A stretch of DNA of 64,000 nt from Panagrolaimus kolymaensis. Its lineage: Eukaryota; Nematoda; Chromadorea; Rhabditida; Panagrolaimidae. The notes under the pieces were generated by a model that saw only the letters and a list, made by a program, of their open reading frames with translations, ran no database searches and had not been told where the DNA came from. The stretch's first letter is position 1. Each line of letters starts with the position of its first letter. Of the stretch, positions 1 to 64,000 are shown piece after piece. The translations under genes and the position numbers were made by a program. Where the stretch lies: assembly GCA_028622995.1 (NCBI GenBank), contig JAJQJQ010000074.1:1-64000 (forward strand), given 5' to 3'.

Positions 1-413
1 CTATCATTTTTGCCTCTTGGGGTATGCAATTAAAAAACACACACAAGTTTATTTATTATTAAAACAGAACTAATTTACATTTACAGAAAAGAAAATTACA
101 GTATACTTATAAAAGTAATATTAAATAAAAAATTTAAATAAATATAAAAATACATGGTTCTCGAGTTTTTTTCAAAAATTTTTAAATACAAAATTACAAT
201 AAATATTTTTTTTAAAACAATTAAAGAACAAAAACAAATAAAATTAAAATATTTTTTTTTTTTTTTGATTTTTTTTCATAATAAAATTACAGTATAATTT
301 AAGAACAAAATAAATGCAAGCTAAATAAATATTAGGGAATAATAGAAAAAAATGAAAACTTTTTTTAGTTTCTAGAGTTTTGCTTTGAAAATGCAACCCA
401 TGCTTAGATGAGT

Positions 414-1661
414 TTATGAATGAAATGAAGATACTCGGGTCCTTGTAAGATTGGAAGTTGTATTGGTATGAAACGCAGTTACAGGAGTCGTCGTAATACC
501 GGGGTGAATTTGTTTATACTTTTTAAGTATTTCATGTGGTCTTTTAATCATTTGGACAAGGCCTTCTCGATAACCAGTCATAAGAATTATAATAAGAAAA
601 GATTCAATAAAAATTCTGAGTTGTGCAATTGCTTGAAGAACGCTAAAAGAAGTCAATCCAAAACCACCGGTAATCCAAGTAGGAAGAAAAAAATTAATGC
701 AAGTAGGGCATTCAAATGGCTTCGGTGAGGTAAAAATAATAATACCAAAAGTATTTCCAAAAAACATTGGAACATTCTTTGTACATTCAAGAAGAAATAT
801 AAACATATTCATTAAAGTTTGGACTATAACAACGGTGCAAATTCGAACTGAACCCATCAAAGCTTTTTTATTATTTTTATATTGAAATTTAAATTGCTTG
901 GAAACTTGAAGAACCAACATAAATGCAGCTACCAAGGATAGCAACAAAAATAGCATAGGTTTTAGAAACATAATAAAACTAAATATATTGAGTAAAATAC
1001 TAAATAATTTAATTTGAAAATCATCTATGTAATCCACAGAACACAAATCTTGAGAAATATTTGTAATTTCAGCTTCGCGTATACACTCTTCTTCCAAATA
1101 ACTCATTCGTTCACTTTCAAGAGTAAAAAAAACATCTTTGATGTTAGTGAAAATAATAAGAAAATTAAAAGATAATATTAAGATTAAAATATTCCATTTT
1201 TTTGTTATATTCTGGTAAAAATGTGAAAAATACAATCCCAAGAATCTGGAAAAAGAAAAAAGAAATAATCCAGAGTAAGTATTTGTATCAATAGAATAAA
1301 AGAAAAAATTAAATAAATAATTTCCATTTGTATTAAATAAGTTATAAAAACATGTCTCATCGTCATTTCCAAAGAATACACTTTGGATCGAATTATTGCA
1401 AATAAAGCGATAGCTAATTGCTAAATCCCAAAAAACTTGATTAACAATAAACCATCGATAGTTTTCTTTAATTCCACCAAAAATTGAAACAAGAAAAATA
1501 ACCATCTGAAGAAAAATACAGATATAACCAAACTGTATTTGACTTAAAAAAAGAGAAAAATGCGCCAAAAAACATTGGAATTGGTCAAAGTAGACAAGAG
1601 TACCATTGGGTCCACCCAAGGATATACCACATGCAAGGTTATTTTTATTAAATTCTGCCAT
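414..1661 (-). CDS. 7TM receptor, nematode family (palindrome copy of 31416-32663)
   Basis: This is the mirror copy of the right-arm receptor at 31416-32663, with the identical 415-residue protein; see that entry for domains. The start used here is the ATG at 1659-1661. The frame is open a little further upstream, but only with a GTG. A TATATAAGG box lies about 220 bp upstream at 1875-1883. The next gene upstream on the same strand is the Cys-rich peptide gene at 2477-2991. Confidence 0.85.
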   Translation of the reverse strand: MAEFNKNNLACGISLGGPNGTLVYFDQFQCFLAHFSLFLSQIQFGYICIFLQMVIFLVSIFGGIKENYRWFIVNQVFWDLAISYRFICNNSIQSVFFGNDDETCFYNLFNTNGNYLFNFFFYSIDTNTYSGLFLFSFSRFLGLYFSHFYQNITKKWNILILILSFNFLIIFTNIKDVFFTLESERMSYLEEECIREAEITNISQDLCSVDYIDDFQIKLFSILLNIFSFIMFLKPMLFLLLSLVAAFMLVLQVSKQFKFQYKNNKKALMGSVRICTVVIVQTLMNMFIFLLECTKNVPMFFGNTFGIIIFTSPKPFECPTCINFFLPTWITGGFGLTSFSVLQAIAQLRIFIESFLIIILMTGYREGLVQMIKRPHEILKKYKQIHPGITTTPVTAFHTNTTSNLTRTRVSSFHS

Positions 1662-1874
1662 CTTCAGCAACACTTAATGTAGAAGAACTTTGACAAATTT
1701 TAACAATATGTGAAGTAAATAAATATATAGGATGTAATGAAAATAAAAGCTTTGTAGAAAAACGATCTTTATAATTTAAATTATCTGACTTAAGCGCTTG
1801 ATGTTAAAAGTGTTTTGACGAATAAATTCTTCAATGTTCTCTTCACAATAATTTTATAAAAAAACAGAAATGTC

Positions 1875-1883
1875 CCTTATATA
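1875..1883 (-). promoter_or_regulatory. TATA-like box of the 414-1661 receptor
   Basis: TATATAAGG on the minus strand, about 220 bp before the start codon. Mirror of 31194-31202. Confidence 0.4.
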
Positions 1884-2051
1884 AGAACCTTAGAAAAGGA
1901 GAAGTCCAACCTCTTCTGCCCCCAAGAGACTTCTTATTTTTTGTCTTCCAGCTTGTAAAAAGCCACTTGTAAAACAGAGATGCACGGAAACAGAGCTGTT
2001 CAAACGCTTCGCTTGCGAAGGAAAAGAGAAAGTGAAGCAATGAATTTTGAT

Positions 2052-2122
2052 AAGAAAAGAGAGAGAAAGGAGAGAGAATTTTGCGGGAATTAGAAAAAAA
2101 GAGAGAGAAAGAGAGAGAAACG
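2052..2122. repeat. GA-rich simple repeat
   Basis: Runs of GAGA on the plus strand, mirror of the CT-rich tract at 30955-31025. They make a long low-complexity open frame of about 117 codons that is not a convincing gene. Confidence 0.7.
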
Positions 2123-2476
2123 TCTCTTTTTTTCGAAGCGTTCCTTTCTCTTTTTCGAAAAGAGATACAAAGCTTGCATTCAACAAATGAAAGCAATTTT
2201 TAACTTGTTAAAAAACTATCATTAAATTTTAACTTTGAAATTTTTTGCAATTTTTAATATCTCAAATGTAAATGAAAAATTAAAATGACACGGACATCGA
2301 ACGAATGATGAAAATCATTAAGTAAAAATTTTTAATTTTTTTATTATTAGAAAAAGTTAAAATAAACTTTTACTATAAATTTTAAACAAAAAAACTATTA
2401 TTGTTTAGATTAGGGTAATGCGGAAACTGGGTAGGCTCTTTACATTGTAACATCACTCATGTTCTTGGCAGATCCT

Positions 2477-2991
2477 TCAAGTATAACAACACATGTCATT
2501 TTGATACGGGTAACAACAAGGACAACCTTGTGTTGTTTTGCCTCCTGTACAAAAGCAACAATTAAGGACAGCCGTCTAAAATAACGATGTTTTTAGAGTT
2601 AAAGAAAGCTTTTTTTGCAACAGAAGAAGCAAAACTACCAAATGCAACCATTCTCATACTTTTCTTGTGAAACTTCAGAATCTTCATTTAAAAAATGTAA
2701 AAAAAATTTAATTTCAGCATGTTTCACTACATAAAACTCTCCGGAATAAAATTTTTTATGTATATTTTAAATTCTTAGTTTCTATTAATTTTCTAACTTT
2801 TTTATCATTAAAATATTAAATAACTTACAAATACATTGCTTTTTGCAGCGCTGACAGAATCGGATGCCGCTGGTGCTGCCTGAAAAACATTTTTAAAGAA
2901 ATTATTATTGTTTCATATTTCTTACTATGATGGTTTCAACTGCCAAAAGAACAATGATGGAAACGATGAGGATGATGAATGCTGCCTTCAT
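2477..2991 (-). CDS. Small secreted 8-Cys peptide B (palindrome copy)
   Basis: Mirror of 30086-30600 with the same three exons: 2926-2991, 2829-2879 and 2477-2575, all in phase 0. The 71-residue product has a signal peptide, a short Ala/Ser-rich linker and eight cysteines. See the right-arm entry. Confidence 0.75.
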
Positions 2992-3037
2992 TTTCGCAAA
3001 CCCTTTAAAATATAATTTTATCCTTTACTTCAATTTT

Positions 3038-3045
3038 CTTTTATA
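3038..3045 (-). promoter_or_regulatory. TATA box of peptide B copy
   Basis: TATAAAAG on the minus strand, 54 bp before the ATG. Mirror of 30032-30039. Confidence 0.55.
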
Positions 3046-5246
3046 TTAAAAATTTTAACAGAAATTATTATCAACTTTTAGTGTATCGTGTTTTAGTTTG
3101 ATTTAATTAAACTCAAATTATATAATAAATCCAGATTAAAAATGTCTGATGACCTTTACCCTTCCTTGTTTTAATAATCATATTCGCTTTTATGCGACCT
3201 TTTGAAAGTTTTATAACGCATTTTTAGTTTAAACTAAACTCGTATAGTTAACGTGTGTTACATTCATAAAAAGACTATGAATAAAAATAATAACATCCTA
3301 TGTTAAAATGTGGTTTGTCACGTTTAATCAATGAACATTGATTTACAGAAATATAAAAAAAATTATACTTTAATTATCAAGAATCACAATTTACAAAATT
3401 ATTGCTTCTAAACTTTTTTATTTTTGATTTTTAGTTTGTGGAGCTTTTTGGATTCAATAAAACTTTTCTCCTATAACAGTGAATTTTAGATAAAATAAAA
3501 AAAGTCGGAACCACTTCTAAGGATTTTTTAAATTCATAACAGTTTAAACGTCTTCATTTATTAGAGTGTAAAAAAACTAAATATGTCTTAAAATTCTTTA
3601 CGGAGATTATCATTACTTTAATCTCATATAATTTTGAATTTTTCAACTTTTGATGAGTTTGCACTCCAAAATTCGTTGAATTTCCAACCTTTTTACAAAT
3701 AAGCGAGCTAAGGTCGTTCTAATTTTTTTATCTGTGTAATTGATTTAGTCAAGAAATGTCATATTATTGAACTTTAACATTATTTTATCATTTTTTCCCG
3801 CTATTTGATCATATCACATTTTGAGCCCATGGCATTAACAAGAAGAAAAACAATGGTTTATCGAACTTAAATTTTTTTCTTCCTTATCGATCATTTGCAT
3901 TTCTGGTTTTTTATTATTTGATCAAAAATCATAATTTTATTAGTTAATTTTTTTATAAAAAAAACTATCGCATTAATTATATATTCATTCCGTGATTGTT
4001 AATCTCTTACAAAAAAAACATATTAAGGGATACATGTGAATGTATTCATTTTTTTTCATTTTTAACGTAGAAAACACAAAAAAATGATTAAAGGTACGAT
4101 TGTTGAACAATGCTGGCAATAATCCTCATTTTAATGCCTCATTTTTTATATTAAAGTATGTAATTTCATGGGCATGGCCGGTCAATACAAGTTTTTAATT
4201 CAATTGAACCTGAGTGTCGAGATTTTTAGTTAGAAAAAATTGTTTGATAGTTCATATTTAAAATTAATTAGTCATCGCTACAACAAATTTTGTTCTAAAG
4301 TTATAAAAACGTCTATCTAAGCTTTTAAGTTAAAAATGGGGGAAATGAATACACTAAATGTCTTAATAGAATAATGTTTATTTCACTTTTCTGATTCATA
4401 GCTTCTTCTTTCTATTCATTTTAGAACCTCACAGACTTTAACATTTTTTTTTGATTTTCGCATTTTTTAAACATTGTCGATACTTACTTTCATACAAAAT
4501 ACAAAATTAATTTTTTGCTTGGATAATATTTTTAATTCTTTCTTAAACCAAAGCTTTTAGATTGTTTCCACGTGCTTACAGTAACCCAATTTAATGAGCT
4601 TTTTGTCAAACATTGTTAATATTTTAACCTTTTTGAAGTTATAAGTTAATGAGTTTTTGGTAAAACTTTATCAGATGTCCTAACTTTTTTTGTGTAAAAA
4701 GTTTTTTTCCTAAAGGAATTATGAAGTTTTTCGAATGTCCTTAGTTTTTGATATCGTCACTGGATGCATGACTTCCAATTAACAAAGCTCCCCAATGGAA
4801 ATTTTTGTAGTAAACATGTTTTTATCAAAACACATAATCCCTTGTGATGTGTGGTGATGGTATAGAAAAGGCCAAGTCAATTAATTTAAACAAAAAATTT
4901 GATGACTTTAATAAAAACCATTTTTTTATAAATGATTCCCTAAGGGAAAAAATCAAATGAAAACATGTTTACGTCGAAACTCTTCCCACCTTTGGGATGT
5001 GTGGAGAATATAAAGAAAATGCCAAGCCAATTAATTCAAACAAACTTTTTTATTACATCATTAAATTAGAAAAAAACATACAGTAACTTTTTTTTGAAAA
5101 ATAATTCAATTATTAGAAAATAATATAAACTTAGAAAATAATGAAAAAGCAACACCAAAAATGAGGAGCAGCCTATTATACAATAAATTGTTTAGATTTT
5201 TAAAATTATTTATCATTTGACAATATCAAGTTTTAGACCGAAATAT
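3046..5246. other. Intergenic, AT-rich, with a duplicated block
   Basis: No coding frame or RNA gene is seen. At about 4802-5043 lies a diverged direct duplication of ~120-150 bp, mirror of 28034-28275. Its units share the AAACATGTTT, TGTGTGG and AATTAATT blocks. Confidence 0.6.
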
Positions 5247-6455
5247 TTATCTTAATGATCTTACAGGCGTCGATCTTAATGACTGGACAGGTGTAGTAGT
5301 TATTCCCATCTGTTTCTTTTTGAAAAAATGATAGGGTTTTTTGATATGATTTACAAGGCTTTCTCGATATCCGGTCATAATAAATAAAAGAATAAAAGCT
5401 TCGAGGAAAATGCGAGATTGTACAATCGCTTGAAGAACCGGTGCATAAACTAATCCATAATTTCCACTGATCCATTCAGGAAGAATGAAATAATAACAAG
5501 TTGAGCATACCCAAGCTGAGTTAGAAGTCAAAATTTTAACACCAAATGTATTCCCCATAAATAATGGAATATTTTTTGCACATTCAATTATAAAAACAAA
5601 TAAGTTCATAAAAGTTTGGAGAATAATTACCACACAAATTCGAATAGAACCCATTATGTCTTTTTTATTATGTTCATATTGAAATTTAAATTGTTTCGCT
5701 ACTTTAAGAGCTAAGAAAAATGCTGATATTGTTGAAAGTAGCAAGCATAAAATAGGTTTCAGAAACATAAAACTACTAAAAATTTTATACAAGATTGTAA
5801 AAAGGTTAATTTGAAAATCTCCATTGTAGCTGTCTGGGAGACATGAAACTTGTGAAATATTTTTCATTACTGCATTTTGTTGACACTCTTGAGATAACAA
5901 ATTTTTTCTTTGGGATGATAGTTCAGAAAAAAGACCATGGAAGTTTGTAAAAATAACAATAAAGTTAAAAATTAAAACCGTGAATAAAATTTTCTTCTTA
6001 GTTGTTAATCTTTGATATAAAAGTGGATAATATATACCCAAGAATCTTGTAAATGAAAAAAGTAGCAAAGCTGAATAAGAGTTTGTAGAAATTGAAAATT
6101 GAAAAATGGCGGATAACCACGCTATCTTAAAATTAAAGAAACATGTTTGATTATAGATTCCGAAGAAATTATATTGGACTGAATTGCTACAAATATAGTT
6201 GTAACTTATTGCCAAATCCCAAAATGATTGATTAAGAACGAACCACCGATAATTTTCTTTAATTCCACCAAAAATAGAAATAAACATAATAACTATCAGA
6301 AGCGAAATGCAAATATACCCAAATTGGATTTTGTTTAAGAAAGCAGAAAAATAAGCCAAAAAACATCTGAAGTTGTCCAAGTCAATGTGAAGACCAGTAG
6401 ATCCACCAATGTAAGCCAAACACGTAAAATTACTATCCATCACCACCTCAGTCAT
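5247..6455 (-). CDS. 7TM receptor, nematode family (palindrome copy of 26622-27830)
   Basis: Mirror of 26622-27830, same 402-residue intronless protein. The downstream gene on this strand is the peptide B copy and the upstream one is the peptide A copy at 8582-8915. Confidence 0.85.
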   Translation of the reverse strand: MTEVVMDSNFTCLAYIGGSTGLHIDLDNFRCFLAYFSAFLNKIQFGYICISLLIVIMFISIFGGIKENYRWFVLNQSFWDLAISYNYICSNSVQYNFFGIYNQTCFFNFKIAWLSAIFQFSISTNSYSALLLFSFTRFLGIYYPLLYQRLTTKKKILFTVLIFNFIVIFTNFHGLFSELSSQRKNLLSQECQQNAVMKNISQVSCLPDSYNGDFQINLFTILYKIFSSFMFLKPILCLLLSTISAFFLALKVAKQFKFQYEHNKKDIMGSIRICVVIILQTFMNLFVFIIECAKNIPLFMGNTFGVKILTSNSAWVCSTCYYFILPEWISGNYGLVYAPVLQAIVQSRIFLEAFILLFIMTGYRESLVNHIKKPYHFFKKKQMGITTTPVQSLRSTPVRSLR

Positions 6456-7990
6456 TTGTAAAAGCTCAAGATGTCCTAGATATCAGTAAAAAACACTGAA
6501 AAATGAAAGGAACGGTAAAGTATTTATTCAAGTAGAAAAGTAAAGGTTCAACCCCTTCAACTCTCAAGTGTACTAACCTTTTACTTTTATTAAAATTTAA
6601 CGTTTTTGTTAGTCTGTAACCGAGTTTTTTTAACCGTGTTAGCTTTTATAATTATACCATAGAAAAAAAGAAGCGAACAAACATATATTTCTAAATAATA
6701 TTCATTCTCTCCTCCTTTATTAATAAAGGACGAGAATTAAATCTTCCTTAGGGAAAAAAGCGAGAAAGTTCATCGCTAAACAGAAATAAAAAAATTGTTT
6801 TTGCAATGATATTTTATTTTAGTTTTGTGGTATAGAAAAAATAATGAAAGAAAAATTTTTTACTAAGAATTATGTTTGAGTCATTTAAAGATGCAAGAAA
6901 ACTTAGTAAACTTTAAGACACAATAAAACTCCACAAACATATTACGTTGGCAATAAAATTAGGCGCTTTTGTAATTTAAGGAGGTCATGCACATGATACA
7001 AACTCAGCAATGACCTGTAACATTTGTTTTAATAACAAAAAAATTCCTTTTTTCCTATTTAAAATCTTTATGGTATCTAAAAGTTTTATAAAAACGCATG
7101 TAAAGGTTTTAAAATATCCCTTTCAACTTACTCTATCAATATTTTTTTTAAACATATGTCGATCTACATAGATAAACAATTATTAAGTTTTAATAAAGAA
7201 GTAAAAGTAGTTTCTTTTCCCAAATAAAAAAGATTTTTTCTTAATCTTTGCGTAAAACAACTATGTACTTATTAATGCTATAGAGTATATTTTTAATTTA
7301 AGACTTTTTTCCTTTTTCTGCTTTTGAGGACATGAATGCTTTTTGATTGGTGTAAAAAAATATGAAATACAAAAATGAGGCACTTCTTATAGAAATTAGC
7401 CCTTGTTGTTTTTAAATTCCGAATGTTTCAACAAGAGATTTATTACCGAATAAAAAAAAAACAACGACGTCATTAAAAAGCACAAAGTAATATAATGATG
7501 ATAAAAGTCAAAAGGAATTTTTTTTACAGGTTGTCTTCAATTTTGTGGAGCAAACCTTTTTAAATTTTTTTCTCACAAACAATGATCAAATAAAAGATTT
7601 CCGTGAATAAAATTTGAATATATACTTCCTTTTTATCTAACTCTCTTAAAAATTAGAAATTATGCATATTCAAATGCTAAAAACATGAAAAACAAAAAGG
7701 CAGAAAAATCAAGCAATACTTTTTGAAAATGTGCTTGATGTCCTGATGTTGGGTGTCTATGGATTGAAATTTTGATGAGGATACCTGAATTGACGACCTG
7801 ATTTCTGAAAACGCATCATATGAAAGGTCTTATGCTTAGAAGTGCCCCCTTCCAATGCGAAAGAAATGCCCCCTTCCAATGCGAATGAAAAGAATGCTAA
7901 AAAAATTTAGCATGGATGTGAAAGCTCATTTGCGAATGAAGTTTAATTGTCATTCCTCAAGAGAAGATGGGGAAATAAATGAGGAAGAAC

Positions 7991-8375
7991 CAGGGTTGTC
8001 AAATCGCTTCGCTCAAGACGTCGTTTATCGCTGCAGCGAGGCGAAGCGAGAAAATTCCAAAGCGAAAATCGCTTCAGCGAATTCAACGTCTTACCGCTGT
8101 TAGAAGCAGCGACGTTTTTTTGCGTGTCTTTTTTGTTAAGTGATCATCGTTTCAGCGAAGCGGTGAACAGAGATTGCCGTAGGCATTATCACAAAAATTC
8201 AATTGTACTTTTTCGTTGCAAGACCCAGAAGTGTTACTCGGAAGTTCAAATGAATTTTTGTGATAATGCTTCCAGAAGAAAAAGCGAAGAAAATTCAGCG
8301 ACTTCATCGAATCCCTCTCTGTCGCTAAAACGATTTCGAGCGATGCTATCGAAAAACAGCGATTTGACAGCTCTG
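7991..8375. mobile_element. hAT-like MITE (palindrome copy)
   Basis: The terminal inverted repeat starts CAGGGTTGTCAAATCGCT and ends AGCGATTTGACAGCTCTG. The flanking 8-bp duplication is GGAAGAAC at 7983-7990 and GGAAGAAT at 8376-8383, 7 of 8 matching. CAGGG-type ends with 8-bp duplications are typical of hAT transposons. At 385 bp with no transposase it is non-autonomous. Inside, AGCGAAGCGA-type motifs and an inner inverted repeat (about 8184-8270, around TTATCACAAAAATTCA) add hairpins. Two 80-90 codon open frames across it are by-products. Mirror at 24702-25086. Confidence 0.8.
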
Positions 8376-8581
8376 GGAAGAATCTTGGTTTGGTGATGAA
8401 TTTATCAATTTTATGTACAATGCTTTTTATTTTTGAAGTTTCAACAAAAAAGTTATTTATTATCGTTTAACTCAAATACAAAAAAGTATTGAATTAAACG
8501 TCCTGGATGTAGAAAATGATAACTTTTTTATACTTTTATCTTCCCATAAATTTAGCAGCTAGCGTTATGTTTAATCCATAA

Positions 8582-8915
8582 TTATAAGTCACAACAAAAT
8601 CCAGTTTGTGCGGGCAAACCAAAACAGCATTGACATATTGTTCCTGCTCCTTCTGGGCATTGACAACAATTATCCAGAACAGTATTTTGAAATCCCTAAA
8701 AGATTTTTGATTAAAAATTCGCGCATATTTTTTTTATTATTGTTTCAGATAATATGATAATTCCATTAACACTGTGTAATTAGAGATATTGCGTTCTTTT
8801 TTTATTTTTTAAAGAAATTCAAAAAACTCACATTTTTAAATACAGTTACACTAAAAGCATCGGCAGCTAAAAGAAAAGCAAAAGCAACTATAAGAATGAT
8901 AAAAGCAGTTTTCAT
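8582..8915 (-). CDS. Small secreted 8-Cys peptide A (palindrome copy)
   Basis: Mirror of 24162-24495. Exons are 8832-8915 and 8582-8695. The product is 65 residues with a signal peptide and the CCxC...CxCC...GFCCD pattern. Confidence 0.75.
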
Positions 8916-8961
8916 ATCTACAAAGCAGGATGAATTATGTTTTTACCATCGATTTGATTTG

Positions 8962-8969
8962 CTTTTATA
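8962..8969 (-). promoter_or_regulatory. TATA box of peptide A copy
   Basis: TATAAAAG on the minus strand, 54 bp before the ATG. Mirror of 24108-24115. Confidence 0.55.
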
Positions 8970-9642
8970 TGATTTTATTCATATAATTCACCCGGAACTC
9001 TTAATAAACCCTATGACTTTAGGGGTGGTCAAGATTATCATAAATTATATGTAATTTAATCATTGATTAAAGGGCTACAAAAAGAATATTTTTTCCCATT
9101 GTTTAAATTATAAGCCTTTTTTTCGTCATGTTATGTATATGTCATACTTTTGGTTTTGGGCCAATTTTTTTTAGTCTTTCTTTGGTTAAAGAATATTTTA
9201 ATTTTATTTTCTAAATCTAAACTAATTCTTTCCGTAATTTTAAGTTGCTTTGAAAAGATGACACTGATTTTTAAAATGTTTTTTAACATGTGAATTCTTT
9301 TTTATTTTTTCTACATATGGGCCTCAAATTAATGTTCATTCATAAATAATTTTTAATGTTAATTTTATTCTTTTTTCCCTCAAAATAATCATTTGTCGTA
9401 AAAAGTTTTGTGTTATTGATGATACAAATATTCGATACAAAAGATCTCTCACATGTTTGATCTTCGTCGTATTAAAGTACGTCAGATAATTTTATGGGAA
9501 TTTAGACGTCACATAATCAGTTTAAAATAATAAAAAAATAATAAAGAAAAATCTAAAAATTATTTCAATAAATTCACTCTACATTTTTTGTTATGTTTTC
9601 AACTAGAGAGAAAATCAAATACTCATCAAAGGAAAAAATTAT

Positions 9643-10093
9643 TGTTACTGGGGCCGCGGCCTTCGACTGAATAGGTATCAGCTCTTTTATTTTGGGAGAG
9701 AATTGAGACAAATTTATAAATTTTTATTTATTTCCAAATTCACTCAATCTAATGCATCAAAGAACTCAAAATAAGACTGACTCCGAAATCGATCAAGATT
9801 TTTAATGTCGAATCCTTTTTATACGGACTTCGTTTATATTGCACAACGATCGATCATTTCTAGAAAAGCGCGCGGTGCCAGCAGACTTTTGAGGATCCGT
9901 CAAGACGCTCGCTTTTTAGACAAAGATAAAATTTCACAATCCAAAATTCGTTTTTCGTGAGAAAAATGAAAAAAAGAAAGAGATTAAATAAAAAACGGAG
10001 TAAAGGTTAAAACAAAGATAAACAAAACTTAAATAAAGATTTTCACAAAAAATCAAAAGTTACAAATTTACAAAACCCCTACAACTGGCAACA
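9643..10093 (-). mobile_element. Solo-LTR-like element (palindrome copy)
   Basis: Mirror of 22984-23434; see that entry. On the minus strand it begins TGTTGCC and ends GTAACA. Confidence 0.5.
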
Positions 10094-10380
10094 CTTATGA
10101 ATGAAAACTTTGACAGTTTAAATGTTATAGATTTTGTAATAATTACATGGAAAAGTGATGCATTATATAATATAAGGTTGGGTCTTTTGATAATAATGAA
10201 TACGGTACAAGTTTAAAAAAAAATTCAAAAGGCTTTTATGATAAAGTGTCAAACAAGGAAATTAGAGGACATTGAAAATAAAGTGAATTTTTATTGTGTG
10301 TTTTTTTATTCGACGAAGCAAAGAGTCTATTTTATTTTTTCTTTGATAAAACGATATATAAAATAAGTTAAGCATATTAA

Positions 10381-11580
10381 TTAATTTAAGGAAGAAACTT
10401 GTGTTATTAAAATTGTGACGCTCGATGTTTCACCTGTTATGAATTGCCACAACATTTTTCGAGGTGATTTGATAAAATTTAATAAACTTTCTCGATATCC
10501 CGTCATAATAAATAAAATAATTAATGATTCAATAAAAATTCGCGTTTGTACGATTGCTTGTAAAACTGGAGAGTAAGCTAATCCATATTGTCCACTAAGC
10601 CATTCAGGGAGGATAAAATGATAACAATTCTTACAATCCCAAGTTGAAATGGATGTAATAATTATAACATCAAAAGTATTGCCCATAAAAAGGGAAATGT
10701 TTTTTACACACTCGATAAAAAATACAAAAAAATTTATTAAGGTTTGTAAGAGAATAACAACGCAAATTCGAATGGAACTTGTGAGGTCTTTTTGATTATG
10801 GTTATATTGGAACTTAAATTGTTTTATAACACGAAAAATAATTAAAATCGCTGAGATGAATGAGAGAAATAAGCATATCAAGGGCTTGAGAAACATAATA
10901 AAACTAAATACTCTAAATAAAAGTTTAAACATCATTATTTGATAATCTCCATCGTAATTACCAGAACATAAAGTTTGATTCATGTTATTAATTTCAGATT
11001 TCTGAATGCATTCTTCTTTCAATCTAGCCTTTCTTTGGGTTGACAGCGTATTAAAGAATGCATGAATATTAGTAAAAATAATAAAAAAGTTGAAAATAAA
11101 AATAATGTAAAAAATTCCTTGATTTCTTGTTAATGTCTTATATTTTTGTGGAAAATATAATCCCAGAATTCTCATAAATGAAAAAAGAAATAAAGCAGAA
11201 TATGAATTTGTGTCAATTGAAAATTAAAAAACGGAGGTTAACCATCCTGTTTCAAAGTTATAAAAACAAGAAGTGGTATAAATTCCATAAAAAGAATATT
11301 GTATCAAGTTATTACATATAAACTTATAACTAATAGCTAAATCCCAAATCGCCTGATTAAGAACGAACCAACGATAATTTTCTTTTATTCCTCCAAAAAT
11401 TGAAATAAACATAATAATAACTAACAAAGCAATACAAATATATCCAAATTGTATTTGATTTAAAGTTACAGAAAAATACGTCAGAAAACAACGGAAACTA
11501 TCAAGATTAACATGGAGGCCTGTAGGACCACCTAAATATGCAACACATGTTTCCGAATTTTCTGTCTTTAATTCAGCCAT
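10381..11580 (-). pseudogene. 7TM receptor with one nonsense codon (palindrome copy)
   Basis: Mirror of 21497-22696. The frame is intact except for a TAA at 11224-11226. Both arms carry the same stop, so it predates the palindrome or was copied with it. Confidence 0.8.
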
Positions 11581-12725
11581 AAAATTGATTCTTTGTACAA
11601 AAAAGTGGATTATTTAGGTTAAAAGAAAATTGTTTTTAATTTTATGAAAAATAATAATGAATTACAACCTTTTTAAATATTTTATTAACTTTTTTTGCCC
11701 TATTATTTTTTTCTTTTTGTAGTTTATCGCCTTTTTCATAACAGAATAAGTTTTGGATTTTACTTGAGTAAATTGCAAAAATAATATTGTTTTTATTAAA
11801 GTATAAAATAAACAAAGTTACTCGTTTTTTTAAAGCTTTTCATTAATGTTGAAGTTTTCGAAAACGGTATTGTATTATTTCTTTGTTATAAGAATTAAAA
11901 GTATTGTTTTAACCTTTAATTTTTTTGAAGATACAAAAAACATTCGAGTTCTAAAAACAAGGTTGAACTTTAAAATTTTTTTTATTTTTGTGTGAAAATT
12001 CTTTGAGAATAATATTGTTATTGTTAAAAAAAGGAAAAGACTCAGAAAAAAATAAATACAGTATATTATTCGTATGTGCTAAGAAATTTGCAAAAACAAA
12101 AGAATATAAATTGTTCATTAGTTTTTTAAAAGTTTTCATTTAAGATTTTTTTGCTTATAAATAAATGCCCCATAAAATAATTATATGCGACAATCAATGT
12201 GTTTTAGTAAAGATAGCTTCCAAAATTTTGATTACTGTACATGCAACTTTTTTAATGTAAATTTTAGAAATAATAAATGTATGACAAAGAAAAAATCGCT
12301 AAAGTGTTTATTCTAACTGTTGTGGATTTGAATCAAACGCGTTCTTTCTTGCCCTGTTATTATTCCTGTAACAAAGTATTATTTGTCGTGCGGCTGGTTT
12401 ACTGACAAAAAAACATTTAATTCTGAAAACAAAGTTGATTCTTGAAATAAAGCAAACTAAATATTTTTGAAATATTTTAATTTTTGCAAAGGAGAGGGTT
12501 AAAACTCAGAAATTTAGAAACAATAGATTAATATTTTTTTTGCAAAAAAATAATGGCTTTTTAATAAATCGTACTTGATAGAATTTAACACGCATATGTG
12601 TGCCCAACGTTTTTTTATTCAACAAGAAAAAACATACAATTTTAAAAAACTTTGACATTAAAGGATAAAAGCTTGAAATTCTTTATTTTTTCATTTTTGT
12701 TCTTACGAATAAGAGATGATAGCTA
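11581..12725. other. Intergenic, very AT-rich
   Basis: No supported gene. A 62-codon frame at 11951-12139 is A/T-driven and rejected. Mirror of 20352-21496. Confidence 0.5.
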
Positions 12726-13874
12726 TTAATTGAAAGAGGACACTTTTGTCAAAGTAATTTCCGTTGAAAAATTTTGAAACACTTTTCGGGGTGATTTTAT
12801 AAATTTTATTACAGCCTCTCGATATCCAGACATAATAAATAAAATAACTAAAGCTTCGATAAATATTCGAAGTTGGACGATCGTTTGGAGAAGTGTGGGA
12901 TCAGATAATCCATATTTTCCCGTAATCCATTCAGGTAGGATAAAATAATAACAATCATCACATTTCCAAGTTGATATTGATGTAATAATCATAACATCAA
13001 AAGTATTTCCCATAAACATGGGAATATTTTTGGCACATTCAATCATAAAAACAAATAAATTGATACTAGTTTGCGAAAAAATGACAACGCAAATTCGTAT
13101 GGAACTCATCAAATTTTTTCGGTTCTGTTTATATTGAAATTTAAGTTGGTTTATAATTTTAATAATTATTAAAATTGATGATAAAAATGATAGTAGCAAA
13201 CATAACATAGGTTTCAGAAACATAAAACAGCTAAAAATAGAAAATAATAAGTCAAATAACTTCACTTGAAAATCGTCGTAATAATTTTTTGGGCAAGAAT
13301 GCTTCGATAGATTTGATAAGACAGCGTCATGAAGACACTCTTTATCCAAATTATTCTTTCTTTGTTCCGATAAATCAGCAAAAAGTGTGTTAATGTTAGT
13401 AAAAATAACAAAAAAGTTGAAAATAAGAATCACGTAAAAAATTCTTTTATGTTTTGTAATTCTTTGATAAAAATGTGGAAAATATAATCCCACAAATCTC
13501 ATAAATGAAAAAAGAAATAAAGCAGAATATGAATTTGTGTCAATTGAATATTCGAAAAAGTTTTGTAGCCATCCTGTTTTAAAGTTATAAAAGCATGTTG
13601 AATTTGTATCACCAAAAAAGAGATAAGAAACCATGTTAAACCATATATACCTATAGCTTATAGCTAAATCCCAAAAAGCTTGATTAAGAATAAACCATTT
13701 ATAATTTTCTTTTATTCCACCAAAAATAGAAATTAGAATAACTATGAGTAGAAGACCCATGCAAATATAGCCAAATTGAATATGATTTAAAAACACAGAA
13801 CACGCAAAAAAAAATGTCCGCAAATGAGTATCACCAGCGTCATTAGCGTAATGACATGTCCGCAAACTTGTCAT
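12726..13874 (-). CDS. 7TM receptor with repeat-derived N-terminus (palindrome copy)
   Basis: Mirror of 19203-20351, same 382-residue protein, starting inside a GTCATTA hairpin. See the right-arm entry. Confidence 0.75.
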   Translation of the reverse strand: MTSLRTCHYANDAGDTHLRTFFFACSVFLNHIQFGYICMGLLLIVILISIFGGIKENYKWFILNQAFWDLAISYRYIWFNMVSYLFFGDTNSTCFYNFKTGWLQNFFEYSIDTNSYSALFLFSFMRFVGLYFPHFYQRITKHKRIFYVILIFNFFVIFTNINTLFADLSEQRKNNLDKECLHDAVLSNLSKHSCPKNYYDDFQVKLFDLLFSIFSCFMFLKPMLCLLLSFLSSILIIIKIINQLKFQYKQNRKNLMSSIRICVVIFSQTSINLFVFMIECAKNIPMFMGNTFDVMIITSISTWKCDDCYYFILPEWITGKYGLSDPTLLQTIVQLRIFIEALVILFIMSGYREAVIKFIKSPRKVFQNFSTEITLTKVSSFN

Positions 13875-13886
13875 TACGCTAATGAC
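13839..13886. repeat. Hairpin over receptor start codon (palindrome copy)
   Basis: Two perfect 18-bp arms and a 12-nt loop. Mirror of 19191-19238. Confidence 0.85.
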
Positions 13887-14097
13887 AAGAAAAAATAGTT
13901 AATGACATGACAAGAAAAGTAATGACATGAAAAAAATGTTAATGACATGACTGAAAAAGTAATGACAACAAAAAATAGTTAATGACATGACAGGAAAAGT
14001 AATGACAGAAATAAAATGTTAATGACATGACTGAAAAAGTAATGACAAGAAAAAATAGTTAATGACAACATGCTTAATGACCAATAAAAGTAATGAC
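13877..14097. repeat. TAATGAC minisatellite (palindrome copy)
   Basis: About eleven TAATGAC motifs, mostly 20 bp apart, grouped in 40-bp double units. Mirror of 18980-19200. Confidence 0.85.
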
Positions 14098-14399
14098 AGA
14101 GATTCGATTTGGTGTAAATTCAATTTGGTGTCAATATTTTGTTACCGTAATTATTTTTTGCTTGGCCCCATAAAAATTTGGAAAATTTTCTTTTTTTTGA
14201 ATTTACTGAAATCGAAATTTCTTCGAATTTTAAGGAAATCAAAATTTCTCTTCCTCCTTCCATTTTTTTGCTTGGCCCCATAAAATTTTTGGAAATAACA
14301 CAATTTTGAAATTTTTATAAAAAGATTTATTACGTCAATACAAAAAACAAGTCCATACAAAAAAACAAGTCAATACAGAATACAATAAAAACAAAGAGG

Positions 14400-16289
14400 C
14401 TATGGAGTTTGAACGTCATAACGGAATGCGATGGCATAATTCTTTGCTTTCACAGTTCCATTGTAGACAACATACGTCATCAAAGGCGAAGTATCTCGAT
14501 TAAGAGCAGGATTGTGACGGATGAGAGGACCACGAGTGAATCTCAATTCATTGACGAAGAAGTCATCGATTTTGTTATCAACATGTTGATCATGAAGAAG
14601 AGTAATGTTAGCTCCAATAGCTGTTGCAGGTTCAACGAACTAAAAATTCAAGGTAAATAAATGAAACAAAACAAATAAATTTACTTGGAAAACGTTTCTG
14701 AAGTATTTCAAGTTGCATGTCCTCTCAAAGCAAATAAACACTCGCTTAAGCTTTTTTGAGCGGAATCGTTTGGAGAAGTTCAGGAGGTTAATCAACAAGT
14801 ACGGTTATCAGTAAGTCGACAATCAAATCTAAAAAACAGAAAGTTGTAAAGCTTTGATATGGGTTAATAAAACGTACTCAAAATCTTCCAAGTCCTGAAG
14901 ATAGTTTCCTTTGCCATCCAAGAAGTTTTCAAGTCTCCACCAATATGAAGAGTGAAGTCGATGCATTGGAAAGATTTCATCTTTGCAGGAAGGCTTTGGA
15001 CAATTAGAACAAGTGGTTTGCTGCACCAGTTACCACTAAAGCTAACCAAAAAAAAACCAACATTGAGTAAATAGAAAATAAAAAGATAATAACTTACGCT
15101 TTTGCCTTCTTCCCAGAAATTTTGCAAACTTGAAAAACAAGCCCTCAAGTAATCACGTTCCATTTCGCTTTCAAGAAAATTCTGTTATAGGAGCTTCCCT
15201 TACTTCTTCTTCTTTCGGAGTAATTGACCCAGCTTCTTTATCACCATTTTGATTATCTTCAAACGTCGAAGTAGTAGCTTGCTGAGTATTTCGAAGGGTT
15301 TGATTAGCTTTCAAAATCGAGGCACCATTTCCCATTGAAGTTGTTGCATCCAAAGTTTTTAAAGCAGATGGTGGATTTGTTTCTGCAGCATTTGCATCTT
15401 GGTTAGCTTGAGGATGAAGAGGATCCAACGTCAAAGAAGGAGCTTGTGGAACAATACCAGCAGTTTGTTGAGCAGCCGAAGTCGAAAAAGGAGCTTGTTG
15501 AGCAACACCATCACCATGAGGAGCTTCCAACGTCAAAGAAGGAGCTTATTGAGCACCAGAAGGAACAGGAGCTTGAGGTTGAGGAGGATAACCATATGGA
15601 ACCTAAAAATAACAAAAATTATTGTGATACTTTCTCAAATTAATAACATACATAAGCAAAGCCGTTTCAACTATACAAGTTATCATATTTATCATAATAT
15701 CCGGTTGCTGGTGAAGTCATTCGTTGATTGCTTTGAGAAGCCATCGAAGTCAAAGGATATGTGGAATCGATTGTTGAGCAACATATCCATCATATTCAGT
15801 GTTTTGAGTTGGAACAAGCTGCTGACCGAAAACAAATCCAGCTGATTGAGGCACAGAAGTCGAATATGCACCATAAGCAGGTTGACGTAACATCCAACGT
15901 CGATGAAGCTGATACTCGAACAAGACAAACACATTGAGAAACTTCCAAAGTCCATGAAGCAAAAGTTTGTTTTCAACGATGACGATTATGAAGAATCTGA
16001 AAACTTATTTTCATGACGAAAATGAACGAAAAACATACCTTTTTTGCGCAACAACTGAAACTTCAAAGCCAAGAAAAGGATGACGAGCAAACGAAGCAGA
16101 TTTCGTTACTTCTGAATCAATATAGCCAATGAAGAAGCAGGATAAAAGCAGGTAAGACACTGAAAATTTAAACAAAACGAACAATAAAAAAAGGTGGATT
16201 ACTTACAAATGGCCAAACCAAGTCTGGAAAAGACGAAGTCAAATCAGGAGAACGGAAAACAAGCGCAGTAGTAGTAATAGCCGAAGATA
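14400..16289 (-). pseudogene. Decayed Q/P-rich multi-exon gene (palindrome copy)
   Basis: Mirror of 16788-18677. The two copies are head to head across the palindrome centre and point outward. Confidence 0.45.
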
Positions 16290-16488
16290 CTAAAGAACCA
16301 TAAAAAGTTACTAAGTATTAATATAAGGATAGAAAAATGGAACAAAACAAGCAACAAACCTCTCAAAAATCAAGGACTTACTCACAAAAAATCTGCTTCA
16401 AATAAAAAGCAACAAAAAAATATTCTAAGTTTCAAAAAAAGGCAGCAAAAAAGAGAAGGAACAAAAAAGTTGGCAAATGAATGAAGAA

Positions 16489-16588
16489 GAAAAAAGTGGG
16501 TGTGAAAAAATCGCGTTCAGCGATCCCTAGATTCTTTTACGAAACATTTCGCAAATTTTTTCGCAGGTTGCACGAGCGTTTCTTTTCA
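16489..16588. other. Asymmetric spacer at palindrome centre
   Basis: These 100 bp separate the arms and do not pair with each other. The arms stop pairing at 16488/16589. The spacer has loosely related A-rich and T-rich halves around TCGCG and TTCGC but no exact dyad. No gene is seen. A unique spacer is what a real palindrome made by a fold-back or template-switch event would leave; a chimeric read can leave one too. Confidence 0.9.
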
Positions 16589-16787
16589 TTCTTCATTCAT
16601 TTGCCAACTTTTTTGTTCCTTCTCTTTTTTGCTGCCTTTTTTTGAAACTTAGAATATTTTTTTGTTGCTTTTTATTTGAAGCAGATTTTTTGTGAGTAAG
16701 TCCTTGATTTTTGAGAGGTTTGTTGCTTGTTTTGTTCCATTTTTCTATCCTTATATTAATACTTAGTAACTTTTTATGGTTCTTTAG

Positions 16788-18677
16788 TATCTTCGGCTAT
16801 TACTACTACTGCGCTTGTTTTCCGTTCTCCTGATTTGACTTCGTCTTTTCCAGACTTGGTTTGGCCATTTGTAAGTAATCCACCTTTTTTTATTGTTCGT
16901 TTTGTTTAAATTTTCAGTGTCTTACCTGCTTTTATCCTGCTTCTTCATTGGCTATATTGATTCAGAAGTAACGAAATCTGCTTCGTTTGCTCGTCATCCT
17001 TTTCTTGGCTTTGAAGTTTCAGTTGTTGCGCAAAAAAGGTATGTTTTTCGTTCATTTTCGTCATGAAAATAAGTTTTCAGATTCTTCATAATCGTCATCG
17101 TTGAAAACAAACTTTTGCTTCATGGACTTTGGAAGTTTCTCAATGTGTTTGTCTTGTTCGAGTATCAGCTTCATCGACGTTGGATGTTACGTCAACCTGC
17201 TTATGGTGCATATTCGACTTCTGTGCCTCAATCAGCTGGATTTGTTTTCGGTCAGCAGCTTGTTCCAACTCAAAACACTGAATATGATGGATATGTTGCT
17301 CAACAATCGATTCCACATATCCTTTGACTTCGATGGCTTCTCAAAGCAATCAACGAATGACTTCACCAGCAACCGGATATTATGATAAATATGATAACTT
17401 GTATAGTTGAAACGGCTTTGCTTATGTATGTTATTAATTTGAGAAAGTATCACAATAATTTTTGTTATTTTTAGGTTCCATATGGTTATCCTCCTCAACC
17501 TCAAGCTCCTGTTCCTTCTGGTGCTCAATAAGCTCCTTCTTTGACGTTGGAAGCTCCTCATGGTGATGGTGTTGCTCAACAAGCTCCTTTTTCGACTTCG
17601 GCTGCTCAACAAACTGCTGGTATTGTTCCACAAGCTCCTTCTTTGACGTTGGATCCTCTTCATCCTCAAGCTAACCAAGATGCAAATGCTGCAGAAACAA
17701 ATCCACCATCTGCTTTAAAAACTTTGGATGCAACAACTTCAATGGGAAATGGTGCCTCGATTTTGAAAGCTAATCAAACCCTTCGAAATACTCAGCAAGC
17801 TACTACTTCGACGTTTGAAGATAATCAAAATGGTGATAAAGAAGCTGGGTCAATTACTCCGAAAGAAGAAGAAGTAAGGGAAGCTCCTATAACAGAATTT
17901 TCTTGAAAGCGAAATGGAACGTGATTACTTGAGGGCTTGTTTTTCAAGTTTGCAAAATTTCTGGGAAGAAGGCAAAAGCGTAAGTTATTATCTTTTTATT
18001 TTCTATTTACTCAATGTTGGTTTTTTTTTGGTTAGCTTTAGTGGTAACTGGTGCAGCAAACCACTTGTTCTAATTGTCCAAAGCCTTCCTGCAAAGATGA
18101 AATCTTTCCAATGCATCGACTTCACTCTTCATATTGGTGGAGACTTGAAAACTTCTTGGATGGCAAAGGAAACTATCTTCAGGACTTGGAAGATTTTGAG
18201 TACGTTTTATTAACCCATATCAAAGCTTTACAACTTTCTGTTTTTTAGATTTGATTGTCGACTTACTGATAACCGTACTTGTTGATTAACCTCCTGAACT
18301 TCTCCAAACGATTCCGCTCAAAAAAGCTTAAGCGAGTGTTTATTTGCTTTGAGAGGACATGCAACTTGAAATACTTCAGAAACGTTTTCCAAGTAAATTT
18401 ATTTGTTTTGTTTCATTTATTTACCTTGAATTTTTAGTTCGTTGAACCTGCAACAGCTATTGGAGCTAACATTACTCTTCTTCATGATCAACATGTTGAT
18501 AACAAAATCGATGACTTCTTCGTCAATGAATTGAGATTCACTCGTGGTCCTCTCATCCGTCACAATCCTGCTCTTAATCGAGATACTTCGCCTTTGATGA
18601 CGTATGTTGTCTACAATGGAACTGTGAAAGCAAAGAATTATGCCATCGCATTCCGTTATGACGTTCAAACTCCATAG
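16788..18677 (+). pseudogene. Decayed Q/P-rich multi-exon gene, function unknown
   Basis: I do not recognise the product. Coding-like stretches, less AT-biased than neighbouring DNA, are separated by clear splice signals, for example donor GTAAGT after 16870 and acceptor TTTTCAG near 16917. They fall in different frames. A Q/P-rich part with repeated PQAPSLTL and AQQAP motifs lies at about 17475-17900, broken by a TAG-free but TAA-containing frame at 17527-17529. It is followed by a frame change in a T-run near 17897 that would otherwise lead into LESEMERDYL. The last exon, from about 18439, reads to a TAG at 18675-18677 and holds motifs such as IGANITLLHD and YNGTVKAKNYAIAFRYD. One nonsense codon plus at least two frame breaks suggest a pseudogene. 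Homopolymer sequencing errors could mimic part of this. Confidence 0.45.
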
Positions 18678-18782
18678 CCTCTTTGTTTTTATTGTATTCT
18701 GTATTGACTTGTTTTTTTGTATGGACTTGTTTTTTGTATTGACGTAATAAATCTTTTTATAAAAATTTCAAAATTGTGTTAT

Positions 18783-18922
18783 TTCCAAAAATTTTATGGG
18801 GCCAAGCAAAAAAATGGAAGGAGGAAGAGAAATTTTGATTTCCTTAAAATTCGAAGAAATTTCGATTTCAGTAAATTCAAAAAAAAGAAAATTTTCCAAA
18901 TTTTTATGGGGCCAAGCAAAAA
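18783..18922. repeat. Direct repeat of a TATGGGGCCAAGC block
   Basis: Two copies of a roughly 27-bp block containing TTTATGGGGCCAAGCAAAAA (18783-18812 and 18896-18922) flank ~85 bp of A/T-rich DNA between the decayed gene and the minisatellite. The mirror lies at about 14155-14294. Confidence 0.6.
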
Positions 18923-18979
18923 ATAATTACGGTAACAAAATATTGACACCAAATTGAATTTACACCAAATCGAATCTCT

Positions 18980-19200
18980 GTCATTACTTTTATTGGTCAT
19001 TAAGCATGTTGTCATTAACTATTTTTTCTTGTCATTACTTTTTCAGTCATGTCATTAACATTTTATTTCTGTCATTACTTTTCCTGTCATGTCATTAACT
19101 ATTTTTTGTTGTCATTACTTTTTCAGTCATGTCATTAACATTTTTTTCATGTCATTACTTTTCTTGTCATGTCATTAACTATTTTTTCTTGTCATTAGCG
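18980..19200. repeat. GTCATTA minisatellite
   Basis: GTCATTA recurs about every 20 bp, with alternating spacers that make a 40-bp higher unit of types GTCATTACTTTTTCAGTCAT and GTCATTAACTATTTTTTCTT. It runs directly into the start codon of the receptor at 19203. Confidence 0.88.
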
Positions 19201-19238
19201 TAATGACAAGTTTGCGGACATGTCATTACGCTAATGAC
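19191..19238. repeat. Hairpin over receptor start codon
   Basis: The arms GTCATTAGCGTAATGACA (19191-19208) and TGTCATTACGCTAATGAC (19221-19238) are perfect reverse complements with a 12-nt loop. The ATG at 19203-19205 lies inside the left arm. Confidence 0.9.
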
Positions 19239-20351
19239 GCTGGTGATACTCATTTGCGGACATTTTTTTTTGCGTGTTCTGTGTTTTTAAATCATATTCA
19301 ATTTGGCTATATTTGCATGGGTCTTCTACTCATAGTTATTCTAATTTCTATTTTTGGTGGAATAAAAGAAAATTATAAATGGTTTATTCTTAATCAAGCT
19401 TTTTGGGATTTAGCTATAAGCTATAGGTATATATGGTTTAACATGGTTTCTTATCTCTTTTTTGGTGATACAAATTCAACATGCTTTTATAACTTTAAAA
19501 CAGGATGGCTACAAAACTTTTTCGAATATTCAATTGACACAAATTCATATTCTGCTTTATTTCTTTTTTCATTTATGAGATTTGTGGGATTATATTTTCC
19601 ACATTTTTATCAAAGAATTACAAAACATAAAAGAATTTTTTACGTGATTCTTATTTTCAACTTTTTTGTTATTTTTACTAACATTAACACACTTTTTGCT
19701 GATTTATCGGAACAAAGAAAGAATAATTTGGATAAAGAGTGTCTTCATGACGCTGTCTTATCAAATCTATCGAAGCATTCTTGCCCAAAAAATTATTACG
19801 ACGATTTTCAAGTGAAGTTATTTGACTTATTATTTTCTATTTTTAGCTGTTTTATGTTTCTGAAACCTATGTTATGTTTGCTACTATCATTTTTATCATC
19901 AATTTTAATAATTATTAAAATTATAAACCAACTTAAATTTCAATATAAACAGAACCGAAAAAATTTGATGAGTTCCATACGAATTTGCGTTGTCATTTTT
20001 TCGCAAACTAGTATCAATTTATTTGTTTTTATGATTGAATGTGCCAAAAATATTCCCATGTTTATGGGAAATACTTTTGATGTTATGATTATTACATCAA
20101 TATCAACTTGGAAATGTGATGATTGTTATTATTTTATCCTACCTGAATGGATTACGGGAAAATATGGATTATCTGATCCCACACTTCTCCAAACGATCGT
20201 CCAACTTCGAATATTTATCGAAGCTTTAGTTATTTTATTTATTATGTCTGGATATCGAGAGGCTGTAATAAAATTTATAAAATCACCCCGAAAAGTGTTT
20301 CAAAATTTTTCAACGGAAATTACTTTGACAAAAGTGTCCTCTTTCAATTAA
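19203..20351 (+). CDS. 7TM receptor with repeat-derived N-terminus
   Basis: Intronless gene for 382 residues, of the same 7TM family as 36833-38053. From the segment HIQFGYIC onward it aligns along its whole length with the family: the GGIKENYKWF loop, the SFMRFVGLYFPHFY end of TM3, the WKCDDC pair before TM7, and the MSGYRE motif after it. The first ~25 residues differ. Relatives begin with a conserved SLGG/IGG-type segment and a CFL motif; here that part is encoded by the GTCATTA repeat and its hairpin. The gene may use this new start, may have lost its proper start, or may be spliced from an upstream exon I cannot see. The C-terminal TKVSSFN matches the family tail. It sits between the minisatellite and the nonsense receptor. 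Confidence 0.75.
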   Translation: MTSLRTCHYANDAGDTHLRTFFFACSVFLNHIQFGYICMGLLLIVILISIFGGIKENYKWFILNQAFWDLAISYRYIWFNMVSYLFFGDTNSTCFYNFKTGWLQNFFEYSIDTNSYSALFLFSFMRFVGLYFPHFYQRITKHKRIFYVILIFNFFVIFTNINTLFADLSEQRKNNLDKECLHDAVLSNLSKHSCPKNYYDDFQVKLFDLLFSIFSCFMFLKPMLCLLLSFLSSILIIIKIINQLKFQYKQNRKNLMSSIRICVVIFSQTSINLFVFMIECAKNIPMFMGNTFDVMIITSISTWKCDDCYYFILPEWITGKYGLSDPTLLQTIVQLRIFIEALVILFIMSGYREAVIKFIKSPRKVFQNFSTEITLTKVSSFN

Positions 20352-21496
20352 TAGCTATCATCTCTTATTCGTAAGAACAAAAATGAAAAAATAAAGAATT
20401 TCAAGCTTTTATCCTTTAATGTCAAAGTTTTTTAAAATTGTATGTTTTTTCTTGTTGAATAAAAAAACGTTGGGCACACATATGCGTGTTAAATTCTATC
20501 AAGTACGATTTATTAAAAAGCCATTATTTTTTTGCAAAAAAAATATTAATCTATTGTTTCTAAATTTCTGAGTTTTAACCCTCTCCTTTGCAAAAATTAA
20601 AATATTTCAAAAATATTTAGTTTGCTTTATTTCAAGAATCAACTTTGTTTTCAGAATTAAATGTTTTTTTGTCAGTAAACCAGCCGCACGACAAATAATA
20701 CTTTGTTACAGGAATAATAACAGGGCAAGAAAGAACGCGTTTGATTCAAATCCACAACAGTTAGAATAAACACTTTAGCGATTTTTTCTTTGTCATACAT
20801 TTATTATTTCTAAAATTTACATTAAAAAAGTTGCATGTACAGTAATCAAAATTTTGGAAGCTATCTTTACTAAAACACATTGATTGTCGCATATAATTAT
20901 TTTATGGGGCATTTATTTATAAGCAAAAAAATCTTAAATGAAAACTTTTAAAAAACTAATGAACAATTTATATTCTTTTGTTTTTGCAAATTTCTTAGCA
21001 CATACGAATAATATACTGTATTTATTTTTTTCTGAGTCTTTTCCTTTTTTTAACAATAACAATATTATTCTCAAAGAATTTTCACACAAAAATAAAAAAA
21101 ATTTTAAAGTTCAACCTTGTTTTTAGAACTCGAATGTTTTTTGTATCTTCAAAAAAATTAAAGGTTAAAACAATACTTTTAATTCTTATAACAAAGAAAT
21201 AATACAATACCGTTTTCGAAAACTTCAACATTAATGAAAAGCTTTAAAAAAACGAGTAACTTTGTTTATTTTATACTTTAATAAAAACAATATTATTTTT
21301 GCAATTTACTCAAGTAAAATCCAAAACTTATTCTGTTATGAAAAAGGCGATAAACTACAAAAAGAAAAAAATAATAGGGCAAAAAAAGTTAATAAAATAT
21401 TTAAAAAGGTTGTAATTCATTATTATTTTTCATAAAATTAAAAACAATTTTCTTTTAACCTAAATAATCCACTTTTTTGTACAAAGAATCAATTTT
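20352..21496. other. Intergenic, very AT-rich
   Basis: No gene supported. No Cys-rich peptide gene was found upstream of the 21497 receptor, unlike the three intact outer receptors. Confidence 0.5.
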
Positions 21497-22696
21497 ATGG
21501 CTGAATTAAAGACAGAAAATTCGGAAACATGTGTTGCATATTTAGGTGGTCCTACAGGCCTCCATGTTAATCTTGATAGTTTCCGTTGTTTTCTGACGTA
21601 TTTTTCTGTAACTTTAAATCAAATACAATTTGGATATATTTGTATTGCTTTGTTAGTTATTATTATGTTTATTTCAATTTTTGGAGGAATAAAAGAAAAT
21701 TATCGTTGGTTCGTTCTTAATCAGGCGATTTGGGATTTAGCTATTAGTTATAAGTTTATATGTAATAACTTGATACAATATTCTTTTTATGGAATTTATA
21801 CCACTTCTTGTTTTTATAACTTTGAAACAGGATGGTTAACCTCCGTTTTTTAATTTTCAATTGACACAAATTCATATTCTGCTTTATTTCTTTTTTCATT
21901 TATGAGAATTCTGGGATTATATTTTCCACAAAAATATAAGACATTAACAAGAAATCAAGGAATTTTTTACATTATTTTTATTTTCAACTTTTTTATTATT
22001 TTTACTAATATTCATGCATTCTTTAATACGCTGTCAACCCAAAGAAAGGCTAGATTGAAAGAAGAATGCATTCAGAAATCTGAAATTAATAACATGAATC
22101 AAACTTTATGTTCTGGTAATTACGATGGAGATTATCAAATAATGATGTTTAAACTTTTATTTAGAGTATTTAGTTTTATTATGTTTCTCAAGCCCTTGAT
22201 ATGCTTATTTCTCTCATTCATCTCAGCGATTTTAATTATTTTTCGTGTTATAAAACAATTTAAGTTCCAATATAACCATAATCAAAAAGACCTCACAAGT
22301 TCCATTCGAATTTGCGTTGTTATTCTCTTACAAACCTTAATAAATTTTTTTGTATTTTTTATCGAGTGTGTAAAAAACATTTCCCTTTTTATGGGCAATA
22401 CTTTTGATGTTATAATTATTACATCCATTTCAACTTGGGATTGTAAGAATTGTTATCATTTTATCCTCCCTGAATGGCTTAGTGGACAATATGGATTAGC
22501 TTACTCTCCAGTTTTACAAGCAATCGTACAAACGCGAATTTTTATTGAATCATTAATTATTTTATTTATTATGACGGGATATCGAGAAAGTTTATTAAAT
22601 TTTATCAAATCACCTCGAAAAATGTTGTGGCAATTCATAACAGGTGAAACATCGAGCGTCACAATTTTAATAACACAAGTTTCTTCCTTAAATTAA
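21497..22696 (+). pseudogene. 7TM receptor with one nonsense codon
   Basis: The frame runs 399 codons plus stop and is intact except for TAA at 21851-21853, codon 119. Paralogs have a sense codon there (Q, E or G before the (F/Y)SI(D/S)TNSYSA segment), so a single CAA-to-TAA change would explain it. Codons before and after align with the family without gaps: TM1-TM2 with GGIKENYRWF upstream, TM3 to the tail with WDCKNC and MTGYRE downstream. It ends in the family-like tail TQVSSLN. It could be a recent pseudogene, a read-through gene, or a consensus error; identity in both arms does not decide this because they may share reads. Confidence 0.8.
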
Positions 22697-22983
22697 TTAA
22701 TATGCTTAACTTATTTTATATATCGTTTTATCAAAGAAAAAATAAAATAGACTCTTTGCTTCGTCGAATAAAAAAACACACAATAAAAATTCACTTTATT
22801 TTCAATGTCCTCTAATTTCCTTGTTTGACACTTTATCATAAAAGCCTTTTGAATTTTTTTTTAAACTTGTACCGTATTCATTATTATCAAAAGACCCAAC
22901 CTTATATTATATAATGCATCACTTTTCCATGTAATTATTACAAAATCTATAACATTTAAACTGTCAAAGTTTTCATTCATAAG

Positions 22984-23434
22984 TGTTGCCAGTTGTAGGG
23001 GTTTTGTAAATTTGTAACTTTTGATTTTTTGTGAAAATCTTTATTTAAGTTTTGTTTATCTTTGTTTTAACCTTTACTCCGTTTTTTATTTAATCTCTTT
23101 CTTTTTTTCATTTTTCTCACGAAAAACGAATTTTGGATTGTGAAATTTTATCTTTGTCTAAAAAGCGAGCGTCTTGACGGATCCTCAAAAGTCTGCTGGC
23201 ACCGCGCGCTTTTCTAGAAATGATCGATCGTTGTGCAATATAAACGAAGTCCGTATAAAAAGGATTCGACATTAAAAATCTTGATCGATTTCGGAGTCAG
23301 TCTTATTTTGAGTTCTTTGATGCATTAGATTGAGTGAATTTGGAAATAAATAAAAATTTATAAATTTGTCTCAATTCTCTCCCAAAATAAAAGAGCTGAT
23401 ACCTATTCAGTCGAAGGCCGCGGCCCCAGTAACA
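22984..23434 (+). mobile_element. Solo-LTR-like element
   Basis: A 451-bp block begins TGTTGCC and ends GTAACA, the TG...CA pattern with short inverted ends seen in LTRs. Flanks are ATAAG (22979-22983) and ATAAT (23435-23439), a possible imperfect 5-bp duplication. Inside are a TATAAAAAG box (23254-23262) and, about 85 bp on, AATAAA (23345-23350), the order expected in an LTR. Base composition is richer in GC than its surroundings, with GGCCGCGGCCCC near the end. No gag or pol is present. A diverged promoter of another kind is the alternative. Confidence 0.5.
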
Positions 23435-24107
23435 ATAATTTTTTCCTTTGATGAGTATTTGATTTTCTCTCTAGTTGAAAACATAACAAAAAATGTAGAG
23501 TGAATTTATTGAAATAATTTTTAGATTTTTCTTTATTATTTTTTTATTATTTTAAACTGATTATGTGACGTCTAAATTCCCATAAAATTATCTGACGTAC
23601 TTTAATACGACGAAGATCAAACATGTGAGAGATCTTTTGTATCGAATATTTGTATCATCAATAACACAAAACTTTTTACGACAAATGATTATTTTGAGGG
23701 AAAAAAGAATAAAATTAACATTAAAAATTATTTATGAATGAACATTAATTTGAGGCCCATATGTAGAAAAAATAAAAAAGAATTCACATGTTAAAAAACA
23801 TTTTAAAAATCAGTGTCATCTTTTCAAAGCAACTTAAAATTACGGAAAGAATTAGTTTAGATTTAGAAAATAAAATTAAAATATTCTTTAACCAAAGAAA
23901 GACTAAAAAAAATTGGCCCAAAACCAAAAGTATGACATATACATAACATGACGAAAAAAAGGCTTATAATTTAAACAATGGGAAAAAATATTCTTTTTGT
24001 AGCCCTTTAATCAATGATTAAATTACATATAATTTATGATAATCTTGACCACCCCTAAAGTCATAGGGTTTATTAAGAGTTCCGGGTGAATTATATGAAT
24101 AAAATCA

Positions 24108-24115
24108 TATAAAAG
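24108..24115 (+). promoter_or_regulatory. TATA box of peptide A
   Basis: TATAAAAG 54 bp before the ATG. The extended context CATATAAAAG, then AAATCAA, is shared with peptide C. Confidence 0.6.
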
Positions 24116-24161
24116 CAAATCAAATCGATGGTAAAAACATAATTCATCCTGCTTTGTAGAT

Positions 24162-24495
24162 ATGAAAACTGCTTTTATCATTCTTATAGTTGCTTTTGCT
24201 TTTCTTTTAGCTGCCGATGCTTTTAGTGTAACTGTATTTAAAAATGTGAGTTTTTTGAATTTCTTTAAAAAATAAAAAAAGAACGCAATATCTCTAATTA
24301 CACAGTGTTAATGGAATTATCATATTATCTGAAACAATAATAAAAAAAATATGCGCGAATTTTTAATCAAAAATCTTTTAGGGATTTCAAAATACTGTTC
24401 TGGATAATTGTTGTCAATGCCCAGAAGGAGCAGGAACAATATGTCAATGCTGTTTTGGTTTGCCCGCACAAACTGGATTTTGTTGTGACTTATAA
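24162..24495 (+). CDS. Small secreted 8-Cys peptide A
   Basis: Two exons, 24162-24245 and 24382-24495, join in phase 0 (donor GTGAGT, acceptor CTTTTAG) to give 65 residues. Residues 1-20 are a clear signal peptide (MKTAFIILIVAFAFLLAADA). The mature part has the pattern CCxC-x7-CxCC-x9-CC, ending TGFCCDL: eight cysteines within 30 residues. Peptide C has nearly the same core (CCxC, CxCC, LPxxTGFCCD), which supports both predictions. I do not recognise a named family. It is likely secreted and disulfide-bonded; antimicrobial, signalling or structural roles are all possible. The next gene downstream on the same strand is the receptor at 26622. Confidence 0.78.
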
Positions 24496-24701
24496 TTATG
24501 GATTAAACATAACGCTAGCTGCTAAATTTATGGGAAGATAAAAGTATAAAAAAGTTATCATTTTCTACATCCAGGACGTTTAATTCAATACTTTTTTGTA
24601 TTTGAGTTAAACGATAATAAATAACTTTTTTGTTGAAACTTCAAAAATAAAAAGCATTGTACATAAAATTGATAAATTCATCACCAAACCAAGATTCTTC
24701 C

Positions 24702-25086
24702 CAGAGCTGTCAAATCGCTGTTTTTCGATAGCATCGCTCGAAATCGTTTTAGCGACAGAGAGGGATTCGATGAAGTCGCTGAATTTTCTTCGCTTTTTCT
24801 TCTGGAAGCATTATCACAAAAATTCATTTGAACTTCCGAGTAACACTTCTGGGTCTTGCAACGAAAAAGTACAATTGAATTTTTGTGATAATGCCTACGG
24901 CAATCTCTGTTCACCGCTTCGCTGAAACGATGATCACTTAACAAAAAAGACACGCAAAAAAACGTCGCTGCTTCTAACAGCGGTAAGACGTTGAATTCGC
25001 TGAAGCGATTTTCGCTTTGGAATTTTCTCGCTTCGCCTCGCTGCAGCGATAAACGACGTCTTGAGCGAAGCGATTTGACAACCCTG
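24702..25086. mobile_element. hAT-like MITE
   Basis: Right-arm copy of 7991-8375, with the same ends and the same 8-bp flanks. It lies between peptide A and the 26622 receptor. Confidence 0.8.
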
Positions 25087-26621
25087 GTTCTTCCTCATTT
25101 ATTTCCCCATCTTCTCTTGAGGAATGACAATTAAACTTCATTCGCAAATGAGCTTTCACATCCATGCTAAATTTTTTTAGCATTCTTTTCATTCGCATTG
25201 GAAGGGGGCATTTCTTTCGCATTGGAAGGGGGCACTTCTAAGCATAAGACCTTTCATATGATGCGTTTTCAGAAATCAGGTCGTCAATTCAGGTATCCTC
25301 ATCAAAATTTCAATCCATAGACACCCAACATCAGGACATCAAGCACATTTTCAAAAAGTATTGCTTGATTTTTCTGCCTTTTTGTTTTTCATGTTTTTAG
25401 CATTTGAATATGCATAATTTCTAATTTTTAAGAGAGTTAGATAAAAAGGAAGTATATATTCAAATTTTATTCACGGAAATCTTTTATTTGATCATTGTTT
25501 GTGAGAAAAAAATTTAAAAAGGTTTGCTCCACAAAATTGAAGACAACCTGTAAAAAAAATTCCTTTTGACTTTTATCATCATTATATTACTTTGTGCTTT
25601 TTAATGACGTCGTTGTTTTTTTTTTATTCGGTAATAAATCTCTTGTTGAAACATTCGGAATTTAAAAACAACAAGGGCTAATTTCTATAAGAAGTGCCTC
25701 ATTTTTGTATTTCATATTTTTTTACACCAATCAAAAAGCATTCATGTCCTCAAAAGCAGAAAAAGGAAAAAAGTCTTAAATTAAAAATATACTCTATAGC
25801 ATTAATAAGTACATAGTTGTTTTACGCAAAGATTAAGAAAAAATCTTTTTTATTTGGGAAAAGAAACTACTTTTACTTCTTTATTAAAACTTAATAATTG
25901 TTTATCTATGTAGATCGACATATGTTTAAAAAAAATATTGATAGAGTAAGTTGAAAGGGATATTTTAAAACCTTTACATGCGTTTTTATAAAACTTTTAG
26001 ATACCATAAAGATTTTAAATAGGAAAAAAGGAATTTTTTTGTTATTAAAACAAATGTTACAGGTCATTGCTGAGTTTGTATCATGTGCATGACCTCCTTA
26101 AATTACAAAAGCGCCTAATTTTATTGCCAACGTAATATGTTTGTGGAGTTTTATTGTGTCTTAAAGTTTACTAAGTTTTCTTGCATCTTTAAATGACTCA
26201 AACATAATTCTTAGTAAAAAATTTTTCTTTCATTATTTTTTCTATACCACAAAACTAAAATAAAATATCATTGCAAAAACAATTTTTTTATTTCTGTTTA
26301 GCGATGAACTTTCTCGCTTTTTTCCCTAAGGAAGATTTAATTCTCGTCCTTTATTAATAAAGGAGGAGAGAATGAATATTATTTAGAAATATATGTTTGT
26401 TCGCTTCTTTTTTTCTATGGTATAATTATAAAAGCTAACACGGTTAAAAAAACTCGGTTACAGACTAACAAAAACGTTAAATTTTAATAAAAGTAAAAGG
26501 TTAGTACACTTGAGAGTTGAAGGGGTTGAACCTTTACTTTTCTACTTGAATAAATACTTTACCGTTCCTTTCATTTTTCAGTGTTTTTTACTGATATCTA
26601 GGACATCTTGAGCTTTTACAA
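25087..26621. other. Intergenic between peptide A and receptor
   Basis: AT-rich, with no coding frame. Near 26060-26110 is a moderately conserved-looking stretch with no assignable role. Mirror 6456-7990. Confidence 0.4.
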
Positions 26622-27830
26622 ATGACTGAGGTGGTGATGGATAGTAATTTTACGTGTTTGGCTTACATTGGTGGATCTACTGGTCTTCACATTGACTTGG
26701 ACAACTTCAGATGTTTTTTGGCTTATTTTTCTGCTTTCTTAAACAAAATCCAATTTGGGTATATTTGCATTTCGCTTCTGATAGTTATTATGTTTATTTC
26801 TATTTTTGGTGGAATTAAAGAAAATTATCGGTGGTTCGTTCTTAATCAATCATTTTGGGATTTGGCAATAAGTTACAACTATATTTGTAGCAATTCAGTC
26901 CAATATAATTTCTTCGGAATCTATAATCAAACATGTTTCTTTAATTTTAAGATAGCGTGGTTATCCGCCATTTTTCAATTTTCAATTTCTACAAACTCTT
27001 ATTCAGCTTTGCTACTTTTTTCATTTACAAGATTCTTGGGTATATATTATCCACTTTTATATCAAAGATTAACAACTAAGAAGAAAATTTTATTCACGGT
27101 TTTAATTTTTAACTTTATTGTTATTTTTACAAACTTCCATGGTCTTTTTTCTGAACTATCATCCCAAAGAAAAAATTTGTTATCTCAAGAGTGTCAACAA
27201 AATGCAGTAATGAAAAATATTTCACAAGTTTCATGTCTCCCAGACAGCTACAATGGAGATTTTCAAATTAACCTTTTTACAATCTTGTATAAAATTTTTA
27301 GTAGTTTTATGTTTCTGAAACCTATTTTATGCTTGCTACTTTCAACAATATCAGCATTTTTCTTAGCTCTTAAAGTAGCGAAACAATTTAAATTTCAATA
27401 TGAACATAATAAAAAAGACATAATGGGTTCTATTCGAATTTGTGTGGTAATTATTCTCCAAACTTTTATGAACTTATTTGTTTTTATAATTGAATGTGCA
27501 AAAAATATTCCATTATTTATGGGGAATACATTTGGTGTTAAAATTTTGACTTCTAACTCAGCTTGGGTATGCTCAACTTGTTATTATTTCATTCTTCCTG
27601 AATGGATCAGTGGAAATTATGGATTAGTTTATGCACCGGTTCTTCAAGCGATTGTACAATCTCGCATTTTCCTCGAAGCTTTTATTCTTTTATTTATTAT
27701 GACCGGATATCGAGAAAGCCTTGTAAATCATATCAAAAAACCCTATCATTTTTTCAAAAAGAAACAGATGGGAATAACTACTACACCTGTCCAGTCATTA
27801 AGATCGACGCCTGTAAGATCATTAAGATAA
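26622..27830 (+). CDS. 7TM receptor, nematode family
   Basis: Intronless, 402 residues from the ATG at 26622; a second in-frame ATG at 26637 would give a start nearer that of its relatives. Seven hydrophobic segments. The first intracellular loop carries GGIKENYRWF. TM3 ends SFTRFLGIYYPLLYQRLT, which resembles the DRY/LAxxxPLxY region of rhodopsin-like receptors with Thr-Arg-Phe in place of Asp-Arg-Tyr. The loop before TM7 holds WVCSTCYYFILPEW, and TM7 ends MTGYRE instead of NPxxY. The tail repeats TPV-x-SLR twice. Likely a plasma-membrane chemosensory or peptide receptor; I cannot place it in a named Sr class. Peptide A lies 2.1 kb upstream. Confidence 0.85.
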   Translation: MTEVVMDSNFTCLAYIGGSTGLHIDLDNFRCFLAYFSAFLNKIQFGYICISLLIVIMFISIFGGIKENYRWFVLNQSFWDLAISYNYICSNSVQYNFFGIYNQTCFFNFKIAWLSAIFQFSISTNSYSALLLFSFTRFLGIYYPLLYQRLTTKKKILFTVLIFNFIVIFTNFHGLFSELSSQRKNLLSQECQQNAVMKNISQVSCLPDSYNGDFQINLFTILYKIFSSFMFLKPILCLLLSTISAFFLALKVAKQFKFQYEHNKKDIMGSIRICVVIILQTFMNLFVFIIECAKNIPLFMGNTFGVKILTSNSAWVCSTCYYFILPEWISGNYGLVYAPVLQAIVQSRIFLEAFILLFIMTGYRESLVNHIKKPYHFFKKKQMGITTTPVQSLRSTPVRSLR

Positions 27831-30031
27831 ATATTTCGGTCTAAAACTTGATATTGTCAAATGATAAATAATTTTAAAAATCTAAACAATTTATTGTATA
27901 ATAGGCTGCTCCTCATTTTTGGTGTTGCTTTTTCATTATTTTCTAAGTTTATATTATTTTCTAATAATTGAATTATTTTTCAAAAAAAAGTTACTGTATG
28001 TTTTTTTCTAATTTAATGATGTAATAAAAAAGTTTGTTTGAATTAATTGGCTTGGCATTTTCTTTATATTCTCCACACATCCCAAAGGTGGGAAGAGTTT
28101 CGACGTAAACATGTTTTCATTTGATTTTTTCCCTTAGGGAATCATTTATAAAAAAATGGTTTTTATTAAAGTCATCAAATTTTTTGTTTAAATTAATTGA
28201 CTTGGCCTTTTCTATACCATCACCACACATCACAAGGGATTATGTGTTTTGATAAAAACATGTTTACTACAAAAATTTCCATTGGGGAGCTTTGTTAATT
28301 GGAAGTCATGCATCCAGTGACGATATCAAAAACTAAGGACATTCGAAAAACTTCATAATTCCTTTAGGAAAAAAACTTTTTACACAAAAAAAGTTAGGAC
28401 ATCTGATAAAGTTTTACCAAAAACTCATTAACTTATAACTTCAAAAAGGTTAAAATATTAACAATGTTTGACAAAAAGCTCATTAAATTGGGTTACTGTA
28501 AGCACGTGGAAACAATCTAAAAGCTTTGGTTTAAGAAAGAATTAAAAATATTATCCAAGCAAAAAATTAATTTTGTATTTTGTATGAAAGTAAGTATCGA
28601 CAATGTTTAAAAAATGCGAAAATCAAAAAAAAATGTTAAAGTCTGTGAGGTTCTAAAATGAATAGAAAGAAGAAGCTATGAATCAGAAAAGTGAAATAAA
28701 CATTATTCTATTAAGACATTTAGTGTATTCATTTCCCCCATTTTTAACTTAAAAGCTTAGATAGACGTTTTTATAACTTTAGAACAAAATTTGTTGTAGC
28801 GATGACTAATTAATTTTAAATATGAACTATCAAACAATTTTTTCTAACTAAAAATCTCGACACTCAGGTTCAATTGAATTAAAAACTTGTATTGACCGGC
28901 CATGCCCATGAAATTACATACTTTAATATAAAAAATGAGGCATTAAAATGAGGATTATTGCCAGCATTGTTCAACAATCGTACCTTTAATCATTTTTTTG
29001 TGTTTTCTACGTTAAAAATGAAAAAAAATGAATACATTCACATGTATCCCTTAATATGTTTTTTTTGTAAGAGATTAACAATCACGGAATGAATATATAA
29101 TTAATGCGATAGTTTTTTTTATAAAAAAATTAACTAATAAAATTATGATTTTTGATCAAATAATAAAAAACCAGAAATGCAAATGATCGATAAGGAAGAA
29201 AAAAATTTAAGTTCGATAAACCATTGTTTTTCTTCTTGTTAATGCCATGGGCTCAAAATGTGATATGATCAAATAGCGGGAAAAAATGATAAAATAATGT
29301 TAAAGTTCAATAATATGACATTTCTTGACTAAATCAATTACACAGATAAAAAAATTAGAACGACCTTAGCTCGCTTATTTGTAAAAAGGTTGGAAATTCA
29401 ACGAATTTTGGAGTGCAAACTCATCAAAAGTTGAAAAATTCAAAATTATATGAGATTAAAGTAATGATAATCTCCGTAAAGAATTTTAAGACATATTTAG
29501 TTTTTTTACACTCTAATAAATGAAGACGTTTAAACTGTTATGAATTTAAAAAATCCTTAGAAGTGGTTCCGACTTTTTTTATTTTATCTAAAATTCACTG
29601 TTATAGGAGAAAAGTTTTATTGAATCCAAAAAGCTCCACAAACTAAAAATCAAAAATAAAAAAGTTTAGAAGCAATAATTTTGTAAATTGTGATTCTTGA
29701 TAATTAAAGTATAATTTTTTTTATATTTCTGTAAATCAATGTTCATTGATTAAACGTGACAAACCACATTTTAACATAGGATGTTATTATTTTTATTCAT
29801 AGTCTTTTTATGAATGTAACACACGTTAACTATACGAGTTTAGTTTAAACTAAAAATGCGTTATAAAACTTTCAAAAGGTCGCATAAAAGCGAATATGAT
29901 TATTAAAACAAGGAAGGGTAAAGGTCATCAGACATTTTTAATCTGGATTTATTATATAATTTGAGTTTAATTAAATCAAACTAAAACACGATACACTAAA
30001 AGTTGATAATAATTTCTGTTAAAATTTTTAA
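27831..30031. other. Intergenic with a duplicated block
   Basis: About 28034-28275 holds two diverged direct copies (AATTAATTGGCTTGGC / AATTAATTGACTTGGC, then TGTGTGG-complement and AAACATGTTT blocks). The rest shows no gene. About 29.7-30.0 kb resembles 34.7-34.9 kb, the upstream flank of peptide C. Confidence 0.55.
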
Positions 30032-30039
30032 TATAAAAG
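30032..30039 (+). promoter_or_regulatory. TATA box of peptide B
   Basis: TATAAAAG 54 bp before the ATG, as in peptides A and C. Confidence 0.6.
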
Positions 30040-30085
30040 AAAATTGAAGTAAAGGATAAAATTATATTTTAAAGGGTTTGCGAAA

Positions 30086-30600
30086 ATGAAGGCAGCATTC
30101 ATCATCCTCATCGTTTCCATCATTGTTCTTTTGGCAGTTGAAACCATCATAGTAAGAAATATGAAACAATAATAATTTCTTTAAAAATGTTTTTCAGGCA
30201 GCACCAGCGGCATCCGATTCTGTCAGCGCTGCAAAAAGCAATGTATTTGTAAGTTATTTAATATTTTAATGATAAAAAAGTTAGAAAATTAATAGAAACT
30301 AAGAATTTAAAATATACATAAAAAATTTTATTCCGGAGAGTTTTATGTAGTGAAACATGCTGAAATTAAATTTTTTTTACATTTTTTAAATGAAGATTCT
30401 GAAGTTTCACAAGAAAAGTATGAGAATGGTTGCATTTGGTAGTTTTGCTTCTTCTGTTGCAAAAAAAGCTTTCTTTAACTCTAAAAACATCGTTATTTTA
30501 GACGGCTGTCCTTAATTGTTGCTTTTGTACAGGAGGCAAAACAACACAAGGTTGTCCTTGTTGTTACCCGTATCAAAATGACATGTGTTGTTATACTTGA
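30086..30600 (+). CDS. Small secreted 8-Cys peptide B
   Basis: Three exons, 30086-30151, 30198-30248 and 30502-30600, all phase 0 with GTAAG donors and TTTTCAG/TTTTAG acceptors, give 71 residues. Residues 1-22 form the signal peptide (it starts MKAAFIILIVS, close to peptide A). Exon 2 encodes an Ala/Ser-rich linker (AAPAASDSVSAAKSNVF). Exon 3 holds the core CCFC-x8-CPCC-x7-CC: eight cysteines with the same CCxC / CxCC / CC order as A and C but without TGFCCD. Exon 1 has the same length and phase as in peptide C, pointing to a common ancestor. Function unknown. The receptor at 31416 lies 0.8 kb downstream on the same strand. Confidence 0.78.
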
Positions 30601-30954
30601 AGGATCTGCCAAGAACATGAGTGATGTTACAATGTAAAGAGCCTACCCAGTTTCCGCATTACCCTAATCTAAACAATAATAGTTTTTTTGTTTAAAATTT
30701 ATAGTAAAAGTTTATTTTAACTTTTTCTAATAATAAAAAAATTAAAAATTTTTACTTAATGATTTTCATCATTCGTTCGATGTCCGTGTCATTTTAATTT
30801 TTCATTTACATTTGAGATATTAAAAATTGCAAAAAATTTCAAAGTTAAAATTTAATGATAGTTTTTTAACAAGTTAAAAATTGCTTTCATTTGTTGAATG
30901 CAAGCTTTGTATCTCTTTTCGAAAAAGAGAAAGGAACGCTTCGAAAAAAAGAGA

Positions 30955-31025
30955 CGTTTCTCTCTCTTTCTCTCTCTTTTTTTCTAATTCCCGCAAAATT
31001 CTCTCTCCTTTCTCTCTCTTTTCTT
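30955..31025. repeat. CT-rich simple repeat
   Basis: TCTCTCT runs between peptide B and its receptor. It may lie in the receptor's promoter region; no other role is visible. Confidence 0.7.
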
Positions 31026-31193
31026 ATCAAAATTCATTGCTTCACTTTCTCTTTTCCTTCGCAAGCGAAGCGTTTGAACAGCTCTGTTTCCGTGCATCTC
31101 TGTTTTACAAGTGGCTTTTTACAAGCTGGAAGACAAAAAATAAGAAGTCTCTTGGGGGCAGAAGAGGTTGGACTTCTCCTTTTCTAAGGTTCT

Positions 31194-31202
31194 TATATAA
31201 GG
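31194..31202 (+). promoter_or_regulatory. TATA-like box of the 31416 receptor
   Basis: TATATAAGG 222 bp before the ATG. The relative at 36833 has TATAAATAG 208 bp before its ATG. Confidence 0.4.
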
Positions 31203-31415
31203 GACATTTCTGTTTTTTTATAAAATTATTGTGAAGAGAACATTGAAGAATTTATTCGTCAAAACACTTTTAACATCAAGCGCTTAAGTCAGATAATTTA
31301 AATTATAAAGATCGTTTTTCTACAAAGCTTTTATTTTCATTACATCCTATATATTTATTTACTTCACATATTGTTAAAATTTGTCAAAGTTCTTCTACAT
31401 TAAGTGTTGCTGAAG

Positions 31416-32663
31416 ATGGCAGAATTTAATAAAAATAACCTTGCATGTGGTATATCCTTGGGTGGACCCAATGGTACTCTTGTCTACTTTGACCAATTCC
31501 AATGTTTTTTGGCGCATTTTTCTCTTTTTTTAAGTCAAATACAGTTTGGTTATATCTGTATTTTTCTTCAGATGGTTATTTTTCTTGTTTCAATTTTTGG
31601 TGGAATTAAAGAAAACTATCGATGGTTTATTGTTAATCAAGTTTTTTGGGATTTAGCAATTAGCTATCGCTTTATTTGCAATAATTCGATCCAAAGTGTA
31701 TTCTTTGGAAATGACGATGAGACATGTTTTTATAACTTATTTAATACAAATGGAAATTATTTATTTAATTTTTTCTTTTATTCTATTGATACAAATACTT
31801 ACTCTGGATTATTTCTTTTTTCTTTTTCCAGATTCTTGGGATTGTATTTTTCACATTTTTACCAGAATATAACAAAAAAATGGAATATTTTAATCTTAAT
31901 ATTATCTTTTAATTTTCTTATTATTTTCACTAACATCAAAGATGTTTTTTTTACTCTTGAAAGTGAACGAATGAGTTATTTGGAAGAAGAGTGTATACGC
32001 GAAGCTGAAATTACAAATATTTCTCAAGATTTGTGTTCTGTGGATTACATAGATGATTTTCAAATTAAATTATTTAGTATTTTACTCAATATATTTAGTT
32101 TTATTATGTTTCTAAAACCTATGCTATTTTTGTTGCTATCCTTGGTAGCTGCATTTATGTTGGTTCTTCAAGTTTCCAAGCAATTTAAATTTCAATATAA
32201 AAATAATAAAAAAGCTTTGATGGGTTCAGTTCGAATTTGCACCGTTGTTATAGTCCAAACTTTAATGAATATGTTTATATTTCTTCTTGAATGTACAAAG
32301 AATGTTCCAATGTTTTTTGGAAATACTTTTGGTATTATTATTTTTACCTCACCGAAGCCATTTGAATGCCCTACTTGCATTAATTTTTTTCTTCCTACTT
32401 GGATTACCGGTGGTTTTGGATTGACTTCTTTTAGCGTTCTTCAAGCAATTGCACAACTCAGAATTTTTATTGAATCTTTTCTTATTATAATTCTTATGAC
32501 TGGTTATCGAGAAGGCCTTGTCCAAATGATTAAAAGACCACATGAAATACTTAAAAAGTATAAACAAATTCACCCCGGTATTACGACGACTCCTGTAACT
32601 GCGTTTCATACCAATACAACTTCCAATCTTACAAGGACCCGAGTATCTTCATTTCATTCATAA
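31416..32663 (+). CDS. 7TM receptor, nematode family
   Basis: Intronless, 415 residues from the ATG at 31416. The open frame extends upstream only through non-ATG codons. Seven hydrophobic segments, with GGIKENYRWF between TM1 and TM2, SFSRFLGLYF at the end of TM3, FECPTC before TM7 and MTGYRE after it. The tail shares KRPHEILK and KQIHPGITTT with the protein at 36833 and ends TRTRVSSFHS, making these two the closest pair in the window. A likely membrane receptor of a nematode-expanded family; ligand unknown. Its 3' flank has tandem repeats that also follow the 36833 gene. Confidence 0.87.
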   Translation: MAEFNKNNLACGISLGGPNGTLVYFDQFQCFLAHFSLFLSQIQFGYICIFLQMVIFLVSIFGGIKENYRWFIVNQVFWDLAISYRFICNNSIQSVFFGNDDETCFYNLFNTNGNYLFNFFFYSIDTNTYSGLFLFSFSRFLGLYFSHFYQNITKKWNILILILSFNFLIIFTNIKDVFFTLESERMSYLEEECIREAEITNISQDLCSVDYIDDFQIKLFSILLNIFSFIMFLKPMLFLLLSLVAAFMLVLQVSKQFKFQYKNNKKALMGSVRICTVVIVQTLMNMFIFLLECTKNVPMFFGNTFGIIIFTSPKPFECPTCINFFLPTWITGGFGLTSFSVLQAIAQLRIFIESFLIIILMTGYREGLVQMIKRPHEILKKYKQIHPGITTTPVTAFHTNTTSNLTRTRVSSFHS

Positions 32664-33129
32664 ACTCATCTAAGCATGGGTTGCATTTTCAAAGCAAAAC
32701 TCTAGAAACTAAAAAAAGTTTTCATTTTTTTCTATTATTCCCTAATATTTATTTAGCTTGCATTTATTTTGTTCTTAAATTATACTGTAATTTTATTATG
32801 AAAAAAAATCAAAAAAAAAAAAAAAATATTTTAATTTTATTTGTTTTTGTTCTTTAATTGTTTTAAAAAAAATATTTATTGTAATTTTGTATTTAAAAAT
32901 TTTTGAAAAAAAACTCGAGAACCATGTATTTTTATATTTATTTAAATTTTTTATTTAATATTACTTTTATAAGTATACTGTAATTTTCTTTTCTGTAAAT
33001 GTAAATTAGTTCTGTTTTAATAATAAATAAACTTGTGTGTGTTTTTTAATTGCATACCCCAAGAGGCAAAATGATAGAACTATGTGCAGATAAATCCCGC
33101 GTGTATAATTATAGTATCTTTATTTTTCA

Positions 33130-33740
33130 TTTTGAAAAACAAGTTTTTAAAGTATTTAATTAAGATCAAATAAACTTCTTTTTAGAATTTTCTAGGGAAT
33201 ATAGCGCAAAAGTCATCAAAAATTTTAAAAATAAACGAAAAATCAGTGCATACTACAATCTGCGATAAAAGGAACAATAAAATCCCTTGTGTAGGACGTG
33301 CAATTTTAGCTTTTAAAAATATTACTTACAATTAAAAAATTTTCTAAAAACCATTTTTTTAATTCTCAAAAGGTAAAGAGCCAAAGTCATTAAAAAATAT
33401 TAAACAAAAGTCGAGATAAAATGAAAGTAGGCAAGGTAATACTACCGTATTATGAAGTGGTAACTTCCATCTTTATCTCCTTAGGGAAGGAATGTAGCAC
33501 TTTATTATTTATTCAAAAACATGTTTTTTAGATTATCATTCTTACTTCTAATAATCAACTTCTTTTTTTTAATTTCCGAAGGGAACAAGGCAAAAGTTTT
33601 TTAAATGTCGAAAAGTCAAATGAAAAACAGATAAGCAAAGGTGAAAAAGAAGCAGCCGTATTAAGAAATGATATTTTCCGTCATATCTCTTGGGTAGGGA
33701 TGTAGCACACTTTTTATTCTGAAAGTATGTTTTCCACAAT
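33130..33740. repeat. Three diverged ~205-bp tandem repeats
   Basis: Three units, each with an AAGGxAAAAGTCATTAAA-type block and ending near GGGTAGGGATGTAGCAC, are spaced about 205 bp apart. The last unit (TCATATCTCTTGGGTAGGGA at about 33683) is nearly identical to one at about 39260 behind the other receptor. Confidence 0.65.
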
Positions 33741-34986
33741 TATCATTTTCAAGAAAACAAATTGTTGCCCTTAATGATTATGGATAATCCTAATAAATTG
33801 TCGTTTAAAATGTTATATTTTTATTAAAGACTTTAAGAAAAAATAAATCTGCGGAGTCTAATAAATACTAATTACATTTTTTCGCAATTTATTCTAGAAA
33901 TTTAATACTGAGAACAATCGCTATTATGCTGTTCGATGAAAAAAGTTCAAACAAAATTCTTTAAAATGGCTCAAGGGTCCAAGTTTTCAGTTTTTGTTGA
34001 CTAGAATGAGTTTTTTTAGTTCCGAGAAGTTTTGATTTGCTTCAAATTATAAAAAAAATTGGATTATAAATAAATAAATTATGATTTAAAAAAATCTGAA
34101 ATACGAATGGAAACTACGAAAAATTATCAAAAATTGAAAATCCATAAATACATTTTTTAAAATATATATCTAAGAAGATGAGATCAGATAATTACATATA
34201 AAATTGAGGGTTAAAAAAGTTAGAAAAACTCGAAAAATAATACTTAAATTTAAACCTATAACAAATTGAGCCATTATAATCATTATTCAAGTAAAATTTT
34301 AAGAACAAATATTGCAAGCATTTCACCGACATAAAGAATAAAAACGATTTTAGTAAGATTTAATCTCAATATAGTTCATTAAAGGTTACCCATTAATTTT
34401 TATTTAAAATAATTCAACAGTAAACGATCAGCTCTATGATTTCTAGTAGCATAAAAAGAAGCTATTAAGCTTGTCTTCAGCAACAATAAATTATCCAAAT
34501 TATTTTAGTGGATTATCTTATTTCTTCAATTTCGTCTATTAATTTTTTAAATAAAAATCTTGAAAATGTTTAAAAATTTATTGTTAGCATTTAAAAAAAC
34601 AAAAAAAGGAAAAAAACGACTTTAATTGCAAATTAAACTAAATCTAACATAAAGTTCAAAAAATTTGAAAACTAATGTGAATTAATATTCGATGATCATA
34701 TACGTGACAAAAGCAACTTAGAAATATGTAGTTAGATACCATTTTTATTCGTAATCTACTTATCAATGAAGCACATGTTAACTATTTAATTTTAAACCAA
34801 AAAATGTGTTAGAAAATTTTTAAAAAGTCACGAAAAATATGTTAAAATTATGTAAACCAGAAAGAGATTATTAGGTCATGTACTTTTTTTTACTATAGTT
34901 TAAAATATTGTATAACTTATGATAATTTTAACTTGCGTAAGCATATTTTACTAAAAAGAAGGCATTATTTCTTGTTAATATTTTCA
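33741..34986. other. Intergenic, AT-rich
   Basis: No gene seen. About 34.7-34.9 kb aligns loosely with 29.75-29.95 kb (shared CACATGTTAACTAT-like and AAATGTGTTA-like blocks), marking the upstream part of a segmental duplication. Confidence 0.5.
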
Positions 34987-34994
34987 TATAAAAG
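34987..34994 (+). promoter_or_regulatory. TATA box of peptide C
   Basis: TATAAAAG 53 bp before the ATG. Confidence 0.6.
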
Positions 34995-35039
34995 TAAATC
35001 AAGCAAATCATAAAAGCATAATTTTCTGCATTTGCAAAA

Positions 35040-35784
35040 ATGAAGATCACATATACCATCTTACTTCTTGCTGTTGTCCTTCTTTTTGTAGCTAATGCAG
35101 TAAACGTAAGATTCATTTAAAAAACTTTTATATAAAATTTAGAGTCATTTTTAGGCAGCCGAAGAGCAAGCTGGCAGCCCTGTATTAAATAATTTAAGCG
35201 TAAGTTATTTGTTAGGCTTATAAAGGTGGGAAAAGTATAAGGTGTTTTTGAAGATTAATTTCTTTCATTTCATTAACAATATGTCCAATCTTTTTCATTT
35301 CTTTGAAAAACAGTATTTTTTTGTCATTCCCTTCCAAGCAAATCGTATTTTTCTCCTTTTTTATGAATCTTTCTTTTCAAGGCATAATAATTTTCTTTTA
35401 CGAAACTTTTCGAAAATGACAAAGAAAGAAAATGATACAATATTAGAAAGCCTGGAAAGCATTGACAGAAAAAAATGCCGCTTGAAAAAGATGTGATATT
35501 TAGCAATTTTTTTTATTAATATTCAGGAATTTTAAATATTTTTAAACTATTGTATAACTTTAAATCTAAAAGAATCGAAATAATGATGTCTGCTTTATTT
35601 TTTTCATTTCATACCATAGCAAGAAAAAATCAAAATCATCGCTTAACATTTTTATTTAAATTTAGGTAACTTTCAGGCAATCCTTAAGGGGCAATTATGC
35701 TGTACATGTCCCTTAGGCTCGTGTAAATGCTGTAATAAATTACCCGGTAGAACTGGATTTTGCTGTGATAAAAAGGCAGGATAA
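35040..35784 (+). CDS. Small secreted 8-Cys peptide C
   Basis: Three exons, 35040-35105, 35155-35199 and 35677-35784, all phase 0, give 72 residues. The third acceptor is TTTCAG at 35671-35676; an alternative AG lies 11 bp upstream. Residues 1-20 are a signal peptide (MKITYTILLLAVVLLFVANA). Exon 2 encodes an acidic/Ser linker. Exon 3 holds CCTC-x5-CKCC-x10-CC with LPGRTGFCCD, matching the LPAQTGFCCD of peptide A. Exon 1 matches peptide B in length and phase. Long intron 2 contains a spurious 84-codon frame. Function unknown. The receptor at 36833 follows 1.05 kb downstream. Confidence 0.75.
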
Positions 35785-35968
35785 CTATCATAACTTGATG
35801 AATGTTCTTTGTTCATAAAAGATGGTGTAATATGTACAGCTTATATTCATTAAAAAAAAAATTAAATTTAACCTCACTTCTTCCAGTTATAAATGTATTT
35901 TGTAATCAAAAACAACGATTAAACCTTTTTCTACCGTTTATTTTTTTCTTCAGTTTATGATGCAAGAC

Positions 35969-36219
35969 CACACATGGGCACAGGGTGTGTTTGGGTGTGT
36001 TTTGACATACCCAGGGGTAGTGGGGTAGCGTTGAGGTTTTCGGAAATTTAAAAAAAAAGAACAGGGAGGACCCTTTTGTTTTCTGTTTAAAAATTATGGG
36101 GTAACGTTCAAAAAATTTCAAAGAAAAATATAGCAAAGGGAGGACCATGTGGAAATTTCTTAAAAATTTAGGGGTATCGTTGTCAAAAATTTTGAAGCAC
36201 ACCATCATGCCCAAGTATG
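35969..36219. mobile_element. Short TIR element (MITE), CACACATGGGC family
   Basis: A 251-bp element with ends CACACATGGGCA and (complement) CATACTTGGGCA, flanked by a perfect 8-bp duplication TGCAAGAC at 35961-35968 and 36220-36227. It is GC-richer than its surroundings, with a GGGTGTGTTTGGGTGTG stretch. No protein. The ends match the larger element at 45295-47365. 8-bp duplications suggest hAT-type mobilisation. Confidence 0.75.
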
Positions 36220-36624
36220 TGCAAGACTATGGAAAAATCTCGATATTTTAATTGTAATTTTTTTGTTTATTTTACTTCCACAAATATAGTGATAAATTAA
36301 CAATAAAATGTAAAATTTTCTTTAGATTTTTCCACATTATTATAGCTTACGCATATGTGTAGAGTTATTTTTTGCCTTGTAATTCACGATATATTTGCTT
36401 TAAAGTTATACTGATGTAAAAAGGATAAAATAAAATGTTTTAAACTTGACGTTCTAATCATGTGTGTATATTTATTATTTATGGAATGTCTTACTAATTA
36501 ACTAAAACACCGCGCATGTTTAGAGTTTAGTACATTTGAAAAAAATATTTTTGCTTAATAAAATAAGGTATCTCCTGAGAATAAAAGGGGTGGAACATCT
36601 ATTCTCGACTTGTTTTTGGAAATG

Positions 36625-36633
36625 TATAAATAG
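36625..36633 (+). promoter_or_regulatory. TATA-like box of the 36833 receptor
   Basis: TATAAATAG 208 bp before the ATG, at a place like that of the 31416 gene. Confidence 0.4.
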
Positions 36634-36832
36634 TAGCTATCTCGTCTTCTTTAAATTTTACTTCAATAATTATCTTTATTAATACTATTCCTATCTTCCA
36701 CAAGCATTATCGTGAATTTGAACCTTAGGCAAAAGTAAATCTTGGTTGATACTGTATTTTGTGTTGTAAATAAATAAAAAATTAACTATAATACCTGCAT
36801 TTGGTCATCTTCTGGAATAAAAATTACCAAAA

Positions 36833-38053
36833 ATGGCCGGTGGAAAAAACGTTAGTTGTGCTGCATATATTGGTGGAACCACTGGTCTCAAAATTGATCT
36901 TGACAGCTTCCGTTGTTTTTTTGTTTATTATTCTGTTTTCTTAAACAAAATCCAATTTGGTTACATATGTATTGCACTCTTGATAGTTATCATGATAGTG
37001 ACCATTTTTGGTGGAATCAAAGAAAATTATCGATGGTTTGTACTTAACCAAGCATTTTGGGATTTGGCTATTAGTTACAGCTTTATTTGCAATAACTCGA
37101 CCACATTCACTTTTTATGGAATTTATACCCCTTCTTGTTTTTATAACTTTGAAACGGAATGGTTAAAAGACTTCTTTGGATACTCAATTGATACAAATTC
37201 ATATTCTGCTTTGATGCTTTTTTCAATAAGCAGATTTATAGGCTTATATTACTCACATTTTTATCAAAAGCTAACACAAAAAAGGAATATTGTTTTTGTG
37301 ATTTTTATATTTAACTTTATCGTTATTTTTACAAATATCCATTCGCTTTTTAGTCATTTGCGGGATCAAAGAGCGAATTTTTTGGAGGAAGAATGCATTA
37401 AGCAAGCAGGCAGAAAAAGGCTTAATGAAAATTCATGTTTAGAAAGTTATGATTATGACTTTCAACTCTATCTTTTTACTACCTTATTTAATATTTTTAG
37501 CAGCATTATGTTCCTTAAACCAATGATCTGTTTATTTTTATCTTTGGTGGCCGCAATTTTCTTAATTCTTCAAGTTTCAAAGCAATTTAAGTTTCAATAT
37601 AAAAATAATAAAAAAAACTTGATGAATTCCATTCGAATTTGCGTTGTTATTACTCTACAAATTATAATTAATTTATCTGTATTCTTCCTTGAATTTGTAA
37701 AAAATATTCCAATGTTTATGGGAAATACATTTAGTGTTACAATTTTAACATCAAAGACATCATGGGAATGTGATGAATGTGTTTATTATATTCTTCCTGA
37801 CTGGCTTGTTGGTAATTATGGATTAAGTTATTCTCCTGTCTTGCAAGCGATTGTGCAAAGTCGAATTTTTATCGATTCGATTCTCACTTTATTTATCATG
37901 ACGGGATATCGAGAAGGCATTGTCCGAATTATAAAAAGACCCCATGAAATACTTAAGAGGTACAAACAAATTCATCCAGGCATTACCACTACCCGTGTAT
38001 CAGCGTTTCATCCCAATAATACTAGGACTCGTGTATCTTCGTTCCATTCTTGA
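36833..38053 (+). CDS. 7TM receptor, nematode family
   Basis: Intronless, 406 residues. Approximate membrane segments are 40-60, 68-87, 122-142, 152-172, 215-248, 268-292 and 334-358. GGIKENYRWF (60-69) is the loop between TM1 and TM2, and SISRFIGLYYSHFY (131-144) follows TM3 like a modified DRY region. Cys313 and Cys316 (WECDEC) lie in the loop before TM7, and TGYRE (357-361) replaces NPxxY. The C-tail repeats the motif as ITTTRVSAFH and TRTRVSSFHS. Probably a chemosensory or peptide receptor at the cell membrane. With peptide C upstream and ~205-bp repeats downstream it repeats the layout around the 31416 gene. Confidence 0.88.
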   Translation: MAGGKNVSCAAYIGGTTGLKIDLDSFRCFFVYYSVFLNKIQFGYICIALLIVIMIVTIFGGIKENYRWFVLNQAFWDLAISYSFICNNSTTFTFYGIYTPSCFYNFETEWLKDFFGYSIDTNSYSALMLFSISRFIGLYYSHFYQKLTQKRNIVFVIFIFNFIVIFTNIHSLFSHLRDQRANFLEEECIKQAGRKRLNENSCLESYDYDFQLYLFTTLFNIFSSIMFLKPMICLFLSLVAAIFLILQVSKQFKFQYKNNKKNLMNSIRICVVITLQIIINLSVFFLEFVKNIPMFMGNTFSVTILTSKTSWECDECVYYILPDWLVGNYGLSYSPVLQAIVQSRIFIDSILTLFIMTGYREGIVRIIKRPHEILKRYKQIHPGITTTRVSAFHPNNTRTRVSSFHS

Positions 38054-38689
38054 ACTTAACTAAGGTCAAACAATTCCAAATTCAAATCCAAGAATCAAAA
38101 AATAAAATTCAAAAAAAAATTTCTTCATTTTTTTAAAATTTCCTTCGTATTTATTTGTACATACACGTGAATAACTTTAATAAAATTAGCATATTGTAAT
38201 TTAAAATTAAAAAATAACAGAAAAATCTCATTTTTTGATATGATCTCAGTGATCGTGTTTTTCTCTTTTTTAAAATGTATCGATTGATTTTACTTTTTTT
38301 ATTATAAATATATACTGAAATTTTATTATAAAAAAAAGAAAAGAAAAGTTCTTTCTTTTCTTGACAAAATCCAAAAAAATGTAATTTTGATTTATTTATT
38401 CTTGTTGTCCAATGCTTTTATAAAATATTTTTCTATTTTATTAAAAAAAGTTCTCTCCTTTTGATAAATCTCGGAAATCCTCTTTTTTATCTTATTTTAA
38501 TGTTTTTTGCCTCGTTTTTACTTTTATTAAGTATACTGTAATTTTTATTTCTGTAAATGTTAATTAACTATGTTTGAAGAATAAATAAACTTATGACCTC
38601 CTTTTAATTTACATACCATTTGAAACCAAATTAGAGAATGAGGCGCAGTGAAATTGGTCTCTATAATTCTGGTATCTTTATTTTTGAGA

Positions 38690-39460
38690 AACTTTTTCCT
38701 TGTTTTGGTTTAAAGTTCTAAAGATTATCTTCTTTGAAGGTGTTAAGAGAGATAGAGCTAAAGTCAATAAACCGTTGAGAAACAAAATATAGATAAATTT
38801 TCAAAAAGGCATTTTTAAACTTTTAAGATGTGGTACCTTCCATAAAATCTCTTGGGTAGAGATGTAGCTTTTTTGTTTAAGAAAAACTTGTTTACAATTA
38901 TTTTTTTTACTTTCCAAGGATATTTAAAAAAAAATAATTGCTAAGGGATTTAGAGCAAAAGTCATAAAAACTTTAAAAGCAGATAAACCCGAATATAAAA
39001 ACACGGGTATTGCTACTGTATTAAAAAGTTTTTTTAAATTAAATTTCTAGGGTTCGAATCTAAGGAAATAGCATCTTTTTTAACTCAAAGGCATGTTTTT
39101 CAGATTTTTCATTCTTATTTCATATAACCATCTTTTTACTAATTAACAAAGGGAACAAGATGAAAGTTGTTAAAGTGTCAAAAAGTCAAATGAAAAACAA
39201 ATAACCAAGGATGGGGAAAAAGAAGTCAAGGTTACCGAATAAAGAAATGATATTTTTCGTCATATCTCTGGGGTAGGGATGTAGCACATTTTTATTCTGA
39301 AAGTATGTTTTTGGATTCTTTTTTAAAGTTCTTATAACCATCTTTTTTTTAATTACCAAGAGACATAGGGCGAAAGTCATTAAAATGAATGAAAAACAAA
39401 ATTTAAACAAAGAAGTAAGTTAAGATAAAAATGGAAAGGCTACAATATTAAAAAGTGCAA
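38690..39460. repeat. Diverged ~205-bp tandem repeats, second array
   Basis: Three to four units follow the 36833 receptor at about 600 bp distance and resemble 33130-33740, including TCATATCTCTGGGGTAGGGA near 39260. A GGTTCGAATC at about 39052 resembles a tRNA T-loop, but no cloverleaf surrounds it. Confidence 0.6.
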
Positions 39461-40019
39461 ATAATCAAATGTTCAAAACTTCTCAACATCTTTTTTTGAG
39501 AAGCAGCCTTGTTAAAAGCCTTTAATCCAAGGGATTATTATTTGATTTGGTAAAAAAATTGCACCGAAAAAATTTTGATCAGATTTCTTATTGCTGAAAA
39601 TTTGATTCACAGGCAATAATAAATAATTCAAGAAGTTTGAGACAAAATATCAAAATCTAAATTTCTGGGAAAACAAATTTTTAAAGGACAACATAAATAT
39701 GTAAAAATGCATCCCGTGTTTATAATTTTGACTAATTTTATTTTTAAAGCCTTTGAAAAAATGAATAAAAAAAATTAAAATCATTTATTCTTCGTTTTAA
39801 GTTTAAATTATAATATGTTAGCTAAAGTAAGCTTCGTAGAAAATTTTGGTACTTTTGGTGTTTAAATTTGTGCCTTTAAATGTTATTACTGGATATAAAC
39901 ATGCATGTGCTTTTTGTATTTTTAAATGAATTTCTCTTATTATTTACTGTAGAATATGACATGGAAAAAACATTTCTTTAAAAACCTTTATTTTTCTTTT
40001 AAAAACAAATTTAAATAAT
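39461..40019. other. Intergenic between convergent receptor genes
   Basis: Nothing recognised. It separates the 36833 gene (plus) from the Srh-like gene (minus). Confidence 0.4.
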
Positions 40020-41129
40020 TTAAGTGTCTAAAACAATTCCTTGTTGAGAGCTAACCGAAGAAATTCGAAATATTTTAAAATTATTACTAAACTTCCTCGA
40101 AAATGCTTGAGTTGAATGTGCATATCTTTGTTGATAACCAAAAAGTTTGGATTGTAATTTTGCCACTCTTTTAATTAAATAATTTCGATAATGTTTAACC
40201 ATATAAATAATGCAACAAAATTCTATGGTTGAATGAGTCGAAGAAACCATTCCGGCAATAAAAACAATATTTTGAGCATATTTATATTGAGACATAACTA
40301 TTCCAAATGCAGTGCAAAGTGGAACAGCGAGAAGCATAATTCCAAGAAAAACTTGGAGTATCGTAGTTTTGAGAAGCATCAAAGACATTCGAAAACGTTC
40401 TTTAGACATTTCAAGCTTTTTTTGATAAGTTAAATAAGTGCTGATTGAAAACAGGAAAATTGAGCCAATAACAATGGCAACCATAGTTATGCTAATTAAT
40501 CCCACAATATAATTTATCCAAAAATCATTATTTTCTGGATTATTATAAATTACTAATTGAGAAGTATAATTTTTCAAAAATTCCAATTCTGGGTGGTCTT
40601 TAACCAAATAATTTAGGCCTTTGTGGATGTCCACTCGAGCCAAGACTACGGGCGTTACATAAACAATGGTAGGCATAAGTAAAGCAAAAAGTAAAACCAG
40701 CACCCTTAATCGATTATTAAATTTATACGCAATACTCATGGGAGTCAATAACCAAAGTCGAAATAAAACAATACAAAATAAACTTTGAGCATAGCCAGTG
40801 CCAATAAAAAATAACATTTCTATAACTAAATTACATCCATGCTCGTTGCAAAGAATATTGATGGGGCCAGTTATTCGACCCATGATATGCGGAAAATATA
40901 CCACAGGATGTATGAGGGATAAATACATACCAAAAAAATACGACCAAAAAATTTCAAGACACAAAAAAACTTTGAAAGAACCCATATCTTTGGTGGATTG
41001 AGTGAGAATGGTGTAAATTAAAAATGGCAAAATAATAGTTGAAATAAAAAATAATACCACAAAAAAATTAAATGCAATACTTGCAAGTTGATTCGAAGAA
41101 GAATCTAATATTATAGTATCATTCATCAT
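40020..41129 (-). CDS. Srh-like serpentine chemoreceptor
   Basis: Intronless, 369 residues from the first ATG of the MMNDT start. The frame is open further upstream but lacks an ATG, and a splice-acceptor-like TTTTTTAG lies there, so the upstream part is probably 5' untranslated. Seven hydrophobic segments. MGSFKVFLCLEIFWSY followed by HPVVYFPHIMGRITG fits the TM2 and PxxxFPxxxG region of Srh/Str-superfamily receptors. KERFRMSLMLLKTTILQ before TM6 and the STHSTIEFCCIIYMVKHYR ending also fit Srh. It is not related at sequence level to the GGIKENYRWF family. Class assignment is from family knowledge and could be Sri or Srd instead. Confidence 0.78.
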   Translation of the reverse strand: MMNDTIILDSSSNQLASIAFNFFVVLFFISTIILPFLIYTILTQSTKDMGSFKVFLCLEIFWSYFFGMYLSLIHPVVYFPHIMGRITGPINILCNEHGCNLVIEMLFFIGTGYAQSLFCIVLFRLWLLTPMSIAYKFNNRLRVLVLLFALLMPTIVYVTPVVLARVDIHKGLNYLVKDHPELEFLKNYTSQLVIYNNPENNDFWINYIVGLISITMVAIVIGSIFLFSISTYLTYQKKLEMSKERFRMSLMLLKTTILQVFLGIMLLAVPLCTAFGIVMSQYKYAQNIVFIAGMVSSTHSTIEFCCIIYMVKHYRNYLIKRVAKLQSKLFGYQQRYAHSTQAFSRKFSNNFKIFRISSVSSQQGIVLDT

Positions 41130-43085
41130 TTTGGTTATTGAATGGAAAAAATAATTTGCATATCGCCTGTTTCTTTGAGCTAAAAAATAATTATGTAAAG
41201 TAAAAATAAAGCAGCAAAAACTTTTGTTCAAAAAAACCAAAAATCATATGCATAAGACATTATTCAAAGAAATGTAATATATCTCAAAGAAAAACATTCA
41301 TTAATTACGCAAATATTTTATTTTATGGGCTTTAAAGATAAAAAAAAAAAAAGAAAAACAAAATATAATATTAAGGTTCAAAGTTTTTTGTGTTTGGATA
41401 AAAAAGATTTACAGGTGAGAAAATAATCTTTAAAAATTTTATGTCTCAAAAATGAAAAAACAAAACAATATTCATTTTGCAATTTTATAATAAAAAAAAG
41501 ATTTCTTGCAATGGCAAGAAAAAAAATAAGAAGATTAAAAAACAAGAAAAAAAACCAACTTTTTAAGATACACCTTTTTTTAGAGAGCCAAAGGAAAAAA
41601 GCGCAAAAGTCACAAGAAATTGGAAAATGAAAAAAAAAATTTATGAAACTGTAACAACATTTTTTTTCTTTTAAAAGTGTGAAAAACAAAGCAATAAAAA
41701 AATAAAGAAATGCTTTTTTCTCTCTTTTTTTTTGCGTGGAAATGAAAAGATTTCAATGTTCAATGGAAAAATACCCAAAAAACTCATAAATATTTAATTT
41801 AATAAATAATAGGTAAATTAGTTATTGTCAAGTGTAAGTGTGTGTTTTTGTACTTTAAAATTTAAATAGAAATACATACAAAATTAAAGTAATTCAAAAA
41901 AATGTTACCTGAAGAATTGGTTTTTAGTTTTATAATGTGTACATATTGTTTAATGTCAACGATCTTAACCAAAACTGGAGTGAAATTTCTGAAGGAGCTT
42001 AAAGTTCACTTTAAAAGTGGCAAAAGAAATTAAAGAATTTTTTAAAGCCACGTTTTTTTCTTTCCATTTCTAATTATTTTAGATGAAAGAAAATAACTAA
42101 ATTTTATATATGTATTTTTGCTGGTCTATTGTAGGAAGCTGCTTATTTGCATCGAAAAGTTATCGATAATTAAGATCATATTTTCTTTCATAAAACTTGA
42201 ACAAATTACACAAAAATCTCTAAGAGCATGAAATAAGAGAAAGAAAAGCCATTGTTTTTTATTATTATTTTTTTTCTGGCCAAAAATTTCTATAGTTATT
42301 GAACGAAGTTTTTTTTAGCGAATTCCAATTCTTAAATTTAAAGAAAACTTTAAAATACTCTGAAGTTTCAACTTTTGTTAATTTTTCTCTATGTTTTTTT
42401 TGTTTCTTCCAACTTTATTGGTACTGTATTTTTAAAACCTTTGATGTTTGTTTGCTTTTGATGCTATAATGAAATTCAAAAACTTTATTTCCTGGTTTTA
42501 AAAATAAATATCCGATCAAAAATATTTTGAAAAATGATGATCAACAACAAAAAAATGCGCTTCGGATTATGTCCATATGTATGTAAATTTTAATCTGATC
42601 AAACAATTTTTGGATCAATCACAGATCTGTTAACAATAATTTATTCACGCGAGACTTTTAAAACCTTATTTACATTTGCTTTTAATCTTTCGATCATTGA
42701 AAGGGATTACATGATTGCGGAAGTGATGATATTGACAACAAATTAAGAGCATTAGGAAATAAAATTATTTTTATCAATTTATGCGAGAATGATGTGAGAA
42801 AAAGTACTAACAAAAAATTGAATTTGTTTGAAGGGACCAATATTCTAGAAAAACAAAGAACGAAAAAATTTGAAGGTAAAAGAAAAAGCAAAAACCACTA
42901 ATTAATGGACTCCTTTTTTACATATAAGTTTTTTATTGCTTTAAAGTCAATTTGTTATCTTCAAAACTTGCATGCAAAATCTTTAAAAAAAGTAAATTGC
43001 ATTTTTCTCGAAGCGAAAAGACGAGCAGTCTGTTTCGACGTTGAAGTAGCTACGAAAAAAGTGTTTTTTTTCTTCATTCTGCTTT
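41130..43085. other. Intergenic, AT-rich
   Basis: No supported gene. Homopolymer-rich, with only spurious short frames. Confidence 0.45.
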
Positions 43086-43575
43086 TAGCAAGCTTGTAAT
43101 CCTGTTGAACGCCCGCCCGCCATCCCCTTCCTTGAAAAAGTATTAGCACGACGTTAACCGTTGCTGGATGCAAAGTACCGTGCACTTGCTGGATGCAAGC
43201 CGACTGAATCGGAAACATAGAAAAAGTTTTTCCCTTTCCATTTGGGCTTGATCCAGACCATTCGTCCTCTCCTCACTTTTTTAGATATGGTAAGTCCTTT
43301 TTATTTTTAACCTTTCAGATTTTTCAGATCAAACAATGGTCCGGATCGCCCAAAGGAACCCAGAGAAGACAGCACCACCGGAAGAAATCTCAAATTTGTG
43401 CTTAATCGATTAAGAGAAGTTACACAGAAAACATATGGTTGCAATCGACAAGTGAAAAGAAAGATATTAGTGGAAGAAGAGAAACATAAACCGGAAGTTA
43501 ATAATGTAACAAAATGTACCGGTGCATCTGGGATTTTCATCAAAACTAAGAAGCTTTTCTTAACGTTTTGAACCC
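43086..43575 (+). pseudogene. Degenerate 5' copy of the tyrosine-recombinase element
   Basis: This stretch parallels 43575-44000. Both have a C-rich GAACxCCGCCC...CCATCCCC block, a GCACGACGTT...CCGTGCAC block, AGCCGAC-GAATCGG, and then a splice acceptor followed by a nearly identical exon start (GGATCG, AGGAACCCAG, AGACAGCACCACCGGAAG). Its coding part keeps homology to the N-terminal domain for about 60 codons after a frame change, then ends at a TGA near 43570 where the second copy begins. The catalytic domain is missing. Confidence 0.7.
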
Positions 43576-44830
43576 CGCCCTCCATCCCCTCCTTCTCCCT
43601 ATTAAGTTGTTAAAGTTAGCACGACGTTGTCCTTTGCGGTCGGCAAAGCTCCGTGCACTCACTACAGGTGAGCCGACAGAATCGGGAATTATTTTAAGAA
43701 TAACTGAAAACTAATTGTCAAAAGGAATTCCCTAAAACCCTCTCTGTGCTTGATCCTAGCCATCCTAACCCCCTTCAATTTTTAGATTTTTTAAGGTAAG
43801 TCTTTTATAATTTTAACAATTTTTATTTTTTCAGAACAAAGGTTGGCCCGGATCGCTCAGAGGAACCCAGGAAAGACAGCACCACCGGAAGAGATCTCAA
43901 ACTTCGTTTTATCTGGATTTGCAAAATCAACTCAAACTACTTATGTTCGTGAATATGGTAAATATAAAAAATGGAAAGAAACTCTATTATTGGAGGAAGA
44001 TGAAAACGATACCGGATACATATTACCTCTCTATTTGATGACAGTTGCAAAAGAATCAAAATCAAAAGCTGTTACTATTACCGCTGCGGTATCATTTTTT
44101 GAAAAGAGGAAGATCTCTGGGAACAAAGAAAACTACACACCGGAAGTCTCTTATTACAGAAATTTGGTAATGAAAGCAATTTCAAAGAAGGCACCACCTG
44201 TCAAACACAAGGAACAAGTAACACCGGATGAACTAATGTTGTTTATGCCACTGGCTAAATCGTCTAATCGTATGGAGAAAAGAATTGGTACTTTGATTAT
44301 TACTTTATTTGCTGGGTTGTTTCGTCCATCAGAAGTGTTATCTTTGGAAAAGAATCAATTTGTGTTTTGTGAAAATAATGTTAGAATTGATCTCCGGAAG
44401 TCGAAATGTAATCAAAATGGACCGGTGGAACCTGTTTTCATATCAAGATTGAAATCTTCTTCATGCCCAGTTGCCATTCTGGAAGAATGGGTCTTAAAGT
44501 GTCCTCCTTCCCTTTTCCTCTTTCCCTCTTTTTCAGGTGCTGATCGACCATGGTCCTATGATGCCGCTCTAAAAGAACTCAAAGAAGCTGCTCAGAAAAT
44601 TGGAATCCGGAAGAACTTAACGCTCCATTCATTTCGTGGAAGTGCTGCTACTGCTGCTATTGAAGCCGGATGTACAGAAGCTGAATTAGATCGTGGAGCT
44701 CGATGGAAATCTTCAACGTCTAAGAAATCTTATGTTCAACGAAGTGCAAGAACAACTCAAAATGTTTCCTCTTTACTACGCTGTATCATGGAGCATCAAG
44801 AAGAATGATATCCCGGATTAATAATTAATA
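43575..44830 (+). mobile_element. Tyrosine-recombinase element (Crypton- or DIRS-related)
   Basis: The element consists of a C-rich leader, a short intron with GTAAGT and TTTTTTCAG at 43795-43834, and a recombinase exon to 44808. No reverse transcriptase is present, which favours a Crypton-like element or a fragment of a DIRS-type one. No terminal repeats could be defined. Base composition is clearly less AT-rich than the flanks. Confidence 0.6.
43835..44808 (+). CDS. Tyrosine recombinase
   Basis: An exon opens at the acceptor at 43835, and the open frame runs to TGA at 44806-44808. No ATG is present near its 5' end (a TTG stands where the degenerate partner has ATG), so the start lies in an upstream exon or is lost. 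Counting from the TTG at 43843 there are 321 residues. About 15-110 is an N-terminal SAM-like, core-binding part (STQTTYVREYGKYKKW). The catalytic domain shows Arg161 (GLFRPSEVLSL), a lysine near 186-188, the H-x-x-R pair His262/Arg265 (LHSFRGSAATAA), Trp288 (GARWKS) and Tyr297 (KSYVQRS). The full set suggests an active enzyme that would cut and rejoin DNA during transposition. Confidence 0.82.
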
Positions 44831-45294
44831 TTGGTTTTGTTATTGTTTGTTTAATGTTAGGGCCATGGTTGGTCAGTTTTTTGGTTGTATGTATTTTGCT
44901 TTTTGCTTGCTAATAAAGTAGACCCAACCCAAAACAGGGAAAGAGACTGTGAAGTCTGTGAGCACAGAGAAAAAAGAATTTTTCTCGGAAGCGATGAGTA
45001 TTTTGAATGAAATGAGAAATTAAACGGAGCTGTAGAGAAAACTGTAATTTTCAATCTAAATATCTTTTTTCCAACAAAATAAATGGCAAAATAAGAACTT
45101 TAATGGAAAATGAATGTCGTAAAACGGGAAGAAAATGTATTTAATGAATGCAATGACTTTGACTTTTACTGCTTAATTTTGGCAAAATATTTTACCTTTT
45201 AACCTGCGAGTATTATCCATCTTTTTACAAACCAACAAAAAGTTTGAAGGGTCTCCTCAAGGAAAAATACATGGCATGATAGTGTTTACACAAT

Positions 45295-47365
45295 CACACA
45301 TGGGCATTGGGTACCTTTGGGTACCTTTTCAGGTACCTTATAGGCAGCAGGCAGCATGAGATTTTGGAGATAGACAGCAAGCAAAACAAGAAAAAAATTA
45401 AAAAAGTTGAGAAAAAATGGTGTAAATGAGAGAAAGTAATAAAAAAAGAAAGAGGAAAGAAAAAAGAAAGGAAAAAAGTAAAAGAAAAATGAAAAGGAAG
45501 ACGGAATATAAGTTAATAATGTGCTCTTTTACCTTTATATTATTTATAGGCATGGCGCTTGCTGCCTATGATTTCTTCTTAGGCATCAATGCTGCTGTAT
45601 ATGAATATTTTTAATAGACGGCTGTTAGTGCTGTCTATGAATTAATTCAAAGACAGCAATGGTTTCTGAATTTTAACAAAATGTTAAAACGCACCATTTG
45701 CTGCCTATTAATTTATTTTAAGGCAGCCATGTTTTAGGCCTTAGAATTTATTTAAAAATTGGATTTGCTGCTGCCTTTAACTTGTTAAAAGGCAGCAATG
45801 ATTACACACGCGCTTTCATTGATAAGCAGCATTTTATTTAATCATGAAGCCAAAAATATAAACAATCTAAAACTTTTTTTGACACGTTTACGAGTAATTT
45901 CTTTGCTTTGAAGTTCGAAAAAATTTAAGTTTTTTTAAAATATTCAAGTGATTTCATTTGCTTTCATACATTAAAAGGAACTTCTTTACTTTAAGCACTC
46001 CCGCCTTTGAAATTTTTTTTCATTTTTTTCTCTCTCGAAATTTGCATTTGAAAATTTTTGCAGTATGTAAGGTAAGAGAGCAAAAATAATATTTTAGAGA
46101 AATTGATTAATTGTAAATTGCGATCCACAATTAGGTTTTAAAAAATTTACGATTTCCAAAGAATATCATAAGATGGAGGAATGCGGTTCCAAGAACTTAA
46201 AAATTTTCTTAATTTTTATTTTCTACTAATAGCATAATATATTAAAGTCGTGGTAATATCCCAATTTTTTTTCAAAAAAATAATATACAATATTTATTTA
46301 CATCTCGAAATTGTGGTACTCCAGCTTTTTGAAACGTTGCTTTTTGGATAAGGTTTTAATTAAAGAAATAATTTAAACGAAAGTTATGAAAGTTTAAAAA
46401 AGGGTTGGTGTAGTTTTGAGTACATACTCCTCCTTTTTTGGATTCGACTATATCAGTGTTAGAAGAAAATCTGAAATTTTAATAATTCTTGTAAAATTGT
46501 TCTACTTTTGAATGGTCTAAACTAAAAATGATTCTCATTTAACAGCTAAACTCCTTATTGATTAAAGTTAAATCGAAAAATGCAAATGTTAAATGAAGCA
46601 TTTATTTTTTTACTAATAAAGTAAGCTGAACAATATCTAAATTGCTAACTTTTCTTTAATATTTACGAAAACATAATTATTTTTTTTTAACAAAAAGTCT
46701 TATAATTTATTTATTGTTATTAAGAAATTCTTAAAATTTTTAAAAATACTTTATGAGCTACTATTTAACGATTTTTAAAATCGAATTGATCCTATTCGCT
46801 TTTTAATTTTCCAGATTATTGATGATTTTTCTCAATCACCGTATGTAAATTACGGCAAAGACAATACTTTTAGTTGCTTCATCAAGCTTTCCAAACTTGA
46901 TTAATATTTGTGAAAAAGAAAATTAGATCTGAATTTTTTTATCTCGAATAACTCGGACATATAATTTAAATTGAATGACTAATAGACAACTAAACCAACT
47001 TTTTAAAACCAGTTAATCACATGCTTCTGAAAACTTAAAAAAAAAAAATTAAAATTCTTTAGCTTTGCAAAGAGCTAAATGATATTAAAAAAATATTAAA
47101 TTCGTTTAACTAATCTATCTTCAGCTTTTAAAGATTATTAAGTTTGAAGTATTTTAGATGCAAAAAATGATTATAAACTTTAAAAAAAATAAAAAGTCTA
47201 GCATGCCAATTTTCGATTTTTAAAGTCGCAAAATTAGAACATTGGGGGTGAGTTAAATTGCCGAATATGAGAAAAGAAATTAAGAAAAAAGCACAGGGAG
47301 AACCCTTTGCTCATTTATAGGCAGCAAAATTTTCAAAATCTAAGGTACCTATACGCCCATGTGTG
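45295..47365. mobile_element. Non-coding TIR element, CACACATGGGC family
   Basis: The 2.07-kb element starts CACACATGGGCATTGGGTAC and ends with the complement CACACATGGGCGTATAGGTAC. It is flanked by a perfect 8-bp duplication TACACAAT at 45287-45294 and 47366-47373. No transposase is visible; a Lys/Arg-rich 62-codon frame near 45426 is low complexity. The first 550 bp are full of AGGCAGC/GCTGCCT pairs that can form serial hairpins (about 45335-45800). The same ends occur on the 251-bp element at 35969. Confidence 0.82.
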
Positions 47366-47803
47366 TACACAATCATCTAATTGCGTATTTAAAGATCACT
47401 TACTCAAAAAAAATTTCTCAAAGCAAATGATTTACAGACGCCTTTTAAGGTGTACTTAAGTGCCTCGGAGAGCGTTAAAAATAAATAACTTCAAATAATA
47501 TGGTTTAGTGTGGGATCATTTAAAAATATTATTTCTTGGCACTCATCTCTTTCTTTTCCTTTTTGCATTTTTTCTTTTTCTTTTCAACGACATCCAAGAA
47601 AATAGAAACAATGCTCTAACTTTTAGAAGAAAAAAACAACAACAGATAAGTCCAATTTTATTTTATTTTGTGGTTAATTATAAACAAAAAATTGAACTTT
47701 TCTCGCTAATTTTTGTTTTCGTCATGGAAAAACACGTTTCAAAAAAAGAAGTAAAAATTTTTTAAGCTTTTGGTAAAACAAAAAAGCCACTATTTTTTTA
47801 TAG

Positions 47804-48650
47804 ATGTCTTTACCAGAATTACTTATCTCAAACGATCTAAACAGATTTGTTTATGCTGGACATTGTAAAATCAAAATCAATCAAGTTTCCAAACTTTTAG
47901 TTATTGAACCTTTGGATAAAAGTAAGGAATATTATTTTATCCAATTATTTCTAGTAAAATATTTTATTTTCAGATTTTAGATTACTTTCAGCATCTTTCG
48001 ATTGGGAATACATTCAAAAAGAGGTAAAGTTATTTGAATATTAAATAAAGTAAAGCTAAAAACATTAAAATTAAGAATATAATATTTGCATTTGGGCTCC
48101 AAGAAAACCAAAAGTTCATACTTGTTGTAAAAAATGGATCAATTTCAACAAAAATTATCCAATGTATTAATAAAAATAAAGTGAGTTGACGAATTAAATC
48201 TTTTATTTTATTTTCTTAATTATTTTACTTTTTAGAGCGACCTCATGAAAGTTGACCAAATATTTCTGCAAAAACCATTAGAACAAAAGTTTTTGTTACC
48301 AACAATTCAACAAGTAAAAGTCACGGAAGGCGACGATAATTTGAAATTAAAAGAATTAGTTTATAAAATTATTAATTTATCAGAAGAAAGTGATAAACAA
48401 AAATATTTAACGATGTTAAAAGTAACCGCCAATGTGGCGAAAAAACAATTAGACCAAGAAATGGCTGAAAATCATAGGTATAAACTTTGAATTTATCTAT
48501 GTAAGAATAAATTGGAATCTAAGAATTTTTTTCAGTGGACATAATTTAAGAAAACGAAAATTAAATCCACTCGAAAACAATATCGGAACTTCCGAATTTT
48601 CGAGCAATGATGCCAAAGAAATGAAACTAAGCAGCCCAAAACAGAAGTAA
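47804..48650 (+). CDS. Five-exon gene, unknown product
   Basis: Exons are 47804-47921, 47974-48023, 48076-48180, 48236-48477 and 48536-48650. Phases match throughout and give 209 residues. Exon 3 begins after a weak acceptor (TTAAG), the least certain junction. The N-terminal half has alternating short strands (HCKIKINQVSKLLVIEPLD, KFILVVKNGS), then a Leu/Lys-rich helical part (KLKELVYKIINLSEESDKQK), then a basic, Ser-rich tail with LRKRK that could serve as a nuclear localisation signal. No signal peptide or membrane segment. I do not recognise the family. TTTTTATAG directly before the ATG would suit trans-splicing. Confidence 0.65.
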
Positions 48651-48679
48651 AAGCTTTTAATTACTTTTGGTCGCCTTTT

Positions 48680-49558
48680 CACGAGCCGACAGATAAAAAA
48701 AAACGGCATTTTGCTTGTTTCAATGAAAATAAAAAAGTTGGTCGTTGGTTGTCGCAATGCCAAAAACCAAAGGAAAAGCAATTTTTTGGTAAAAAATGGC
48801 TGTTTTTTTGCATATTAAATTGTGATTAATTATGGATATTCAATTGAAAAATATTGAAACTTGTGCAGAATATAGATTCACTTATCCCCTACAACATGGC
48901 GTAATCAGATTTTCATAATCCCATCCTAGAGCCGAAATCCTGACGTCAAAGTTTTGAGCATTTTGGTCATCTTTCCATTAGAAAAAGTGATTTCTTTTGC
49001 AACTTTTTTAGAAACAATTTTGGCTAAATTCATTAAGTTTGATTCGTTAATCTCATATTTCCCTCAAATATACAATCGAATCTTGCCTACAAACTGGTGT
49101 AGTCAGATTTTTATAAGCCAATCGTTGGGCCAAAATCCTGACGTCAAAGTTTTTGGCATGCATGGTAAAATAGCTTTTCATTTGTAAAAAGAATGAGAAA
49201 GTGCTATTTTCTTCAAGGAAACAATCAAAGTTGTAATTCAAAAGTTCCTTAGAATAATTTTTTACATATATGGGCCTCTATAAAATTAATTTTTTAAAGA
49301 TCTGGTATTTTTGACCAAAAAATTGAAAAGTTTATTTTTTTAATTTTATAGAAGCAATTATATGTAAAAAATTATTTTAAGAAACTTTTGAATTATCACA
49401 TTTAGATTTTATTTATACAAAAAAATACTTTTCGTTAAAAAACAAAATTTTCAAACATAATAAAAAAAAATTTCACTCGAAGCAAGCGCAACAAAACGCC
49501 AAAAAATTGTCATTCGCAACAAGCAAAATGCCGTTTTTTTTTTATCTGTCGGCTCGTG
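48680..49558. mobile_element. Long-TIR element between two genes
   Basis: Inverted ends of about 40 bp begin CACGAGCCGACAGATAAAAA and continue CGGCATTTTGCTTGTT; they match except for homopolymer length and a base or two. The 879 bp between carry no transposase. Inside are a diverged direct duplication (both units with AATCCTGACGTCAAAGTTTT, near 48939 and 49134) and a hairpin at 49234-49395. Flanks CGCCTTTT and CGTTTGTT match at only 5 of 8, so the target duplication is unproven. Confidence 0.7.
49234..49395. repeat. Long imperfect hairpin inside the TIR element
   Basis: The arms start TAATTCAAAAGTTCCTTAG and end with the near-complement CTTAA-GAAACTTTTGAATTA. The stem is about 60 bp with mismatches. 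Possibly a nested MITE. Confidence 0.7.
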
Positions 49559-49606
49559 CGTTTGTTGCATTTTGTGAATTAAAAAAACTTTTTTAGGCGT
49601 CAACTA

Positions 49607-51634
49607 ATGACTTTGAACAGCACTTCACTTATATCTTACAATTTCCAATTTTTCTCTTTTAATGGAAAAGCCAAACATATTTTGTTTATCTTCGATTCAA
49701 GTGAAAAAACAAGATATCGTGAATATATTTGGAAAGGTCGTTACGCTTGTCGAAAATGTCATGCAAAAAATCACCATATTTCTGCTAAAATTTTAAAAGA
49801 TATAAATGGCGTTGAGTATGCAGAAATCCAAAATAAGACCCATGTCTGTGAACTTCAAGAATTTGATGCTGAAAAATTTAATGCATTAGTATTAAAAAAG
49901 CCTGATTATGAATTACTTGAGGGTTGCGTTCACGGAATTAAAAGAAAAAGATTATTTATTAAAGATTCAATTAATCCAAAAATGGGTTATGAATATTATT
50001 GGTCAGAATCGCAAAAAATATTTAATTGTTGCGAATGTTACAATGAAAAAAAGAAAAAAATATCTGCGAAAATATTTAACCTCGGATCCAGCGATGAGTA
50101 TGTAGAAGTATCAAAAAATCCACATGTTTGTAGTACACTTCGAGAATTGGCAGATTCTACAATTTCAATTTTCCAAAATAAAGAAAGCATTAAAATTTTT
50201 GATTTTGAATTTGAAACAACGATGAAAGATGGCGTCGAACGAAAAAGCTTGGTTACTTTTGATCCAGCAAATCGAGATGTTTGTTTTAAATATAATCAAA
50301 GAATATATGGCCCTGGATATCAGTGTTTAAGATGCCGCGATAATAAACAGTGCACAATTGCAAAAATTATTGAAGATGAAAATGAAAGAAACTATATTTT
50401 GTTAAGTAACGAACATATTTGCGTTCCTTTTCCTTATGGTGGCCCTACACACAAAGATATCATTGTTGATGCAGCTAATTTTGAACATTTTATTCTACCA
50501 AATGGGAAAGAAATAATCTTTATTTTTGATTCTGAAAATAAAAGCCTTGGATATGAATTTGTTAAACGTGAAAACAAATTTGTTGCAGAAAATTATTTTC
50601 AATGCGTATGTGGCAAAAATTGTGATTTTTATGCTAAATTATGCCGCAAAGAAAATGGCGAATACTTCACTAAAATTAAAGATAAAAGACATGTGTGTGA
50701 ACTTCGAAAATATGACAAAGAAATACTTCAAGGAAAATATTTGTATGCAACCAATTTTCAATTTTTTCGGAATAACCAAACTCAATTATTAAAATTACTT
50801 ATTTTTTGTGATGAAAACGAAAATCTATGCTACGATTATAGTTTTTCAAATCAAGTCCAACATTTTTTCTGTTTTAAATGCAAAGAATTGAAAACTCATG
50901 TTAGTGCCAAAGTTTTTCAAAATTCAGACGGAAATGAATATTTGCGACTTGGTCAAAATAAACATGTTTGTAAAAAGCTTGTTTTTTCAACCCTCAAACT
51001 GAATGGCTTTAATTTAATTGAGCATAGTGGACTAGGAATTGAAAAGAAAAAAGTTGTAGAAATTGATGAAAATAAAATTATTAATGAAGGTGGATTTGAA
51101 CTTCAAAGTAGCAAAACTGGCATTTCAGAACAAAAATTAATTATTTTTTGCAATTTTGAAAAGACTTTGTGTTATGAATACAATTTTTTCACAGGTGCTA
51201 ATTTTTTTGCTTGCAAAGGATGTGAAAGATGTGGCAATAAAAATGTTAGCGCTAAAATTCATTTTGATACAAATGGAAATCGTTTCCTTGAACTTGGAAA
51301 CAATGAACATAACTGTGAACCGATTTTATATAAACCTGAAAAAGCACTTATTAAATCATCCGATTACATTATTTTTAACCGTGAAAAGAAGGATGCTTCC
51401 ACAAAAATAATTATATTTACTTCTGAAGATAAAAAACTTTGTTATACTTATTCTTTCGATAAAAGGTATAATAAATTTCGTTGTGTTGCTTGCTATAATC
51501 ATATTCCGAAAAAATGGATTACCGTCAAAGTTGTCGAAAATCAAAGTTGCGAGGAATATATTCGTCTAAGTCAAATGGATCATGTTTGTATTCCCAAAGA
51601 ATATAATTCAATTAGCGAAAATTTGCAAGCGTGA
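49607..51634 (+). CDS. FLYWCH-like zinc-finger protein, seven repeats
   Basis: One exon of 675 residues from the ATG at 49607. Seven diverged repeats of about 90-95 residues fill the protein. Each has an aromatic-rich start (FxFF, then a LIIFxDxExxxCYxY-type segment), a C-x2-C pair, a (S/T)AKI strand, a G-x-EY segment and an H-(V/I)-C ending, for example ACRKCH...NKTHVC, CFKCKE...NKHVC and CVACYN...MDHVC. The C2-HC spacing and aromatic pattern resemble FLYWCH fingers of nematodes and of Mutator-like transposases. No transposase domain follows. Likely a nuclear DNA-binding protein. The sixth unit reads EHNC. A TTTTTTAG acceptor 10 bp before the ATG suggests an upstream exon or trans-splicing. 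Confidence 0.7.
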   Translation: MTLNSTSLISYNFQFFSFNGKAKHILFIFDSSEKTRYREYIWKGRYACRKCHAKNHHISAKILKDINGVEYAEIQNKTHVCELQEFDAEKFNALVLKKPDYELLEGCVHGIKRKRLFIKDSINPKMGYEYYWSESQKIFNCCECYNEKKKKISAKIFNLGSSDEYVEVSKNPHVCSTLRELADSTISIFQNKESIKIFDFEFETTMKDGVERKSLVTFDPANRDVCFKYNQRIYGPGYQCLRCRDNKQCTIAKIIEDENERNYILLSNEHICVPFPYGGPTHKDIIVDAANFEHFILPNGKEIIFIFDSENKSLGYEFVKRENKFVAENYFQCVCGKNCDFYAKLCRKENGEYFTKIKDKRHVCELRKYDKEILQGKYLYATNFQFFRNNQTQLLKLLIFCDENENLCYDYSFSNQVQHFFCFKCKELKTHVSAKVFQNSDGNEYLRLGQNKHVCKKLVFSTLKLNGFNLIEHSGLGIEKKKVVEIDENKIINEGGFELQSSKTGISEQKLIIFCNFEKTLCYEYNFFTGANFFACKGCERCGNKNVSAKIHFDTNGNRFLELGNNEHNCEPILYKPEKALIKSSDYIIFNREKKDASTKIIIFTSEDKKLCYTYSFDKRYNKFRCVACYNHIPKKWITVKVVENQSCEEYIRLSQMDHVCIPKEYNSISENLQA

Positions 51635-52480
51635 TGATAACGATGAAAGCAGCTGCTTCGCATTAACAAATACAAGTTTTTTTGCAATTCATTATAATTT
51701 TAATTTTATATGTTTTATTATTATTTGCTTTAATAAAATTAAAAAAAGCTTTTTATTTAACGCTTAACACGAACTGAGATAATAATCGATTAAAATCTTA
51801 TGTCTCAAGAAAGGAAAAGCAAAACAAATATTTTTTCTACAATTTAAAAGACAAAAGATATTTTTTTGTGTAGCAAAATTAAGATAAAAAAAATAAGATT
51901 AATTAATTATCCAAATCAAAGCTTTTTTGATTCTTACAAGTTTCGATTCTTTACACTCATGAAAAGTGTATTACAACGCAAAATTTTAAATAAAAAGAAT
52001 TCTATAAAAAGACATTTTAGATGCAAGCGCACTTTAAAATTTTTTTAAACATTTTACAATTCCGTCTAATAACCCTATTTTTATGTTCCACAAATCATAT
52101 TTTTGTTCATCGTATTTTTTGTGAATAAGATACTGATTACGCTGCATTGTTGTTATATCATTTTGATACAAATTTGTTTAAAATAATTTTTTCCAAGATG
52201 ATGCAAACTTTTCAAAAATTAGGCGTTTTTTATAATGGCCTTAATCATTTTGGGTATTCGAGAACAAACAAACTTAAAATTAGAGCAAATGCAAAAAAAG
52301 TGTAGTTGTCGTTCTTTTTGAAATACACAAAACAGATAAAATAAAGCACACTTTTATTTGTAGCATAAATTACCTTCTTACAGTTTTTTCCATGTTTTAT
52401 TTTTTATTTTTCAGAGGTCAGAATTAATTACCTCAATTTTTTTATGACTTGGCTGAAAAAAGAATCCGAATAGACACGAC
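51635..52480. other. Intergenic, AT-rich
   Basis: No gene seen. Confidence 0.4.
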
Positions 52481-52818
52481 CAGGAAACAGAAAGAGGCAA
52501 AAAAAGACGCATCGACGCATTTTATTTTTTCTCTTGCGTCCGATTTTCAAATTGCGACGCAAAAATAACGTTGAATTTCATTTTGCCAAACGCATTATTG
52601 CTTTGAAATTTTCTACAAAATTCTTCGAAATGTTTCGAAACCACCATTCTTCAATGAAAAATCAGTCTTTTGGCAAAACTGTATCCCACAAAAAAAATGC
52701 GTCGCGTTTTCATTTTTGGACGCAAAAAAAAATGCGTCCTGCGGCCGCGTCGGACTCTTTTTTCTTTTTCGTTTGCGTCGTTGCGTCCGCGTCCAACCAC
52801 AACTCTTTCTTCTTCCTG
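52481..52818. mobile_element. hAT-like MITE
   Basis: Ends are CAGGAAACAGAAAGAG and (complement) CAGGAAGAAGAAAGAG, 14 of 16 matching. They are flanked by a perfect 8-bp duplication GACACGAC at 52473-52480 and 52819-52826. The 338-bp body has many GACGCA/TGCGTC motifs and no protein gene; three overlapping short frames are incidental. Confidence 0.8.
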
Positions 52819-53025
52819 GACACGACACATGATGGTTTTTAATTTATTTAGTTTTTTTTGTTGGTAAACCTTATTCTGCAGATGTTGTAAATCTTTTTTA
52901 TATCATTATTATTTTCTTAGCAGCTTTAAAAGCGGAGTTTTTATTTATTTATTAAGCAGGTGTGATATTCCTTTTCAATCTATACTGTAAAAATCTAACC
53001 ATTTGGTCTCATAAATTTAAAAGGT

Positions 53026-53035
53026 TATATAAAGG
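53026..53035 (+). promoter_or_regulatory. TATA-like box of Srg-like gene 1
   Basis: TATATAAAGG, 117 bp before the ATG. Confidence 0.4.
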
Positions 53036-53142
53036 CGGCATATGTTTTATAAAATTACATTTTATTGCATTAAGTTTTCGTTTATTAAAGTCAGTGTCAA
53101 TAAAATAAATCATCAAAAGAGTCTAAAAATTTCTTTTGAAAA

Positions 53143-54662
53143 ATGAAAGTAGGAATAGCTGAAATTTGCATGTTTACTGTTGATGGAATTATTTGTTCAT
53201 TTTTGCTTTCATTGATAATTGTGTTTATTGCAAAAATTAAAACTGATCTCAACAGCGCTTTTTATCATTGTTTATTAGCTGTTTTAATATCAGATTTCTT
53301 ATTTTCGTCTGTTCATGTAAGTAATATAATAAAATATCCTGGTGATTAGTCTTATATTTTTAATTGTATTTATATTTTTGAAAGCTTTATTAACATTTAA
53401 ATTTAAAAAAATTAAAAAAATTCTTGTAGAAAAAAACTATTAATTTAGCATCGTTAAATGACATTATAAATTGTTTTCAAATGAATTTAAATGACAGCTA
53501 AACTTATTCTATTTTTGTTTTAGCATTAATTTCAATTTCAATATTATTTTTAGATGACATTTTTTCGTAAAATCCCTCGATATGGGCTTTTCGTAGATTT
53601 TTATAAAGCCAATCAATGGCTTGGTTCAGCTGCGTATGCTGGAACCTCGCTTTTCACCATCACTCAATATCTTGGCCAAACTCTAATTTCCTTAAATCGG
53701 TTCACAGCATTATGGATGCCATTTAGTCATAAACGAGTAAGTGGTTTTATGCAAATTATAGTGTCAGAGAATGACCCTTTTAGATTTGGAAATCAAAATG
53801 GTATGTCCCAATTTTGGCTTTAGTTCCAATATTATCAATTTCGTATCGATTTACGGCTCCTGGGGTGTATAAATTTACGGATGATGGAAATGTTGAAATT
53901 GCTTATGCCGATAAGGTTTTTGAAAAAGATGTTATTATGGTTTTAAATTATATTTATGGCTCAAATATGGCAATTTCTGCTTTATTAAATTTTCTCTCGG
54001 TCGTTAAATTTTTCAAAATACGTCATTCAACTGTTATAACACAAAATGATACAAGCGTTCAACTTTTAAGTAAGTTTGTTTTTGAGTATAATAAAAAATC
54101 TTATTTTTTGTTTTGAAAATAAAGCTCAATTTTGTGATCTAAAATTTGAAGATTTAATGCAAAAATTATACAACAACAGTTTTAAAAAAATTTTTTATTT
54201 TGTTTGTTTATTATTTTTTTCGGTGTCTGCCTTTTTAAAATAATAATTGTGACTGACTTATATTTTTGCTACAAATTAAAATAATATATTTTCTGATTAT
54301 CACTACTTTTTTAGTATATTCCTTAATTTTATTAGGCATCCAAATTGTACGATTTAGTTACAGTTACGCCAGATCTTTGTTTCTTGGAAATCATGTGATG
54401 CTTGCAATTTTAGAAGCAATTCTACAATATATTGTAGAAGTTCATGCTGCGGTTGCATTTGTGGCTATTATGATTTTAAGGTGAGCTAACTTCGAAATTT
54501 ATCAAAAATTTAATAAAGCTTAGTATTTTTTTTAGTTCTGTAACAAGGAAATGCTATTTCAATTTTTATTTTTCATGTTTTAAAAATTCGTGTTTAAGTT
54601 GGAAAGGAAAACCTCGGATTTTAGAAACAACCGTAAGTACCAGAGTTATGCCAGCTGCTTAA
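53143..54662 (+). CDS. Srg-like serpentine chemoreceptor 1
   Basis: Five exons, 53143-53316, 53554-53736, 53784-54069, 54315-54480 and 54536-54662, join with matching phases to 311 residues, the usual Srg size. Exon 1 covers TM1-2, with short TDLNSAFYHCLLAVLISDFLF. Exon 2 covers TM3 and ends SLNRFTALWMPFSHKR, continuing into exon 3 as IWKSKWYVP. The NRFxxxxxPxxHxxIW signature is typical of the Srg class. Exon 3 carries the loop YADKVFEKDVI and TM5. Exon 4 covers TM6-7 and exon 5 the cytoplasmic tail, ending VMPAA. Likely a chemosensory receptor. A tandem paralog follows at 55579. Confidence 0.85.
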
Positions 54663-55578
54663 AATTTTCATTTTTGTATAACAATATCTTATTTTGATAT
54701 TATTTTTCCTTTCAAGGCTTTTTTCCGATTTTATAATTCTCAAAAAAAACTTTGTAGTTTTGTAAGATTTTCTTATTTTGAGTTTCAAACTTGTTTTTTG
54801 TTTTGTTTGTTTTTTAGATTAAAAATAATAAATCGAAATTCATAATATTTCAATCGTCCAACAAATTTATACTACAAGAGCAAAACTAAAAAATAAAGAC
54901 AAACAGAGAAGAAGAAGAAAATAGTCACATGTAAGCTTTTAATAGTTTTTGTCCATTTATTATTTTAATATTTTTAATTATCCGTTAAAAGTTTTTAAAT
55001 TTACATCCCTTATTTTTGATGATTTTTTGTTACGCTTTTTTTTAATACAAATTATAGACTATGTTAAAAATTTAATTGACGCCTTCCTAAAAAGTGAGAT
55101 TTTATGGACCCCGCTTTGAGTAGGCTTAAATACTTATCTTCAAAAAATAAAAATAAAAACATTTTACAACGCCCAATAATTTTTATTTTATTTCTAAAGT
55201 TACTTTCTTTGTTTGTTGATGGTGTGTGTCGCCTGCCTACAAGGCATCAAATTTTAATTACTTTTTATTATTCTTTTCAAGCTTAAAAATCAAAAAATTT
55301 GAAGTAGCAAATGTCCTTATTTTTTTAAACATGCAAGATAGACTTATCTAAAATTTCGTGGGCATTTAATTCGAAGCTATAATTTCCTTTTTTTTCTATG
55401 TAAAAATAATTATGGTAGAAAAAAAATTATATTTATCAAGATACTCCACCTCTGAAATTTTTTATAAACAGCACTATTTCTTTTGTTACATTTTGTTCAT
55501 TCAAAATATTGTTTGTTAATTAAATTTGTTTATTAAATATTTATTATTAATAAACCAAGTCAAAAAAATTAAAAAAAT
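54663..55578. other. Spacer between tandem Srg genes
   Basis: No gene. A 60-codon frame at 55104 lacks support. Confidence 0.45.
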
Positions 55579-56853
55579 ATGAAAGTAGGAATTGGTGAAA
55601 TTTGCATGTTCACTGTTGATGGAATTATTTGTTCTTTTTTGCTTTCATTAATTATTGTGTTTATTGCTAAAATCAAAACCGATCTCAACAGCGCTTTTTA
55701 TCATTGTTTATTAGCAGTTTTGATAGCGGATTTTTTGTTTTCGGCTGTTGATGTAAGTCATTACTTTCTTTAATTTAAAAATTAGCATCGTAAAAAAATA
55801 AGAAGACTTTTTTAGATGACTTTTTTTGTTAAAATTCCTCGATATGGACTTTTCACAGATTTTTATAAAGCTAATCAATGGCTTGGATCAGCTGCGTTTG
55901 ATGGAACCTCACTTTTCACAATAACCCAGTATCTTGGACAAACATTAATTTCGCTTAACCGTTTCACAGCACTTTGGTTGCCATTTAAACATAAACGGGT
56001 ATGTTTTATTCAAATTTTTGGTTTTAGACTACAAAAAATTTTAGATTTGCAAATCAAAATGGTATGTTCCAATTTTGGCTTTAGTACCAATATTATCAAT
56101 ATCGTATCGATTTACGGCACCCGGGGTTTATAAATTTACGGATGATGGAAATGTTGAAATTGGATATGCGGATAAAGAATTTGAAAAAGGTGTTATCCTG
56201 GTTACAAATAACATTTATGCCTCAAATATGGCAATTTCGGCTGTGTTAAACTGTCTTTCGGTTATTAAGTACTTTAAAATAAGAAACTCCTCTGCTATAT
56301 CCCAAACTGATACTAGTGTTCATCTTTTAAGTAAGCTTGTTTTTTCGAACTATATTTTTAAAATTAAGTTACCATTTAATTCAAAAAATAAGCATAATAA
56401 TAAACAGCATTAAAGAGATATCGAACAATGCTAATACAATATTATAGCCCTATTTCACATTTCTTCTCCAAATAAATATTCTTTTATTTTATCATATAAT
56501 ATATTTTAGTTTACTCTCTTATTTTACTTGGCATTCAAATCGTTCGATTTAGTTACGGTTACTTGCGATTTTTATTCGTGGATAATTATGTCATTGTTGC
56601 AATTCTTGAAGCCACTTTACAATATATCGTTGAAGTTCATGCAACCATTGCATTTGTGGCTATTATGATTTTGAGGTAAACATATTTTTGAAGTTTATTA
56701 AAAACTTAATAAAACTGTTCATTTTTCAGTTCTGTAACACGAAAATGTTATTTTAATTTTTATTTTTCATGCTTCAAAAGTTCATGTTTAAGTTGGAAAG
56801 GTAAACCTCGGATGTTTGAAGTAACTATAAGTACCAGAGTTATGCCAGCTTAA
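55579..56853 (+). CDS. Srg-like serpentine chemoreceptor 2
   Basis: Tandem paralog of the gene at 53143 with the same five-exon structure: 55579-55752, 55816-55998, 56045-56330, 56510-56675 and 56730-56853, for 310 residues. The first four exons have exactly the same lengths as in gene 1. Exon 2 ends RFTALWLPFKHKR, but exon 3 opens IC where gene 1 has the Srg-typical IW, a Trp-to-Cys change. The tail ends STRVMPA. Introns are mostly shorter than in gene 1. Confidence 0.85.
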
Positions 56854-57249
56854 AGAATTCATATTTGTAAAAGAGTATCTTTTAATTATTTCGTTTTTTT
56901 CGCTTCAATACATTTTATCTGAATTAAGAATCTTTTAAAAAACAATGCTGTTTTAAAAAAAGTTGTTATATTGATTGAATTTCCAAACTTGTTTTTATTT
57001 ATCGAAAATAATAAATATATTTACAATCTTCTCCAACGCTCAAAAGCTCCACTTTCTCGCAAAACTTGTTAGTTAAAAAGAGATTTATTTATTTGCATGT
57101 TTGGCAAGTTAAAGAATTACAAAAAACATAATTATTGATTTGTTAAAAAGCTGCACCCACACTATCTTACAACTTCTTTAAAACATCAATACTAAAATTA
57201 TCCCTGAATTAAATGATACTCATTTTTGTTAGAAAAAATCTTTAAATAA

Positions 57250-59274
57250 TTATGCAGAAAAATTTGTTTTTAAAAAATTATTGTACAAAAAGTGAAAAAC
57301 ATTAACAATAAATAAAAACTTAAAAAGTAAATTATTTGTCCAGTAAAATGCATAAATAAAGAAAAGTATTAAATTGATTATGCCTTTTCCTAATTTCCAC
57401 AAATTAAGATTTTCATTATTTGAAACAATTTCGCCGCTGTCGTTAGAGCTTTCCTGGGTTTTTGATTCCGCCAAAAGTTGATTCCACAGTGAAATGTCTT
57501 CTTTCGTTGGCTTTAGAATTCTTTTAAGGACAAATCGATCTTTGAAAATTTTTCCAAGAAGCAAAAAATTTGCTAACATTAATATCCCCAAAGTAACAAA
57601 ATGATGCCAATCTTTCGATAATATTAATAACCAAAATTGGAAGAGAATTATGGAAAATTGGAATAAACATGAAAATTGTAAAAATTTGAGAGGCTCATTC
57701 CCTAATTTCTGAAAACAAAATAAACTTTATTATTAAGCCTTATTTGCTGCGGGATTTAAAAAAACAGGCTCAAAGGAAACTTACAAAAACAAAAAAGTGT
57801 ATTAAATTTCCAGGCATTGCAGAGATAGTCAATGCATTTTTAGCTGCCATTGCTTTATAAAATTTTCCATTATGCCTTATTATTTGCTTATCCAGGATTG
57901 GATATGAAAGGTCTTCAGAAAACTCCATGACATTGTCGCCTTCGTTTGGAGTTGTTTTCAATTGCTGCCAACTTCCAAGATGAAAAGCATGTTTTTGTAA
58001 TAAATCAAAATATTGCAACTGCAATAAATATGTGAAATAAATGGAAAATGAAGTCAACGCAACGATGGTAAAAAGTTGGAAAACCCAAGTATTGTCAATA
58101 AGCAAATGCTGATCCAAACCAAAACTAGATTTATCCTGAAATTGAAAAGTAGTTTTTACGGGTCAAAAATTTGAAAAAAAACTCACAGGAAGAAACGCAT
58201 ATGGAATAAAAATAGAAAAATATGCAGCAAATAAACCACCAAAAATGGAGTGTTTCAAGCGCTTAAAACAATCCATTGCAAGTTCATCAGCTTCCGAGCG
58301 ATTTTGCCTTGGATCATTTGTACACATATGTTTTACAATATCCAAATCCAAAGTTAAATTAGATCGAAACATTGCAGAAATGAATGTTGCTTATTTTAAA
58401 AATGATTGCAAAAATTTATAAACGGATGAATTCTCATCAAAGCCATGCTGAATTTCATCTTCTTTTTTAATTCCAACAAAATCTGTTGAAAGCAAGAAAA
58501 AATAAGAAAATAATGGAATAATTACAAAATAAAATAATGCTTTGAAAGAATATTCAAAATAAATTTTTGAAAAGGAATATACAAAGGAATATAAAATTAT
58601 TATGCAACTTGGAGTTTTGACAACTCCATATTCAATTATTGTTCAAAACTCTGATTGCGAGTTGCTTGAAAAGTATTGAGTAAACTAAAAAATAAATAAA
58701 AAAATTTTTTTTCCATAAATACTTGAGTTTAGACTTACAGTGTTCCAAAAGCATTTTATCACACTCAAACCGAGGATTACTCCGATACATGATAGCAAAT
58801 ATGGATTGATCATAAAAGCTTTCTGAAAATCAAAATTATAATTTGGTTTACTTTAAAATTCACTTTATAAAATTTGTGAGAAAAAAAAGTTTCTATTATT
58901 TAAAAAATTTTGAAAAACCAAAATAAAACTCACGAATGAAGTTGGCCAATAGCTATTTGGTAACCACCAAATTGTTTTGTACAAATTTAAATATTGTAAA
59001 AACAAAGCTATTATGGAATATAAAAATACGTTGCATTCAAGGAAAAGTTCTTCAGGTCTATTTGGAAGTTGTGGCCATTTTGGATGCATCTGCATTTGCT
59101 TTGATTGAACATATTCGGGGTTTGTTTCAGAAGGAGATTTTATAATTTTTTCTTTGCATCTAAAAATTATGCTTTTTAATGACTTGAAATAATAATTGTG
59201 TGAACATACTTTTCAGTTTTATTAGACGTTTTAAATGAACTTTTTACAATATGATTTTGAGTTTTTGATGGCAT
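57250..59274 (-). pseudogene. TMEM39 homologue with two in-frame stops
   Basis: Six exons on the minus strand: 59210-59274, 58934-59159, 58739-58822, 58187-58684, 57785-58135 and 57250-57708. Phases all match, for about 560 codons. Family hallmarks include a proline-rich lead into LYSIIALFLQYLNLYKTIWW (exon 2), VKHMCTNDPRQNRSEADEL followed by IFGGLFAAYFSIFIPYAFLP (exon 4), HAFHLGSWQQL and RHNGKFYKAM (exon 5), and LMLANFLLLGKIFKDRFVL (exon 6). TMEM39 proteins are multi-pass ER membrane proteins linked to secretory cargo export, including collagen in C. elegans. Exon 4 carries TGA at 58643-58645 and TAA at 58391-58393, with no frame shift and no introns that remove them cleanly. It is a young pseudogene, or the assembly is wrong at two bases, or I missed splicing. 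Confidence 0.75.
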
Positions 59275-59840
59275 AAATAAGTTAGGCGAATAAAAATTTG
59301 AATAAAAGCGTAACAAGATTTAAAATATCTTCCAAGTGGAAGTTTTTTTTTGCGCAAAAAGAGTTAATGCGTTTATCATTCAAATTCATTTTGCCAAAAT
59401 AATAGTTATTCCATTTTTTAAAAATAAACATAATTTTTTTATTTGAAAAAAGAATGCATACTTTCCATTTTATTTTTTGTTAGACACAAACAAAACAATA
59501 GTTGCCAACACTTTTGACTTATATCTTAAAAAAGGATGCTTTATAAATTTAAACAAACAAAAAATCTTCTATTTTTTGTTTGTTGTTAAATGACTTTTTT
59601 TAAAGAACTTAAAAAAATACAAAAGAACATCAATGTTTGCAGCTGTTCTCGGATTTAAAAGTTTACTTATGTTTAAAAAAGAAAAGAAAAAATGATAAAA
59701 ACAAATATTGAAAATTATTTTGTTGTACCTTCTTCACACAACATTATTTACTTTGTGACTTTTAAACAACTCAAAAATACTTTTACCTCAACAACCTCAA
59801 AAAAAATTTGAAACCATTGTCATTTTTTTTGTTGAAAAAA

Positions 59841-61659
59841 ATGGTTGAAGAAAAGCAGCAACTTAAAATTGAGGATGCTTTGAATTTGGATGAAAAAATT
59901 AGTGGTCGTTCTATTACAATTGGATGGTTATTGGATTCTTTGAGAAATAATGATGAAATTTATAAAAAATTACATGGAAATCGAGGTGTCAAAGAGGTAT
60001 GGCAAAAATTAAAACTTTTTTAATGAAAAAATCTAAAATTTTCTCTGAATTTTTTTTAAAGTTTCAAGCTTTAGAAAATTTGAATATTTTCTTAGAAACA
60101 TTTTGTTAATATTTTTTCATAGGGAAAATTTTACAATAACATTTTTTTGAAATTTTAAGGTTATAAAAAAATAAAATCAATTTTTGATAAATCTTTTATT
60201 TTTTTTTGAAAATTGTGAATTAACCTAATAATTGCATTTTTTTCTTGAATGAAAAAAAGTTTACATTTACTCCCAATTTTTCCAGGTAACTTATTCTTGT
60301 ATTTCTGAGGGAAAAGGATTTCTTTCTATTATTCTTCGATGCGTAATTACCTTTATTGATTCCATTGATGAATTTGATATTTATTCCACAGTTATCAAAA
60401 TTCCTGGAACTGAATCCCTCGAAGATGCTCAGAAAAAGTGTCAAGGTGAAAATTGGTTTAAAGCGAATGACGAGAAATTGCCTTTAATCAAAGCCCATGA
60501 AAATGAGTGTAATTTTTATAAAAATGTTTCTTCCATTTTGGGTGAAACTCCAATTCCAAAAGTTTATTTAACAAGAGAATGGATTTATGGTAAACAAGAA
60601 GGATGCATACACATGGAAGATTTAACCATTCGTGGCCAAACCCTTTCATTTTTTGATAATATAAATTTAAGTCAAGTTAAAAGTTTTATTCGAGCTTTAG
60701 CTAAGATGAATAAAAATTGTTTGATGGCTGATCCAAAAATATGGAAAGCAAAATATTTGACCCAAAAAGAAGAGAGTTATAAACAAATTTTAATTATTTT
60801 TAATAAAATGTCTAATAATTTTATGGAAAAATCAAGTTTGAAACGTAAGTTTTTATAATCATTGGATTTTTATTAAATAATTTAAAATCTATTTTTGTTT
60901 ATGGCTCAAAGTCTTTGCACGAAGACATGGTAAACAAGTTTTCTTTAATCTTTTTCGAAATTTTGTACTTAAATGACTCTTCTTAAAAATTTTTTTTTAA
61001 ATGAGTGTTTTTCAACTATCTAAATTTCTTTAGATCTCCTTGAACCCATTGCCAAAAAACATCAATCTTTTTTTCTGAATCATGAATTTTTGGTTTATGC
61101 TGCTCGAGATGCTACCAAAGAGATTGGAATAGAACCGGTGATCGTTCATGGAGATATGAATCCAAATAATATTATGTGGAATATCAATGAAAAAGATGAA
61201 ATTCAAAATGATATTATTGCATTTTTGGATTGGCAATGTATGCACGAAGGTTCACCAATGTATGATTTAGCAAGATTTTTATGTCTTTGCTCTGATGGAG
61301 TTGTTCGTAGACAAGCAGAAAATTTTGCAATCGACTACTATCTTGAATGTTTGACCCAGGAATTTGGAGGGGACTCAAAAAAGGTTCCATATAATTTTGA
61401 CAAACTTAAAAAAGCTTATAACTTTGCATTTTTAACTCATGCCATTCTTTCCCTTGGAACTGTTTCATTTTATTTGAATTCCATTGAAAATCAAAAAACA
61501 ACACCGATAAATGAAAGTATAAAAAATGCATATCGAGATTTTGGAACCCTCAAAGCTTTGCATATGTATGAAGATATTGATAGAATTTTAAGTGGAGAAG
61601 AAATGAAAAAAGTATATGAAAAATTTGAAAAACAAAGCATTCTTTTTGAAAATGTTTAA
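59841..61659 (+). CDS. CHK-like / DUF1679 kinase-fold protein
   Basis: Three exons, 59841-59996, 60286-60844 and 61034-61659, join to 446 residues, near the usual size of the nematode DUF1679 (CHK-like, ecdysteroid-kinase-like) family. Residues 1-52 include the GWLLDSL start typical of the group. The N-lobe has YSTVIKIPGTES, whose lysine would bind ATP, and FYKNV. The hinge region is GCIHMEDLT. The C-lobe has the catalytic HGDMNPNN (277-284) and the metal-binding AFLDWQCMHEGSPMYDLARFL around 304. The motifs look intact, so a small-molecule phosphotransferase is likely; the substrate is unknown. The usable start is the ATG at 59841; the frame upstream lacks one. Confidence 0.87.
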
Positions 61660-61689
61660 TTTTAAATACCATTTAAGTGTTCAGAATGC

Positions 61690-61850
61690 ATTTACTTTAT
61701 TATTCCATCTAGGCTTACTGGTGAATACGGTTTAGCCCATCTTCCACTAATTCAAGCGATTGTTATAATTATAAATTTTTGTGGAATCATGAATAATTTT
61801 ATTAATTACGACCGTATGTCGAGAAGCTATAGTTACTTTTATTTAAGCCA
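61690..61850 (+). pseudogene. Relic of the 7TM family C-terminus
   Basis: About 160 bp align with the end of the GGIKENYRWF-family receptor genes. Translation gives LTGEYGLAHLPLIQAIV, like W(I/L)(T/S)GxYGLxxxPVLQAIVQ, and at the end the DNA ATGTCGAGAAGCTATAGTTA parallels the paralogs' GGATATCGAGAGGCTGTAAT (the GYRE segment). In between, the frame is disrupted and it lacks TM1-6. It lies 24 kb from the nearest intact member. Confidence 0.65.
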
Positions 61851-63084
61851 CTTTTAAACTTTTTTTCAAAGTAAAGCCTGAAATAAGTGTATTCCTAATT
61901 TCTGCTTTTAATCAATAAATGCTAGATAGGATTTTTTGTCGATTATTGCTCTTTATTTTTTGTTTGTTTGTTTTTATCAATTTTTATATGAATTTAATTT
62001 TTTATCTTTTTATAAATATATTTTCTTTATAAATTTTTTTGTTGGTCCCTCCATCTCTTTCTAAACGAAAGAAAAAAAATTTGACTATAAAAATTGCTTT
62101 TTTACTTTATTTTTTCTTCTAAGAAATTATATTTCTTCATAAAGAGCTTTGTTTAATTTTAATAATATATATTTAATGGCATAAGCATAAAACAAAGAAA
62201 TTGCCACTTTTATGAAACAATGCATGTAATAATTATTCAAATTAGTTTTCCCGAGAAGAATAATAATAATAACTGCATTCTCAATTCGTGAGAAACACAC
62301 GCAAGAATTCTAAGAATCTTGGAAGTAGATTTTTTTGTAACATATGGTTTTTATAATTTGAATTTTCAGAGATGTCTTTTTTAAAAATGTTCCCTTTTTT
62401 GTCTGTGTTTTTGCGTCAATTTCTTCGAAAACAAATTGAAAGGTTATCATAAATTTTAAATGAATTTTTTTTTCAATTTTTAAATTCATCTGTAATTTTT
62501 CCCAAAAAATAAAATAATGGAATATTTAATGAAAGATGGTAAACCACATTTTCTTGAAAACGAGAAAAAAACAAACATCTGTTTTAATAAGAAATTGCTT
62601 TATTGGCGGGTACAAATGTTTAAAAACAGAAATATCCATTTGTTTCCTAAAATAAAAGTGTCCAACATTAAAACTCACATTTTTTGGTGACTTTTAAAGC
62701 TTATCATGAAAGCAAAAAAAAAAACAATAAGAAAAAAGAAGACTTTTTAAAATAAATTTCTTAAAAAGTTTTTTAATTTAACGGAGGCTTAAAATTTGCA
62801 TATAGAAAATTACCAAACACCAAAAAAACTTGTTTTTTATGATTCATAAAAAAAATATTCTGTTCTCTCGAAAGAGTGGAAGTTGATCAACAATTGCATT
62901 TCACTTCTCATTTTTTTTGTCGAAACAAAAATAAAACTTGTTTTAAACTAAACTCTCGCAAACTCATTAGCATATTATGCAATTTGTTTCCAGAATGTTT
63001 TATAAAAAGCTCAAAAACAATAATGGTTCGAAAACTAGTATAAAAAGTTTTTGTTATTTTTCTAAACCAAAAATTTCTAAATTT
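61851..63084. other. Intergenic, AT-rich
   Basis: No gene recognised. Confidence 0.4.
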
Positions 63085-64000
63085 ATGAAACAAAATTATT
63101 TTATTATTCTACTTTGTTTTTCGATATTTTTGTCAGCGTTCGCAAGTTTTTCGTTGCATTTTAATAATTTCTTAACCCTTCGATATGGCGCCGATGCTCA
63201 ACGAAGGCTTGAACGCACAGATATGTCATTTGGAATTTTGAGTAGTTTTGGTGGAAAAATATTCGAGACTGATTTAATTCAAAAAGATGTAAGCCCATTT
63301 TATTTATTTTTATTTTTTGATTCCTGAAATAAAAGTTTTTAGCCAATTATTTTTGTTAATGCTCTTGGTTGTCGAGCTGGAAGCTTTTTAGCAAATTATT
63401 TTCATTATTTGTTAAAAGGATATAGCGCTGCTGAAATGTATGCTACAACTTGGGGTGATGGAGGCATAACTCCTGGATGTTTGAAAACTCTCGCTTGCGA
63501 TGATGTGAAACAAGTAACACATATTTGCCAAAGGAATATTAATTTCATTGGCAAAAAAAATTTTAAAAAACTTCCAAAGTTGAATTTAAATAATTTTTTC
63601 AAAGCTTTTATATACCATTTCAAAAAAAATAGCATTTTTTCTTTCAACAAAAAATTGTATTTATGAAAAATAGGAAAAAGCAAAAATTGCTTTTTAAATT
63701 TGCATTTTTTCATCGCTAAAAATATTCCTTTTTTAGATTCGAGCCATGATTCTCGCAGTGAATGATTATACAAATCGAAGCATTGATATTATTGCATCTT
63801 CAGAAGGTTCAGCAATAGCTCGAAAAGCAATTTTAGGTGGAATTTGTGTCGACACCAAAGAATCTCTAGGGCCACCTTTGACTCCATTAATTGATACTTT
63901 TGTTAGTGTTGGAGGAATGAATTATGGAAGAGAAAATTGTAATCCCCAACTTGGAGGCTGCAATTTAAATAATGGAATGAATTGTTCTTCTGAATTTATG
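63085..64000 (+). CDS. LIPS-type secreted lipase, cut by window end
   Basis: Exons 63085-63288, 63343-63513 and 63737 to beyond 64000, phase 0 throughout, with 213 residues visible. The ATG at 63085 places a signal peptide (MKQNYFIILLCFSIFLSAFA) first; a longer frame from 62977 is less likely. Strand and oxyanion region: PIIFVNALGCRAGSF, where relatives usually have VHG. Then GYSAAEMYATTWGDGG, VKQIRAMILAVNDYTNRSIDIIA, and the nucleophile elbow A-S-S-E-G with Ser147, where the first Gly of GxSxG is Ala. It continues ARKAILGGICVDT, LGPPLTPLIDTFVSVGG. This order fits nematode LIPS proteins (Lipase_2/EstA family). The catalytic Asp and His would lie beyond the window. Probably an extracellular or intestinal lipase, with possibly altered activity. 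Confidence 0.83.

Follow-up and report, generated by a model that had tools for sequence, protein, structure and literature searches.

In basidiomycete PR (B) mating-type loci, genes for pheromone precursors lie next to STE3-like receptor genes, in some cases at several paralogous subloci (PMC8305134). The 64,000-nucleotide stretch of Panagrolaimus kolymaensis DNA that we analyzed (the window) is similar to them, as genes for small, presumably exported peptides adjoin seven-helix receptor genes and the paralogous pairs are repeated. In contrast to the fungal loci the host is an animal, and the peptides have eight cysteines and no CAAX end (the three window peptides finish in CCDL, CCYT and KKAG), whereas fungal pheromones are lipid-modified CAAX peptides. 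Moreover, the receptors that we scanned have no match in Pfam STE3, and a mating role is known for the fungal loci only. Large tandem families of seven-helix receptors are also formed by the nematode Str, Srh, Sri and Srj superfamilies, but our scanned receptors match no Pfam Sr family and are encoded in a single exon wherever matched. Expanded receptor families that sense soluble peptides are described for the vertebrate V2R (PMC11526382), which would be alike in peptide sensing; the available part of that description does not mention paired neighbouring genes. A literature search over titles and abstract starts, with most subscription journals outside it, found no paper on linked peptide and receptor genes in nematodes.

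A sequence-only reading of the window had proposed three pairs of a small peptide gene followed by an intronless receptor gene on the plus strand, and all three are present (P1/R3, P2/R4 and P3/R5, Table 1), their receptors being single-exon ORFs of one family. Altogether five receptor ORFs of this family are arranged head to tail on the plus strand, each with about 380–415 codons in one frame, R2 containing one stop. The peptide genes consist of a signal-peptide exon, putative phase-0 introns and a last exon, in which the cysteines are spaced as CC-x-C...C-x-CC...CC. In the 64-kb window this strict cysteine pattern occurs in the three peptide genes and at two mirror places and nowhere else, and 30 mononucleotide shuffles of the window gave zero occurrences. 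The similar 5' flanks of P2 and P3 indicate that the copied block reaches past the genes. A search 5' of R1 and R2 gave no convincing peptide relic, and a tandem array at 19010–19197 ends 6 bases before the start of R1, which is without the usual N-terminus. The window is also rich in further chemoreceptor-like genes, among them an Srh/Sri-like gene at 40020 (Pfam Srh match 1.6e-24).

Table 1: Coordinates of the features discussed; positions are those of the window unless a contig is given, and the splicing of the peptide genes is predicted from reading frame and splice sites.
Feature	Position	Strand	Remarks
Left arm of inverted repeat	1..16493	-	mirrors of R4 414-1661, P2 Cys exon 2480-2575, R3 5247-6455, P1 Cys exon 8585-8695, R2 10381-11580, R1 12726-13874
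Right arm of inverted repeat	16583..33077	+	89-base centre 16494-16582
Receptor R1 (module H)	19203..20351	+	usual N-terminus replaced; no peptide found 5'
Receptor R2 (module G)	21497..22696	+	in-frame TAA at codon 119; no peptide found 5'
Peptide gene P1 (module F)	24162..24495	+	exons 24162-24245, 24382-24495 with stop; 65 aa, 8 Cys
Receptor R3	26622..27830	+	402 aa, single exon; 5' neighbour P1
5' flank of P2	29730..30091	+	66% similar to 34676-35045 before P3
Peptide gene P2 (module E)	30086..30600	+	exons 30086-30151, 30198-30248, 30502-30600 with stop; 71 aa, 8 Cys
Receptor R4	31416..32663	+	415 aa, single exon; 5' neighbour P2
3' flank of R4	32727..33733	+	67-68% similar (overlapping pieces) to 38258-39311 after R5
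Peptide gene P3 (module D)	35040..35784	+	exons 35040-35105, 35155-35199, 35677-35784 with stop; 72 aa, 8 Cys
Receptor R5	36833..38053	+	406 aa, single exon; 5' neighbour P3; basis of structure model
Receptors outside the window clusters with a peptide in the 5' flank	C26:1863380, C26:1873638, C13:2864143, C8:1129063, C12:1830432, C24:3449520

The two more pairs that had been counted in the left arm do exist, but they are mirror copies of pairs 1 and 2 and not independent of them. Positions 1–16493 are the reverse complement of 33077–16583, a 16.5-kb inverted repeat with 0 substitutions and four 1-base gaps, and we therefore rejected the left-arm pairs as replicates. The contig (C73) starts at window base 1, and in the stretches read of the homoeologous contigs C24 and C27 every module occurs once, except for two inverted F peptides on C27. 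In the simplest reading the left arm is probably an assembly fold-back, a very young real inverted duplication being a less likely alternative; as it is a mirror either way, its pairs add no evidence.

The published assembly of P. kolymaensis is described (PMC10374039) as triploid with 266 Mb in 856 contigs, 49 mitochondrial contigs having been identified; the genome that we searched comprises 265,843,910 bases in 807 contigs. C24, C27 and C73 would accordingly be three pseudohaplotypes. Their aligned colinear pieces share about 67–94% of bases, and their clusters show modules A–F in one common order, the peptide gene being divergent from the receptor gene in A, B and C and on the same strand in D, E and F. 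All six modules are present on C24, B was not found in the scan of C27, and on C73 the B peptide is present, with no listed receptor 5' of it. Beyond module F no peptide was found before any receptor on the three clusters. That the receptors without a peptide are the altered ones, as had been suggested, is true for R1 and R2 on C73 but not on the homoeologous contigs, where their homoeologues G27, H24 and H27 are intact and also without peptide, ruling out decay as a rule for such receptors. Damaged receptors without peptide are R1, R2, G24 and I24, and B24 is paired yet has an early stop near its end, at codon 395.

Between homoeologues peptide dN amounts to 0.29–1.02 in modules D–F and to 0–0.10 in A and C, and receptor dN ranks in the same way (rho 0.84, or 0.70 after removing receptor dS, from 15 dependent comparisons), a correlation of rates that could be explained by linkage alone. 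The distance matrices between the six modules gave a Mantel r of 0.35 (p 0.19), which is not significant, and the peptide tree is without resolution.

To delimit the receptor family we took the best 103 of 457 candidates found with R3 as query and the best 101 of 444 found with a metagenomic relative, and merging both scored lists resulted in at least 129 receptor places. The receptors give long single-frame matches across the genome. The model of R5 is a confident seven-helix bundle that can be aligned with solved class A receptors, namely those for neurotensin, cholecystokinin, orexin and galanin but also amine and lipid receptors, and thus the fold names no ligand. Against Pfam 7tm_1 R3 reached 17.7 bits (gathering score 30.5) and R4, R5 and R1 showed no match; for the same four of the five window receptors neither the 7TM_GPCR_Sr families nor STE3 gave a match up to E 1. 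Most of the N-termini compared have two cysteines, often after an N-glycosylation sequon. The receptors are under purifying selection, with dN/dS of about 0.17–0.35 for window receptor pairs, at dS near or above 0.9, and of 0.11–0.63 for homoeologous receptors. As far as our searches reached, they are limited to Panagrolaimus entries, ENA metagenome contigs and this genome, and we delimit them here as a large family of single-exon GPCRs without a Pfam family of its own.

In an alignment of 21 Cys exons from the peptide genes seven cysteines are invariant and the eighth is found in 20, the loops being variable. A stretch with the pattern LxYLKxxxxxLxxTIxxFEKV, located between the signal and Cys exons, is taken to be a pro-region. 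Hepcidin-type disulfide-rich peptides likewise have a core of about 25 residues with eight cysteines including CC doublets, but their cysteine order differs from the CC-C-C-CC-CC of the nematode peptides. No named peptide family in Pfam matched the three spliced window peptides, PDB sequences showed no match, the viral and prokaryote collections contained no relatives, and none of the 17 candidates from the protein collection reached E ≤ 0.1. Positive selection on the peptides was considered and is unsupported by the pooled omega of 0.38 for the Cys exon (single comparisons up to 0.99). TATAAAA is located in the 300 bp upstream of 12 of 15 peptide starts versus 4 of 14 receptor starts, ATATAAAAG is present slightly more than 50 bases upstream of the ATG in all nine D–F peptide genes, and a promoter motif shared by peptide and receptor genes was sought and none found. 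This pattern fits an abundant secretion of the peptides under separate control and gives no support for a shared one. Together these genes define a family of 8-Cys peptides, delimited here.

The two families might have turned out to be unlinked within this genome, but 33 of 44 non-duplicate peptide places are located within 5 kb of a listed receptor (30/36 at E ≤ 0.01 and 25/28 at E ≤ 0.001), and all listed receptors plus 5 kb make up 0.42% of the genome. The 44 places include weak matches (E 0.003–1) and the retained C112 duplicate of C73:222092, exclude the C73 left-arm copies, C179 and C236, and are partly ascertained, as the peptide queries L031, L033, L036, L037 and L042 came from beside receptors. 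Binomial and Fisher values count related copies as though they were independent, and we do not read them as probabilities. The cleanest figures come from two other searches. With the three window Cys exons as queries against the whole genome all nine other non-duplicate places were within 5 kb of a listed receptor, all nine being in the window's cluster or its homoeologues. For 18 receptors outside the window clusters, chosen from the R3-match list, we scanned up to 3.5 kb of 5' flank and found a family peptide in six flanks, where the genome-wide number of places would predict about 0.01. Four of these peptides were found by the strict pattern and two (L037 and L042) by a looser Cys-rich scan; those before C12:1830432, with one extra residue in the first motif, and before C24:3449520, with seven cysteines and a signal exon that was not found, are variants. 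In the other 12 flanks no peptide was found, and some of these, among the matches listed, resemble each other or a peptide-bearing flank and are thus homoeologues or duplicates.

Strong exceptions to the linkage are C148:392, C26:2889887 (L048), where the peptide is about 300 bases from the open 3' third of a receptor, and C31:1005732 (L047), whose 3' side lacks a family receptor over the 1.7 kb read; the remaining eight have E values from 0.005 to 0.33. At C73:76649, as at C31:1005732, a peptide is present but the DNA read contains no family receptor. Seen from the receptors, 27 of the 47 non-duplicate listed ones closest to R3 have a peptide within 6 kb on their 5' side, or 28 if C24:1243801 is counted, whose peptide came from the reading of the cluster and was recovered again by a later whole-genome query. 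The other 19 are without a detected peptide, several of them being intact. Among the other listed receptors two of 75 are paired, both via a peptide belonging or nearer to another receptor. Mostly the peptide is located on the receptor's 5' side, either same-strand or divergent, and judged by position and similarity we regard the paired places as about six loci, the window's three homoeologous clusters and about five others.

In order to see what these loci share, we used tblastn to compare open segments of at least 30 residues, taken from the 18 flanks plus three flanks in the window, with locus groups set by hand. Five matches between loci were obtained at E ≤ 0.001, all of them by position in peptide genes (Cys exon or inter-exon stretch), and no other protein-level element was shared by the 5' flanks of different loci. 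As only the peptide gene is common to the flanks, the shared unit is the peptide gene plus the receptor gene. Tandem duplication of neighbours, which the sequence-only reading had named as the null explanation, did shape the window by block copying, but alone it leaves about five loci unexplained that share only the peptide gene. The pairing is a real, old, dispersed and co-inherited cassette.

As best single explanation of this pairing we propose, with a probability of roughly 0.5, that the peptides are candidate ligands of the receptors and that both genes form a two-gene cassette that has been copied and spread as one unit within this nematode lineage. Its first gene would encode an exported peptide with a signal sequence, a short pro-region and a small eight-cysteine core folded by disulfide bonds, and its second gene, with the peptide gene on its 5' side, a class-A-like seven-helix receptor. 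The peptide may be the ligand of the adjoining receptor or a protein shaping what this receptor senses, so that each cassette would amount to a single channel of signalling, either between worms or between tissues, and copying both genes would create new channels. Secretion, disulfides, signal role and action on the adjacent receptor are all what we infer. The intact receptors without peptide and the peptides without family receptor count against this reading, as do the non-significant co-divergence between modules, the failure to find a shared promoter motif and a fold that is also like amine and lipid receptors. That about a dozen pairs constitute a hitherto undescribed animal peptide–GPCR signalling system of linked, co-duplicating ligand and receptor genes is a tentative proposal, to which we give slightly less than even odds.

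The main rival, which we consider unlikely though not negligible, is hitch-hiking, with unrelated neighbours within a few kb copied together and not yet separated, the peptide perhaps having a different role. It agrees with the visible block duplication including the similar flanks of modules D and E, the non-significant co-divergence between modules, the existence of unpaired intact receptors and unpaired peptides, and a window rich in other chemoreceptor-like genes such as the Srh gene. Block duplication, however, explains how copies arise but not their recurrence at about six loci with nothing else in common in the 5' flanks examined. Furthermore, same-strand and divergent arrangements both persist, and the receptors at paired loci are only about 54–57% identical to R3, showing that the pairing has outlasted much divergence. 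Considerably less probable is another functional module, in which the peptide serves in defence or as an effector, for example as an antimicrobial, and the receptor senses a matching cue, both being used or controlled jointly without being ligand and receptor; the small Cys-rich core with variable loops would suit it, as would the TATAAAA bias toward peptide starts, as if the peptide were abundant under separate control, but no similar named peptide family is present in Pfam or PDB sequences and the shared promoter motif was not found. Chance or an assembly artefact, with mirror and duplicate contigs giving rise to the pairing, could point to the near-perfect mirror at the contig start and to C179, which repeats C73:31584–39211 with 0 mismatches and one gap, but can be dismissed and is refuted for the right arm, as the pairing persists in diverged homoeologues and at other loci after removal of the mirror and duplicate copies.

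An enduring question is how a ligand–receptor partnership can change on both sides while its signal is preserved. If the proposed ligand–receptor cassette is true, linked and co-duplicating pairs in an animal would make such co-change directly testable, many orphan nematode receptors would gain a candidate ligand by position, and the loci would represent an animal counterpart of the fungal pheromone–receptor loci. Should the peptides turn out to have another role, the association of a large single-exon GPCR family with an 8-Cys peptide family would still call for an explanation.

A 52-base run (within window 21852-21910), located immediately 3' of the premature stop of receptor gene R2, is identical between R2 and its neighbour R1. 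As the two receptors show ~60% protein identity elsewhere, this run looks, from the sequences, like a trace of gene conversion having its edge at the R2 stop. The replaced N-terminus of R1 is encoded by repeat-like sequence.

The inverted repeat sits at the extreme beginning of the contig (C73), its arms differ by 0 substitutions and four 1-base gaps, and part of the region is present again on contig C179; it is probably an assembly fold-back.

Further features of the window
Feature	Position	Strand	Remarks
Inverted repeat	1-33077		arms 16.5 kb, 89-base centre
Tandem array	19010-19197		40/80-base unit; immediately 5' of R1
Srh/Sri-like chemoreceptor ORF	40020-41240	-	single-frame, 406 aa
Tyrosine recombinase-like ORF	43843-44808	+	Phage_integrase, E 1.7e-11
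Tandem duplicate	53139-56881		two copies; 80-90% identity, piecewise
DUF1679/EcKL kinase-like gene	60478-61659	+	at least 2 open pieces; family match for piece 61090-61659

The Srh/Sri-like gene is an open frame without intron, too, and judged by eye the copies of the tandem duplicate look like a further spliced chemoreceptor gene. The recombinase-like ORF presumably belongs to a mobile element.

Searching the genome (G000) with the 7-Cys variant of the secreted peptide gave four weak matches (contigs C1, C6, C7 and C2; E 0.007-0.04), all distant from the listed receptors of the family and possibly representing an unrelated Cys-rich family. Near the unpaired peptide at C31:1005732 there is an open frame (from about 420, + strand, in L047, the stretch G000:C31:1004000-1005700 read from C31), which by eye resembles a seven-helix receptor of a different family.
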